Source: Limonium bicolor
Lineage: Eukaryota; Streptophyta; Magnoliopsida; Caryophyllales; Plumbaginaceae
Reading direction: 5' to 3'
Assembly: GCA_023374045.1 (NCBI GenBank)
Contig: CM041776.1
Span: 351,477,636-351,541,635, forward strand
Length of the DNA: 64,000 nucleotides
Position numbers and translations under genes: made by a program. Of the stretch, positions 1-64,000 are shown piece after piece. The notes under the pieces are model-generated. The model was not told where the DNA came from and searched no databases. It was given only the letters and a program-made list of their open reading frames with translations. Position 1 is the first letter of the stretch, and each line of letters starts with the position of its first letter.

Positions 1-81
1 GTACCGGGTGTTTGGAGCCCGATAGTCTGTAGCACCTTTAGTTTATTTTCCGCTGTTGTTTTATATTATAGGGGTGTTACA
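1..81 (+). mobile_element. Element A, 3' end of the 5' LTR
   Basis: This stretch repeats the last 82 bases of the LTR that ends at 7905, with a few differences, and finishes in GGGGTGTTACA. It is followed by five bases and then a primer-binding site, so it is the end of a 5' LTR whose start lies left of the window. The target-site duplication on this side cannot be checked. Confidence 0.9.
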
Positions 82-86
82 GAAAG

Positions 87-98
87 TGGTATCAGAGC
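87..98 (+). other. Primer-binding site of element A
   Basis: TGGTATCAGAGC lies five bases after the LTR end and is the usual plant primer-binding site matching initiator methionine tRNA. Its 3' half is the left arm of a 10-bp hairpin (92-101 pairs with 105-114). Confidence 0.9.
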
Positions 99-1901
99 GT
101 AGTTTACGCTCTGAACCCGAGAAAGCAAGCCGAGTGAAGTACTTTAGAATATAGGTGCACTTAAACTGGGGAATTGGGGTAGAATTGGGAATGATGATTC
201 CAGTAAGGCACGGCTCCTAACCCTTCTTAGATTAGTGAATGATTTCTTTATACACTTTTCTTTTATGAATGTCTGTGGGAGTGATGTGTTGTTATAACCG
301 TTCCAACAAATAAACTATAGAAATAATATAAGTTTGGAACGTCCTATATTAAGTACGATAAGATGTTGGTTGAGATAAATCATATATTAAAGCTATTTTC
401 ACACAAGCATACTTATGGAGAATACATGGCTAAGAATACTTCCTTAAGAAGCAAGTACACATGCTCCTAGAAATTTTAAAGAATACTTTTGGTTTAAAAA
501 CAGTATACAAATAGAACTTTAAATAAACCAATTAGTATGATATTAGGTGAAAGTAACTTCAATCCTCTTTAAAAATTTGAAAATAAATCTCATGAACTAC
601 TGGTATCAATTTATTACCTAAAGATAATGTTAAGATAAATCTTAAGTCTAGGAAATTATTAATTTAAAAACACTAGTAGCATACACCCGAACCCATAAAT
701 CACACTAAACTCTATGCTAACTTTAGGAAGAAAACACCTAAACCTAATGGGAAGTGCCTGGTGCGACGAACTCCTAGGCTGAAAGTAGTGGGGGTGCTCA
801 CCACTTCTAGAAGTTTAGGGGCTAGACAAGCCTTGTCATCTAACCGTATATAATCTTCTACGCAGGTGATGGATTGTGTTGAACTTGAGGGGAAGTGGTG
901 GTAAGACGTTATCCATGAAATCTTGAGCTAGGCATATTTCATTACTAGCCACGATGAACAATTCAAAACTTATATTAAGATCCAGTACTAAATTCATACC
1001 TGTAAGAGTTTACCGAGTTAAAATCCTTGGTGAAAAATACTTACCTATGGGTGAAAACACATGAGTAATAAAACTAAAACTATTGAACCTTAATACTTGG
1101 AGTATTGAGCGTCTAGTGAAAAATTGAGAGTTACTTAAAGATTGGAAATTCTCATGTTTACTTGGAAGTTTAACATTATGCATGTATAAATTTTAGAAGC
1201 CACCATTATCTAAAGAGTACTAAGATCTAATGATCAGAAAATACTTACATAGAACAAACCCAAGAAAAATAGTTATCAAGAGTGGGTGAACTTTCACTAG
1301 GCTAATTCATTTGACTTAAAATTTATATATAGAGTCCCTACCTTGAAAAATAAATTTTAAGATAAAGAAATCAGATTTTGGAGCTACATTATAAGAACTT
1401 CCTAAAATTCTGCCTTGAGTGAAATTATGTATATATATAATGTTAAATTTTATGAAGTCAAACACTGAATGAATCGTCTAAAATACGATAGAATTATAAA
1501 AAACATTGAAACTTGCAAAGTTACAGAAATTTTTATAGAGTTTTAGCATAGGGGACTAACAAACCTTGAAGTTGATTTTGGAAGATTATGAGGATTATTA
1601 AATGATCTGAAATATTATTTTAAACTACTCAAATACGTTACACCTGATTTGTAGCTTGTTAATATAATTGATATGATAAAATGAACATATAATAGACATA
1701 TAATGAATGGATAATAATCATAAGGTAAAATTTTATTACAGTTAAGAAAATACAAATACAAAACAATCAAGAGATACAGATATATGTATATCGATCACAG
1801 ATAAAATCAACAGTGCAATAAATTTTACAACAAAGCTGGTTAATAAGGTGTTGAATTCTTTGATGTGTCGTTAGTAGCGGTACGAGGGCGTACCTTAGCT
1901 C

Positions 1902-1917
1902 TTTTAAGGGGGATATA
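1902..1917 (+). other. Upstream polypurine-tract-like copy, element A
   Basis: TTTTAAGGGGGATATACTG here is repeated at 2231-2249. It is preceded by a GTACG..CGTAC-like inverted sequence, as is the equivalent copy just after pol in elements B and C. Confidence 0.6.
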
Positions 1918-2230
1918 CTGGCATACTCTTCCTTCGTCACCTCATCCAGATTATGCCATGTTGCCTTATTAGCAGAATGAGAGGTGTTTGTATGTGCTTG
2001 GTTTTTACATTATGATACAGTATGTGACTCTTGATTTTCATCATGCTATGTCTTGGTATATCTTGGTTCGTCTTGATTTTGAGTAATCTTGAGTGGAATG
2101 TTGTTATGGAAATGGATGGAAATAAAGGATTGGTTTGGTATGGAGTTCCATTGGAATTATTATTGTCTCAGCACACCCGAAGCGGTGTGAGTGCCTATTA
2201 GTTGATTTTTAAACTTCGAGGCGAAGTTTC

Positions 2231-2247
2231 TTTTAAGGGGGATATAC
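2231..2247 (+). other. Polypurine tract of element A
   Basis: TTTTAAGGGGGATATAC directly precedes the LTR start TGAAATACCCC at 2248. A short hairpin (CTTCG at 2214-2218 with CGAAG at 2222-2226) lies just upstream, as in elements B and C. Confidence 0.85.
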
Positions 2248-5200
2248 TGAAATACCCCTAAATTAATTTAAATTAATTTAGGGGATTTCTTTTATTAAAC
2301 CTTTAATAATACTATTAAGTATTAAATTATTATATGGAATTATGAATATTAAATTAGTATATGGAATTATGAATATTAAATTATTAAATGGAATTGTGAA
2401 ATTTATTTAGGGGTTTTCTCCTATTTAACCCTAATTATTATAAATTATTATATAGTATTATGAATTTAATAATAAGATTTATAAGTCCATAAATCTTGGG
2501 AAAATTTCTAAATACTCCAACTATATTATAAAGATTTTAGGAAGTGTTGGAACATTGTTTTGAAACATAAAAGTCAATATAAAATTCTAGAAACCTTAAA
2601 GCTTATTAAGCCTGGCTAGAGTTGACTTTTTGAAAATGGTCAAACCAGGCCATGAAACCTATACCAATAAATAGGTTATGGAAAACCATGAAGATCGATA
2701 AAAAGAACGTCAAAAACGGATCATCCTAGCCAAAGTTATGATAGATTGAAGTTTAGAGCCAAAATTTTAATGGCTGCCACATGTCAAGCTCACAGGCGCC
2801 AGGACTTAAGCGATTCCGGTTTCCCTGAATTTTGATAACAGAATTCTGTGTTTAGCCCTAACTTTGGACGGCTATATCTCACTCATCTCTCAATATTTTT
2901 TCATGCTGTCTTCTTCATTCTCTTCTTCAAAACGTCCTCTTTCCAACCATTACTCACACACACCCTAATTCGTTATACATCAGCCGCAAATCCGACCTAA
3001 AGTTGACACCTTGTGAAACGTGTACCCGGAATTCTAGTTTCTCACCGATTTTAGGTAACTTTCGTTGATCATAACTCCTTCGTTTCTCAACCAAAATTCG
3101 ATTTCTTTAGCTCGTTTTAAAGATCTCTAATCCCTCTAAAGTTTTCGTGTTTATGCCCAAGTCTGATTCGTAACTAGTTGGAAGATATAGATGTCTTAAG
3201 TTTCGGTCTCGCCAGCACATAAAATCATACCGAAACAGAGAGGTATAAACTCGTGACTTGTGACCTTAGTTTCTTTCTTTGTGTTGCGAGTTAGGATTAG
3301 TTCTCGTTATCAATATGTAGAGGTAAGTTTGCTCTTTCGATTAAGCCATTATGCATAGCCGAACTCGATCTGTACTGCAAGTTATAGATCCTCGAAGTTG
3401 GCTTGGTGCACTGCTCGAAAACCCAAATTTTTCCAGATTTCCAATTTCGAAATCACTCAATTCGCACAACTCCAGTAAGTTTCCGGTCAATTGCTCCGTT
3501 ATTGTCATTCGAAATCAAGTTACCAGTCTAACCCATGTCTCAATTTAATCATTTACGTGTTAGATTAGGAGAATTTGTTAGAATTGTACTCGAATCGTAT
3601 TCAGTATCTAATATAAACCCTAACATTCGAACTGAATTCGAAACTCGATGGATACTGCATTATAATTGGGGAAATTGGCATCAATAGAACCGAAATTCGA
3701 TTTCGAATCTATAGAAACAAGAATCACTCGATTTCGTTCTGTGGATTAGGAGAAAATTGCGATTTAGTACTCGACTGGATTTCTGAAATCGGGGAAGAAC
3801 TGGGAGTTCAGGGGCCGTCCGATCTCGTTTTAAAAGATTGGACGGCCGAGATTAGATCGTGCTATTAAATAATTATTATAAGTTTATAAAATTCCAGTAA
3901 ATAGTCCTAACTTGTTGGGTTAATTTAAATATCTTCCCGAAGGTATTTTGACTTGAAATTTTAACCATAGATTCCTTATTTAATCTAGTTTATTTTGATG
4001 TAAATTATTATGGTTTTGGAGTTTTTAAACATAAGTTATGATTTTTGCAAGTTACAGGTTTTCTGGAATTATTTGGCTAAATTAAAAAGATATTTTTATG
4101 AAATCAAAATTTATAATATGTCTAAAATGTTATAGTTACTGTATATTAAATTTGGGAATTTTTGGGCAATGGTAAAAGGTTTTAAAAATTGTGTTTATGA
4201 GTTTTTCATAAGAATAACCTATAATATAAGGTTTTTAATGTAACCAAAAATTAAAGTATGGGTTGTTAATTAACTTTTAAGCTGGGGAAAATAAGGGAAA
4301 CTAAATTAGCATTTTATAACAGTAAGTTTATAAATGTTTAGGTATTAGTTTTTAATAGAAGTGAAATTATTTACATATATGTATATATACCTATTTAAGT
4401 GGAAACTTATATAAATCAAGGAATATAATTATTTTTACGTTTTATTTATTATATTATATGGGAGTTAATATTCTTAATTAAAACTAAGGAATATATATAT
4501 ATATTTACACATATATGTAAAAGAAATAAAATAGTAACTTGGGTCAAATCAAGGAGCTAAATTAATCTACACTTATATTAATTATATAATATGGTAGTTA
4601 ATATACTTAGTTGAAACTAAGGAAAATACTTTATTTTATTAACCATATTTTGGATGTAGGTGTGTGTAAAAATTAATATAAATAGTTAAATACAATAAAA
4701 CTACATAAATAATGTTTTGTACAAATCCTAGTATATATAAATATATATACACAGTAAACATAATAAAATTAAATACCTTATAGGAAATATAATACGAAGG
4801 AATTAATAAGTTAAACTAAACCTCTACATAATGCTAATAGAAGAATATTATATGAGGTGGTATTAAATTATAGTTATGTATTAGGCTTAAGAATGACCTT
4901 TGAATTTCCAAGGTTTTTATGTAAACCACATTAAAATACATGTATAGTATTATTTGTCAATGATCCGAATGTAAATCTAAAATTGGGATTAAGTAATTTA
5001 TAAGTTAAAACTTAGGAAAAATTGTGATTAGATTACATAAAATGTTGCACAAATAGATCTTATTCTATAATTAATGATAAACAAATGTAATACGATTACA
5101 TCTAAATATTCTTAATATATAAACCATAATAAAATAAGTAAAATACTTTTACATCTAAATGTGAGGTGGATTAGTAAGTCTAGATTTAATCATTTCTTAA

Positions 5201-7905
5201 CTTTTATGGTATTGAAATATAACTTAATGTTTTAAGATAGAATCATTAAAAGGATTATGATATAATCTATATTAAACGATGATTTGGAAATTTATCTAAA
5301 TAATTATCCTTAAGTTTCTTAGGATTAGATAAGCCATATAAGATACATTTATTACCAATATTCAGGATGTGAGTTTACAGTTAAGTGAGGTATTTAGTAG
5401 TGAGAATTTATAGGAAGGTTTATAAATAGGAATTTGATACTTAAAACCTTTGAACCTTTTATTAGATAAAACTAAGTTACATAAGATATTATATTGTTAT
5501 ACTTTACGGTAATGGGAAGTAATGATAGGTTATTTGAATATAAAATATGGGAATTTTCATAATAGATTATCTTATTAAATAATTAACAATTTCACTTATG
5601 AACCAGAATTTAATTCTCTGATAAATTCTACTCTATGTAGAAATATTGTCCATCCTAAATGTAATAAAGGAAATTAATTTATTAGGTTATTCCTTTGAAA
5701 CCTTAGGTTTTGTAAAGCAATTTAAAACGTATTTAAGGCTTAAGTTTAATCAAGTTTAGTACAAAGGATTATGCATATTCTATAGAGAGAATGTGTGTAA
5801 AAATAAAACATTTAGGAAATTAAATGTAAGTAAGGATACATAGAAGTTTATACTAAACACCTTATTGTATAGGTAATAATTAAACATATAATACCTTGTG
5901 AATACTAAATGTAAGATTAATTCGTTAAATCTAAGTTAACTATAGTATAGTTATTCAGGATGAGAAGCTATTTAACATCTTATGACAAGTTTATTAGATG
6001 GTTGTAATTAAAAGTCATTCTGAACTAAAGATGAGATAATTGAGTTTAGCAGTTCAATTAAGTTACAATAAAACGCGTCTACAACACTACGATTTCAATA
6101 TACAAGATGTAGATCTTAATTAAGTTAAGGGAAAGACTTAATCATAATGGGTTATCTAGTGGATATTGTTTGAATACATAATCTTTACATTGTGGGATAG
6201 TAGTATAGTATTCTGAGATGAGTCCATCGTAGCTCATAATACAATGTTTATTCTAAATTAAGAATAAAGGTATTGAGCTTAAGATTATTATTGAAATTCT
6301 TAGATTTAATTATATAATATAAACACATTTATGATATAGAGGTCTCAAAAGTCTTGAATGTGAGGATTGTGGTTAAGTATGAATAAAGTGGATAGGAGTG
6401 GACAGTTAGCAAATGTTAATCGAATACATTCCTTGATCTTACCACCTTGGGCTATACAACGTTCTCAGATAACTCAAAGATTATACCTAACATTTAAGTG
6501 AGGGCTTAAAAGACAATTGAGACTTTGGAATAAGAGTAAGGAGTTTATTTAAGCTTAACATAGGCTACAAGTGATTGATGATAGACTACCTTTAATATTC
6601 TTCAGAGTACTGTTGATTGTTTGCGCAAGTTGACTAGAATTGCTACAGCGTTACCCAGGTACGATTTCTCGTACTCCGATATTTTTGCTGATTGACTTGT
6701 GGAATGTTTTGGAAAATGCTAACTGACTTTAAGAGGAATTTCTAAAAAGGAAATGGTTGTGTGACTAACTCAGCTTGTGTGACTAACTGAGCCTTGGATG
6801 CGAAACTTTCTTGGGTATTGGTTCCTTCTATTTGGTGCCCCGTTAGACATTGACTGCTTAGGGTTTACGCTTCTGCACTCTGTAGGACTGAGTGTTTTGG
6901 TATTGCTCTGGGTAGTTAGTGATCTAGTGGGAATTTGGAAAAAGGTCAATCTTGGAAATTCTTCTTTTGACTCTGGATATCGTTTCATCCATGGGCTGGT
7001 TCTTGAGGTTTCGACGTGCGCGCGTCTTCAATGGTAACAGTGAGGGGGTGTATATCCCCTGTCCCAAAAAGGGGCGTGATAGACAGTGAGGGGCTGTATA
7101 TCCCCTGTCCCAAAAAGGGGCGTGATAGACAGTGAGGGGCTGTATATCCCCTGTCCCAAAAAAGGGACGTGATAGACAGTGAGGGGCTGTATATACCCTG
7201 TCCCCAAAAGGGGACGTGATAAACAGTGAAGGGCTGTATATCCCCTGTCCTAAAAGGACGTGCTTGGCGGTGGGGGCCATCTCTCCTAGTTGAATTATTC
7301 CACTCTTGAGTTATTGGTTCTTGGATCTATCTTATTATTCCTAGTCCTTTGTGACTATCTGAGTCTTTCTACTCCTAACGGGAATTGGGTTTAACTAAGG
7401 CAATGTATGTTCACTGACACATGATGTGGTTTTGTTTCACTAACCTTACTTTTATGTTATTAACCTTCATTCTTATCTTGATTTCTTGAATTGGTGATTC
7501 GTGAAACGCTTTGTTCCTCTGGGTGTTTTAAGTGTTTGTTTTCAAGCTGTTATTTATTTAAGAGTTGTTTTATAAGTTTGTTTTTTGGAGAATTGTACCA
7601 GTTCCATTCCAGGGAACTGACTCACCCCTCTCGGGGTGGGCTGCTTGGTTTCATCTTGCAGGTACAAATTGATTTACAGGTGGCCACGAAGAGCATGAGT
7701 GATTGGGATGGGGCTAGGTTTATGAAGAGTGAATGTATTATGTTATTGTTATGTTAATGTTAAGTTTTCTCGAAGTTCAGACCGTAACTTAGTTAATTGT
7801 AATGGTTGTAATTGGTGAGGTTGGTACCGGGTGTTTGGAGCCCGATGGTCTGTAGCACCTTTAGTTTATTTTCCGCTGTTGTTTTATTATTATAGGGGTG
7901 TTACA
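2248..7905 (+). mobile_element. Element A 3' LTR (5.66 kb)
   Basis: Begins TGAAATACCCC after the polypurine tract and ends GGGGTGTTACA. At 5,658 bp it is long even for plant LTRs. It contains a CT-rich stretch around 2880-2960, a consensus splice-donor sequence AG|GTAAGT at 3321-3328, a very AT-rich 2.7 kb middle (about 3860-6600) with no coding sign, a tandem palindromic array (7037-7265), and a GC hairpin (7623-7638) followed by a splice-acceptor-like TCTTGCAG (7654-7661). The 3' flank reads TACTA, the expected position of a 5-bp target-site duplication, but the left flank is outside the window. Confidence 0.85.
7037..7265 (+). repeat. Tandem array with GGGG/CCCC palindromes in LTR A
   Basis: Five imperfect copies of a unit of about 47 bp containing GTGAGGGGCTGTATATCCCC and CCCAAAAAGGGG. 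Each unit holds two small inverted repeats. Long open frames across it are a by-product of the period. The array holds the same relative place in the LTR as the palindromic arrays of elements B, C and D. Confidence 0.9.
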
Positions 7906-8484
7906 TACTAAGTTTGTTTCTGCCTTAAAAAATGTGGAGTATCTAAAAATACGCAGAGGTCATGCCAAATTTTTTCCAGAATTTAACCTTATTTTAATTT
8001 TATTGAATAGGTGTTTATACGGTTGAACAATCCCTCTTCCTTCCCATTTGTGACTTGATCATCCCTACTCATTAGGTTAGTTTTTTAAAAATGTTTCAAT
8101 AACATGGTTTATTCAAAATATCTTCGTTTGTTTATTTGTTCAATTCATATTTTTTTTCAAATTAAAACCTTATATTCTAATTTCATTGAATAGGTGTGTC
8201 ACTACACACGGTCGGATTGTCTACTTGTTGCACTATCTGTTGCTGTCAACCTCTGCCACCGGTTTGGCTGATCAGAACCCACGGTAAAACACTTGCATTT
8301 CTATTTATAATTTTAGAAACAAATACTAATATATATGTATATATGTACATATATATATAATATTGTCACAAATAAACGTTATACTAAATTCTACTTGTAT
8401 TCTACAATCATTAGAATATATATTTGCATAGTGTGGTGAAATGTGAGATTAAGTTGAAATGGGGTGGTTGTTTTGTTCATTATC

Positions 8485-8527
<43 letters not shown>

Positions 8528-9153
8528 TTTACTATATGCATACTTGTCTGTCTGATAACAATTTATGGTTTGCTGAGAATTAATGTTGTTGCTACTGTGT
8601 TTGTTTCTGCCTTAAAAAATGTGGAGTGTCTAAAAATACGCAAAGGTCATGCCAAATTTTTTCCAGAATTTAAGCTGATTCTAATTCCATCGAATTTAAC
8701 TTTCTTCATAATTACTTACAGTTTCAATTTTTTCATCTCTTGCAGGTTGCTCTGAGGTAGAAGACAATCGAATTAAGACGAGGAGAGCAAAAATAACCGG
8801 TAATAACATTAGCTATGTTCGTTTGTTTAATGTTCAATTATTCAAGTTTTTATAAAATTAAAACCTTATTATTATTATCATTGAATAGGTGTCATATACT
8901 ACGTGCAAGAACATCTGTCTACTTGTCTCTTCTCTATCTTGTTGTTCGCGCTGACCATCCAGTACTCATCAGGTTGGTATTTAAAACGTTTCAATTTATT
9001 TTTGTTTTCTATTAAAACAATGGAAAATCAATTCAAACATAGAATTACCTGTCTGAGATTTATCTGATAGAGGTATGTCTTAGATAGTCCCTGTTGGGAC
9101 TGTCCAATGACCTTTGATCTCACCATCTAGGTTGTGAATGAGTTAATAATATA
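7906..9153. repeat. Unassigned AT-rich DNA with a diverged direct duplication
   Basis: No convincing gene. The segment 7911-7985 recurs at 8600-8672 (both contain AAAAAATGTGGAGT and GGTCATGCCAAATTTTTTCC). Later blocks recur in the same order: a TTCGTTTGTTT tract near 8125 and 8818, and ATTGAATAGGTGTGTCA/ATTGAATAGGTGTCATA near 8190 and 8880, each followed by TCTACTTGT. This is a degenerate duplication offset by about 690 bp. A TA/CA dinucleotide tract lies at 8483-8527. It may be the 5' part of the CACTA element to its right, but no left terminus was found. Confidence 0.55.
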
Positions 9154-9317
9154 CAGTAGTTCAGTGATAATTTCAGCAGCATTACCCTAGTGTTCTTCTA
9201 GTGTACATATATATATGAGAATTGAAACGATTCATTATATATATATATATATATATATATTATATCTACACTAGGAGAACTGTAGGGTAATGCTGCCAAA
9301 TTATCACTGAACTACTG
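9154..9317. mobile_element. 164-bp inverted-repeat MITE, pogo/mariner-like
   Basis: Two arms of about 60 bp form a hairpin around a TA-rich centre. The termini read CAGTAGTTCAGTGATAATT and its complement, and are flanked by TA on each side (9152-9153, 9318-9319). A TA duplication with CAGT ends fits Tc1-mariner/pogo-derived MITEs such as Emigrant. Family assignment is by terminal resemblance only. Confidence 0.6.
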
Positions 9318-9461
9318 TATATTAGTAACTTGTTCCTATGTGAGATCGAAGGTGATTGGATAGGTTTAGGTTGTTAAATCTGTAAATAAAAAAAGAGGAG
9401 ATCAATGGAACGAGTTCACGACATCTGGTGTGTGTTGAAAAAGGAGATGTAGTGCTCAGTG

Positions 9462-10345
9462 ATGTACAGTGACAGATTGGACATTAAATACCTAGAAGGG
9501 GTCAATAATTTGCAAAGTCCTTGTTGACAATCTTAAACCAAAGGATAAGGGATATATTCGATGTCCTTGTGTCGATTGCAAGAACGACTTCAAATACTGA
9601 GGTGTGGACAAGATTAAGGATCATCTGATTCACAGAGGGTTTACAGAAGATTATGAAGCCATAACAATACTGTATGGCCAACATTCAATACAAGTGTTTG
9701 AATGTGCTGATAACGTCGTTGCAGAACAATCAGAAATGGATGCTTCACACGATTTTGGGGATACTCAAGATGATTCACTAGTTAGTGCAGATGATGGAGG
9801 ACCTTAATGCAATGATGGAAGATGTTGAACAACATTTTTCCAACAAACCCAAAACATTCGAAAATCTGATGCAAGCATCAAAGGAACCGTTGTACAGTGG
9901 ATGTGATACGTAAACACAAAACAAATTGAGTGTTGTCCTAAAACTATTCAATCTGAAGGCGAGACATGGATGGAGTGATGTCATTTTAACAGATCTTTTA
10001 CAACTGTTGAAGGATGTACTACCAAAGGACAATGTGATACCCACAACAACTTATGAAGCAAAGAAGTTAATGTGTCGATGGGTATGGAATATAAAAAATA
10101 CATGCTTGTCCAATGGGTGTATGTTGTACTGGAAGGAGAATGAGTTGGATGACCATTGCTTTGAATGTGGGGAATCACGCTATGTAAAAAAGGGTGAGGA
10201 GAAACCACATAAGCACTAAAGTGGGTTCTCTGCGAAGGTGTTGTGGTATCTACGATAATTCCCCGATTCAAAAGATTGTTTGTAGTTCAGAAAGATGCTG
10301 AGAACCTCTGATGGCATGCTGAGAACCTCCGATGGCATGCGAAGA
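9462..10345 (+). pseudogene. CACTA (En/Spm) TNP2-type transposase, N-terminal remnant
   Basis: Broken N-terminal part of a TNP2-type transposase, the protein that moves CACTA elements. The first frame (from ATG 9462) gives LEGVNNL and, after frame changes, IRCPCVDCKND and DKIKDHLIHRGF, matching the transposase-associated zinc-binding domain. The next block (9926-10219) gives LKLFNLKARHGWSD, LLQLLKDVLP and TTYEAKKLMC, then the C-x2-C pair in FECGESRY, all typical of the region before the catalytic domain. KDAENL-WHA near 10293-10315 is duplicated in tandem with an in-frame stop in one copy. The DDE catalytic region is absent, because the sequence passes directly into the protease ORF region. 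The element cannot make an active transposase. Confidence 0.8.
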
Positions 10346-10669
10346 CTTGAGGCTTTAGTATTGGGCCAGGTGCATACTCCTACACCGACACCTACCTACT
10401 GGTGTTGCTCCTACCGCGACGGCGGATACATCGAAGTGGCGCGTCTCCTACACCGGCACCTACTGCTAGACCGATGTCTGCTCCGGATCTATACCACGAC
10501 AACGGATACTCGATGGTGGATCATCCTGCACTTCTTCTTCTAGCAGAGACACATTTCCTTATCAAAACCTTCCGGTTTGTTCTTTTCGTCCTTAGTTATT
10601 TTACATTATTTTAAAAATATAATTTTATTACTTGCTACTGTGTAGTTATGTGTAGGTGGCTAAATCATG
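10346..10669 (+). other. CACTA interior linking transposase remnant and protease ORF
   Basis: GC-richer stretch with repeated CACCGACACC / CACCGGCACC triplet-like runs (10382-10460). One frame is rich in proline, threonine and alanine. It may be a low-complexity linker of the original reading frame; no domain is recognised and frames are interrupted. Confidence 0.4.
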
Positions 10670-12380
10670 CATATGTTTCAAGTGTTGGATGGTGAGACTG
10701 TGCATATTGCATACGGTCGGGTTTTAGTGACCAGACCGAACAGTATAGTACATTTCAAGCTCATCCCACCTCTTCACGCTCGTGTGATGGTAGACGACAT
10801 TGTGCGGCCATGAGGTCTTCGCTTCCGTTGGAGTGGAATCAGTGGAGTAAAATAGGTCAAGCACAATCTTCAGTTGTTCCATGGCCATATTCTCTCATTG
10901 ATGTTAGTGACAAGGTAAACTATTTACATGCTTACTGTTTAGTTTTTAACTTGACTGATATGATTATAATTTAAATTTTGTATACTTTAGATTGATAAGG
11001 AATTAAGACCGGTTAAGAAGAGGAAAGTGGATAAGGGGAAGGAAGTTGTGAAATCAAATGATGAGAGTCAGAGTGTGAGAAAGGAAGTGGTGAAACCTTT
11101 CGATATGACTCCTAGGAGATCCGCCATTCTGACACCCAAGTATCTGAAGAAGTTGACAGTCAAACAAAAAATGTTGTATGACTTTTTCATGACAAAGCCG
11201 CAGTCTGTCACCAACTTCAACATGAAAGTGTCTAAGCATGTTTTCCACTCCCCTTAGCCCAGAGATCTGATGATTACCGTGAGCGATCTAAGAGAATTTT
11301 TGATGGGAGACCTGCTTAACATCTCTGTGATTCAGGCCTATTGTGTGTAAGTATCTTTTAAATCATTAAATTATCTTTCATGTTTTTAAGCTATTTAACA
11401 TATCTTATGAAAAAATGTTGTTTAGGTGTTTGACTAGTAGACTGCTAGCGAGCAAGAGATTATTTGTCATCTCTTTCTTGTGTCCGCAATTGATGTCAGC
11501 AAGTCAGGCCGCATTGGATTAGCAAGGATGTGCACAGCACATGAGGCAAGGATTTTGTACTGCGATGCGAAGAAGAAGCAAATATTTGCTGATCCCATAT
11601 CATCAGATGTAAGTACACAATAACTGTAATTTTTTGCTTCCTAATTGCATTATGTGATAAATTAAAAATATTGTTCTACAAAACATTCTTTGTTTTACCT
11701 GTGGTAACAATCATTGGATGTTGTTGGTGTTGTGTATTGACACCTCATGCGTGTTGATACTAGACCCGTTGGGCGCTGATGACCTTCGAGAGATCGCCGT
11801 AGAGAAATATTTGAAGGAGTGAGTATTTAAAATTTTAATGCATTTTGTATTTATTTTACGCTTGTCCTGGATTATTGGCAATAAATGGCTTCATTTTAAA
11901 ATTTATGCAGGGGCCATAAGCCTTGTTTAAGTGATGAGAAGAAACCATTCTCCATCTTGAACTTCCAATACATACGTGTAAGTAATCATTTAATTTATGC
12001 ATGCATTTTTGTATTAAAGTTAAATGTTTAAATTTCTTGATCTGTCTAAAGTTGGTAATCCATGGATGGTGTGATGATAGTGTCCTATACAGCCTGATTC
12101 ACGGAGCTGTGGCTATTACGTGATGCGGTACATGTACGAGATTGTACAAAATATTGACACGCTTGACAATGATGACAAGGTAACCCATTAATCAAAGTTG
12201 TAGTTAAAGTTATTGCATTTTAAATAAAATTGTGTGTACTAATGATGGTCAGTTTCTTTTTATGGATAGTACATTTCTTTTTTCACAAATGCGGGGGTCA
12301 CGTATTCCAAAGTGGATCTGGACTTTGTAAGAGATCATTTATCGCAGTTTTGGTGTAAAAATTACTTGAGCGTTTCTTAG
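10670..12380 (+). pseudogene. CACTA-encoded Ulp1-like (C48) cysteine protease, intron-containing
   Basis: Second protein of the CACTA element: a Ulp1/SENP-type cysteine protease, a family that cleaves SUMO from proteins and is often carried by plant CACTA and MULE transposons. Probable exons are 10670-10914, 10991-11346, 11427-11608, about 11712-11820, 11911-11978, 12081-12178 and 12270-12380, most bounded by GT/AG. The catalytic series is visible: His in HWMLLVLCI, Asp in ILDPLGADDL, then Gln and Cys in QPDSRSCGYYVMRYM. An in-frame TAG at 11257-11259, another in the LFVISFLC exon and one near 10811 show decay. The ORF ends at TAG 12378-12380, 300 bp before the subterminal repeats. Its role in transposition is not known. 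Confidence 0.75.
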
Positions 12381-12683
12381 ATATTATCCCTAGCTAGTGT
12401 AGTTAGACTTACACTTTTGTTTGTGCTTAAGCAACGTAGACTCTCAAAGTTTGTAAAGTTCAACTCTCTCTTATTTTTAAAAGTTTGTTTGCAATTCGTT
12501 TTAAATGTTGCAATTCAAACTGGTAACTTGGTTTATGGTCATGTAGTGTGGTTGGTTATCAAAGGGCAATACCAGTTGGATGCCCTGTACAGGTTGTATA
12601 TGCGATTGTAAATTGGGTTGTGTTGGAAAACATATGTGGTAGAGGCTAAAAAAACTAAAAAAAACTAAAAAAAGAAAAAAAAC

Positions 12684-13028
12684 CACGGTTCACTTAAAAC
12701 TGTGGTTTAAAACTCAATGGAACGACGTTATAAACCACGGTTTAGTAGAAAACCGTCATAATGTACATTTTGTACCACGGTTTCTGTCCAAAACCGTCGT
12801 ATAAAAACATTATATACCACGGTTTCTGTCCCAACCGTCGTATAAAATCGTCTGATTCCCGCGACCACAATGGGCTTTAAACGACGGTTTTAGCGGAACC
12901 GTGGTTTATAATCCGTCTTTTAAACGACGGTTTTGAACCGTGGTTTATTGCCATTTTCCGATATACCACACGAGTATAAACCACGGTTTTAACAGTGGTA
13001 TATAGAAAAATAACCGTGGTAAAAAACA
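12684..13028 (+). repeat. CACTA 3' subterminal repeats
   Basis: At least a dozen copies of ACCACGGTT / AACCGTGGT and the related ACGACGGTT, in both orientations, over 345 bp. Such dense short repeats near each end bind transposase in En/Spm-type elements. Downstream of the Ulp1 ORF and ending at the terminus, they mark this as the 3' end. Confidence 0.9.
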
Positions 13029-13043
13029 TTTTCTGCACTAGTG
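13029..13043 (+). mobile_element. CACTA right terminal inverted repeat
   Basis: TTTTCTGCACTAGTG; its complement starts CACTAGTGCAGAAAA, a typical CACTA terminus. The partner terminus was not found between 7906 and 9462; it may lie left of element A or have been lost. Confidence 0.88.
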
Positions 13044-13512
13044 TTTAGCTAGAGGCAAGCTTGGTTGTTTGTTAATTGAAATGCAACAAAAACAGTAAAA
13101 TGTTTGTGTATGGAATGGATGGGGAGAGTACCCTAGGATAGTGGGAATCACCTAATTCACTCAAAGAACTTCAAAACCATAACTCATCATCTCAATGCCT
13201 ATTAGAGTTTAGCTCATGAATCCCTAAATCATGGGAAATCCAATTCTTACCTAAATAATCAAACCCCTTAATTAAAGGAGGTTCAAGTCATCAAATAGCA
13301 TTAAGCAAGCACTCATAATCAATAGCCCTAAGCATTCACTTCCAAAATCAAGAAAGCAAAAGTTAGGGCTTACTCCCTTCTTGGTCTAGTTCCAAACTCA
13401 AGCTCAAATATTGAATGAAACCACCATAAATGCAATAAGAGATCAATTTAGTGCATTAATTGATATTGAAGGGAATAGAACGAGAGTAATAAATGAGTTA
13501 GGTTTCTAGCAT
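13044..13512 (-). mobile_element. Element F, probable LTR remnant, left half
   Basis: No ORF. The segment stops at the AGCAT target duplication of element B (13508-13512) and resumes at 38419. The rejoined sequence ends at 39147 with CTACTTATCA, an Athila-like LTR end on the minus strand. The left border is unclear because the CACTA terminus abuts it. Lineage assignment is tentative. Confidence 0.4.
13508..13512. repeat. Target-site duplication of element B, left
   Basis: AGCAT directly before TGAAATACCCC; the identical AGCAT follows the element at 38419-38423. Confidence 0.95.
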
Positions 13513-15294
13513 TGAAATACCCCGTAATTAAAAACAGTGATTTATTAGGCTAATTATATGTTTAAAGGCTTAATTACACTTAAATAAACATGAGGGAACA
13601 AATCCCGAAGAAAACGGACCTTTAAAATGGGTTAAAAGCATAAACGAACCTTAAAGCGCGTTTTTCGAGGAAACCGGGAAAACGTGACTTTAAGTCGGTC
13701 AAATAGACTCGTAACAATTTTGGTCAACTAGATAGTCACTAATAAATATTAGTGAAGCTTGGGAACCAATAAAATTAATTAAACGAGAAAATTCCGGAAA
13801 AACGGGTCTCCGTTAGCGAATACCGGAAAAACGAGAACATATGGGGTACAAACTGCAATAACAACAAGTTGTTGTGTCCCAATTGTAAATAAAGAAATTA
13901 AAAATCTCTGTGTGAGGGGGTAAGGACCGATTTCCCCTCCCTCTCTCATTTATTTAATAGCTCCTAATACACTAGAAGACTAAAACTATAAACTAGGAAA
14001 AAGGAAAAAGAGAGAAATTACAAAAGTAAGAGTGAGTCTCTCTCTTCCATCTCTCACCCTCTCTCACGTAACTCCCTCCTCCTTCCTTCTGAAATTTCTC
14101 CTCTCTCTCAGCATGTCAATGGCGATTTCTTGAACCCCCACCAGCTCTCTCCTTCTCTCCTCTCTTTGAACACTTAAATCTCCTCCAAACTCAACAAAAT
14201 TATACCATTGTAACCCGCTTGCAAAGGAGAACATTTTCATTCTTTCAAAAATCGAAAACGACCACTTTCATTTCGGTGGGTATTCTCTATTTGAAGATTC
14301 AAGTCCGCCATTAGAAGCACCTTCACCTCCTTATCATCTTGAGCCGATTTTGGCTCACTTGTTGGGCTAGGAATATTGTTCTCTTGCTAGTCAAGAACTC
14401 CATTCATCCATTGGAAGCACCTTGTGTGTGGAATCTCATTGGAACCGAGAACAAAGGAGAAGAAAGGAAGAGGAGGAAAAAGGAAGAAAAACTAGAAACA
14501 CAAGGTAATTATCTTTACCTTGAGCTAGTTTGTATGTAGTATTGTAACAGTTTTGGAGTAGTAACATGAGTAATGAATTGAGGAATGAGTAGTAAGTATA
14601 TTGTAGTATAATGAGTAATGATGTTGTAACAGTTTTTGAAGTTTTAATTGAAGTTTAAAAGCTGGGGAAAACATGGGGTATTGAATGGGTATGTGCAGGA
14701 ACTTTATTGTTGTTGAAGTAGTATTGAGATGTGGGTATAATGTGTGTATGAACAGGTTGTGAGAAAGAGAATATATGAGCTGAAATAATGTGTGGAGAAT
14801 GTTAAAAATATAGGGGAGACTATGTCAAATTTTATCTAGGAATTTGAGGACTTGAGTGGTCAACATGGGAAAACAACCTAGGTAGTGACTAGGTGTATGT
14901 GGAGAGTGCGATGGGAGTAGTTTAATGTCTTGAAACAGATTTGGAAAAGAGTTGGTTAATGGGATGTAACTAGAAGTGAACTAGTGTATTTAAGATGCTA
15001 AGAGTAGCATTAGTTAGAGAGTAATGAAGGATAAGGATAGGTTAAAAATCTGTAGCATAATGTGGAAAACCAAATCTGTAGCATTAGTGTGAGGAAACTA
15101 GTATAAGTGTTGAAATGAAAGGAGGAAAAATGTGTAAGTATAACTAGGATTGAGTAATGTATTTGGAGAATGAATTAAGGTATTTTAGGAGGCCTAAATG
15201 GCATTATATCATGTGGGATTACATGTAGGAAGATTGGGGAAGAGATGGGTAAGAAAGGAATTGAAAAACAAAGCCGGTAGCAGTGTTCTGCTAC

Positions 15295-15631
15295 TGTCCG
15301 ACCCACAGCCTGGATCGGACGCTGGGTCGGACATGGCTTGAGTAATGAGAATAAAACCTTCTGGAATGGTCCGACCCAGGGCCGTGAGTCGGACATGGGT
15401 CGGACAGGCAAAATTTTGTGCCGAAGTTTCTGACTTCGTCCGACCCAGAGGTTGGGTCGGACATGGGTCGGACATAGCTTGGGCAACAGAACCGGAACTT
15501 TCTGGAATGGTCCGACCCAGAGGTGTATGGGTCGGACAGAACAGTGCTGGGTCGGACGGATGAATTTCAGAGAACGAAAACTTACTGGAATGGTCCGACC
15601 CAGATGTTGGGTCGGACGGTGGGTCGGACGG
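15295..15631. repeat. GTCCGACCCA/TGGGTCGGAC palindromic array, LTR B 5' copy
   Basis: Repeated GGTCCGACCCA and GGGTCGGAC in alternating orientation, with spacers containing CTGGAATGG. Any adjacent opposite pair can fold back. The ORFs across it (up to 176 codons on the minus strand) are repeat by-products. The spacer at 15495-15507 reads GAACTTTCTGGAA, a three-unit heat-shock-element pattern. Confidence 0.92.
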
Positions 15632-16336
15632 CCCAAACATATACAAAAAAAAATGTTTTCATATATGATTGTAGTGATCATATGTATGTATATATGCCTA
15701 TACACGTGTAAGCATATATATGTAGTAATACACCATTAATGAAGTAATAATGGTAAGAAAGTAAGTGAATGAGTAAGGAAACAAGTTTAAGAGGTAGTAA
15801 AGAAAAGAATGGTTTTGTAACCAAGTAAGAAGGTAATAAAGTAGTAAGTATATATTGAAAGTATCAATGAAGGAGTAAGTAGATCAATAATAGACCATTG
15901 ATCATACTACTTCATGTATGTATAGGAATCAAATAGTTGATCCTCGAAGGAACCCGGTAGTACGTATACGATGGTGAACGGTATGATTTCTTCATGCCCT
16001 GTATCCTAACTTGGTTACCCCGATTTGTGTGCTTATGTGATCACCAATAAGATAAATGCACGAATCGGACTTTTATTGCACTTAATTGTGTTTGAACTAT
16101 TTTGTCCTTGTTGAATCTCCTTGAACATTTAGTTTGTATAATTCATGAAATGTATGAATGAGAATGAAGTGTATGTGTAAGTATGAGTACTTGTGTATTG
16201 TATTGATGTATGGAAAGAAGTATGGACTTCTACTAATTCCTAACGATCTAACTCCTAACATGAGTAATGAGTAAAATGGAATGAGTAGAAGCCCGATATA
16301 GTTTCGGCCACGCGTGAGGATAAGGAAACACAAGAG

Positions 16337-16341
16337 GCTGG
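16337..16341. repeat. Target-site duplication of the nested Athila element, left
   Basis: GCTGG before the Athila LTR start; the same GCTGG follows the element at 27178-27182, and the host LTR sequence resumes exactly there. Confidence 0.95.
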
Positions 16342-18278
16342 TGATGGAGAAATATGTGACTACTTCTACCACATAGGCAGTGTACCTATCGTTTTGCGGG
16401 TATAGTGATTAAATGGGGTTGTCGATCTCAGGGACCTCGTATAATTAATTGACAAATATTTGATTAACTGGGAAATTAAGTTAAACTAAAGAAAACAGGA
16501 AATCACTTTTTCGGTTTTGATTGATTGATTAAAAAGAAACTAAACTACAAGGAAAAATAAAACAACTTAAATAAACACAGAGGGATTTAAAGAGTGATGA
16601 ATGTGATAAATAGAAAAGCGCACCCCGGGTTGTTTGCTTACCTATTCCTTTTATATCTGTTAGTAAATTCTTCCTTTAATTTTACTGCAATAACTCAGAA
16701 ACTTTAATTAATTCATTAACGACTAAGTATAATGAATCCTAACCAATTGTTAGACCTAGCAGCAGGCTAATGCTCTAGACCGGACACAATTAATCGCATA
16801 AAGAGCAGTTTCTATTGGAGTCTAATTAACCTATAGGCCGGATCAGGCTTCTAGCTGTTAATTAGGTTCAACTTCCTCTGTCTAGTTATTTATCTCAGCT
16901 CTCGCATTTTAATAAAATAACTACAAGGGTTGTTTTAACTACCGGCCAAATAATTAAAACACTTGAAGGACAGGAATTGAACTGTTGCAGTTAACAGAAT
17001 TTATTTGAAGAAATACATAACAGAATTTAGGAAATAGGTTCGCTTCCCAACCCGGGAAGCTAAAATACTTACTCGCTCATCGTTACAGAAACAACGATAA
17101 CAGAAAAGGAATGCATTAAATAAATTAAAGTAAGGGTAAGAGATAACTCCAGTTTAGAAGTTCACTCCGGTTCCTCGCTTCAACTTCGTCTTGCGCTGCC
17201 CCTGACTAACTTTATCTCTGTAAACTGGCGTGCAACAGGGAAATGAAATAAAAGTGGGATATGTGTGTTTACGTGGAAATTTAATGGAGTGGATGGGTGA
17301 TTATTTTTGATGGAGGGAAATGAAGTGAATGGAGTACGAGCGTGAGTGAGGGAGTGTGGCTGATGATTGGGATGATCGATTGATAGATGAATGCGTGAGT
17401 GAATGGATTAATTCGTGGACTGATAGATGGATGCATTGTGTTTTTTCAGCTTCCAGTAGTGTGGGTTTATATAGGCGGAGGACATGGGAAACAGACAAAG
17501 GAGAAGTGACAGGGTGAATCAAGATAGTCGGTGGAGTTGGTGCAGATCCGTGAAGATTGCAGTCAGAGATTTCATCGGGCAGTGCAATTGATTTCAGACA
17601 GATTTAATTGATGATCCGCAGCAGCCATTGATTGAAGAGCCGGCGTCACGCTCGCGGAAATTAAGGTGGGCGACCGTCTGCAATTAATGAGGTAGTTCGA
17701 CTGCGGCGCCGAGAAGAAGGAAGAAGAAAACTTTCTGTGTTTGTCCGCGCCTTAACAGGCGGACGACTCTTTCGTGTCCGCTACATAACAGGCGGTCGCC
17801 TGTGTCTTGTCCGCTACATAACAGGCGGACGCCTCTGTTATGATCCGGGACTTGGGCCTTGAATAAGGTCCCGGACCATGCATAAAAATGAGTCGAGATT
17901 TCCATCAAAATGTGGTCCGGGACTTAGTCCATGTATCAAGTCCCGGACCATACTTAAAAATGAGTCGAGATTTCCGTCAAAATGTGGTCCGGGACTTAGT
18001 CCATGTATCAAGTCCCGGACCATACTTAAAAATGGGCCGTGAGTGCTTCCGACGGGCCTAGATCTTCGTTATAAGTCCGTTTTACTCGCCGTTTGTTGCG
18101 TTGGAAAGCTCATGAGATCATCTATCCATTCAATTTTTCCTACATTTAACACATAAAATATATCAATTCATATCAAAACATAAACTAGGAAAATCGTAAT
18201 AAGTGAGAAATATTACTTAAATACTGCAAATTATAAGGTAATTAAACCCTTAAAAGTCTATATATTTCGCACTTATCA
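16342..18278 (-). mobile_element. Athila element 3' LTR (left end on + strand)
   Basis: From TGATGGAG to ACTTATCA; 1,937 bp, nearly identical to 25245-27177 (1,933 bp). The element is transcribed leftward, so this is its 3' LTR. It contains two arrays: AACAGGCGG-type repeats (17752-17836) and GGTCCGGGAC/GTCCCGGACC palindromes (17838-18023). Confidence 0.95.
17752..18023. repeat. Palindromic tandem arrays in Athila 3' LTR
   Basis: The first part has three copies of TAACAGGCGG(A/T)CG spaced by TGTCCGCTACA. The second has copies of GGTCCGGGACTTAG paired with AAGTCCCGGACC, followed by CTTAAAAATG, at a period of about 74 bp. The second type closely resembles the array in the unrelated LTR D (42688-42885). 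Confidence 0.9.
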
Positions 18279-19702
18279 AACTTCCTCACACTTATCTTTT
18301 GCTTGTCCTCAAGCAAATAAAGAACAAACTTTCTCTAAGGTTACAGTATCAAACTCCGGGATTCAACAATCGTGGAAGGAAATCAAGCTAAATGGCAATC
18401 AAAAGAATAATCCTGCTCTTAGATGTAGGTTTTTGTAAACAGTGAAACAGAAAATTTTTAATAAGAGCATGGATAAGTCAGATTGTAAAAATTGAACATA
18501 GATTAGCTTGGAACCTTCCACCAATTTCTTTTCTCTAACCTTTGGATGACAAGGGGTGTGAAGTAACACCTTATTCCGTGATACCTTTCAACACCACATA
18601 CTCATGATCAAATATGAAAAATTGCGACAATCATTCAGCATTAAGAGTTTTGCATGTTCATTTTTTTTTTTTCTTTGTTTTTTCATTGTTTGCACAATTG
18701 TTTTCATCCCCCAGACTTTTCTCTTCACCCATGTAGCGGCTTTGGGCCTTCTATCCCAGATCACAAGACCTTAGGTAGATGGGTGATAAGGCACCCCAAG
18801 GACTTAATAACCGAATGAACGAGGCCTGTTTTGGTTCAGAAAACTTCATTATATGATCAGAGGAGTACCTTGCCTTATCCTTTCCATACCAAACTTTCAC
18901 TTAGTCCCATGATTGCCAAGCTAAGGTAGCTCAATTTCCACAATCAGCTTATCCACCAGATTTCAGTGAAAATAGATTTAATTTTGAAGAAAGAAATTGA
19001 TACATACAAACAACGTCAAGCAGAACGATTCTTGAGGTTGTCATCAGGCTCGATTTCAAAAACTTCCACAAAAATTTTAGCCCGAAAATTCAACATGTAT
19101 TGGCCTTTAGAGAAGCTTACTATCATAATTAGAGAACAATAAAAATCAAGTGTGGCATTAGGTACTACTGGCATATTTTCAGGGAAAGGTCTAAACTTCC
19201 TCACACTTAAGAGGAGCAATGTCCTCATTGTTCATAAAATAATCAAGAAAAGACCTTTCAAAATATGCCAGACTCATGAATCAACAGTTAAAGCTCGAGT
19301 GGCTGAACATAAATATTAAAAATAAAGGAACTGAGACTCCCCTGATATCGTGAGATTGAGGAAGGTGCCCTTCCTCACACTTAAAGCATTGGCGGTGGGG
19401 TCGATGTTCCTCACACTTGAGTCTAAGCAAGGGTTCAGCTTGGAGTGATTGCAACAAACGGTTTACCTACACACACTGTCAAATACCAAAATAACGCTAG
19501 GAAGCGTTGCGTTAATAGCACAGGTACAATTACTCCTTCCTCTTCTTTCTTCCTCGCCCTTTTTTTTTATATATATATATATCACAATATATTAGAGAGA
19601 AATAGATGCGTAGCTTATAAAACATGAATTTGAAAATTACCCCTGGGTTGCCTCCCAGTCAGCTGCCCTCTTTATAGTCATTGGCTGGACTTTGTGAAGT
19701 AG
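18279..19702 (-). other. Athila 3' untranslated interior with repeated polypurine motif
   Basis: No ORF of note; the envelope-like ORF found in some Athila elements is missing. On the minus strand the polypurine tract AAGTGTGAGGAAG adjoins the LTR at 18279-18295. Close copies recur at 19194-19210, 19367-19384 and 19405-19420. Confidence 0.7.
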
Positions 19703-21059
19703 CTAACCTGCAGTTGGATCTTTAAGAGATATTTCATATGTAGCAGCTTGATCCAGTGTAGTACCCAGAAATTTCTTGACTCTTGACCCATTGACTTTAA
19801 ATGTTTCCCCCTTTGCATTGGCGAGTTCAATCGCACCGAATGGGGAAATGCTAATAATAGGGTAAGGTCCTGACCAGTATGATTTCAGCTTACCTGGGAA
19901 GAATCTGAGCCTGGAGTTGAAAAGTAGGACTTGGTCCCCCCCTTGAGTTCTCGATTGGCAATCATCTTGTCATGCCAGCGCTTGGTACGTTCCTTATATA
20001 TTACAGCATTCTCGTAAGATTCGTTCCTGAGTTCCTCCAACTCTGTCAACTGGAACTTGCGTTTATCACCGGCTTGCTGTAGGTCAAAATTAAGAGCTTT
20101 CAAGGCCCAATATGACTTGTATTCTAATTCCACAGGCAAGTGGCATGCCTTCCAAAAACCAACTTGTAGGGAGACATGCCAATTGGTGTCTTGAAAGCAG
20201 TGCGGTAGGCCCAGAGCGCTTCATCTAATCGAAGTGACCAATCCTTTCGAGAAGAGTTCACCGTCTTTTGCAAGATCCACTTGAGCTCTCGGTTCGTCAC
20301 TTCGGCCTGCCCATTTGTTTGAGGATGGTAGGGTAAGGAAACCTTATGTCGAACCCCATATTTCTTTAATAGTGCTTCAAACTGGCGGTTACAGAAATGG
20401 GAGCCACCGTCACTGATTATGGCTCGAGGAACGCCGAATCGAGTGAAAATATTTTTCTTCAGGAACTTCACAACAATTTTAGCATCATTAGTAGAACAGG
20501 CAAGGGCTTCCGCCCATTTTGAAACATAATCAACAGCTACTAAGATGTAAAGATTACCGAAAGAGTTTGGGAAGGGACCCATAAAATCAATACCCCAGAC
20601 GTCAAATAGCTCAACTTCTAACATGTTATTCAGTGGTAGCTCATTACGAGATAGATTACCTTGCCTTTGACACCGATCACATGTCGAAACAAACGCATGA
20701 CAATCCTTGTGAAGGGTGTTCCAGAAAAAACCTGATTCTAGTATTTTTGCGCGGTTCGAGTGGCGCCATGATGTCCACCGGCTTCTCTGGAATGGCAATG
20801 GAGGAGAATGTTTCTGACCTCTGACTTCTGGACACATCTCCTAATGATACCATCTGCACAGACTTTAAACAGATAAGGGTCATCCCAAAAATAATGTTTG
20901 ACAATGGAAAAGAACCTCTTTCTCTGCTGATAAGTCATATCAGCTGGAACAATCTTCCTAACAAGGTAGTTAGCGATATCAGCAAACCATGGATCCTCAA
21001 CATCTTCAGCTGCAAATGCTGACTCATCGGGGAAGGACTCGTTGATGGGAGTCCCATCA
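19703..21059 (-). pseudogene. pol: Athila pol: integrase
   Basis: Integrase inserts the DNA copy into the chromosome. The N-terminal zinc-binding site is recognisable (HCH..GGHHG, then CDRCQRQG). The catalytic core follows: first Asp in [12 protein letters not shown], second Asp in [12 protein letters not shown], Glu in [12 protein letters not shown]. The C-terminal part (19885-20139) and a short tail to TAG at 19703-19705 follow after frame changes. The reading shifts frame near 20740 and 20130-20140, with another change near 19890, so no single protein is made. Motif spelling matches the Athila lineage. It is the last pol domain; no chromodomain or envelope ORF follows. Confidence 0.88.
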
Positions 21060-22754
21060 TCAGATGCCTCCATTCTGGACAGATGATCAGCTACCACATT
21101 TTGTGTTCCCTTTTTGTCCCTGATCTCAATATCAAATTCTTGCAATAGGAGAATCCACCTAATTAACCTGGGTTTTGACTCTGCCTTAGCAAACAAATAC
21201 TTAAGAGCAGAGTGGTCAGTATGCACAATAATTTTCCACCCAGTAAATAAGATCGAAACTTATCTAGAGCAAAAACTACAGCTAGTAATTCTTTTTCTGT
21301 GGTCGCATAATTTTTCTGGGCATCATTTAAAGTTCGACTTGCATAATATACTACCCGAAGAATTTTATCAATCTTCTGACATAACACGGCTCCCACAGCG
21401 TAATCACTAGCGTCACACATTATCTCAAAAGGGAGTGACCAATCAGGAGACACAACGACAGGTGCAGAAATTAGCTTTTCTTTTAATAAATTAAAAGCTT
21501 CAGACATTCTTCAGAAAAATGGAACTTAACATCCTTCGCCAGTAGATCACACAGAGGTTTAGAGATTTTGGAAAAATCTTTGATGAATCTTCTATAAAAA
21601 CCTGCGTGTCCAAGAAAACTACGAATATCTCTAACAGAAGATGGTGGTGGGAGCTTTTCAATTACCTCGACTTTAGCCCGGTCTACCTCAATACCTTTTG
21701 AAGAAATTTTGTGGCCCAGGACGATTCCTTCTCGAACCATGAAGTGGCATTTTTCCCAATTTAACACCAGATTGGTTTCTTCACACCTGGACAGCACAAG
21801 ATCAAGGTTTTCTAGACAGGATTCAAATGTTAGACCATAAACAGAAAAATCGTCCATAAAAACCTCAATGCATTTCTCAATATATTCAGCAAAGATGGCC
21901 ATCATACAACGTTGAAACGTGGCAGGAGCATTACATAATCCAAATGGCATTCTTTTATAACTATAGGTTCCATACGGACAGGTAAAAGTTGTCTTATCCT
22001 GATCCTCAGGAGCTATAGGGATTTGAAAATAACCTGAAAAGCCATCCAGAAAGCAGTAGTAGTCATGTCCAGCTAGTCTTTCCAACATTTGATCAATGAA
22101 AGGTAATGGAAAATGGTCCTTACGAGTGGCGTCATTTAATTTTCTATAATCAATACAAACCCGCCATCCTGTAGTGGGACGCTGGGTAATCAGCTCACCC
22201 TTTTCATTAGGAACCACAGTTATTCCTCCTTTCTTTGGTACTACCTGAACTGGACTTACCCATTTACTATCTGAAATAGGGTAAATAATGCCTGCATCGA
22301 GTAGTTTGATTACCTCTTTCTTAACTACCTCTTTTAGGACTGGGTTAAGACGTCGCTGAGGCTGAGCCAATGGTCGGTAGTTATCTTCCATATAGATTCG
22401 GTGAGAACACAACTGAGGGCTGATTCCTTTAATATCTGCTATCGACCAACCAATAGCTGATGTATGATTGCGCAACACCTCCAGTAGTTGCTTCTCTTGA
22501 GTTCCTGTCAAGTCAGAAGAGATTATAACAGGTAATTCCGATGGTTCATTAAGAAAAGAATATTTCAAATGAGAGGGAAGAGGTTTCATCTCCACTGTAG
22601 GAGGTTTTTCAATAGATGGTCTTGGCCGGTCAGCACTTCGCTCGACTTTCTCAAATTGCTGCTGGTACTTGTGGAAGTGTGGCCGCCTTTTGTTTAACTC
22701 CTCAGCCATGAGGGCCATATCTGGATCCTCATCATCAGCTTCACAAGATGCCAT
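21060..22754 (-). pseudogene. pol: Athila pol: reverse transcriptase and RNase H
   Basis: The reverse transcriptase lies in a 423-codon frame (21483-22754): the lineage signature CSHRIYME is followed by WVSPVQVVPKKGG, WRVCIDYRKLN, MPFGLCNAPATFQRCM, and the catalytic FMDDFSVYG. RNase H begins EIMCDASDYAVGAVL near 21430, continues with TEKELLAVVFAL, and ends [11 protein letters not shown] and VADHLSRME after a frameshift around 21220. Catalytic residues are present. Frame changes near 21490 and 21220 separate the blocks. The enzyme copies element RNA into DNA in cytoplasmic particles. Assigned to Athila from motif wording and the Asp-tRNA primer site. Confidence 0.92.
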
Positions 22755-23302
22755 AAGACATCTTTCCAGGATTCCTCTTCTTCTCTGCTTAAAATAGTTT
22801 CCTGCACTAAAGAGTCAATAATATCTATAGCAAAGCAGGATTGAACAGTGGCAGGACGCTTCATGTTGCGTGTCATGTCGAAAACAACCTGCTCATCATG
22901 AAATCTTAGAATAATCTTCCCTCCTTCCACATCAATGAGAGTGCGGGCAGTTCTCATAAACGGTCTGCCCAAAATTAGTGGTACATCTGTATCTTCCTCC
23001 ATATCAATGATGATAAAATCAGCAGGGAAAATAAATTTATCAATAGAAACTACCAGGTCCTCAACTTTTCCTTTAGGATAATTATGGAACGGTCTGCTAG
23101 TTGTAACTGAACAGATGTGGGAGCACATTGACCTACACCTAATTTCTTGAAAATAGATAAAGGCATCAAATTAATACTTGCTCCTAAATCACATAAACCG
23201 TTACCACAATCAACCTTCTCGATAGCGCATGGAATGATGGGAAGACCCGGATCTCCTAACTTGGGTGGCAGTTCTTCAGGAGAACTGCAGATACTCTTTC
23301 TG
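22694..23302 (-). pseudogene. pol: Athila pol: aspartic protease region
   Basis: Retropepsin that would mature the polyprotein. The active-site stretch CGNGLCDLGASINLMPL is read around 23165-23215 in one frame. The distal part, with PLILGRPFMRTA and VEGGKIILRF, is in the 144-codon frame 22694-23128. The two halves are in different frames, so the domain is interrupted near 23128. DLGAS in place of the more common DSG/DTG is normal for Athila proteases as I know them. It lies between gag and reverse transcriptase, the standard order. Confidence 0.82.
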
Positions 23303-25068
23303 TCAATTGACTGTGTCAGACTCTAGCAAAGAACGCCTGTTAGACAAAATATCCTTCATAAATTTAGCATACATAGGCATTTGAGACAAAGCATCAGAAA
23401 AAGGGATATTAATAGTTAATTTCTTAAAGATATTAAGAAATTTCCCATATTTCTCGTCCATGTTCTTTTTCTTTAGTCTGTTAGGGAATGGAATAGGAGG
23501 ATTATAAGAGAGTTGAGAAGGTTTAATAGTGAGAGATTCAGGAGACTCCTTCTCCTTGGGATTTGTTGTTTCCTCCACTTCAGGTTGAGATTCAGCTGGC
23601 TTATTAAAATCTTCTTCAACTTCTGGAACATCAGAAACTAGTTCCTTGCCGCTTCTCAGAGTTACTGCTTTTGCATGCTCCCTTGGGTTAGGGTCAGGCT
23701 GACTGGGAAGTGACCCCGTCGGTCGCTGTGCCAGCTGTTGTGAAATTTGACTCATTTGCCTCTCTAGGCTCAGGTTGATAGAAGCTTGATCAGCGTTTTT
23801 AGCGGCTTGTTCAGAAAGTTTAGCTTCTATTTCGGCAATCCTGGAGTTTGTAGTTTGGCCTTGTTTAAGGATTTCTGCCAGCATATTCTCAATTTTACCA
23901 CTGCCTCCTTGAGAATTTTGGGATTGCTCCTGCTGTCTAAAGTAAGGTGGTCTATTTTGATTGAACCCAAAATTACCTATAGACTGATCATTACCCCTCC
24001 ATGGAGGTTGTTGATTGTTCCTCCAATTATTCTGATTGAAATTGTTAGGATAGGGGTTACCTGGTCTGTTGTTGATCGATTTTAGCTCTTCGGGGTTACC
24101 TGCAAAGCTAGGACCTTCACAGTTGAACGTTTCGTGGGCTCCTCCACAATTCTCACAGCAAGGATTCAGGAAAGGCGAAGAAGTAGCTGCCTTCGCGGTT
24201 TGCTGTTGCGTCTGGTTTACAGCTAACTTTTCCACAACTTTAGTAAGAGCTGTTAGTTGAGCGGATAAATGATCCTGTGGGGGAATATTATACATACCTG
24301 CTTTTGGCTCACCTCTCCCCTTGTTCTTGCACCACTGTCTGGTACTAGCGGTCATGGTGTCCAAAAGCTCCATCGCTTCATCCCCAGTTCTTGCCATAAA
24401 GTTTCCTCCAGATGAGGAACTTAGTACCATCTTGTTTGAATCATTTAATCCCTTAAAGAACAGTACTAGTTCTTCGCTACTCATACCATGGTGTGGGCAT
24501 TGAATCTGCAGCTCCTTGAATCTATCCCAAGATCATACAGGGACTCACCTGGTTCTTGACAAAAGTTTGTGATTTCAGCGATCTTTTCCCTTGTCTTTGA
24601 CGGTGGATAGTACTTCGCCAGGAACTTGTTTGCCAAGTCAGCCCAAGTGTGGATGCTACCCGGTTGCAGACTCCTTAGCCACCTGGACGCTCCGTCTTTC
24701 AGAGAATAGGGGAACAGCTGTAGACGAATGCGCTCGTTCAGGTTCCCCGTCTTGTTGAATGTATTGCAGAAGTCCAGGAATGCAGAGATGTGGTGTGGGG
24801 CATCATCTGAGTCAAGTCCGCTGAATTGTCCCTGGTGGTACAACGTGGTGATGAAGCTCGTCTTGAATTGCCAGGCGTCGAGCTCAGTTTGCGTCACTTG
24901 AGGGAGGACGATAGCAGAGGATCGTCCTTCTACTGATGGTTGCTGGTACTCCCCCAGAGTTTGTCTGGTCGTCATGGCAAACTGTAGTTGTCGCCTGCTG
25001 TGGAGAACTCTTTCGATCTCTGGCTGAAATTCAGCTATAGGTTCTCCTGCAGATCGAGTCCGACGCAT
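23303..25068 (-). pseudogene. gag: Athila gag
   Basis: Structural capsid/nucleocapsid protein. It starts at ATG 25066-25068 (MRRTRSAGEPIAEF), 150 bp after the primer site. The retrotransposon gag domain is clear: DFCNTFNKTGNLNERIRLQL, DGASRWLRSLQPGSI, FLAKYYPPSKTREKI. A frame change near 24484-24540 joins it to a 393-codon frame carrying the C-terminal half, with a zinc-knuckle-like CENCGGAHETFNC. That half is rich in Gln, Asn and Pro (several QN-rich stretches) and ends with FMKDILSNRRSLLE, typical before the protease. Two frames mean it is inactive unless the shift is a sequencing error. Confidence 0.9.
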
Positions 25069-25220
25069 AAGAGACGAGTTGGTATGAATATGGAAAAACT
25101 AGATTAACTATATACGTGGCAAAAATAAAGAGAAAATATCAAACAGAAAATAAAAATAAAAGAATGAAAAATTTAACTTATCCCAATTAAATAATAATTG
25201 TCAATTAACCGTGCCGGAGG

Positions 25221-25238
25221 TCCCCGGCAACGGCGCCA
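25221..25238 (-). other. Athila primer-binding site
   Basis: Read on the minus strand this is TGGCGCCGTTGCCGGGGA, a few bases inside the 5' LTR. It is the aspartate-tRNA-type site characteristic of Athila/Tat elements. Confidence 0.92.
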
Positions 25239-25244
25239 AAAACT

Positions 25245-27177
25245 TGATGGAGAATATGTGACTACTTCTACCACATAGGCAGTGTACCTATCGTTTTGCG
25301 GGTATAGTGATTAAATGGGGTTGTCGATCTCAGGGACCTCGTATAATTAATTGACAAATATTTGATTAACTGGGAAATTAAGTTAAACTAAAGAAAACAG
25401 GAAATATCACTTTTTCGGTTTTGATTGATTGATTAAAAGAAACTAAACTACAAGGAAAAATAAACAACTTAAATAAACACAGAGGGATTTAAAGAGTGGT
25501 GAATGTGATAAATAGAAAAGCGCACCCCGGGTTGTTTGCTTACCTATTCCTTTTATATCTGTTAGTAAATTCTTCCTTTAATTTTACTGCAATAACTCAG
25601 AAACTTTAATTAATTCATTAACGACTAAGTATAATGAATCCTAACCAATTGTTAGACCTAGCAGCAGGCTAATGCTCTAGACCGGACACAATTAATCGCA
25701 TAAAGAGCAGTTTCTATTGGAGTCTAATTAACCTATAGGCCGGATCAGGCTTCTAGCTGTTAATTAGGTTCAACTTCCTCGTCTAGTTATTTATCTCAGC
25801 TCTCGCATTTTAATAAAATAACTACAAGGGTTGTTTTAACTACCGGCCAAATAATTAAAACACTTGAAGGACAGGAATTGAACTGTTGCAGTTAACTAAA
25901 TTTATTTGAAGAAATACATAACAGAATTTAGGAAATAGGTTCGCTTCCCAACCCGGGAAGCTAAAATACTTACTCGCTCATCGTTACAGAAACAACGATA
26001 ACAGAAAAGGAATGCATTAAATAAATTAAAGTAAGGGTAAGAGATAACTCCAGTTTAGAAGTTCACTCCGGTTCCTCGCTTCAACTTCGTCTTGCGCTGC
26101 CCCTGACTGCTAACTTTATTTCTGTAAACTGGCGTAACAGGGAAATAAATAAAGTGGGATATGTGTTTACGTGGAATTTAATGGAGTGGATGGGTGATTA
26201 TTTTGATGGAGGGAAATGAAGTGAATGGAGTACGAGCGTGAGTGAGGAGTGTGGCTGATGATTGGGATGATCGATTGATAGTGAATGCGTGAGTGAATGG
26301 ATTAATGTGGACTGATGGATGGATGGATTGTGTTTTTAGCTTCCAGTAGTGTGGGTTTATATAGGCGGAGGACATGGGAAACAGACAAAGGAGAAGTGAC
26401 AGGGTGAATCAAGATAGTCGGTGGAGTTGGTGCAGATCCGTGAAGATTGCAGTCAGAGATTTCATCGGGCAGTGCAATTGATTTTAGACAGATTTAATTG
26501 ATGATCCGCAGCAGCCATTGATTGAAGAGCCGGCGTCACGCTCGCGGAAATTAAGGTGGGCGACCGTCTGCAATTAATGAGGTAGTTCGACTGCGGCGCC
26601 GAGAAGAAGGAAGAAGAAACTTTCTGTGTTTGTCCGCGCCTTAACAGGCGGACGACTCTTTCGTGTCCGCTACATAACAAGCGGTCGCCTGTGTCTTGTC
26701 CGCTACATAACAGGCGGACGCCTCTGTTATGATCCGGGACTTGGGCCTTGAATAAGGTCCCGGACCATGCATAAAAATAAGTCGAGATTTCCGTCAAAAT
26801 GTGGTCCGGGACCTAGTCCATGTATCAAGTCCCGGACCATACTTAAAAATGAGTCGAGATTTCCGTCAAAATGTGGTCCGGGACCTAGTCCATGTATCAA
26901 GTCCCGGACCATACTTAAAAATGGGCCGTGAGTGCTTCCGACGGGCCTAGATTCTTCGTTATAAGTCCGTTTTACTCGCCGTTTGTTGCGTTGGAAAGCT
27001 CATGAGATCATCTATCCATTAACAAGGTTTTTTCCTACATTTAACACATAAAATATATCAATTCATATCAAAACATAAATCTAGGAAAATCGTAACATAA
27101 GTGAGAAATATTACTTAGAATACTGCAAATTATAAGGTAATTAAACCCTTAAAAGTCTATATATTTCGCACTTATCA
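25245..27177 (-). mobile_element. Athila element 5' LTR (right end on + strand)
   Basis: 1,933 bp copy of 16342-18278, differing by scattered small indels and a few substitutions. It has the same two arrays (26646-26726 and 26728-26912). It ends CTTATCA, followed by the GCTGG duplication at 27178-27182. The near-identity of the two LTRs shows that this nested insertion is young, and younger than element B. Confidence 0.95.
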
Positions 27178-27182
27178 GCTGG

Positions 27183-27957
27183 ATCCGAATCCTGGCTATA
27201 ATCTTTTCCATGGACCAATCCCCTTGAATGGGTAGCATCCTGGATTAGTGGGCCACCCTAAAGCCCGGTGGTGGGATGTAGTAATCCCTGCCCGGAGGTC
27301 ATACCGACTTAACTGGAAGTAAAGTATGTAAGAAGTAAGTATTATATTTGTATTGGTCTTGACTATTGTAAGTCATTGACCCGGAGTAAAAGAGCATTGA
27401 ACACCCGATTAACCCGGGTGTGTAATGAGGCTAACAAGACCTTTGTATGTATTGGAGAATTGTATCTCCGTAATGCGGTGAGTATGGTAAGTATGGACGG
27501 TTGACTTGAATTGTCTTCCTTGTATGTATTGTATGTATGTATGCTTATGAAATGAATGTATTGAATTGTAATGTATAAAGCATGTATGTATGTATGAATG
27601 AAACGAACCGCATGTACTCGACCAAATAGTTAGCGTACCCTCGCTAGTACGCGGGGTATGCGGTTATCATATGCAGCGTAAGCTGACCCCCTAGGGGAAT
27701 GTTTTTACTCCACAGGTACCCGCGAGGCGTGACGGTAGGGTAAGGACGGGATGTGATTCTTTTTGATGTAGTTAGTAGCATTGGATGGTGTACCGAGTTG
27801 TACACGGCTAAGGCCTTTTTGTGTAGCCGGTGTACCATGTGGTACACCTTTTTGGATATCGAATCGTAATTGGATAGTAAGTAAGTATTCCGCTGCGAGT
27901 AAGGTAAGTATGGGAATGATTAGAGGATAATGGAAGGATTAGCGGTTGGGGTGTTAC
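27183..27957 (+). mobile_element. Element B 5' LTR, second segment
   Basis: Resumes the LTR at GATCCGAATCCTGG and ends GGGGTGTTACA. It contains the GC hairpin CCCCTAGGGG (27687-27696) followed by acceptor-like ACTCCACAG (27707-27715). Compared with the 3' LTR it lacks 215 bp between two AGTAAG repeats (corresponding to 38121-38341), a simple deletion. Confidence 0.95.
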
Positions 27958-27962
27958 AAAAA

Positions 27963-27974
27963 GTGGTATCAGAG
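27963..27974 (+). other. Primer-binding site of element B
   Basis: TGGTATCAGAGT, five bases after the LTR end, matches initiator Met tRNA over 11 bases. It is partly inside a 9-bp hairpin (27968-27976 with 27981-27989, one G.U pair). Confidence 0.92.
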
Positions 27975-28184
27975 TGAAGTATCGCTCTGATGATTAGAAT
28001 CTTAAGAGTAGTGATTACCGAGTTAGGATTTCAACCGTCTTAAGACGGATACTTAGAAACCTAACTAGGAATTACCGTTGATAACAACGGATACCCTTGA
28101 CGTCTGCAAAGACGATACCATTGTTTGAATCAAGACCATGAGGTCATAGTATCACGACATCTAATGTAATCCACACTTGTTCAG

Positions 28185-29637
28185 ATGTCAGGACGAGGTC
28201 TAGGTCGTCCCAGAGGAGGGACTAGTGACGGACCCAGCACGCAGACGATAGCTGAAATCGTCGCCGCCACGGTAGCACAGATGCTACCGGATGTAATCAC
28301 CGCTGTACAGCAGACACAGCAAAACCACCAGCAGCAGCCCGACCCACCTCATCCCCGAGAAACGAATTGGGTAAAAGCAGTCGCCGACCTTCGACCTCCA
28401 TGCTTTAGAGGCGAGAGCGACCCCGCCAAGCTCGAGGCTTATCTCTCTAAGATGGAGACGGCCTTCGAGACACTTGAGACTCCCGCTGGAGTTCGAGTGA
28501 GGATAGCTGCGTACTACCTCAAGGACGCGGCTATGGACTGGTGGAAGCTCATTAAGGCCGAGCACGTAGCTGACCATGCATTCGGATGGGAAGCATTCAC
28601 CTCTCTCCTCCGATCCAAGTATTACCCCGAGCATGTCAAGACCAAAAAAAGGCTTGAGCTCGATGCACTAAAAATGACCGAGAAGATGACGGTTGATGAA
28701 TATTACCGCACCTTCACCTCTCTTCTCCGACTTCTACCCGACCTTGGGTATACCGGCCAAGTCTTGGTCGACCGCTTCTACGGCGGATTGAGCCATCGAC
28801 TCCGGTATGGCATGGGCTTCACACGGTTTACCTCCCTTCAGGTAAAAATCGTTGAACCCTTAAAAGCCATGAGTAATGTGAATTTGTATTCCCGTATGTA
28901 AGTGTAACCTAATGCCTAAGTAAATCAGGAGTGTTACCATGCTGCCTCCCGAGTAGAGATCACATGCCAGCTGAGGGATGAAGATCAAGCGCTCAAGCGC
29001 AAGGCAAGCAACAAAAACACCTCCAATGACCAAAACCAATCCAAACCTTGGAAGAAAAGGAAGGGGAAGCATTCCCATCAGAAGAACACTTCCGGAGACG
29101 GTGGTGCCCATACGGAGAAGGGCAAGGCAGCTGAACCGTTACAGATTGCCTACACCGCACCAGTGGCAGCGAAGCCACTGAGGTCTCAGCCCTACAGGGG
29201 TAAGAAACCGAAACCGAATTAGTACACTTGTGAATTAGTATGTATGTGGAGTATTGTAAGTATACCGAACCTTGCTAACTTGGAAGCTATAGGTTCTGGA
29301 TTTGGCCAAGGAAAGAACCAATCTGATGGCCGCAGCTACATATGCCGTAACTGCAACAAGGATCATCCCGGCACAGATTGCCAAGGAAGGGAGATCCGCT
29401 GCTACACTTGCCAGAAGCCGGGGCACCGTGCTAATGCATGCCCAGAAAACTCTGAGCCCAAGGGCAACTACCAGGGCTACAAGCAGCGTGAAGGCAAGGA
29501 GGTTGCATCTGGCGATGCTCATGCCCAGCATACCTCCCAGGGACAGGGATCCCGAGGTCCGCAGAAGGGCGCACCGCAGAGGCAGCCGGCCTTACACATC
29601 ATTGACCGTGACGGGACCGGGACTAAGTCCGGCCCAG
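28185..29637 (+). CDS. gag: Element B gag (three exons)
   Basis: Capsid/nucleocapsid protein of a Tekay-type chromovirus. ATG 28185 follows TTGTTCAG, as in element C. Predicted exons are 28185-28841, 28929-29199 and 29293-29637; the 87- and 93-bp introns start GT and end AG, and splicing keeps frame (phases 0 and 1). Exon 1 has the retrotransposon gag domain (DPAKLEAYLSKMETAFETLE, MDWWKLIKAEH, VDEYYRTFTSLLRLLP, DRFYGGLSHRLRYGMG). Exon 2 is basic and Lys/Asn-rich. Exon 3 has two zinc knuckles, CRNCNKDHPGTDC and CYTCQKPGHRANAC. Unspliced reading stops soon after exon 1 (28901) and after exon 3 (29648). No internal stop occurs in the spliced frame. The last base of exon 3 is a splice donor that can join the AlkB exon or pol. 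Confidence 0.85.
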
Positions 29638-29825
29638 GTAATAACTGAAACCTTTGATCCTTGAAGAGCATGTCTATGTATCAAAGTAATTGTATGAATG
29701 GAAGCATGAATGCGTAAGTACTTGAAGTATGACAATGAGTATGAGTAAGTAACATGGGAATACGTATTGAGCATGAAATGAATTAGTAAGCCTAGAACTC
29801 ACACTAGATGTGATTACCACCTTAG
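29638..29825 (+). other. Predicted intron between gag and the AlkB exon, element B
   Basis: GT at 29638 (CCAG|GTAATA) to AG at 29825 (CACCTTAG|GG). Removing it joins gag codon GGC CCA G to GG AAA TTC, which is in frame with AlkB. Element C has an equivalent 133-bp intron with the same phase. This is prediction from sequence only. Confidence 0.65.
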
Positions 29826-30565
29826 GGAAATTCCTTATCTGTTACCCAATACCTTCGAACTCACCTCATGAAGAGACCGACATCGCCACTCACCACTTCA
29901 ACAACAATCAGTGTCAGGTCATCCGCCCAGGTATGATCTTATTAAAAGGATACCTGACACCCGAAGCACAAGTTTCAATCATCCGACGATGCAACGAGTT
30001 AAGAATGGGTCCAGGAGGATTTTATACACCCGAATTCCCCGGTGGAGCAACAATGAAGCTGAAAATGATGTGCTTGGGAAAGGATTGGAACCCTTATACC
30101 AAGACATACCAAACGACGCGAGTAGGAGACGGAGCAACACCTCCAGCAATACCCCCTGAATATCAAACGCTTGTCACTCAAGCTGTAGAAATTGCACAAC
30201 AGTATGAAGATGAACCAATCCCTGCACTTGAAGCAGACTTATGTATCGTCAACTTCTATGAGAAAGAAGGACGACTTGGCTTACACCAAGACAAGGACGA
30301 GACAACGGAATCTCTTGAACTTGGAGTGCCCGTAGTGTCTTGGTCCATTGGTGATGACGCTGTATTCTTGTATAGCGAGCAGAAGCGTGTGGACCTCGTA
30401 GAGAAATTGGTATTGAGATCAGGAGATGTTCTAATCATGGGTGGAAAATCAAGGTTGCTGTATCACGGGATCCAGAAGATCAAGTTGAATACGGCACCAC
30501 CGGCAATAATCAATGCCACACACATGAAACCAAGACGCCTGAACCTTACCTTTAGAAAGTATTAA
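29810..30565 (+). CDS. AlkB-family 2-oxoglutarate/Fe(II) dioxygenase carried by element B
   Basis: A 251-codon ORF with no counterpart in ordinary chromoviruses. AlkB enzymes oxidatively remove alkyl or methyl groups from DNA or RNA bases. Residue numbers are from ATG 29810. Iron ligands are His159 and Asp161 in LGLHQDKDE and His219 in SRLLYHGI. The 2-oxoglutarate-binding pair is Arg243 and Arg249 in RLNLTFR. NFY (148-150) and GDVLIMGG (205-212) are also family-typical. All catalytic residues are present and the frame is intact. The more likely mature form begins at 29826, after an acceptor that joins it in frame to gag, giving Gag-AlkB with its own stop at 30563-30565. Independent translation from ATG 29810 is the alternative. 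The wording around the motifs resembles plant ALKBH1-type proteins more than viral AlkB domains, suggesting capture from a host gene. Substrate unknown. Confidence 0.93.
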   Translation: MITTLGKFLICYPIPSNSPHEETDIATHHFNNNQCQVIRPGMILLKGYLTPEAQVSIIRRCNELRMGPGGFYTPEFPGGATMKLKMMCLGKDWNPYTKTYQTTRVGDGATPPAIPPEYQTLVTQAVEIAQQYEDEPIPALEADLCIVNFYEKEGRLGLHQDKDETTESLELGVPVVSWSIGDDAVFLYSEQKRVDLVEKLVLRSGDVLIMGGKSRLLYHGIQKIKLNTAPPAIINATHMKPRRLNLTFRKY

Positions 30566-30707
30566 TCTTGTAGTAGCATGTAATCCAGTAGTAACGTGTA
30601 TTAGAGACACTGTATGTATGATGGTTGGTTATTCAATAAAAGCAGTGTTGGTTATTAAATTCCACTTGCGTTCCACCATCTTTACTTATAATCTCATGAA
30701 TCAATAG
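30566..30707 (+). other. AlkB 3' untranslated part up to the pol splice acceptor, element B
   Basis: Short AT-rich spacer after the AlkB stop. It contains AATAAA at 30636-30641, a candidate polyadenylation signal 70 bp after the stop, and ends at acceptor ATCAATAG|GTTGTGG (AG 30706-30707). In element C the same interval has AATAAAAT-like AATAAAATAA at 52965. A polyadenylation signal here would let a Gag-AlkB message end before pol. Confidence 0.5.
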
Positions 30708-33700
30708 GTTGTGGACTCGGTACCAAAGGTAACCTGCGCATCCTCACCGAAGAACAAGCCGGCAAAAGCGGCACCATTCTAACGGAAACATTCCCAGTGA
30801 ACGGCATCGAAGCCTCAGTATTATTCGACTCCGGCGCCTCTCACACCTTTGTATCGCCATCATTCGCTACAAGGTTGGGGCTAGACGCAGATGAGCTACC
30901 AAAATTCTTGGTTACTCTCCCGTCGAAGGAGCGCGTAAAATGTACTAAGTATTACCACACCGCCACAATTCAAATCAAAGGTGAAGCGTTTCCCATCTCA
31001 TTCATTGAATTCAACGGGTTGGGATTCGACTTGATAATTGGAATGAACTGGTTGGAGCGGCACAAAGGACGAATTCTATGCGCCGAGCACCGATTGCTGC
31101 TCAAGAGTCCATCTGGGGTCACTGTTTCATACCGCCAGAGGCCAAGAGATCCTTCAACTACAGTCATCTCCGCTATGGCAATGTACCGGGAGCTCAGAAA
31201 AGGACACGAAGTGTATTTATGCCATGTGCAAGACCTGGAGAGAGATCCAGAATTCAGTGGTGATGTAGCAGTAGTCTCAGAATTCCCTGAGGTATTTCCG
31301 AAAGAGCTACCTAGTATGCCACCACAGAGAGCAGTAGAGTTTGAAATCGACCTCGTACCGGGTACTGGTCCCATTGCTAGGGCACCATACCGTATGGCAC
31401 CAGCAGAAATGACAGAGCTGAAAGAGCAGCTATGTGATCTACTCGACAAAGGGTTTATACGCCCGAGCGTATCACCCTAGGGAGCACCGGTTCTCTTCGT
31501 GAAGAAGAAGGACGGTAGTCTCCGCCTCTGCATCGACTACCGCGAATTGAATGTGGTCACTGTAAAGAACAAATATCCATTGCCACGCATCGACGACCTG
31601 TTCGATCAGTTGAAGGGAGCTTTGGTCTTTTCTAAGATTGATCTCCGATCCGGATATCACCAAATTGCTATTAAAGAGCAAGATATTGAGAAAACAGCAT
31701 TCCGAACAAGATATGGCCACTATGAATTCACAGTGATGCCCTTCGGTTTGTCTAACGCACCAGCCAAATTCATGGACCTAATGAATCGGTTATTCAGTGA
31801 TCAGCTGGACACTTCAGTAGTAGTATTCAACGACGACATTCTTGTGTATTCGAAGTCACCAGAAGAACATGAAAACCATTTGAGAAGAGTGCTTGAAACA
31901 CTGCGCGAGAACCAGCTGTATGCGAAGTTCTCCAAATGCGAGTTTTAGCTAGATCAGGTATCATTCCTCGGTCATGTCATCTCGAGCGCGGGCATTTCAG
32001 TAGATCCGTCCAAAATTGAAGCAGTGCGATCATGGCCTAGACCTAAGACTGTTACCGACATCCGGAGCTTTCTTGGTTTAGCCGGTTATTACCGGAGGTT
32101 TGTAAAGGACTTCTCAAAAGTCGCTAAGCCCATGATGTCATTGATGAAGAAAGATGCACCGTTTGTATGGACAAGCGAGTGCGAGGTATCCTTCCAGAGA
32201 CTAAAAGACTCATTGACCTCAGCGCCAGTTCTCACACTTCCAGAGGGCACAGAGGGATTTGAGGTGTATTGTGATGCATCGGGCAAGGGCATGGGATGCG
32301 TACTCATGCAGCATGGCAAGGTAGTAGCCTATGCCTCCCGCCAGCTGAAAAAGCATGAGGAGAATTACCCGACACATGATCTAGAGTTAGGAGCCATTGT
32401 CTTCGCCTTGAAGATATGGCGACACTATCTCTATGGGGTAAGCATCACCATCTACTCCGACCATAAAAGTTTGCAGTATGTATTCACACAGAAGGAATTG
32501 AATCTACGACAGAGGAGGTGGATGGAGTTCCTCTCAGATTACGACATCAACCTCCAGTATAAAGAAGGGAAGGCAACGTTGTAGCCGACGCCCTGAGTCG
32601 TCGAGCACAATCGCTTCATTCGTTACTCGCTTCTTCTAGCTTGGTTGACGAGGTGCGAGACGCTCAGTTGAGCGACCCTTACTTCATAGAGATCAGACAG
32701 AAAATCACAGAGGGTACCTTCGAGAACCGAAAGTACAAGTACGACTTCAAATTGCATGAAGATGGTCTGATCCGTTTGAATGGCAGACTATGCGTCCCCC
32801 GAAGCAATGCTGAGCTAGGGATCGCATTCTGCGAGAGTCACTTGTTCGACATTGCATGTCCATCCGGGAGCCTCTAAAATGTACAAAGACATGAAGAGAT
32901 ACTTCTGGGTCAGGAATGAAATCCGACGTGACTGAATAGTTCTGAGGTGTCTCACATGCCAGAAGTGAAGTTTGAGCACCGAAGACCGGGAGGAATGGTG
33001 CAATCCATGCCCATTCCGAAGTGGAAAATTCCCGATATCTCTATGGATTTTGTTGTTGGACTCCCACCTGCTAGGGGAGGACTCAACATGATCTGGGTAG
33101 TAGTCAATCGTCTCACCAAGGTTGCCCAATTCATACCGATGAAGGACACCGGAAGGTGGCGAAGCTCGCGGAGCTATTCGACAAGGAGATCATCCGACAC
33201 CACGGAGTCCCGAAACTATAGTATCTGACCGCGACACCAGATTTTCTTTCGAGATAATGGAGAGCAACACGGGAAGCGCTTGGTACTGAGTGAAGCTTAG
33301 CACCGCCTTCCACCCACAGACCGACGGTCAGACAGAAAGGACCATCCAAACACTAGAGGATATGCTAAGGGCATGTGCCTTAGACTTCCAGGGGAGCTGT
33401 ATTGACAAGCTTCATCTTATCGAGTTATTGTATAACAATAGCTATCATGCTTCGATTAAGATGTCGCCATTCCAAGCTTTGTATGGTAGACCTTGCCGTA
33501 CCCCGTTGTGTTGGGATGAGTCAAGCGAATCGGTCATCATAGGACCGGAGTATTTGGAACAAGTACAAGCTGAGGTACAACAAATCCGGCAAATATGAAA
33601 GCAGCCCAAGAGAGACAGAAATCCTATGCGGATGTGCGACGACGCGACCTTGAGTTCACTGTGGGCGACCAGGTGTTCTTGCGTGTCTCACCTATGAAGG

Positions 33701-34077
33701 GTGTCTTTCGATTGGCCAAAAGGGCAAGTTGAGCCGAAATTTGTTAGGCCCGTATACCATTACCGATAGGGTTGGAGCCGTAGCTTATAGGCTAGCATTG
33801 CCTGAAGAATTGGGGCGTGTTCATGATGTCTTCATGTATCACAACTCAGAAATACATAGCCGATCCCTCTCATGTTTAGAACCCGAACATTTATCCCTAG
33901 AGCCGACGATGAGATATGTCGAGACTCCATTGCGAATCCTTGATACAAAGAAGAGACACTCGCCATAAATCTGTACGAATGATGAAGGTCTTGTGGTCTA
34001 ACCACGATGTCGAAGAAGCGACTTGGGAATTAGAGGACGCCATGAAGGCGAAGTACCCGAATCTATTTGTAGACTAG
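30708..34077 (+). pseudogene. pol: Element B pol (protease, reverse transcriptase, RNase H, integrase)
   Basis: Enzymes for polyprotein cleavage, reverse transcription and integration. The frame opens at acceptor 30708 and is in phase with gag donor 29637. Protease: LFDSGASHTFVSP. Reverse transcriptase: [36 protein letters not shown]; the catalytic box is FNDDILVYS (usual FIDD, both Asp kept). RNase [37 protein letters not shown]. Integrase: [14 protein letters not shown] and [16 protein letters not shown]. The C-terminus ATWELEDAMKAKYPNLF is the chromodomain-like tail of Tekay/Del elements. TAG replaces Trp at 31478-31480 and 31946-31948. Frameshifts lie near 32577, 32860-32960, 33160-33300 and later, so pol is dead. 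Confidence 0.93.
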
Positions 34078-34583
34078 ATGTCTAGTATCCGTATAGCACG
34101 GAGGGTACGGGGTACCCCTTTTAAGGGGGGTAGAGCCTTTTGCTTTTGCATTGCTTCGGGTTAGCATTGCGTAGTATGTATGTATTGTAATTGTATTTTG
34201 TGGCACATGTAGTGCTAATTGTATTTATTGGCACAAAGTAGTGCTAGTAGTATTCGTATGTAGTACAATGAGTATGGTATGTGTGTAATGAGTAATGCAT
34301 TGTGTTGTACGGTATATGACACGAATGACATTGTGAAGTGTATTGTGAATGTATTGGGGAATGCGATTGAATGGAGTATTGTGTATGGATTGAGTATTGT
34401 GTATGGAATTGAACTGAGTATGATGTATGGTATCTGAATTGTGTATGCTGGTAGGTAAGAATTGTGAACACCTTGTAAGGTGGTAGTAGAATGTATTGTG
34501 GCAATTGGCTTGCCAAATGAGTAGAAATGTAAACCGTAACCTTGAGCAACTTTGAGGGCAAAGTTTCTTAAGGGGGGTAGATT
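34078..34583 (+). other. Element B 3' untranslated region with two polypurine tracts
   Basis: The first polypurine copy TTTTAAGGGGGGTAGAG is at 34119-34135, directly after palindrome GGGGTACCCC. The functional copy CTTAAGGGGGGTAGAT is at 34568-34583, adjoining the LTR. Between them is AT-rich DNA with GTATTGTGTATG-like repeats. Hairpin CTTTG-AGGG-CAAAG (34550-34563) sits just before the second tract. Confidence 0.8.
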
Positions 34584-37500
34584 GAAATACCCCGTAATTA
34601 AAAACAGTGATTATTAGGCTAATTATATTTTAAAGGCTTAATTACACTTAAATAAATACGAGGGAACAAATCCGAAGAAAACGGACCTTTAAAATGGGTT
34701 AAAAGCATAAACGAACCTTAAAGCGCGTTTTTCGAGGAAACCGGGAAAACGTGACTTTAAGCGGGTCAAATAGACTCGTAACAATTTTGGTCAACTAATA
34801 GTCACTAATAAATATTAGTGAAGCTTGAACCAATAAAATTAATTAAACGAGAAAATTCCGGAAAACGGGTCTCCGTTAGCGAATACCGGAAAAACGAGAA
34901 CATACGGGGTACAAACTGCAACAACAACAAGTTGTTGTGTCCCAATTGTAAATAAATAAATTAAAAATCTCTGTGTGAGGGGGGTAGGGACCGATTCCTC
35001 TCCCTCTCTCATTTATTTAATAGCTCCTAATACACTAGAAGACAAAAACTATAAACTAGGAAAGAGGAAAAAGAGAGAAATTACAAAAGTAAGAGTGAGT
35101 CTCTCTCTTCCATCTCTCACCCTCTCTCACGTAACTCCCTCCTCCTTCCTTTTGAAATTTCTCCTCTCTCTCAGCATGTCAATGGCGATTTCTTGAACCC
35201 CCACCAGCTCTCTCCTTCTCTCCTCTCTTTGAACACTCAAATCTCCTCCAAACTCAACAAAAATTATAGCATTGTAACCCCCTTGCAAAGGAGAACATTT
35301 TCATCCTTTCAAAAATTGAAAACGACCACTTTCATTTTGGTGGGTATTCTCCATTTGAAGATTCAAGTCCACCATTAGAAGCACCTTCACCTCCTTATCA
35401 TCTTGAGCTGATTTTGGCTCTCTTGTTGGGCTAAGAATATTGTTCTCTTGCTAGTCAAGAACTCCATTCATCCATTGGAAGCACCTTGTGTGTGTGAATC
35501 TCATTGGGACCGAGAACAAAGGAGAAGAAAGGAAGAGGAGGAAAAAGGAAGAAAGGAAACTAGAAACACAAGGTAATTATCTTTACCTTGAGCTAGTTTG
35601 TATGTAGTATTGTAACAGTTATTGGAGTAGTAACATGAGTAAGGAATTGAGGAATGAGTAGTAAGTATATTGTAGTATAATGAGTAATGATGTTGTAACA
35701 GTTTTTGAAGTTTTAATTGAGGTTTAAAAGCTTGGGAAAACATGGGGTATTGAATGGGTATGTGCAGGAACTTTATTGTTGTTGTAGTAGTGTTGAGATG
35801 TGGGTATAATGTGTGTATGAACAGGTTGTGAGAAAGAGAATATATGAGCTGAAATAATGTGTGGAGAATGTTAAAAATATAGGGGAGACTATGTCAAATT
35901 TTATCTAGGAATTTGAGGACTTGAGTGGTCAAGAGGGGAAAACAACCTAGGTAGTGACTAGGTGTATGTGGAGAGTGCGATGGGAGTAGTTTAATGTCTT
36001 GAAACAGATTTGGAAAAGAGTTGGTTAATAGGATGTAACTAGAAGTGAACTAGTGTATTTAAGATGCTAAGAGTAGCATTAGTTGAGAGAGTAATGAAGG
36101 ATAAAGGATAGGTTAAAAATCTGTAGCATAATGTGGAAAACCAAAATTTGTAGCATTAGTGTGAGGAAACTAGTATAAGTGTTGAAATGAAAGGAGGAAA
36201 AATGTGTAAGTATAACTAGGATTGAGTAATGTATTTGGAGAATGGATTAAGGTATTTTAGGAGGCCTAAATGGCATTATATCATGTGGGATTACATGTAG
36301 GAAGATTGGGGAAGAGATGGGTAAGAAAGGAATTGAAAAACAAAGCCGGTAGCAGTGTTCTGCTACTGTCCGACCCACAGCCTGGATCGGACGCTGGGTC
36401 GGACAAGGCTTGAGTAACGAGAATAAAACCTTCTGGAATGGTCCGACCCAGGGCCGTGAGTCGGACATGGGTCGGACAGGCAAAATTTTTGTGTGCCGAA
36501 GTTTCTGACTTCGTCCGACCCAGAGGTTGGGTCGGACATGGGTCGGACATAGCTTGGGCAACAGAACCGGAACTTTCTGGAATGGTCCAACCCAGAGGTG
36601 TATGGGTCGGATAGAACAGTGCTGGGTCGGACAGATGAATTTCAGAGAATGAAAACTTACTGGAATGGTCCGACCCAGATGTTGGGTCGGATGGTGGGTC
36701 GGACGGCCCAAACATATACAAAAAAAAAATGTTTTCATAATATGACTGTAGTGATCATATGTATGTATGTATATATGCCTATACACATGTAAGCATATAT
36801 ATGTAGTAATACACCATTAATGAAGTAATAATGGTAAGAAATTAAGTGAATGAGTAAGGAAACAAGTTTAAGAGGTAGTAAAGAAAAGAATGGTTTTGTA
36901 ACCAAGTAAGAAGGTAATAAAGTAGTAAGTATATATTGAAAGTATCAATGAAGGAGTAAGTAGATCAATAATAGACCATTGATCATACTACTTCATGTAT
37001 GTATAGGAATCAAATAGTTGATCCTCGAAGGAACCCGGTAGTACGTATACGACGGTGAACGGTATGATTTCTTCATGCCCTGTATCCTAACTTGGTTACC
37101 CCGATTTGTGTGCTTATGTGATCACCAATAAGATAAATGCACGAATCGGACTTTTATTGCACTTAATTGTGTTTGAACTATTTTGTCCTTGTTGAATCTC
37201 CTTGAACATTTAGTTTGTATAATTCATGAAATGTATGAATGAGAATGAAGTGTATGTGTAAGTATGAGTACTTGTGTATTGTATTGATGTATGGAAAGAA
37301 GGTATGGACTTCTACTAATTCCTAACGATCTAACTCCTAACATGAGTAATGAGTAAAATGGAATGAGTAGAAGCCCGATATAGTTTCGGCCACGCGTGAG
37401 GATAAGGAAACACAAGAGGCTGGATCCGAATCCTGGCTATAATCTTTTCTATTTGCCAATCCCCTTGAATGGGTAGCATCCTGGATTAGTGGGCCACCCT

Positions 37501-38418
37501 AAAGCCCGGTGGTGGGATGTAGTAATCCCTGCCCGGAGGTCATACCGACTTAACTGGAAGTAAAGTATGTAAGAAGTAAGTATTGTATTTGTATTGGTCT
37601 TGACTATTGTAAGTCATTGACCCGGAGTAAAAGAGTATTGCACACCCGATTAACCCGGGTGTGTAATGAGGCTAATAAGACCTTTGTATGTATTGGAGAG
37701 TTGTATCTCCGTAATGCGGTGAGTATGGTAAGTATGGACGGTTGACTTGAATTGTCTTCCTTGTATGTATTGTATGTATGTAGCTTATGAAATGAATGTA
37801 TTGAATTGTAATGTATAAAGCATGTATGTATGTATGTATGAATGAAACGAACTGCATGTACTCGACCAAATAGTTGGCGTACCCTCGCTAGTACGCGGGG
37901 TATGCGGTTATCATATGCAGCGTAAGCTGACCCCCTAGGGGGAATGTTTTTACTCCACAGGTACCCGCGAGGCGTGACGGTAGGGTAAGGACGGGATGTG
38001 ATTCTTTTTGATGTAGTTAGTAGCACTGGATGGTGTACCGAGTTGTACACGGCTAAGGCCTTTTTGTGTAGCCGGTGTACCATGTGGTACACCTTTTTGG
38101 ATATCGAATCGTAATTGGATAGTAAGGAGAGGATGTATAAACTCTTCATTTTTGGGAAGTAGTCTTGGAATGTAATTTATATATTCAGTATACTCGGTAA
38201 TCAAATGTAATTAACTATTTGGTATTGTAAAGTAAGTAGTATATATTTGGTTTATTCTAATCGTCAGACCGAAATGGTAAGTAGTAGTAGCCTTGTTAAC
38301 CTTGGAAGGTTAACGGCATTGTATCACCTGCCGGGAGTAAGTAAGTATTCCGCTGCGAGTAAGGTAAGTATGGGAATGATTAGAGGATAATGGAAGGATT
38401 AGCGGTTGGGGTGTTACA
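34584..38418 (+). mobile_element. Element B 3' LTR
   Basis: 3,835 bp from TGAAATACCCC to GGGGTGTTACA, followed by AGCAT. It is collinear with the 5' LTR (13513-16341 plus 27183-27957) apart from small indels, a few substitutions and the 215-bp segment 38127-38341 missing from the 5' copy. It includes the palindromic array at 36368-36706 and the GC hairpin near 37930. Confidence 0.95.
36368..36706. repeat. GTCCGACCCA/TGGGTCGGAC palindromic array, LTR B 3' copy
   Basis: Same array as 15295-15631 with a handful of substitutions, several of them C-to-T or G-to-A within the CG-containing motifs (for example GTCCAACCCA and GTCGGATGG). The pattern fits deamination of methylated cytosines. Confidence 0.9.
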
Positions 38419-39147
38419 AGCATTCAATGAGCAAAATGGGTTCAAACCCTCATCCTAGGATACAAATGGAACTACTCAGCCATAGCTAAAGGAAAGAGCA
38501 ACGATAAGGGAGAATTAGCCATTAGAGGAGCTCCCAAGCTTCAATGGAGGTAGAAATCTTCACTTTCTTCTTCCTCCTTTCTTCTCTTCTTTTCTCATCT
38601 TCTTTTCTCCTCTATTCGCTGGAGTTGTGTGTCTTGGATGATGGGGAAGGAAGCCCCAAAAGTAGCCTTTTAACAGAAGATTATGGGCAAAAATTCCATC
38701 CGATCGACCTTGCAAGGTCGATCCCAAGGTCGGTCGGACTCTCTTAGACGGAAGCACATGATAGGTTTTAAAGCTCGACTGACCTTGCAAGTCTGGTCAC
38801 AAGGTCGGTCGATTCCAATGTGTTTGGGATGACTTGGACAGAATCGGACCGAGCTTGCAAGGTCGGTCCCTAGGTCAGTCGGCCCCATAATGTCCATCTT
38901 CTGTGCCGGAATTCTCCCGATGCTTCCTGTTGGCTTGGCATCCTTCCTGAGGTGCTCAAACATTGATGCATTCACTGATTAAGCTCTCAAAATGTACTCA
39001 AATGAGTATTTACCTATTTGAATATGCCAAAGGTATAAGATCACTAATAAACACAAAAATACTCCATAAAGTGGTGAAATAAGTCATGCGCCAAATAAAA
39101 TGACGGTGAATAAAGACCTTGAGAGAGCACTATTTCACTACTTATCA
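38419..39147 (-). mobile_element. Element F, probable LTR remnant, right half
   Basis: Starts with the AGCAT duplication of element B and ends CACTACTTATCA, an LTR-like terminus on the minus strand. It contains a CT-rich tract (38560-38615) and a GACCTTGCAAGGTC-type palindromic array (38697-38885). No coding potential. The copia reading frame starts immediately after its end. Confidence 0.4.
38697..38885. repeat. CTTGCAAGGTCGGTCG palindromic repeats in element F
   Basis: Three diverged units with GACCTTGCAAGGTC or GACCTTGCAAGTC followed by AAGGTCGGTCG. The stretch CTTGCAAGGTCGGTC also opens the array in element C (48624-48638), although C is a different family. Confidence 0.8.
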
Positions 39148-40534
39148 ATGGTGGAGATTCAGACATGCTTTCTATAACCTCAAGAAGCACTCCAGATTCC
39201 TAGATTCTGGATACAGGGTGTACGTTTCATATGACTCCTAACAAGGAGTGGTTTAATACCTACGAGGCTATAAATCAAGGATCTGTTCGATTAGGAGACA
39301 ACAGCCCGTGTGGTGTTGTTGGTATTGGGAAGATCAAGATCCGTATGCATGATGGCATCATCAAGACGCTGACTGATGTAAGGCATGTTCCGAATCTGAA
39401 GAAAATTTTGATTTCTATTGGTACTATGCATAGAAACGGGTTCAGTTACAAGTCTGATGATGAATACTTGAGAATAACCAGAGGTTCTATGACAGTGATG
39501 AAGGGAAAACTTACTAGAGGTAACATCTACCAACTGGTTGGGAGCACTATTGCAAGTGAAGTTGCTGCTATTATATCTGAAAGTGATAACACTGCTCTAT
39601 GGCATATGCGTACGGGGCATATTGGTGAGCAAGGTTTGTCTAAGTTGCACAAGTGTGGCCTTATGGACGGTTTGAAGAACTGTAAGATGGGATTCTGTAA
39701 GTTCTGTGCGATGGGAAAGCAGTCAAAATTATCCTTCAAAATTGGCCAACACACGACAAAGGATCTCCTTGACTATGTGCATTCTGATGTGTGAGGGCCA
39801 ACTTGGGAGTAGTCTCTAGGAGGATCGAGGTACTTTGTTATATTCATTGATGACTATTCCAAGAAAGTTTGGGTCTATTTCATGAAGTACAAATATGAGG
39901 TCTTTGACAAGTTTAAGATTTGGAAAGCTGAAGTAGAAAATCAGATATGGAGGAAGGTAATGTATCTAAGATCTGATAATGGGACGGATTATACTGATTT
40001 GAAGTTCCATAAATTTTGTGAGGAGCATGGTATTCAGAGGCACTACTCTGTGAGAAATACACCACAGCAGAATGATGTTAGTGAGAGAATGAATCGCACA
40101 ATTACTGAGATGGCCAGGTGTCTAAGGCTGAATGTAGGGCTTCTAAAGTAGTTTTGGGCAGAGGCAGTAAGCATGGCGGTCTATCTCATTAATAGATCAC
40201 CAAAGAGCTCTCTTGAGAAGAAGGTCACTAAAGAGGTATGGATTGGAGTAGTTATAGATTTATCCGACTTGAAGATATTTGGTTGTCCTGCTTATGTTCT
40301 AATTTCTAATGATGAACGATCTAAGCTGGACTCCAAGTCCAAGAGATGCATCTTTCTAGGGTTTGAGAAAGGTGTGAAAGGCTTCAAGTTATGGGATCTT
40401 GTGGCTAAGAAGAAAGTCCTTAGTTGAGATGTTGTCTTTGATGAACAGTATATGCTGCAATAGGCTAAGTTAGATCAGGGACCTACAACTACATTTGAGA
40501 CTGATGTTGGCCCAATAACAGATCTTGGGAACTG
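39148..40534 (+). pseudogene. pol: Ty1/copia gag-pol fragment: protease end, GAG-pre-integrase, integrase
   Basis: Remnant of a copia polyprotein. Near 39200 LDSG is followed, after a frame change, by CTFHMTPNKEWF. The GAG-pre-integrase domain follows (LWHMRTGHIGEQGLSKLHK, FCKFCAMGKQSKLSF). Integrase: HSDV followed by TGA in place of Trp (39792-39794), then IDDYSKKVWVYF, LRSDNGTDY and PQQNDVSERMNRT, where the usual NGV is NDV. TAG stops occur at 40150 and 40459 and TGA at 40425. The GCPAYV and KRCIFLGF blocks mark the region after integrase. No reverse transcriptase remains, because the fragment stops where LTR D begins at 40535. Confidence 0.88.
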
Positions 40535-43500
40535 AAATACCCCGAACTTAAATATGGTTATTAAATAATTCTAATATGGTATTTTAGGGCCTAATAGTTC
40601 CAAGAGAATTTTTGGTGAAGAAAATAAATCCAAAAGAAAAGAGAAAACGCGTAAAAAGCACAAAATGTAAAAATGAGTGTTACGCAACCATTAGAGGTAT
40701 ATGACCTCATTTAGGGTTTTAAATGAATTCCTAAGGCTTAATTATGCCTAAATATTATGTGGGAACAATTTCCGAAGAAAGTGGATCAAAATAATGGGTT
40801 AAAACGCTAACGGAGTCTTAGAGCAAGTTTTTTTAGAAAACCCGGAAACGTGACTTTGAGTGGTCAAATGGACCAGTAAAAATTATAGTCAACCAAATAA
40901 CTATAATTAAACATTAATGGAAGCTTAAGAACCATTAAAATCAAAGAAACGAGAAAAATCCGGAAACAGACCCGGTTAGTGAATAGTGCTAAAAGGGTAA
41001 TTAACGAGCGTTTCTTATAAAAGACGAAAAACACTCCAACTTACATGTATATGGGGGCCGGTTTTTGAGGTATAAAATCAGACCTCTCTATTAGTGACTA
41101 GTTAGAAAAGAAAAAGAAGAAGAAAAGTAGAAAAAGTAGAAAAGTAGCTTTTCCTCTCTCTCCTCCCTCATTTCTCTTTTCCCTCTTTTTCCCTTCTTTC
41201 TTCTCCAGCAGTCCTCCTCCTTCCTCCCTGCTGCTGGAAGATTTTTGCATGCCCCATCCGTGGCTTTCTAAGCTTGTCTCCCTTGTACAAGCTAGCTCCA
41301 TGCTCCAAATCAATAAAAAATTACATATTCTTCTTCCCCTACTCAAGGGATACACTTCCCTCTTTTCAAAATCTCAAAAGGATGAAGTTCATCTCCATGG
41401 GTATATCCCATTTAAAGAGAAAATCAGCTTTTATGGAGCTTGGATGCCTCTCACTGTTTTAAGGTAAGAAAATCACAAAAACTCACTCTTTCCTTCATCC
41501 CTTGTGTGGCCGGTTTTTGACTCCCCAACTTCCTTGTTTTTCCTTCCTTAAATGAGCCTTGTTCAAGATTCAAAAGCTTATTGGGAGTCCTCCTCTTATT
41601 CTTGACCAAACCCCATTTTAGGGTTCCAAAGATAATTCTCCATTCTTGTGCTCTAAGCACCCTTCTTTGTATTCTGACTTAATTAATAAGCCTAAGTGCA
41701 TTGTTTAAGTGCTTAATTCCCCATTTGGGTGTTGGTCTAGATTTTGGGCAATGGCAATGCCCCTTGACCGATTTTGCATCAAGAGGAGTAGAGGAGGGGA
41801 GAAGAGAAATGACAAAGAAGAACTTGTGAATTAAAGGTAACTAAACTACCTTGATCCCTACCTTTAATGTTGTAGCATTTGGGATGGAAAAATTAAATGA
41901 ATGAACTAAACTTGAGCTAAGAATTTGTTTGGTAGCTAGTAAGAGTTGGTTGTTAAATTGATGAGTGTATTGTGTTGATTTAAGGGCCTTGGAGCCAAGC
42001 AATTTAAGTTATTGCATTACATTGTGTTTATGAGTTTCGGATGAGCTTGTGTGCTGTTAGTGCCCAATATTGGGTATTGCTGGTTTCAATTGTTTTAGGA
42101 AGTGAAAATAATGCATTTGGGCATGTTAGACTTGTAGGTGAACCATGGAAAATTTTTGGTAGAAATTATGGTGTTTTAATATGTCTTGAGTAAGGAATGA
42201 CCAAGGGTTAACTAGGTGTTTGGAGAGAAACCAATTTGGTTAGTTAACCACCTAGGAGCTATTTTAGATGTGAGTTAAGTAGTGAGCAAAATCTGTAGCA
42301 AAATGGATGTTTTACTGTCTTGAATTTCTAGAAAAAAGGCCTAGTGTATGTAGCTTTGAAAATGAAGTTTGAACTTGAGCAATGAAGTGCAAATGACTAG
42401 GAATGAATGGTTATAGTCATGAGATGAATTGGTAATGAATGGTAAAAGTGCAAACTGTCATGGAAATGTTTTTAGAGCATTAGTGTGCAAAATGCAAAAT
42501 GTGAGAATTGAAATTTGTGGAATTGAACAAGAGTTGGGTAATGAATTGGATCAATGATTTAGGAAGGTTTAAGGAGTGTTTTAGGGTGTTTAAACATGTA
42601 TGAAACATGTGGAAAGTTTATGGAATGATTAGGTAAGGATTAAGGTTGGATTAGGGGTTGAAAATGAAGTTTTAGCAGCTTTTTAGCAGGGTCCGGGACT
42701 TAGGGGCCGGACCAAGTTCCGGACCAACCTTAAAAATGCCCCGAAAGTCAGGAAATGAAGTGGTCCGGGACTAGAGACCCGGACCAGTACCCGGACCAAT
42801 GGTAAAAACTAGCCGAAAGTTGAGTAATGCTTGGGTCCGGGACTAGAGACCCGAACCATGTCCCGGACCAAGCACAAAATGAGCCGAAGGTGTTTTTAAG
42901 CCTCTAAAACATGGGGGATTGATTGGTAGTAGTTTTAGATGATGTTTAGGCCTTGTTTGATGACATGTTAAGTTCCTAAGAAGTATATACAAGTGCTAGA
43001 AGTGAGTAAGAAGTAACAACTTAAGTTAACAATGATGAAGATGAGATTAACGGGATAACGGGGTAAGTACGGGAGTAGTAGTATTTACATACCGTAATAC
43101 CTTAATGTTAATAGAAACATTTGGAATATTATCAGTGGATCAAGTGTGAACCGAGCACGTAAGGTGACACGGTAAAGTTAATCCATGGTGAAAGGTATGA
43201 TTTTCTCATACCCTGTATGCTACCGGGATTACCCCGATTTGTGTGCTTGTATGCCGAACTAATCAGAATAAGCATGAAAAATGTTCTATTGCTTTGATTG
43301 TATATTTTGATGCATGTTGTGTGTACTAACCACCCTTGTATGATTGTGCCGTCTAACTTAGTGTTATAGACCGACTCATAATTGAGTAATGATTGATTAG
43401 TGACTCGTAGAATGAGTCGTTTCATAAAATAACGAAAACATGGAAACACATGAAAACTATCTAATTAAGAATAATGATAATGCAAACCTATAAACTCACT

Positions 43501-43633
43501 AGAATGTGAGAGAGTTGTACGGGATTAGTAAACTCTCAATAATGGTTAGAGAACTGAATTGAAACAATCCACGAAACAAATAACGGTGGAAGAATATTGA
43601 CGGGATCGGGGTGCTGACCGAGTAGGTCTAAGG
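40535..43633 (+). mobile_element. Element D, truncated Tekay-type LTR
   Basis: Starts TGAAATACCCCGAACTT within the copia fragment. It resembles LTRs B and C in order: TATA-like TATAAAA (41071-41077), CT-rich leader (41150-41230), donor-like AAG|GTAAGA (41461-41469) and AAAG|GTAACT (about 41836), palindromic array (42688-42885), then a GGTATGATTT...CATACCCTGTATGCTACC block like that of B. It is interrupted at 43634 by a copia LTR, and no 3' end or interior was found. The 66- and 105-codon open frames inside are not convincing. Confidence 0.75.
42688..42885. repeat. GGTCCGGGACT palindromic array in LTR D
   Basis: Three units with GGTCCGGGACT and CCCGGACCA or GGACCAA followed by A-rich AAAAATG and CCGAAAG. 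The core and the CTTAAAAATG tail match the array in the Athila LTR (17838-18023) more closely than those of other Tekay-type LTRs here. Confidence 0.85.
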
Positions 43634-44296
43634 TGTTAGTCTCAGACCAACTCTGCTTGAAGAATAAATGTTTGCAGAAAATAATAACGCGGAAGCTTTT
43701 GTTTTAAACTTATCAAGATATGATTCTACTTGTATTGAAATTCAATGTGAATTACAACCTAGCTTCCTATCTTGGGATTCGACAGAACTAGTCTGTCTCA
43801 TCCAACCTCTCTCTACTCTCGGCTTTGATCAATGCGTCACAAGAAGTAAAGGGGAGTGTTCTATGTGTGCTCTCTAGGTAATAAATACCTAAGCTAATTG
43901 ACAATGTCTCACTAAGATCTCTCAAAACGCTTTCTCTCTCAAGGTGGTGTTTCTCTCTCTCGGAATGATCTAGAATGCACACCGAAACTAATTACAATCC
44001 TTTGTTTATATACTTGCTAAACGGTTTCCTAAATCTTTAGTATTGTCTTCACGTAGCGGCTGCTTGACTTGGATGCGCAAGTATCGGGGTTGTTTGTTGC
44101 TCCATGTTCTCACGTTGTGCATGCTTCCACGCATCCAAGATTTCTGCAGCTATTCGATAGTGTCGCGCCTTGGTTGATCGGAGACAGATAGACAGGTCTT
44201 GCTGTAGAGGTACTCGAGCTGGTGAGTTACGACGCCAAGTCTTTCTGTAGAGCTACTTCGACTGAGGAGGTCATCTGCAAAACTAAGTCTTCAACA
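43634..44296 (-). mobile_element. Ty1/copia LTR (SIRE/Maximus-like), minus orientation
   Basis: 663 bp from TGTTAGTCTC to GTCTTCAACA. On the minus strand it follows the polypurine tract AGCAAAAAGGGGAATT and the TTTGCCATCATC sequence common just upstream of 3' LTRs in SIRE-type copia elements. This is therefore a 3' LTR with its interior to the right. No second LTR was found in the window. Confidence 0.65.
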
Positions 44297-44312
44297 AATT
44301 CCCCTTTTTGCT
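44297..44312 (-). other. Polypurine tract of the minus-strand copia element
   Basis: Minus strand reads AGCAAAAAGGGGAATT next to the LTR start TGTTGAAG. Confidence 0.65.
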
Positions 44313-44761
44313 GATGATGGCAAACTCAGTGTATCCGGCGTAGATTTTGAAGTTTTTAATGGATGTACCTGCAAAAAGGACAGATAGCAAGGCAGAGCAA
44401 CTATCTCGGAAGAATAACTCACTGTTTGTTCCCCCTTAAACAAATACTCCCCCTTAAGTTAATGCAGTTGATAAGAGCAGATAAAAACTATGATACGAAG
44501 CTACTTCAAATACTACTTGACAGAAATAAAACCAATCCGAAACGATGAGGCCTTCAGAGGCACTCAGCATCCACACATAGTTACCCGCATAAACTAGCCG
44601 CGGGACACACAGCTTCCCCCGTTTGCCAACATCAGGGGAAACGCATGAAAATTAACCAAAAACACATATCCACAAAGTCTTAAAACCAATCCACCAGCAC
44701 AAAACCAAAAGTATTTAAAGATTCAGTCAAGCCTAAGAGTTAGAGGGGGTGGGGTAAAGAG

Positions 44762-44929
44762 CTAGTCATCTCCTCGATCCATTCCTGTGTCCTCATCCCG
44801 TGCTCCATCTTCCCCCGAAGCCTCAGCATCATCCATTGCCTTCGCCGCTGCCAGGGTGTCAATGAAAGTCTCCCTGAACTCCTCCGCTAGCTTTAGGACT
44901 GTAGACACTAAAAATTCTCACCCCATAAA
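44762..44929 (-). pseudogene. C-terminal fragment of an acidic ORF upstream of the copia 3' LTR
   Basis: About 55 codons ending at a stop at 44762-44764, 450 bp before the polypurine tract. The tail is strongly acidic (ASGEDGARDEDTGMDRGDD). Its position fits the last ORF of a SIRE-type element, which may be envelope-like, but no domain can be recognised. The frame is closed upstream by a stop near 44930. Confidence 0.35.
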
Positions 44930-45401
44930 AGCAAAATTCAGACTAATAAATAAAATAAGAGGGTCGTCTCCTTTCTTTCCAAAACTTGTTCATGTGCATA
45001 CCATATTGAAACTGCCATGTTATGACAATTTTTTTTAATTAATTTTCAAAGCATCGTTTTCAAATCCATCCCCTTTGTTATTACTTATTTTATCATTTTA
45101 TTTTTCGATTTATTTCATGTTAGTTAGTTACGTTTTATTCGCTTATTTATTTGCCTATTCGTTTTATTTTAGTTCATGTTATTTCGTTACTTGTTTATTT
45201 TATCTCATTCCATTTTATTGATACATTTACTTGCATTTCCTTTATTAGTACTTGTTTTTTCCTTTGCCTTTATCGTATTATTTTTAGAATCATTCATCAT
45301 TTCATGTACCCTTTCACTATTTTTTTCATTCATGTTAGTATATTTCATTCCGTCTCTAGCTTGATTAAACTCCATCTCATTTCATTACGTTATTATTTAT
45401 T
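44930..45401. other. AT-rich DNA, nothing recognised
   Basis: TTTATT/TTCATT-rich sequence without gene or element signature. The short open frames here are hydrophobic by composition only. The last nine bases (45393-45401) are the MITE target duplication. Confidence 0.4.
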
Positions 45402-45812
45402 GGGAAAATTCACGAGATACCCCTGTTTTCTTTCGTAATTCACAATATACCCCTGTGATTTTAGTAATTTAACTTTAAACATGTTTAAATGTTGTCCAAA
45501 ATTGATTAAACTTTACATGGACGATGCTAATGTGTTATATTTGGTCCAATATCAAATTTGAAGTTTTTTAAGCTCACATGTGACCTGTGGGACCCAATGA
45601 ATAGTCACATATTCATTGGGCCCCACAGGTCACATGTGAGCTTAAAAAGCTTCAGATTTGATATTGGACCAAAATATAACACATTAGCATCGTCCATGTA
45701 AAGTTTAATCAATTTTGGACAACATTTAAGCATGTTTAAAGTTAAATTACTAAAATCATAGGGGTATATTGTGAATTATGAAAGAAAACAGGGGTATCTC
45801 GTTAATTTTCCC
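45402..45812. mobile_element. 411-bp palindromic MITE, Mutator type
   Basis: The two halves are almost perfect inverted repeats of about 195 bp meeting near 45603. Ends are GGGAAAATT(C/A)ACGAGATACC and its complement. A perfect 9-bp duplication TTATTTATT flanks it (45393-45401 and 45813-45821). Nine-bp duplications with long terminal inverted repeats indicate a Mutator-like (foldback) non-autonomous element. It has no coding capacity. The arms differ at few positions, so insertion was recent. Confidence 0.9.
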
Positions 45813-46294
45813 TTATTTATTTATTCTATCTTACTTTCCATCACTCGAACATATGTAATTCAATTTCCATTTTTTGGACATTCACTTGTTTTATCATACT
45901 TTTACTATTTCATTATTTCATGTATTTACTCTTATGTTATTTCGTTTATGTTATACTTTTTTATGATTTCACATTTTTTTTATCTTAAGTTTCATTATTT
46001 CATGACTCTTAAGATAAAATAAAAACAATTCATTTTTTAAATAGAATTCTGTCCTCTTACCGTAAATTTCTGTTTAAAACTACATTGTTTTGTTATAGAA
46101 TTCATTTTGGTTTGAGCTAGAGCTTTAATACTATTTGTCACATTTTATATCAAGTTCTGTTATTAATATAAGTAGAGGTTCGAATCAGTTTAGGAGTGTA
46201 TATAGCAATCATTTTTTGTCCGCGGCCCAAACCTAGCGAGCCTAATGATCCTACGCGCGGGCTTCTTCCTGTTACTCATCCGGTTGCCCCTATC
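45813..46294. other. AT-rich DNA up to element C
   Basis: No gene found. The last 80 bases are GC-richer (CGGCCCAAACC, CTACGCGCGGGC) and continue after element C at 60846; 46290-46294 is the CTATC duplication. Confidence 0.4.
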
Positions 46295-49200
46295 TGAAAT
46301 ACCCCAAACTTAGATATGGTGTTTAAATGATAAACTAAGATATAAGGAGGCTAAATAATGCCTTAGAAACATTAAGAAACATTTCTAATCAAAGAAAATA
46401 TAAGGAAACACCAAAAGAGCAGTTTTAACAAAAACGCTCTAAGCTTGGAGAGACATGGGAGAGTACCCAAGTATTGTTCTAAGACCTTAGTAAATCCTAA
46501 TGGTCATTTAAGTCAATTACCAAGAAAACCAAGCTTGAAAACAGTTAAAACACAAAATGTGCTTTAAGGAGTCTTAAAGCACGTTTTTGAAAAATTGTCT
46601 TGTAAATGAGTTTTGAATGGCTAAATGTCCATCACACTCTTTAATTAATATGTGTACTATATAGTATCACATTTGGAGGTCTATATCAATGGGAAATCAA
46701 AAATTTCACAACAATGTGCCTTGTTTTTGATGAATAGTGAATTATTAAGCTAGTTTATAACATAAGTCTATATAAGTGAGACATTTGGTCAACAAAGACT
46801 AAACTACCCTCATTCACTAAAGGGGGCCGGTTTTTTAAGTGTGACTCACCACACTTATCTAGCTAAGTAAAGAGAAAGCAAAATAAGTAAGTTATAAAGT
46901 AAAAACTATTCACCTTTTAAGATAAATATCACATTTACTTACCTCTCTCCTCACTTCTTCATTCTCCCTTGTTCACACGGTTTCTTGCTCTCTTTCTCTT
47001 CTCCATTCACGTAGAGCTCACCTCCATGAAAGCTCCATCTTCCTTGCCACATCTTGCTCATTTTAGCTCCAAATCCAAAACAAAATACATATTCTTCTTA
47101 GTTAGCTCAAGCTCCTCCTTTCTATCTTTTCAAAACTTCAAGAGCTTCATTTTGGTGCCAAGTCAAACCACCATTAGAGGAGGAAATTCAAGTTTGGAGA
47201 CTCCATTGGCATCTCCATTCTCTTAAGGTAAAGAAAGTGTAAGAAAATCTAGGTTTCCACCATTTTCTTCACACCGAAAATATATACTCATGGGACTCCA
47301 TGTTTATGCCTTGTTCTAGCTTGTTTCTACTCTTCAAAGGAGAGAGGAGGTCCTTCTTGCTTCACATCCAAGTTTGTCTTGAGAAACCAAGGTAAAACAA
47401 TCACATTAATACCTTAAAACATATTTTTAAACCTAGGGTTTGTTCCTTAGGGTTAATGTGTTATCTAGTACTCATTGGAGTCATTGGATATTGGTTAGAA
47501 CATTGGCAAGGAGAATCACATTGGTGACCGAGATTGAACAAAGAAAACCTAAGGAGAAAAGCTTTTAAGCTTGTGAGAAAACAAGGTAAATTACTTACCT
47601 TAAGGTGTTTTGTTGTTTAAGGGAATGAGATGTGGGTATATGATGAGTTTAGTGTAGAGTTTATATTGGGAAGGTGCTATAAAACCTAGGAGAAACAATG
47701 ACTATTCTTGTGAACTTGTGACTAAGGAGCAAATGAGAAAAGAGATAGTTTAAGAATATAAAGGTGAAGTACAAGAAGCATTTTTTTCAATGGGAGCCTT
47801 GTTGAGTGTATTCGCAGGTTGAAGGCATATATGTGGAAATTCAGTGGTTAAGATTATTGTCATTTAAGGGCCTAAGTGCCAAGCATTTTAAGTTTAAGCA
47901 CTATATGATGATGTGGTGTGTTTTGGTGTAAATTGGGTGTTAAGTTGTGTGTGTGAGAATTTGTGGTATTGGTTGTTTGATGGAGAAAAACCATGTGTTA
48001 GGAGTACTATATACTAGAGAACCCATGGCAAAATTTAAAGGAGAGTTTAAGTGTTTAAGATATCCTAAGGGAATTTAATGACTAAGGAAGTACTAGGAAT
48101 GTTCTATGGTTGTCTTGATGAAAAAGGGTGAAGTTAAGGTGTTTTAATGACTTATATGACTTAGGTATCACCATGGAAGATTTAGGAATCAAGAGAATGT
48201 ATTGAGTATTTAGGACTTAGGCAAATGTTGGTGCACAACTAGGAAGGAAATAATGTGATGATGATGGAAGTTTAACTTGTTAAGGAACTTTAAGTAAATG
48301 TTAAAAGAGTTTTAGATAGTGAGAGATGCTTGGGAGATGATGTTATAGTGGTGAAGAAAACATTTGGCATAGTGGTTACACTAGGTATGAACCACCACCT
48401 AGAAACCTAGAGGAAAACATTACAAGTGTTAGCATTATTACAAGGAAAATGCATAATGACTAAGGTGGATCTTGGTGGATGATTTAAGGTATTTTAAGGA
48501 GGGCTTAAGGTGTATTTGAGGTGCCCAAATGAGGTTATAACATATTAGATATATGAGGAGAAGTTTGGAGTTGAAAAGAATTTAGAAACAAGTTTTTGGA
48601 GCCGACCGGCCTTAGGACCGGACTTGCAAGGTCGGTCGGGCTCTGTTACACTACCGGAAAATGTTTCTGGAATCGACCGGACTTGGGGACCGGACTTACA
48701 AGTCCGGTCGGGCTTGTGTTTTGTGAGGGAAAATGTTTCTGGAATGGACCGGACATGGGACCGGACTTGTCAAGTCCGGTCGGCATGAATTTTGTACGGT
48801 ATAAGTCTCTGGAATCGACCGGACATAGGACCGGACTGTAAGTCCGGTCGGAGTGAATTTTCCAACGGTAAAAGGTACTGGAATGGACCGGACTTGGCAA
48901 GTCCGGTCGGTAAGTCCGGTCGAGCCTAAAAAAAAAAAAAAGAAATTTCAATTTCTAAGAATGGTAATGGGTAATGAGGTATGCCCTTGGTAGGGTAGTA
49001 ATGATTGGGACCCTAAGAACTTAAGGAATTAAGTTAAGATTAAGTATAAGTTTTAATGTTTAAAGTTAAGTTTGTAAGACTAAGTGATAAAGACTTGAGA
49101 GGTTATTGAATGGAAGTCCTTAGGGACTAAGTGAGTTAAGTAAGGTGCAAATAACTAATAACCTAAAAATGAATGAATGTTTTAGGTTTGTGAGTTGGGA

Positions 49201-50398
49201 CCCCGAAGAAGATTAGTCAAACAACGATCGACGGTGAACGGTACAATCCTTCTTGTGACCTGCTTGCTAACGAGGTGTCCCTCGGCTTGTGTGCTATCTG
49301 TTTATTTGCTATGACTAAAACAAGATAAAGCATGCAACCGGTTATATTGTTCTCGTTGTGATTGTGTTATATTTACACTAACCCGCGAGACTTGAGATTG
49401 TTACTAACCAAGTTTAGTACTTACTGAGTTAAGAATAAGAGTTAAGTTTGATGGTTGTTGGTTAATGCCCGTTAAGGCTTAGCTAGCACATGGTGTTTAA
49501 GATGTCTACTAACTGGAACTTGAGTGAGGAAACCCGGGACCGATCTCCGGTCATGCATGCTAAGGAAAAAGGGGGACGGTATCTGAATCAGATCCGCCCT
49601 CCGCTTAAGGACTTGTCTTCGGACTTGTAGCCTAGGGCCGGTTGCCGGCTCAGCTACGCTGGACTCCCGTCCAGAGTAGGTGGCATTAAGATGGTGCGGT
49701 GGGATCACCTAAATCCCAGGTTCGAATTAAGCTACAACCAATCCCTTCCAGGAAAGTTTGTATACTGAGATTAAGATTAAGATTAGATTAAGTTAAGGTA
49801 AGGTAAGGAACTGAGATTAAGGAAATGAGGACTAAGGAGGGGGTTACTAACCCACTTGATAAGGGAACGCTTGAGTCGTTCATTGTTTGTGAACTATATG
49901 TTCATCTGTGGTTATTGTTATTGCACTTCATATTATGCTTTGTATGTAATCAATTTCCATGCTATCGACAATTAGTCGTCGTAGCCCCGTTAGCTTGGGG
50001 GCCATGAGAGGGTGTACCAGCATTCGTGCTGACCCCCTCGGGGGCTATTTTTACACTTGCAGGTAAGAGGCCCATGAGGACGCACTACGAGAGTAGGAGC
50101 GGTTAGACTTAGGTGGGACTTTTTTTGAGTTCGGGTTGCGCCTGTGCACCCGACTGTTTATATTAAACTGATGTAAGTTTGGATTAGTTTGAGATACTAG
50201 TACTCGGTTGGTTGTGGTATTTGAATGTTGATGTTTAAGTTGGATAAGTATTTTGGATAAGTATTGTAAGTATTTAAGCCGGTATATTCTAACGATCAGA
50301 CCGTGGCAAGGTCCAGGTGTTGTTTATTTCCGCTGCGACGTATTCGATTAAGTGTTCAGATTGCGATAACCACGATAGGCTTTGGATGGGGTGTTACA
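46295..50398 (+). mobile_element. Element C 5' LTR
   Basis: 4,104 bp from TGAAATACCCCAAACTT to GGGGTGTTACA, preceded by CTATC. It shows a TATA-like TATATAA (46769-46775), a CT-rich leader (46935-47000), several donor-like AAGGTAAA sites (47227, 47390, 47585), the palindromic array (48600-48925), two GC hairpins (49983-50003 and 50031-50045) and acceptor-like TTTTTACACTTGCAG (50048-50062). It is nearly the same as 56718-60845 apart from many one-base indels. Confidence 0.95.
48600..48925. repeat. GACCGGAC/GTCCGGTCGG palindromic array, LTR C 5' copy
   Basis: Five units of about 65 bp, each with CGACCGGACTTGG, GGACCGGACTT and AAGTCCGGTCGG, separated by spacers carrying CTGGAAT. Each unit can fold into a hairpin. 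Confidence 0.92.
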
Positions 50399-50403
50399 AA
50401 AAG

Positions 50404-50415
50404 TGGTATCAGAGC
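50404..50415 (+). other. Primer-binding site of element C
   Basis: TGGTATCAGAGC five bases after the LTR end. A 10-bp inverted repeat (50409-50418 with 50421-50430) includes its 3' half. Confidence 0.92.
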
Positions 50416-50633
50416 GTAGTTACGCTCTGATCAAGAAATACCGGATATAAGTAACCACCGAGTTAGGATATAAGTTAAGGAGTAAGTATTGGGTTAAGGG
50501 TGTGAGAAGTTAGAGTGAGTAGAGTCAGATGACCACTAATAAGTGTGGATTGTCTTTACCGTCTACGGACGTTATAAATTTACTAACCAAAACAATGGTG
50601 AGTACGAATCTAATGTAAGTTATGCTTGTTCAG

Positions 50634-52030
50634 ATGGCAGGACGCCCTAGAGGAGGCCGAGGTCGCGGCCGGGGTGAGGATATTCCAGGGATACCTGGAG
50701 GGCAGACGATCGCAGAGATCGTAGCTGCCGCTTTAGGGCACATGGGCTATCAGCCTGGTGTGGGTGCACCACCTCCACCGCCACAACCTAGGGAACCAAA
50801 CTGGGTGAAGAGTCTTGCTGATCTTCGACCCGCGCACTTCAAGGGGGAGACCGATCCCGCCAAGCTTGAGGCGTACATCTCCGAGCTGGAGACCGCCTTC
50901 GAGACCCTTGATGTCCCTGCTGGGATCAAGGTGCGCTTAGCTGCTTTCTACCTGAAGGGGGCGGCGGGCGATTGGTGGAAGCTGGTGAGGGCCGAGCATG
51001 TGGCCAACCCAGAGTTCGGCTGGGAGCAGTACACCGCCTTGCTACGGGCAAAGTACTACCCCGCCCATGTCCAGACGAAGAAGCGCTTGCAGTTAGATGC
51101 GCTTAAGCAGTCGGACAAGATGACAGTGGACGAGTATTACTCAGAGTTCACTGCCTTGCTCCGTCTTCTGCCAGGTCTAGGGTATTCTGACCAGATCTTG
51201 GTGGACCGCTTCTATGGCGGGCTTAGCCATCGACTCCGCTACGGCATGGGGCCGACGAGTTACACTACCTTGCAGGTAATAAGAACGATTGAAATTTGAG
51301 TAAGTGGTGAATAAGATTTAGATTATGAGAAATAAGTGTGACTAATACTATGGAAAAGCAGGAGTGCTATCATGCCGCTGCTAAGGTTGAGATTACCGTC
51401 CAGCTGAGGGACGAGGAGAATGCAAAGAGGAAGAGTGCTGGGAAGAGCTCAGAGAGTCAAGGGCAAGGAGGGTACAAGAAACAAAAGTACCAGCCTCAGG
51501 CCCAGAAGAATCAGAACCCGAAAGGGAAGGAGGAAAAGGAGAAGGCTTCGGAAGAGCCATTGAAGCTGACCTATGCTATTGCAGCTACACCACTGCGCTC
51601 TAAGGCGCCAAAGGGTGAGAAAATTGATATTGAATGAGTTAAGAAATAAATTAGTAACCGTTTGAGATATGAGAATTGACAATAATCATCAGGATCTGAG
51701 ACTGAGAGGGGAGCCGGTGGTGGCTACCAGCGACGCTTCATCTGTAGATGGTGTCACAAGGACCACCCCGGGCTCGACTGTAAGGGAAAAGGTGGAGTGC
51801 AACTTCTGCGGAGTGTATGGACACGGCATACGAGTGTTACCGGAACCCTGCTAGCAGAGCCTATAGGCCCGACACCAGGGGCAAGGGCAAGACCGATCAG
51901 GGAGCTGGATCTGACGGTCAGAGGAAAGTGCAGCAGCCGGCGGACAAGAACCCACGGGCGACCCAGAAGACGGGGCCCACTCTACACATGGTGGACCGGG
52001 ACGATGAGCCTGAGCCCTCATCGAGGCCAG
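50634..52030 (+). pseudogene. gag: Element C gag (three exons, zinc-knuckle exon frameshifted)
   Basis: Homologue of B gag. ATG 50634 (MAGRPRGGRGRGRG) is chosen because it aligns with B's start after TTGTTCAG; an in-frame ATG 12 bp upstream is less likely. Exons are 50634-51275, 51362-51614 and 51693-52030, with GT/AG introns of 86 and 78 bp at the same places and phases as in B. The gag domain is intact (KLEAYISELETAFETLD, GDWWKLVRAEH, VDRFYGGLSHRLRYGMG). Exon 2 is Lys/Gln-rich. Exon 3 has knuckle CRWCHKDHPGLDC, then a one-base excess in an A run near 51790, a CNFCGVYGH half-knuckle and a one-base loss near 51825. The frame then continues (TLHMVDRDDEPEPSSRPG) to donor 52031. The indels could be sequencing errors. 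Confidence 0.82.
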
Positions 52031-52163
52031 GTACCACTATAACCATTTAGTAATAAAACTACCTGCTTACCGCATTATCATGCATGTTTGGTGAAATATA
52101 TGAGTTAAGTAAGAATAAGATGAGATTAGAACCTAAGTAAGACATAACCTACTACCACTTTAG

Positions 52164-52901
52164 GAAGATTCAACATCTGCTACCCCATACCATCTACATC
52201 TAACCCGGAGCACACCGACATCGAAACCATACACTTTCCAACCGAACAATGTCAGGTTATCCGCCCAGGTATGATTTTATTAAGGGGATACCTGACACCC
52301 GACGCACAAATAGCCATCATCAGGAGATGCAATCAACTAGGAATGGGACCGGGAGGTTTTTACACACCGGAGTACCCAGGGGGAGCAAGATGAAATTAAA
52401 GATGATGAGCTTGGGCAAGGATTGGAATCCGTATGCCAAGAATTACCAAACCACAAGGGAGCAAGATGGAGTCTCACCACCGGGAATACCCGAAGAGTTC
52501 CATCCAGTTATTACACAAGTCATGGAAATCGCTCAGCAGTTGGAAGCTGAACCGATTCCAGACATCCAGCCAGACATTTGCATTGTAAACTTCTACGAAA
52601 AAGATGGGAAACTGGGACTACACCAGGATAAGGACGAGACAACGGAGTCTCTCGAAAGAGGGATACCCGTAGTGTCTTGGTCCATTGGAGATGATGCGGA
52701 GTTTTTATACGGCGAGCAGAAGCGTGCGGACCGTGCAGATAAGATAGTACTTAAGTCAGGTGATGTATTAATTTTGGGAGGAGAATCAAGGATGTTTACC
52801 ATGGGATTAAGAGAATCAAGCTGAATACAGCACCGTCAGCAGTAATCAATGCGACGCATATGAGACCAGGAAGATTAAACCTAACCTTTAGACAATATTA
52901 G
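52164..52901 (+). pseudogene. AlkB-family dioxygenase of element C (two single-base frameshifts)
   Basis: Second copy of the AlkB exon. It starts at acceptor CTTTAG|GAAGATT (AG 52162-52163), in frame with gag donor 52030, and ends at TAG 52899-52901. Motifs are conserved: NFYEKDGKLGLHQDKDE holds the His and Asp iron ligands, GDVLILGGESR follows, a CAT codon for the distal His is at about 52800, and RPGRLNLTFRQY ends the protein. Single-base losses near 52390 and 52798 break the frame, so only residues between them form one long ORF. Many differences from B are at third codon positions, and protein identity is roughly 70 percent by eye. This implies selection on the protein after the two families split. 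The frameshifts may be recent decay or assembly error. Confidence 0.9.
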
Positions 52902-53044
52902 CCATGTAATGTTAGAATGAGATGTAAGATTGAAGCACATGTTGTAAACAGGATGGTCATAAATAAAATAACAGTGTTGTTCATATAAATTGTTACGACT
53001 CTTGTTATACCATCAATACTCATGGAGCTTGTGAACACAATTAG

Positions 53045-56000
53045 GTTATGGACTCGGTACGGAAGGTGCACTAAGCATACTCACAGAGGCACAGGCCGAC
53101 GCTAGCGGTACTATCCTCACCGGCACCTTTCCGATCAATGGGATTGAGGCATCAGTTCTCTTCGACTCAGGGGCCTCGCATACCTTTGTCTCTGCATCAT
53201 TTGCGAGCAGGTTGGGGCTAGACGCTGAGGAGCTACCCGACTTCACGGTTACGCTCCCGTCTAAGGAGAAGGTTCGTTGCACTCGTTACTACCGAGGAGC
53301 CACCATCAGAATTAAGGGGGAAGACTTCCCAGTCAGTTTCATTGAGTTCAGTAAGCTAGGATTTGATGTTATCTTCGGGATGAACTGGTTGGAGCGGCAC
53401 AAGGGACGTATCCTCTGCGCCGAGCATAGATTGCTGCTCAGGAGTCCGTCTGGGGTAACAATATCATACCGCCAGAGGCCCAGGAGCCTTCGACTAAGAT
53501 CATCACCGCCATGGCAATGCAAAGAGAATTAAGGAGAAAGGAAGAAGTATACCTCTGCTATGTACAGGACATAGAGAGAGACCCTGAGTTCGACCCCGAC
53601 TTACCGGTAGTGTCGGAGTTCCCCGACTTATTTCCACGGGAACTGCCCGGCATGCCACCCACTCGGGAGGTAGAGTTCACCATTGAGCTGCTACCTGGTA
53701 CCGGACCGATAGCCAAAGCACCATACCGTATGGCTCCGGCAGAAATGACTGAGTTAAAAGAACAACTGAAAGATTTGTTGGATAAAGGATTCATTAGACC
53801 AAGTGTGTCACCATGGGGAGCGCCAGTCCTCTTCGTGAAGAAGAAGGATGGTAGTCTCCGCCTCTGCATCGACTACAGAGAGCTGAATGCAGTAACAGTG
53901 AAGAATAAGTACCCACTACCCCGCATTGACGATCTGTTCGATCAGTTGAAGGGAGCATCTGTGTTTTCCAAGATTGATCTCAGATCGGGGTATCATCAGA
54001 TAGCCATTAAGGAGGGAGACATTGAGAAGACGGCATTCCGGACACGATACGGCCACTATGAGTTTACAGTGATGCCGTTCGGTTTGTCGAACGCGCCAGC
54101 GAAGTTTATGGATCTGATGAACCGCTTGTTCCGGGAGCAGCTGGACAAGTCGTGGTTTTTATTGATGACATTCTGATATATTCAAAGTCTAAGGTTGAGC
54201 ATGAGGAACATTTGAGGAGGGTGTTGGAAATATTAGGGAGAACCAGCTATATGCTAAGTTCTCCAAGTGTGAGTTTTGGCTTGACCAGGTCTCTTTCCTA
54301 GGTCATGTCATCTCAGATGCTGGGATCGCAGTGGATCCAGCAAAGATTGATGCCGTACGTACCTGGCCAAGGCCGAAGACTGTTACCGACATCCGGAGCT
54401 TTCTCGGTCTGGCAGGTTACTACAGGAGATTTGTTAGAGATTTCAGCAAGGTCGCGAAGCCGATGACCAGTCTGATGAAGAAAGATGCACCATTTCTATG
54501 GACAGTGACTGTGAGAGATCATTTCAGCGCTTGAAGGACTCACTGACCACTGCACCGGTACTGACCATTCCAGACGGTACAGAGGGCTTTGAGGTTTATT
54601 GTGATGCATCCGGCAGAGGGCTGGGTTGCGTGCTCATGCAACATGGCAAGGTGGTGGCATATGCCTCACGCCAGTTGAAGAAACATGAGGAGAACTACCC
54701 CACACATGATTTAGAGCTGGGAGCTGTAGTCTTCGCTTTGAAGATATGGCGCCACTACTTATGGGGTTAGTGTCACGATCTACACCGATCACAAAGTTTG
54801 AAATACATATTCACTCAGAAGGAGTTAAATCTTCGACAGAGGAGATGGTTAGAATTTCTGAAAGACTATGACATTGACCTCCAATACAAAGAAGGGAAGG
54901 CCAATGTTGTAGCAGATGCCCTGAGCCGTCGAGCACACTCACTCCATTCGCTAGTTTCTTTCTCCAGCTTGGTTGATGAGGTGCGAGAGGCTCAGAGGAC
55001 TGATGAGTATATGAGAGAGGTCAGACAGAAGCTGACAGATGGTACCTTTGAGAGTCAGAAATACGACTTCAGACTTCATGATGATGATCTGATCAGACTT
55101 AAGGGCCGATTATGCATACCACGAGGTAACACGGATCTGAAAGACCGTATACTTAGAGAATCACACTGTTCTTCAGTTTCCATCCATCCGGGAGCCTCTA
55201 AAATGTATAAAGACATGAAGAGATACTTCTGGTGGTCGGGGATGAAGACAGATGTTACCGAGTTCGTCTTGAGGTGTCTCACATGCCAGAAGGTGAAATT
55301 CGAGCACAGACGACCGGGCGGAATGGTACAGTCGATGCCAGTTCCGGAGTGGAAGTTCCATGATATCTCCATGGACTTCGTAGTTGGGCTTCCACCTGCT
55401 AGGGGAGGTCTCAACATGATATGGGTGGTGGTGGATCGCCTTACCAAAGTAGCCCGATTCATACCGATGAAGGATACTTGGAAGGTGACCAAATTAGCTG
55501 AGTTATTTGAGAAAGAAATCATGAGGCATCACGGCACACCAAAGACCATAGTGTCAGATAGAGATACCAGATTCCTTTCGAGGTACTGGAGAGCTACCAG
55601 AGAAGCGTTGGGTACAGAACTCAAACTGAGTACCGCGTTCCATCCTCAGACAGATGGTCAGACTGAGCGTACTATTCAGACACTCGAGGACATGCTGAGA
55701 GCATGTGCCTTAGACTTCCAGGGCAGTTGGATTGACAGATTGCATCTGATCGAGTTTTCATACAACAACAGCTATCACGCTTCGATCAAGATGGCACCTT
55801 TTCAAGCGTTGTACGGTAGACCATGTCGTACACCGCTCTGCTGGGATGAGTCGAGTGAGACGGTCATTATAGGACCAGAGTACTTAGAACAAGTTAAGGC
55901 TGAAGTTCAGCAAATCAGGGAGAACATGAAAGCTGCTCAAGATAGGCAGAAGTCGTATGCTGATGTTCGACGACGGGACCTGGAGTTCGCAGTGGGCGAC

Positions 56001-56410
56001 CGGTATTTCTGCGAGTATCACCGATGAAGGGTGTATTCAGGTTTGGGCAGAAGGGCAAGTTAAGCCCGAAATTTGTTGGTCCTTATGAGATTACGGAGCG
56101 GGTGGGCCCGGTTGCTTACAGGTTGAATTTACCTGCTGAGCTGGGTAAAGTGCATGATGTTTTCATGTTTCACAGCTAGAACAATACATGCACCACCCCT
56201 CCCATGTGTTAGAACCTGAGAGGTTGACTTTAGAACCAAATGAGATCCGTGGAGACTCCTCAGAGAATCTTGGACAGTAAGACTAGGGACACTCGCCACA
56301 AGTCAGTGCGACTGGTGAAGGTTCTCTGGTCTAACCAGGATGTCGAAGAGGCCACGTGGGAATTAGAGGATAAGATGAGGGCGAAGTACCCTTCTTTATT
56401 TACTGACTAG
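53045..56410 (+). pseudogene. pol: Element C pol (protease to chromodomain-like tail)
   Basis: Opens at acceptor AACACAATTAG|GTTATGG, in frame with gag donor 52030. Protease: LFDSGASHTFVSASF. Reverse transcriptase: [19 protein letters not shown] and [19 protein letters not shown]; the FIDDIL box at about 54159 lies just after a one-base loss. RNase [18 protein letters not shown]. The integrase is a 409-codon frame (54798-56027) with H-H-C-C zinc site (RCLTCQK), Asp in MDFVVGLP, Asp in VSDRDTRF and Glu in [10 protein letters not shown]. The C-terminus ATWELEDKMRAKYPSLF ends at TAG 56410. I count single-base losses near 53490, 54148, 54236, 54500, 54765 and 56003, plus damage near 56180-56240. 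Substitution stops are rare, unlike in B, so this copy may be functional if the indels are errors. Confidence 0.93.
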
Positions 56411-56717
56411 ATCGTCTGTATAGGGTACGGGGCGTACCCCTTTTTAAGGGGGGTAGAGCTTCCTCGCTTTTGAGTTAGGAAACGATCATGTTTGTCGTTT
56501 GTTTGGTTGTTTAAGATGTGGATTTGTGTAAGTTGCTACACTTTGGTGTAAGTTTGAGTTATGTATAACTTATGTATTGTATTTGAGATTGACCTTTGAG
56601 TCTTGAGATGTATGAATGTGAATATAAGATGTGGTATTAAGATTAAAGAATGTGTACCGTGAATGGTTAAACACATGTGTGAACTTTGAGGACAAAGTTC
56701 TTTTAAGGGGGGTAGAT
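56411..56717 (+). other. Element C 3' untranslated region with two polypurine tracts
   Basis: First copy TTTTTAAGGGGGGTAGAG at 56441-56458, after the inverted GTACGGGGCGTAC; second copy TTTTAAGGGGGGTAGAT at 56701-56717, adjoining the LTR. Hairpin CTTTG-AGGA-CAAAG (56684-56697) precedes the second. Confidence 0.85.
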
Positions 56718-59700
56718 TGAAATACCCCAAACTTAGATATGGTGTTTAAATGATAAACTAAGATATAAGGAGGCTAAATAATGCCTTAGAAACATTAAGA
56801 AACATTTCTAATCAAAGAAAATATAAGGAAACACCAAAAGAGCAGTTTAACAAAAACGTGCTCTAAGCTTGGAGAGACATGGGAGAGTACCCAAATATTG
56901 TTCTAAGACCTTAGTAATATCCTAATGGTCATTTTAAGTCAATTACCAAAGAAAACCAAGCTTGAAAACAAGTTAAAACACAAAATGTGCTTTAAGGAGT
57001 CTTAAAGCACGTTTTTGAAAAATTGTCTTGTAAATGAGTTTTGAATGGCTAAATGTCCATCATTACTCTTTAATTAATATGTGTACTATATAGTATCACA
57101 TTTGGAGGTCTATATCAATGGGAAATCAAAAATTTCACAACAATGTGCCTTGTTTTTGATGAATAGTGAATTATTAAGCTAGTTTATAACATAAGTCTAT
57201 ATAAGTGAGACATTTGGTCAACAAAGACTAAACTACCCTCATTCACTAAAGGGGGCCGGTTTTTTAAGTGTGACTCACCACACTTATCTAGCTAAGTAAA
57301 GAGAAAGCAAAATAAGTAAGTTATAAAGTAAAACTATTCACCTTTTAAGATAAATATCACATTTCTTACCTCTCTCCTCACTTCTTCATTCTCCCTTGTT
57401 CACACGGTTTCTTGCTCTCTTTCTCTTCTCCATTCACATAGAGCCACGTGAGTCACAAGCTCCATCCTTCCCTTGAAAGCTCCATCTTCCCTTGGCAGCT
57501 TGCTCATTTTAGCTCCAAATCCAAAACAAAATACATATTCTTCTTAGTTAGCTCAAGCCCTCCTCCTTTCTATCTTTTCAAAACTTCAAGAGCTTCATTT
57601 TGGTGCCAAGTCAAACCACCATTAGAGGAGGAAATTCAGTTTGGAGACTCCATTGGCATCTCCATTCTCTTAGGTAAAGAAAGTGTAAGAAAATCTAGGT
57701 TTCCACCATTTTTCTTCACATAACCGAAAATATATACTCTGGGACTCCATGTTTATGCCTTGTTCTAGCTGTTTTTCTACTCTTCAAAGGAGAGGAGGTC
57801 CTTCTTGCTTCACATCCAAGTTTGTCGCGAGAAACCAAGGTAAAAATCACATTAATACCTTAAACATATTTTTTTAAACCTAGGGTTTGTCCTTAGGGTT
57901 AATGTGTTTATCTAGTACTCATTGGAGTCATTGGATATTGTTAGAACATTGACAGGAGAATCACATTGGTGACCGAGATTGAACAAAGAAAACCTAAGAG
58001 AAAAGCTTTTAAGCTTGTGAGAAAACAAGGTAAATTACTTACCTTAAGGTGTTTGTTGTTTAAGGGACTGAGATGGTGGTAATGATGAGTTTAGTGTAGA
58101 GTTTATATTGGGAAGGTGCTATAAAACCTAGGAGAAACAATGACTATTCTTGTGAACTTGTGACTAAGGAGCAAATGAGAAAGATAGTTTAAGATATAAA
58201 GGTGAAGTACAAGAAGCATTTTATTTCAATGGGAGCCTTGTTGAGTGTATCGCAGGTTGAAGGCATATATAGTGGATTGTAAATTCGTGATTAGATTATT
58301 GTCATTTAAGGGCCTAAGTGCCAAGCATTTTAAGTTTAAGCACTATATGATGATGTGGTGGTGGTTTTGGTGTAAATTGGGTGTTAGCTGTTGTGGTGAG
58401 AATTTGGTGTGATGTTGGTTGTTGTGAATGGAAAAACCATGTGTTAGGAGGTACATATACTAGAGAACCCATGGCAAAATTTAAAGGAGAGTTTTAAGTG
58501 TTTAAGATATTCTAAGGGAATTTAATGACTAAGGAAGTACTAGGAATGTTCTATAGGTTGTCTTGATGAAAGGGTGAAGTTAAGGTGTTTTAATGATTTA
58601 TGACTTAGTATCCACCATGGAAGATTTAGGAATCAAGAGAATGTATTGGATGTTTAGGACTTAGGCAAATGTTGATGCACAACTAGGAAGGAAATAATGT
58701 GATGATGATGGAAGTTTAGACTTGTTAAGGAACTCTAAGTAATGTTTAAAAGAGTTTTAGATAGTGAGAGATGCTTGGGAGATTATGTTATAGTGGTGAA
58801 AAACATTTGGCATAGTGGTTACACTAGGTATGAACCACCACCTAGAAACCTAGAGGAAAATTACAAGTGTTAGCATTATTACAAGGAAATGCATAATGAC
58901 TAAGGTGGATCTTGGTGGATGATTTAAGGTATTTTAAGGAGGCTTAAGGTGTATTTGAGTGCCCAAATGAGGTTATAAACATATTAGAATAATGAGGAGA
59001 AGTTTGGAGTTGAAAAGAATTTAGAAACAAGTTTTTGGAGCCGACCGGCCTTAGGACCGGACTTGCAAGGTCGGTCGGGCTCTGTTACACTACCGAAAAT
59101 GTTTTCCTGGAATCGACCGGACTTGGGGACCGGACTTACAAGTCCGTCGGGCTTGTGTTTTGTGAGGAAATGTTTTCTGGAAGACCGGACATGGGACCGG
59201 ACTTGTCAAGTCCGGTCGGCATGAATTTTGTACGGTTATAAGTCTCTGGAATCGACCGACATAGGACCGGACTTGTAAGTCCGGTCGGAGTGAATTTTCC
59301 AACGGTAAAAGGGTACTGGAATGGACCGGACTTGGCAAGTCCGTCGGTAAGTCCGGTCGAGCCTCAAATAAAAAAAAAAGAAATTTCAATTTCTAAGAAT
59401 GGTAATGGTATGAGGTATGCCCTTGGTAGGGTATAATGATTGGGACCCTAAGAACTTAAGGAATTAAGTTAAGATTAAGTATAAGTTTTAATGTTTAAAG
59501 TTAAGTTTGTAAGACTAGTGATAAAGACTTGAGAGGTTATTGAGTGGAAGTCCTTAGGGACTAAGTAGTTAAGTAAGGTTCAAATAACTAATAACCAAAA
59601 ATGATGAATGTTTTAGGTTTGAATTGGGACCCCGAAGAAGATTAGTCAACACGATCGACGGTGAACGGTACAATCCTTCTTGTGACCTGCTTGCTAACGA

Positions 59701-60845
59701 GGTTCCCTCGCTTGTGTGCTATCTGTTTATTGCTATGACTAAAACAAGATAAAGCATGCAACCGGTTATATTGTTCTCGTTGTGATTGTGTTATATTTAC
59801 ACTAACCCCGCGAGACTTGAGATTGTTACTAACCAGTTTAGTACTTACTGAGTTAAGAATAAGAGTTAAGTTGATGGTTGTTTGGTTAATGCCCGTTAAG
59901 GCTTAGCTAGCACATGGTGTTTAAGATGTCCTACTAACTGGAACTTGAGTGAAACCCGGGACCGATCTCCGGTCATGCATGCTAAAGGAAAAGGGGGACG
60001 GTATCTGAATCAGATCCGCCCTCCGCTTAAGGACTTGTCTTCGGACTTGTAGCCTAGGGCCGGTTGCCGGCTCAGCTACGCTGGACTCCCGTCCAGAGTA
60101 GGTGGCATTAAGATGGTGCGGTGGGATCACCTAAATCCCAGGTTCGAATTAAGCTACAACCAATCCCTTCCAGGAAAGGTTTGTATATGAGATTAAGATT
60201 GACTGAGATTAAGATTGAAGATAAGATTGAGACTGAAGATTAAGATAAGGTAAGTAACTGAGATTAAGGAAATGAGGACTAAGGAGGGGTTACAACCCAC
60301 TTGATAAGGAACGCTTGAGTCGTTCATTGTTTGTGAACTATATATGGTTCATCTGTGGTTATTGTTATTGCACTTCATATTATGTTGTTATGTATCAATT
60401 TCCATGCTATCGACAATTAGTCTCGTAGCCCCCTTAGCTTGGGGGCCATGAGAGGGTGTACCAGCATTCGTGCTGACCCCTCGGGGGCTATTTTTACACT
60501 TGCAGGTAGAGGCCCATGAGGACGCACTACGAGATAGGAGCGTTAGACTTAGGTGGGACTTTTTTTTTGAGTTCGGGTTGCGCCTGTGCACCCGACTGTT
60601 TATATTAAACTGATTGTAAGTTTGAGATTACGTTTTGAGATACTAGTACTCGGTTGGTTGTGGTTTTATGAATGTTGATGTTTAAGTTGGATAAGTGTTT
60701 TTGGATAAGTATTGTAAGTATTTAAGCCGGTATATTAACGATCAGACCGTCGGCAAGGTCCAGGTGTTGTTTATTTTCCGCTGGCACGTATGCTATTAGT
60801 GTTCAGATTGCGATAACCACGATAGGCTTTGGATGGGTTGTTACA
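56718..60845 (+). mobile_element. Element C 3' LTR
   Basis: 4,128 bp, from TGAAATACCCC to GGGTTGTTACA, followed by CTATC (60846-60850). It is collinear with the 5' LTR throughout; differences are dominated by one- or two-base indels. It carries the array at 59039-59365 and a tract near 60190-60240 with extra GAGATTAAGATTGA-type repeats absent from the 5' copy. Confidence 0.95.
59039..59365. repeat. GACCGGAC/GTCCGGTCGG palindromic array, LTR C 3' copy
   Basis: Same array as 48600-48925, with several single G or C losses inside the motifs (for example AAGTCCGTCGG). Confidence 0.9.
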
Positions 60846-61016
60846 CTATCTCTAACCCAAATTCCCAGCCCAGTCTGATCAATCCCAAACCCTACACCAC
60901 TTATAAAACAACAACAAAAACCTAGAGAGTACTATAGCCGCTCTCGGAGGATTTCATCTTCTACCTCAATTCTATCTTCTTCAGTCGAAAAAAAAAACCT
61001 ACCGTTGTTCATTCCA
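60846..61016 (+). promoter_or_regulatory. Possible promoter and transcription start region
   Basis: Continuing from the pre-insertion sequence at 46200-46294 there are CGGCCCAAACC, a telo-box-like AAACCCTA (60888-60895), TATAAAA (60902-60908) and then AACCTAGAGAGTAC. Telo-box plus GGCCCA plus TATA is a familiar plant promoter set, but no convincing coding sequence follows. It could equally be LTR sequence. Confidence 0.3.
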
Positions 61017-63040
61017 ATGAGGCAGCCGACACAGTATAAAAAAACATGTTACTCTCACTTGTCTGATTTCTTCGCCGGACTTCAACACCCGTGGAAGAAC
61101 CTCAACAAATTCTCGAGCCTAAAAATGGCTGAAATACTGTAACCATCACCACCATTGACTATCCCCGTCTTCAATCAAGTTTCCCCATCTCTGTCTCACC
61201 TTTCAATCTCCAAACAACGAAAAAAAACACAGAAGCTCAAATCCTCCCCAACCCCATCTTTGAAGTCCCGAAACAAATATCAAACCCAGAAAACAGACAC
61301 CATAGCCGACGTTCTTTTGTCGTGATCATAAACCACCACCGACGCCTAATTTTGCCCAAAAAACCAGTTCATGCCCTTCGTTTTTTCTGCCAGTTTGTGA
61401 TAAAACAAAACCCAGCGATACAGTAAGAACAGAGCTCTTCTTCCTCCTTCATCAACCCTAACTCCCACACAGTAGCCACCACGGTCTGCTTCACCCGCCT
61501 CCATCTTCTTCTTCTCTGTCTCCGCCCCTCGACTATCTTCTTGAGGCAGACATGTGAAATCGAAGCACACACTTAAAAAATTCTGAGGCCATATCTGAGA
61601 GATCCCACGGCACCAAAAAAAACTGAACAACATTCTCCACATCTGGGCACGAAGAAAAGAGAAGCTCCACCGCCAAGCCGGTCCAACTCCTCGGTCGCAT
61701 TTGTTATAGTCCCAGACTCTCCATCGATTTTGAGGCACCATTCGGCTCAACCGGAAAACCCTTGTTTACCACTCTTCGGATTTTGTTCCATCCCAGTTGT
61801 GCGTTGGCATGAGTTCGAATCAGTCAATTTTGTCACTCGAACTGCATTTTCCTGCACTCATCCGGATTCTACCCACACGCGATGTGCCTCTTTCGACCTC
61901 TACTTAAGTTTAGCAGCCAGAACTTGCGTCTCGCTCCAGTGTATACGTACAAAGGAAAGCAGGGAGATGATCCGCTCCCCATTTTTGGGTTTCATCACAA
62001 AAATTCTCACTGCTCGCTCTTGCGTTGGTACCAAATCATTCTTTGATTATTCATGTATTGTTTGAATCATGCACATGAATCTTGTTTGATTGCTGCTCCT
62101 TGTTTCGTCTACTGTTTTACCGTCACTCTGAGCATTCCACAGTAGATTCAAGGCAAAGGAGCCTCGCGTTCAGCCCCCTGATGTTGTTTATCCCCACTTT
62201 TGTTTAACATAACTGTGCTTTGGGTTAGGCCCTAATTTCTGCCTTGTTAATGTTCCGCTCTCTCGGTTTTGGGGTATTCTGAAATTATGTTCATGTTTGT
62301 GCTACTGATTATGTCTAGATTTAACTCCACTTCATGTTTATCAGTTTCATTTGTGGGTTAACAAAAAAGGAGAGTAACATTGGAATTTAATCAGTTTTGA
62401 TTGGCTTCCGTGACTAAGCTGTGTATTAGGGCTGAGTAAATGACCCCTCAAGAACTAAAAGTGGTTTAGTTAAAACCGATTTGCTCAGCTCTTCATAAGA
62501 ACATTTTAGTTTCAGTTCATTACTTCCGGTTTAAAAAAATGATGAAAGAGAATTGGAATAGGGTGTTTGTGTTAATTCATTTATTTCTTCATACTGTGCA
62601 TGAGTCATGTTAGGCTTCAAGTATATGATTTGCCAAAGAGAGGAAGAAATTGGCTTAAGCATTCAATCGGTCCCGTGTTAATCGGTTGTCTTTCTAGTTT
62701 GAATAACCCTAGATTAACTTTGCTAACTCATGATTGCTTTACAAATAAACCCGAGTTTGTCATCCGGGCCATTTTATTTTCAATTTCCATTATCTTACGA
62801 TATCGTTATATGTCAGTGATCATCTTGCGGCATTTACTTTTTGGTCGGGTCCAAACATAACCATTTGTTTGGCCCAAGACCAATTTGGAGTCTGACTTTT
62901 GGGTCAAGCTGGGTTAGTGTAGATCACCACCCTAGAAGCCCATAGGTTACCCATTTGTTTTTTAGAATTGATTTATCGTTTCAGGCCCACAATTTTCTGT
63001 GGGTCTCTTTAGAAAAGCCCTAGGACTTATTTACAGATGT
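61017..63040. other. Unassigned sequence, no convincing gene
   Basis: A 41-codon ORF starts at ATG 61017 (MRQPTQYKKTCYSHLSDF) and stops at about 61142. Longer open frames at 61346-61750 (minus), 61730-62065 and 62600-62860 show no known domain and no supporting splice structure. A 5' leader with a long intron, or an unrecognised retroelement, are both possible. Confidence 0.35.
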
Positions 63041-63184
63041 TGCTCACATTAAGGTCGTAGTACCCGAGGGTCGTAGTACCTGTTTGTGGGCAATGCCTCT
63101 CCTAGTTAAAAAAACTTTCCAAACTATCCATAATCAAAAAATAAAATTCACAATCAATTGAAATTCCAAGAACTCTACTTCAAT

Positions 63185-63430
63185 ATCAGGCCCAACTCAG
63201 AGGCCCAAAATCAGGCCTAATTTCAGCCCAAAAACTTGTCCAAAAAATGACCCATTTCAAGGCCCAATTTGGCCCAAATTTTGAAGTCCATTTAAGCCCA
63301 CTTTTCAAGGCTTATTTCGACCCAAATTCCAAGGCCAAATCCTGGCCCAAGAGCTCAAATTTGGCCCAATTTTAACCCTGGTCCAATCCCGTTTCAGCCC
63401 ATAATTCAATTCATAAATCAGCCCAAAATA
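63185..63430. repeat. GGCCCAA-rich low-complexity tract
   Basis: More than ten irregularly spaced GGCCCA, AGCCCA or GACCCA motifs within 245 bp, separated by A/T-rich spacers such as AATTT and CAAAATC. There is no coding sign. Confidence 0.7.
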
Positions 63431-63775
63431 AAATCAATCCAAAAATCAAGTCAATCTCAATTCAAGTTCAACCCTAATTCAATTCAGTTTCAATTCAATT
63501 CCGAATTCATTCAAATTCAAAAAATCAATTCAATTCAATTCCAAATTCATTCAAATTCAGTCCCAAATTCATTCAATTCCAATTCAAATCAAAATTCATT
63601 CAATTTCAATTTAAATTCAACTCCAATTCAATTCCAATTAATTCCAATTCCAAATTAATTCCAATTCCAATTTCAAATTCGATTCCAATTCAATTTCAAC
63701 TTCAATTCCAATCAAATTCAATTCCAATCAAATTCAATTCCAATCCTTTCAATTCAATCCAATTCATAATTCCGA
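63431..63775. repeat. CAATTC-type low-complexity tract
   Basis: Dense run of AATTCAATTCCAATTCAAAT-like repeats, grading out of the GGCCCAA tract. It looks like expansion of short units by slippage. Confidence 0.85.
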
Positions 63776-63849
63776 ACTTCATAAGCCTCAAAGTCTCAAA
63801 TACCCTAAAGTCCAAGTATCATGGACTCAAATCATCCCAAAAATCCAAT

Positions 63850-64000
63850 TATCCCCACACATTCGAATGTCTCACAGACCCGAGTGTCTCACAGACTTTG
63901 TCATCCCAACGATTCGAATGTCTCACAAACCTGTGCGTCTCACAGACTTCGACATCTCAAGGTTTCAAACGTCTCATAGACCCGAGCGTCTCACCGACTT
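63850..64000. repeat. GTCTCACAGAC tandem repeat running off the window
   Basis: At least five copies of (G/C)TGTCTCACAGAC or CGTCTCA(C/T)AGAC, in an approximate 50-bp higher unit containing CGAATGTCTCACAGACCCGA. It continues past the right edge. Confidence 0.8.

Follow-up and report, generated by a model that had tools for sequence, protein, structure and literature searches.

The closest described counterpart of the locus reported here is Gypsy_Pa_2799 of Phalaenopsis, a Ty3/Gypsy LTR retrotransposon that is present in many copies and carries a complete AlkB dioxygenase, shown in vitro to demethylate m6A (PMC9289625). As that report describes it, the orchid element belongs to the Tat/Ogre lineage, is 25 kb long and encodes gag-pol in one ORF, the AlkB being of ALKBH5 type, located at the C-terminus of a second, 565-aa ORF (ORF2), and called a recent acquisition; by the same account, AlkB domains within such elements were met in only two Phalaenopsis species among 121 angiosperm genomes screened (PMC9289625). 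Two other systems bear comparison. The gag-pol intron of Ogre elements, partial splicing of which enables pol, is described as a single short intron in which no coding cassette lies, unlike the arrangement reported here (PMC6317226), and in betaretroviruses a dUTPase sits N-terminal of the protease (PMC1224870). Like the AlkB described below, this dUTPase was captured, serves nucleic-acid hygiene and occupies the slot before the protease, although the enzyme differs. Betaretroviral dUTPase is made by ribosomal frameshifting, not by splicing.

The window analysed here, a stretch of 64,000 nucleotides from Limonium bicolor (contig CM041776.1, 351477636–351541635), contains an element (element B) that is likewise a Ty3/Gypsy LTR retrotransposon with many copies and a complete AlkB dioxygenase. 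It differs from the orchid element in having a chromodomain, in the ALKBH1 type of its AlkB, in the position of this domain between the gag zinc knuckles and the protease, in being spliced, and in an acquisition that probably predates the split between element B and a second element (element C). The orchid layout of a one-ORF gag-pol with a separate ORF2 was not found in B, whose chromodomain may set it apart from Tat/Ogre and whose AlkB is distinguished from ALKBH5 by PDB and Foldseek matches. The author of an earlier note on this DNA knew of no well-described LTR retrotransposon lineage with an AlkB at this place; given the Phalaenopsis elements, this is only partly correct. No report of a chromovirus with an ALKBH1 or a multi-intron gag was found in the open-access literature. 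Together, the two cases suggest repeated uptake of AlkB by LTR retrotransposons, with different AlkB subfamilies as the sources.

Architecture of element B

Element B is larger than it appears at first sight, since its LTRs are long (approx. 3.6–3.8 kb, with TG..CA ends) and a nested element interrupts the 5' one. A 5 bp target duplication, AGCAT, is found at 13508–13512 and 38419–38423. Splice points were chosen by eye.

13513–38418, + strand: element B, chromovirus LTR retrotransposon, with the nested element 16342–27177 inside (from self-BLAST and ends)
13513–16341, + strand: 5' LTR of B, first part (97.4% to the 3' LTR)
27178–27958, + strand: 5' LTR of B, second part
28185–28841, + strand: gag exon 1, capsid (PF03732)
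28842–28928, + strand: putative intron 1 of gag, GT..AG
28929–29199, + strand: gag exon 2
29200–29292, + strand: putative intron 2 of gag
29293–29637, + strand: gag exon 3, with two zinc knuckles recognized by eye and not matched in Pfam
29638–29825, + strand: putative intron 3, donor GT at 29638, AlkB acceptor AG at 29824–29825
29826–30565, + strand: AlkB exon with its own stop
30566–30707, + strand: 3' part of the AlkB cassette, AATAAA at 30635, pol acceptor AG at 30706–30707
30708–31477, + strand: pol exon, protease (RVP_2)
31478–34076, + strand: RT, RNase H, integrase and chromodomain, with stops and frame breaks in the B copy
34583–38418, + strand: 3' LTR of B

Pfam matches in element B include gag (PF03732, 3e-16), protease (RVP_2, 5.5e-26), RT and RNase H; the chromodomain (PF00385) that follows the integrase scores above the Pfam cut-off in C (2.4e-6) and below it in B (6.9e-4). 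A protein search with the gag exon yielded 784 candidates, none of them a relative at E <= 0.001. The long LTRs and a primer-binding site that we read as matching initiator tRNA would fit the Tekay clade, to which the element may belong. The nested element in the 5' LTR (16342–27177, − strand) is a Ty3-type LTR element without AlkB, with gag, RT and integrase matches and a target duplication of GCTGG; it is younger than B, judging from an LTR distance of 0.010 compared with 0.0186 for B.

The AlkB exon and its enzyme type

From the letters alone, the earlier note had proposed a complete AlkB-type ORF at 29810–30565, lying between gag and protease, with an HxD motif at residues 159/161, a distal His at 219 and arginines at 243 and 249 (ORF numbering). 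The frame is indeed open over 251 codons and matches PF13532 with an E value of 3.4e-44 along positions 1–194 of the 194-position profile, the domain covering ORF residues 41–249; the catalytic residues lie as claimed and form the HxD...H and RxxxxxR signature of AlkB dioxygenases, and the gag (PF03732) and protease (RVP_2) matches place the ORF where it had been put. Its beginning has to be moved, as the GTG at 29810 falls in a putative intron and the exon begins at 29826. The PF13532 and Foldseek matches and at least 150 close copies in the plant's own genome indicate that the AlkB fold is present and is not a one-off. An intact and conserved AlkB ORF within a chromovirus is therefore supported, and it is plausible that the element may act on nucleic acids by means of it. 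Not given in the earlier note are the introns, a further AlkB-bearing element within the window, and the alternative-exon layout.

Of the AlkB types, ALKBH1 is the one that the AlkB of B resembles most. Its nearest solved fold is rice ALKBH1 (5xoi/5xeg; approx. 51% identity), ALKBH5 was absent from a PDB sequence search (22 sequences at E <= 0.1, AlkB and ALKBH1), and in Foldseek the first ALKBH5 appeared at rank 44 with 16% identity. AlkB domains of plant RNA viruses are parasite-borne too, whereas that of B is a relative of plant ALKBH1; all 50 viral fold matches listed are at most 20% identical to it. When viral contigs were searched, the AlkB protein had just two weak matches, and gag and the AlkB alignment had none; prokaryote contigs gave no match to this alignment either. 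In proteins P0139, P0132, P0150, P0152, P0154 and P0160, fern and liverwort among them, an AlkB domain is joined with PF06221 and PF23134, a combination found in no named angiosperm protein of the same table.

Copies, relatives and selection

The genome (2,924,550,425 bases in 2686 contigs) was searched with the AlkB protein of B. The 52,484 first-look candidates are unconfirmed matches, of which the best 150, the window's own included, were scored; all had an identity of at least 92% along 249 or more of the 251 residues, 116 being free of internal stops by hand count. From the 149 best-scored matches besides the window's own, 67 copies were analysed, whose intactness is for that reason biased. 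AlkB is present in all 67, because they were chosen by AlkB match (open in 57, interrupted by a single stop in ten and of unchanged length throughout), the protease in 66 (open in 34) and gag exons 3, 2 and 1 in 63, 60 and 59, respectively; in some copies unrelated sequence replaces gag exons 1–2 or parts of them. Catalytic residues are retained in 65 to 68 of 68 rows, and variable sites in AlkB fall unevenly on codon positions 1 to 3 (100, 56 and 142), compared with an even 53, 52 and 49 in intron 3. Pairwise difference within the B family is 0.041 for AlkB, 0.067 for the protease and 0.11 for intron 3. The stretch from the AlkB stop to the pol acceptor (30566–30707) is the least variable of the four (0.035), perhaps reflecting poly(A) and splice control.

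A second AlkB-bearing element lies in the window.

46295–60845, + strand: element C, chromovirus with AlkB; LTRs at 46295–50398 and 56718–60845, duplication CTATC at both ends
52164–52901, + strand: AlkB exon of C, in the same slot as in B, frame broken in two places

The LTRs of C differ from each other by a distance of 0.037 and have just two short matches in common with those of B, for which reason the two elements are treated as separate families. Over 243 codons the AlkBs of B and C give a dN of 0.159, a dS of 2.12 and a ratio of 0.075; we argue from this ratio that selection has acted on the AlkB protein, and from the saturated dS that the split is old, although no date is claimed. Differences by codon position (48, 31 and 118) are comparable to those of the protease (48, 30 and 146). 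Identity between B and C is 0.73 in AlkB, 0.50 in intron 3, 0.58 from the AlkB stop to pol and 0.47 in gag exon 3, the last being as low as in the introns, which counts against the explanation preferred below.

These data bear on the notion that the AlkB is a passenger, a host exon carried by chance. AlkB-less copies do occur (see below) and 34 of the 150 scored matches contain stops by hand count, but two diverged families carry AlkB in the same slot under purifying selection, with at least 150 close copies, and the dN/dS ratio already contradicts the idea, which we regard as highly improbable. AlkB appears here to have been kept through deep divergence at high copy number.

In the phylogeny, TE_B, TE_C and P0001–P0004 form a single clade (100/100) outside the sampled hosts; support for joining this clade with angiosperms is 43/19, and an alternative placement has a p-AU of 0.48. 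Residues D177, K186 and R187 occur in all six AlkBs of the clade and in 0, 1 and 0 of 35 hosts, respectively; in the alignment E. coli AlkB likewise has KR at the 186–187 positions.

Introns and evidence of splicing

Three introns interrupt gag in both B and C. All seven splice points of B are matched by GT or AG in C, and those flanking AlkB (d3, a3, stop and a4) align column for column. In three of four cases the introns of the two elements differ in length by a number of bases not divisible by three, but the phases after joining agree all the same (0 for intron 1; 1 for intron 2, gag–AlkB and gag–pol). Among the 67 copies, intron 1 is precisely absent from four, each of which is nearest to intron-bearing copies and not to the other three, and intron 2 from one, with one base change at the join. 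Genome-wide, the AlkB cassette is precisely missing at nine sites (four exact, five with two mismatches), the reversed pattern being found at none; skipping of the cassette joins gag to pol in frame, and in all eight cassette-free loci examined gag exon 3 is complete to its last base and pol runs from its first. Introns 1 and 2 are missing as well from locus L073 and, by arithmetic, from L075 and L076; L071 and L072 retain both, and L074 retains intron 2. Since copies precisely without intron 1, intron 2 or the cassette exist, we conclude that the element RNA is spliced, and intron-less genomic copies may be read as a natural record of this splicing; at intron 1 a deletion might mimic it, as the intron ends share a short direct repeat. 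The gag-to-AlkB join was found in none of the 67 copies, and no Gag-AlkB fusion protein was found among 40 long matches, as judged by precomputed domains.

Were the cassette-free copies instead ancestral and AlkB inserted later, the skip junctions would be empty sites and not spliced copies. L075–L078 are indeed a diverged AlkB-less set, and a 20-row pol tree, in which no branch is strongly supported and that of L078 is meaningless (this locus being largely non-homologous in pol), is compatible with a single change. Against this, L074 and L071–L073 group in that tree with AlkB-bearing copies of the B family and bootstrap trees need two to three changes, L073 is without introns 1 and 2 as well, and C has AlkB, yet its protease is less B-like than that of L075 (0.71 versus 0.83); we consider such an order of events unlikely. 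As AlkB-less copies exist, some of them grouping with the B family, AlkB may not be needed in cis. L075 and L076 are 99.8% alike, from which AlkB-less copies may still spread, or these were duplicated.

Translation and 3' end of AlkB

Upstream of the first ATG in the AlkB exon, 36 codons are conserved as protein between B and C (25/36 identical, against a null mean of 14.8; 0 of 20,000 shuffles), whereas the last 16 intron codons in the same frame are not (4/16; 2,765 of 20,000 shuffles). No ATG lies upstream of the conserved codons in the open frame of B, and C has stops at this place; for these reasons translation most likely enters from gag via the splice. It may instead begin at a non-AUG codon such as the GTG. 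The 36 codons under protein-level constraint, and the acceptor before them in phase with gag, speak against a separate AlkB that starts at the conserved internal ATG (29936), or is driven by a promoter of its own, and is free in the cell, where it could, for example, remove m6A from RNA of the element or of the host, the role suggested for the orchid enzyme. From that ATG, on the other hand, the Pfam domain would be nearly covered, and the orchid ORF2, itself separate, is reported to encode an m6A demethylase active in vitro (PMC9289625). We view a separate enzyme as somewhat improbable, though the most credible of the alternatives.

The AATAAA past the AlkB stop is the only one on the + strand of the B internal region and is kept in 65 of 68 rows; its offset from the stop is 69 nt in B versus 60 nt in C, which has two more in its introns. 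These differences, and the looseness of poly(A) signals in plants, count against the explanation preferred below. No folded RNA element was found downstream of the stop (z −0.18). The position of AlkB, its stop, the AATAAA and the skip junctions would also suit a chiefly regulatory terminal exon, whose stop and poly(A) site set the ratio of Gag to Gag-Pol, with enzyme activity secondary, much as partial splicing is described as enabling pol in Ogre (PMC6317226). Retention of the catalytic residues in nearly all rows and the dN/dS of 0.075, which argues for selection on the protein, weigh against this reading, and we think it improbable.

Proposed role of the AlkB exon

Our current working hypothesis, to which we assign a probability of about 0.6 from the sequence comparisons, is that a chromovirus lineage acquired an ALKBH1-type Fe(II)/2-oxoglutarate dioxygenase prior to the split of B and C and now keeps it as an alternative last exon of gag, giving a Gag-AlkB that would act on packaged nucleic acids. 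On inclusion, the last gag donor would be joined to 29826 and the RNA would end near the AATAAA, fusing AlkB behind the zinc knuckles; skipping would yield Gag-Pol. Gag-AlkB could then enter the virus-like particle, as the position behind the zinc knuckles suggests, and act there on packaged RNA, cDNA or the tRNA primer. It would take off methylation, either m1A/m3C-type lesions or N6-methyladenine, that may stall reverse transcription or flag the RNA for repression.

Human ALKBH1 acts on m1A58. This modification of the primer tRNA is reported to set the plus-strand stop of HIV-1 (PMC13191261). ALKBH1 is also described as acting on N6-methyladenine in single-stranded or unpaired DNA, its loss in rice raising 6mA in R-loops (PMC10469495), although the rice protein is a host chromatin enzyme, unlike the element-borne AlkB of B. 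According to a review, ONSEN RNA is restrained by m6A and released by AtALKBH9B (PMC12786077). We offer only tentatively, as a doubtful but specific possibility, that Gag-AlkB, dosed by alternative splicing and packaged along with genome and reverse transcriptase, might strip m1A/m3C that blocks reverse transcription from the template, m1A58, the usual stop of plus-strand DNA, from the initiator-tRNA primer or N6-methyl groups from single-stranded cDNA. If this were true, element B would bring along its own enzyme for cleaning the template or editing the primer. The retention of AlkB makes the role of nucleic-acid demethylation in the retrotransposon cycle testable.

Other features of the window

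Minisatellite-like repeats of approx. 70 nt occur within the LTRs of B (15296–15629 and 36368–36706), with a similar array in an LTR of C (48592–48922). A Copia-type pol fragment with Pol_BBD and gag_pre-integrs matches lies at 39231–39794 (+ strand), and at 45402–45812 inverted repeat arms of 141 nt, 97% complementary and 129 nt apart, resemble a small hairpin-type transposon.
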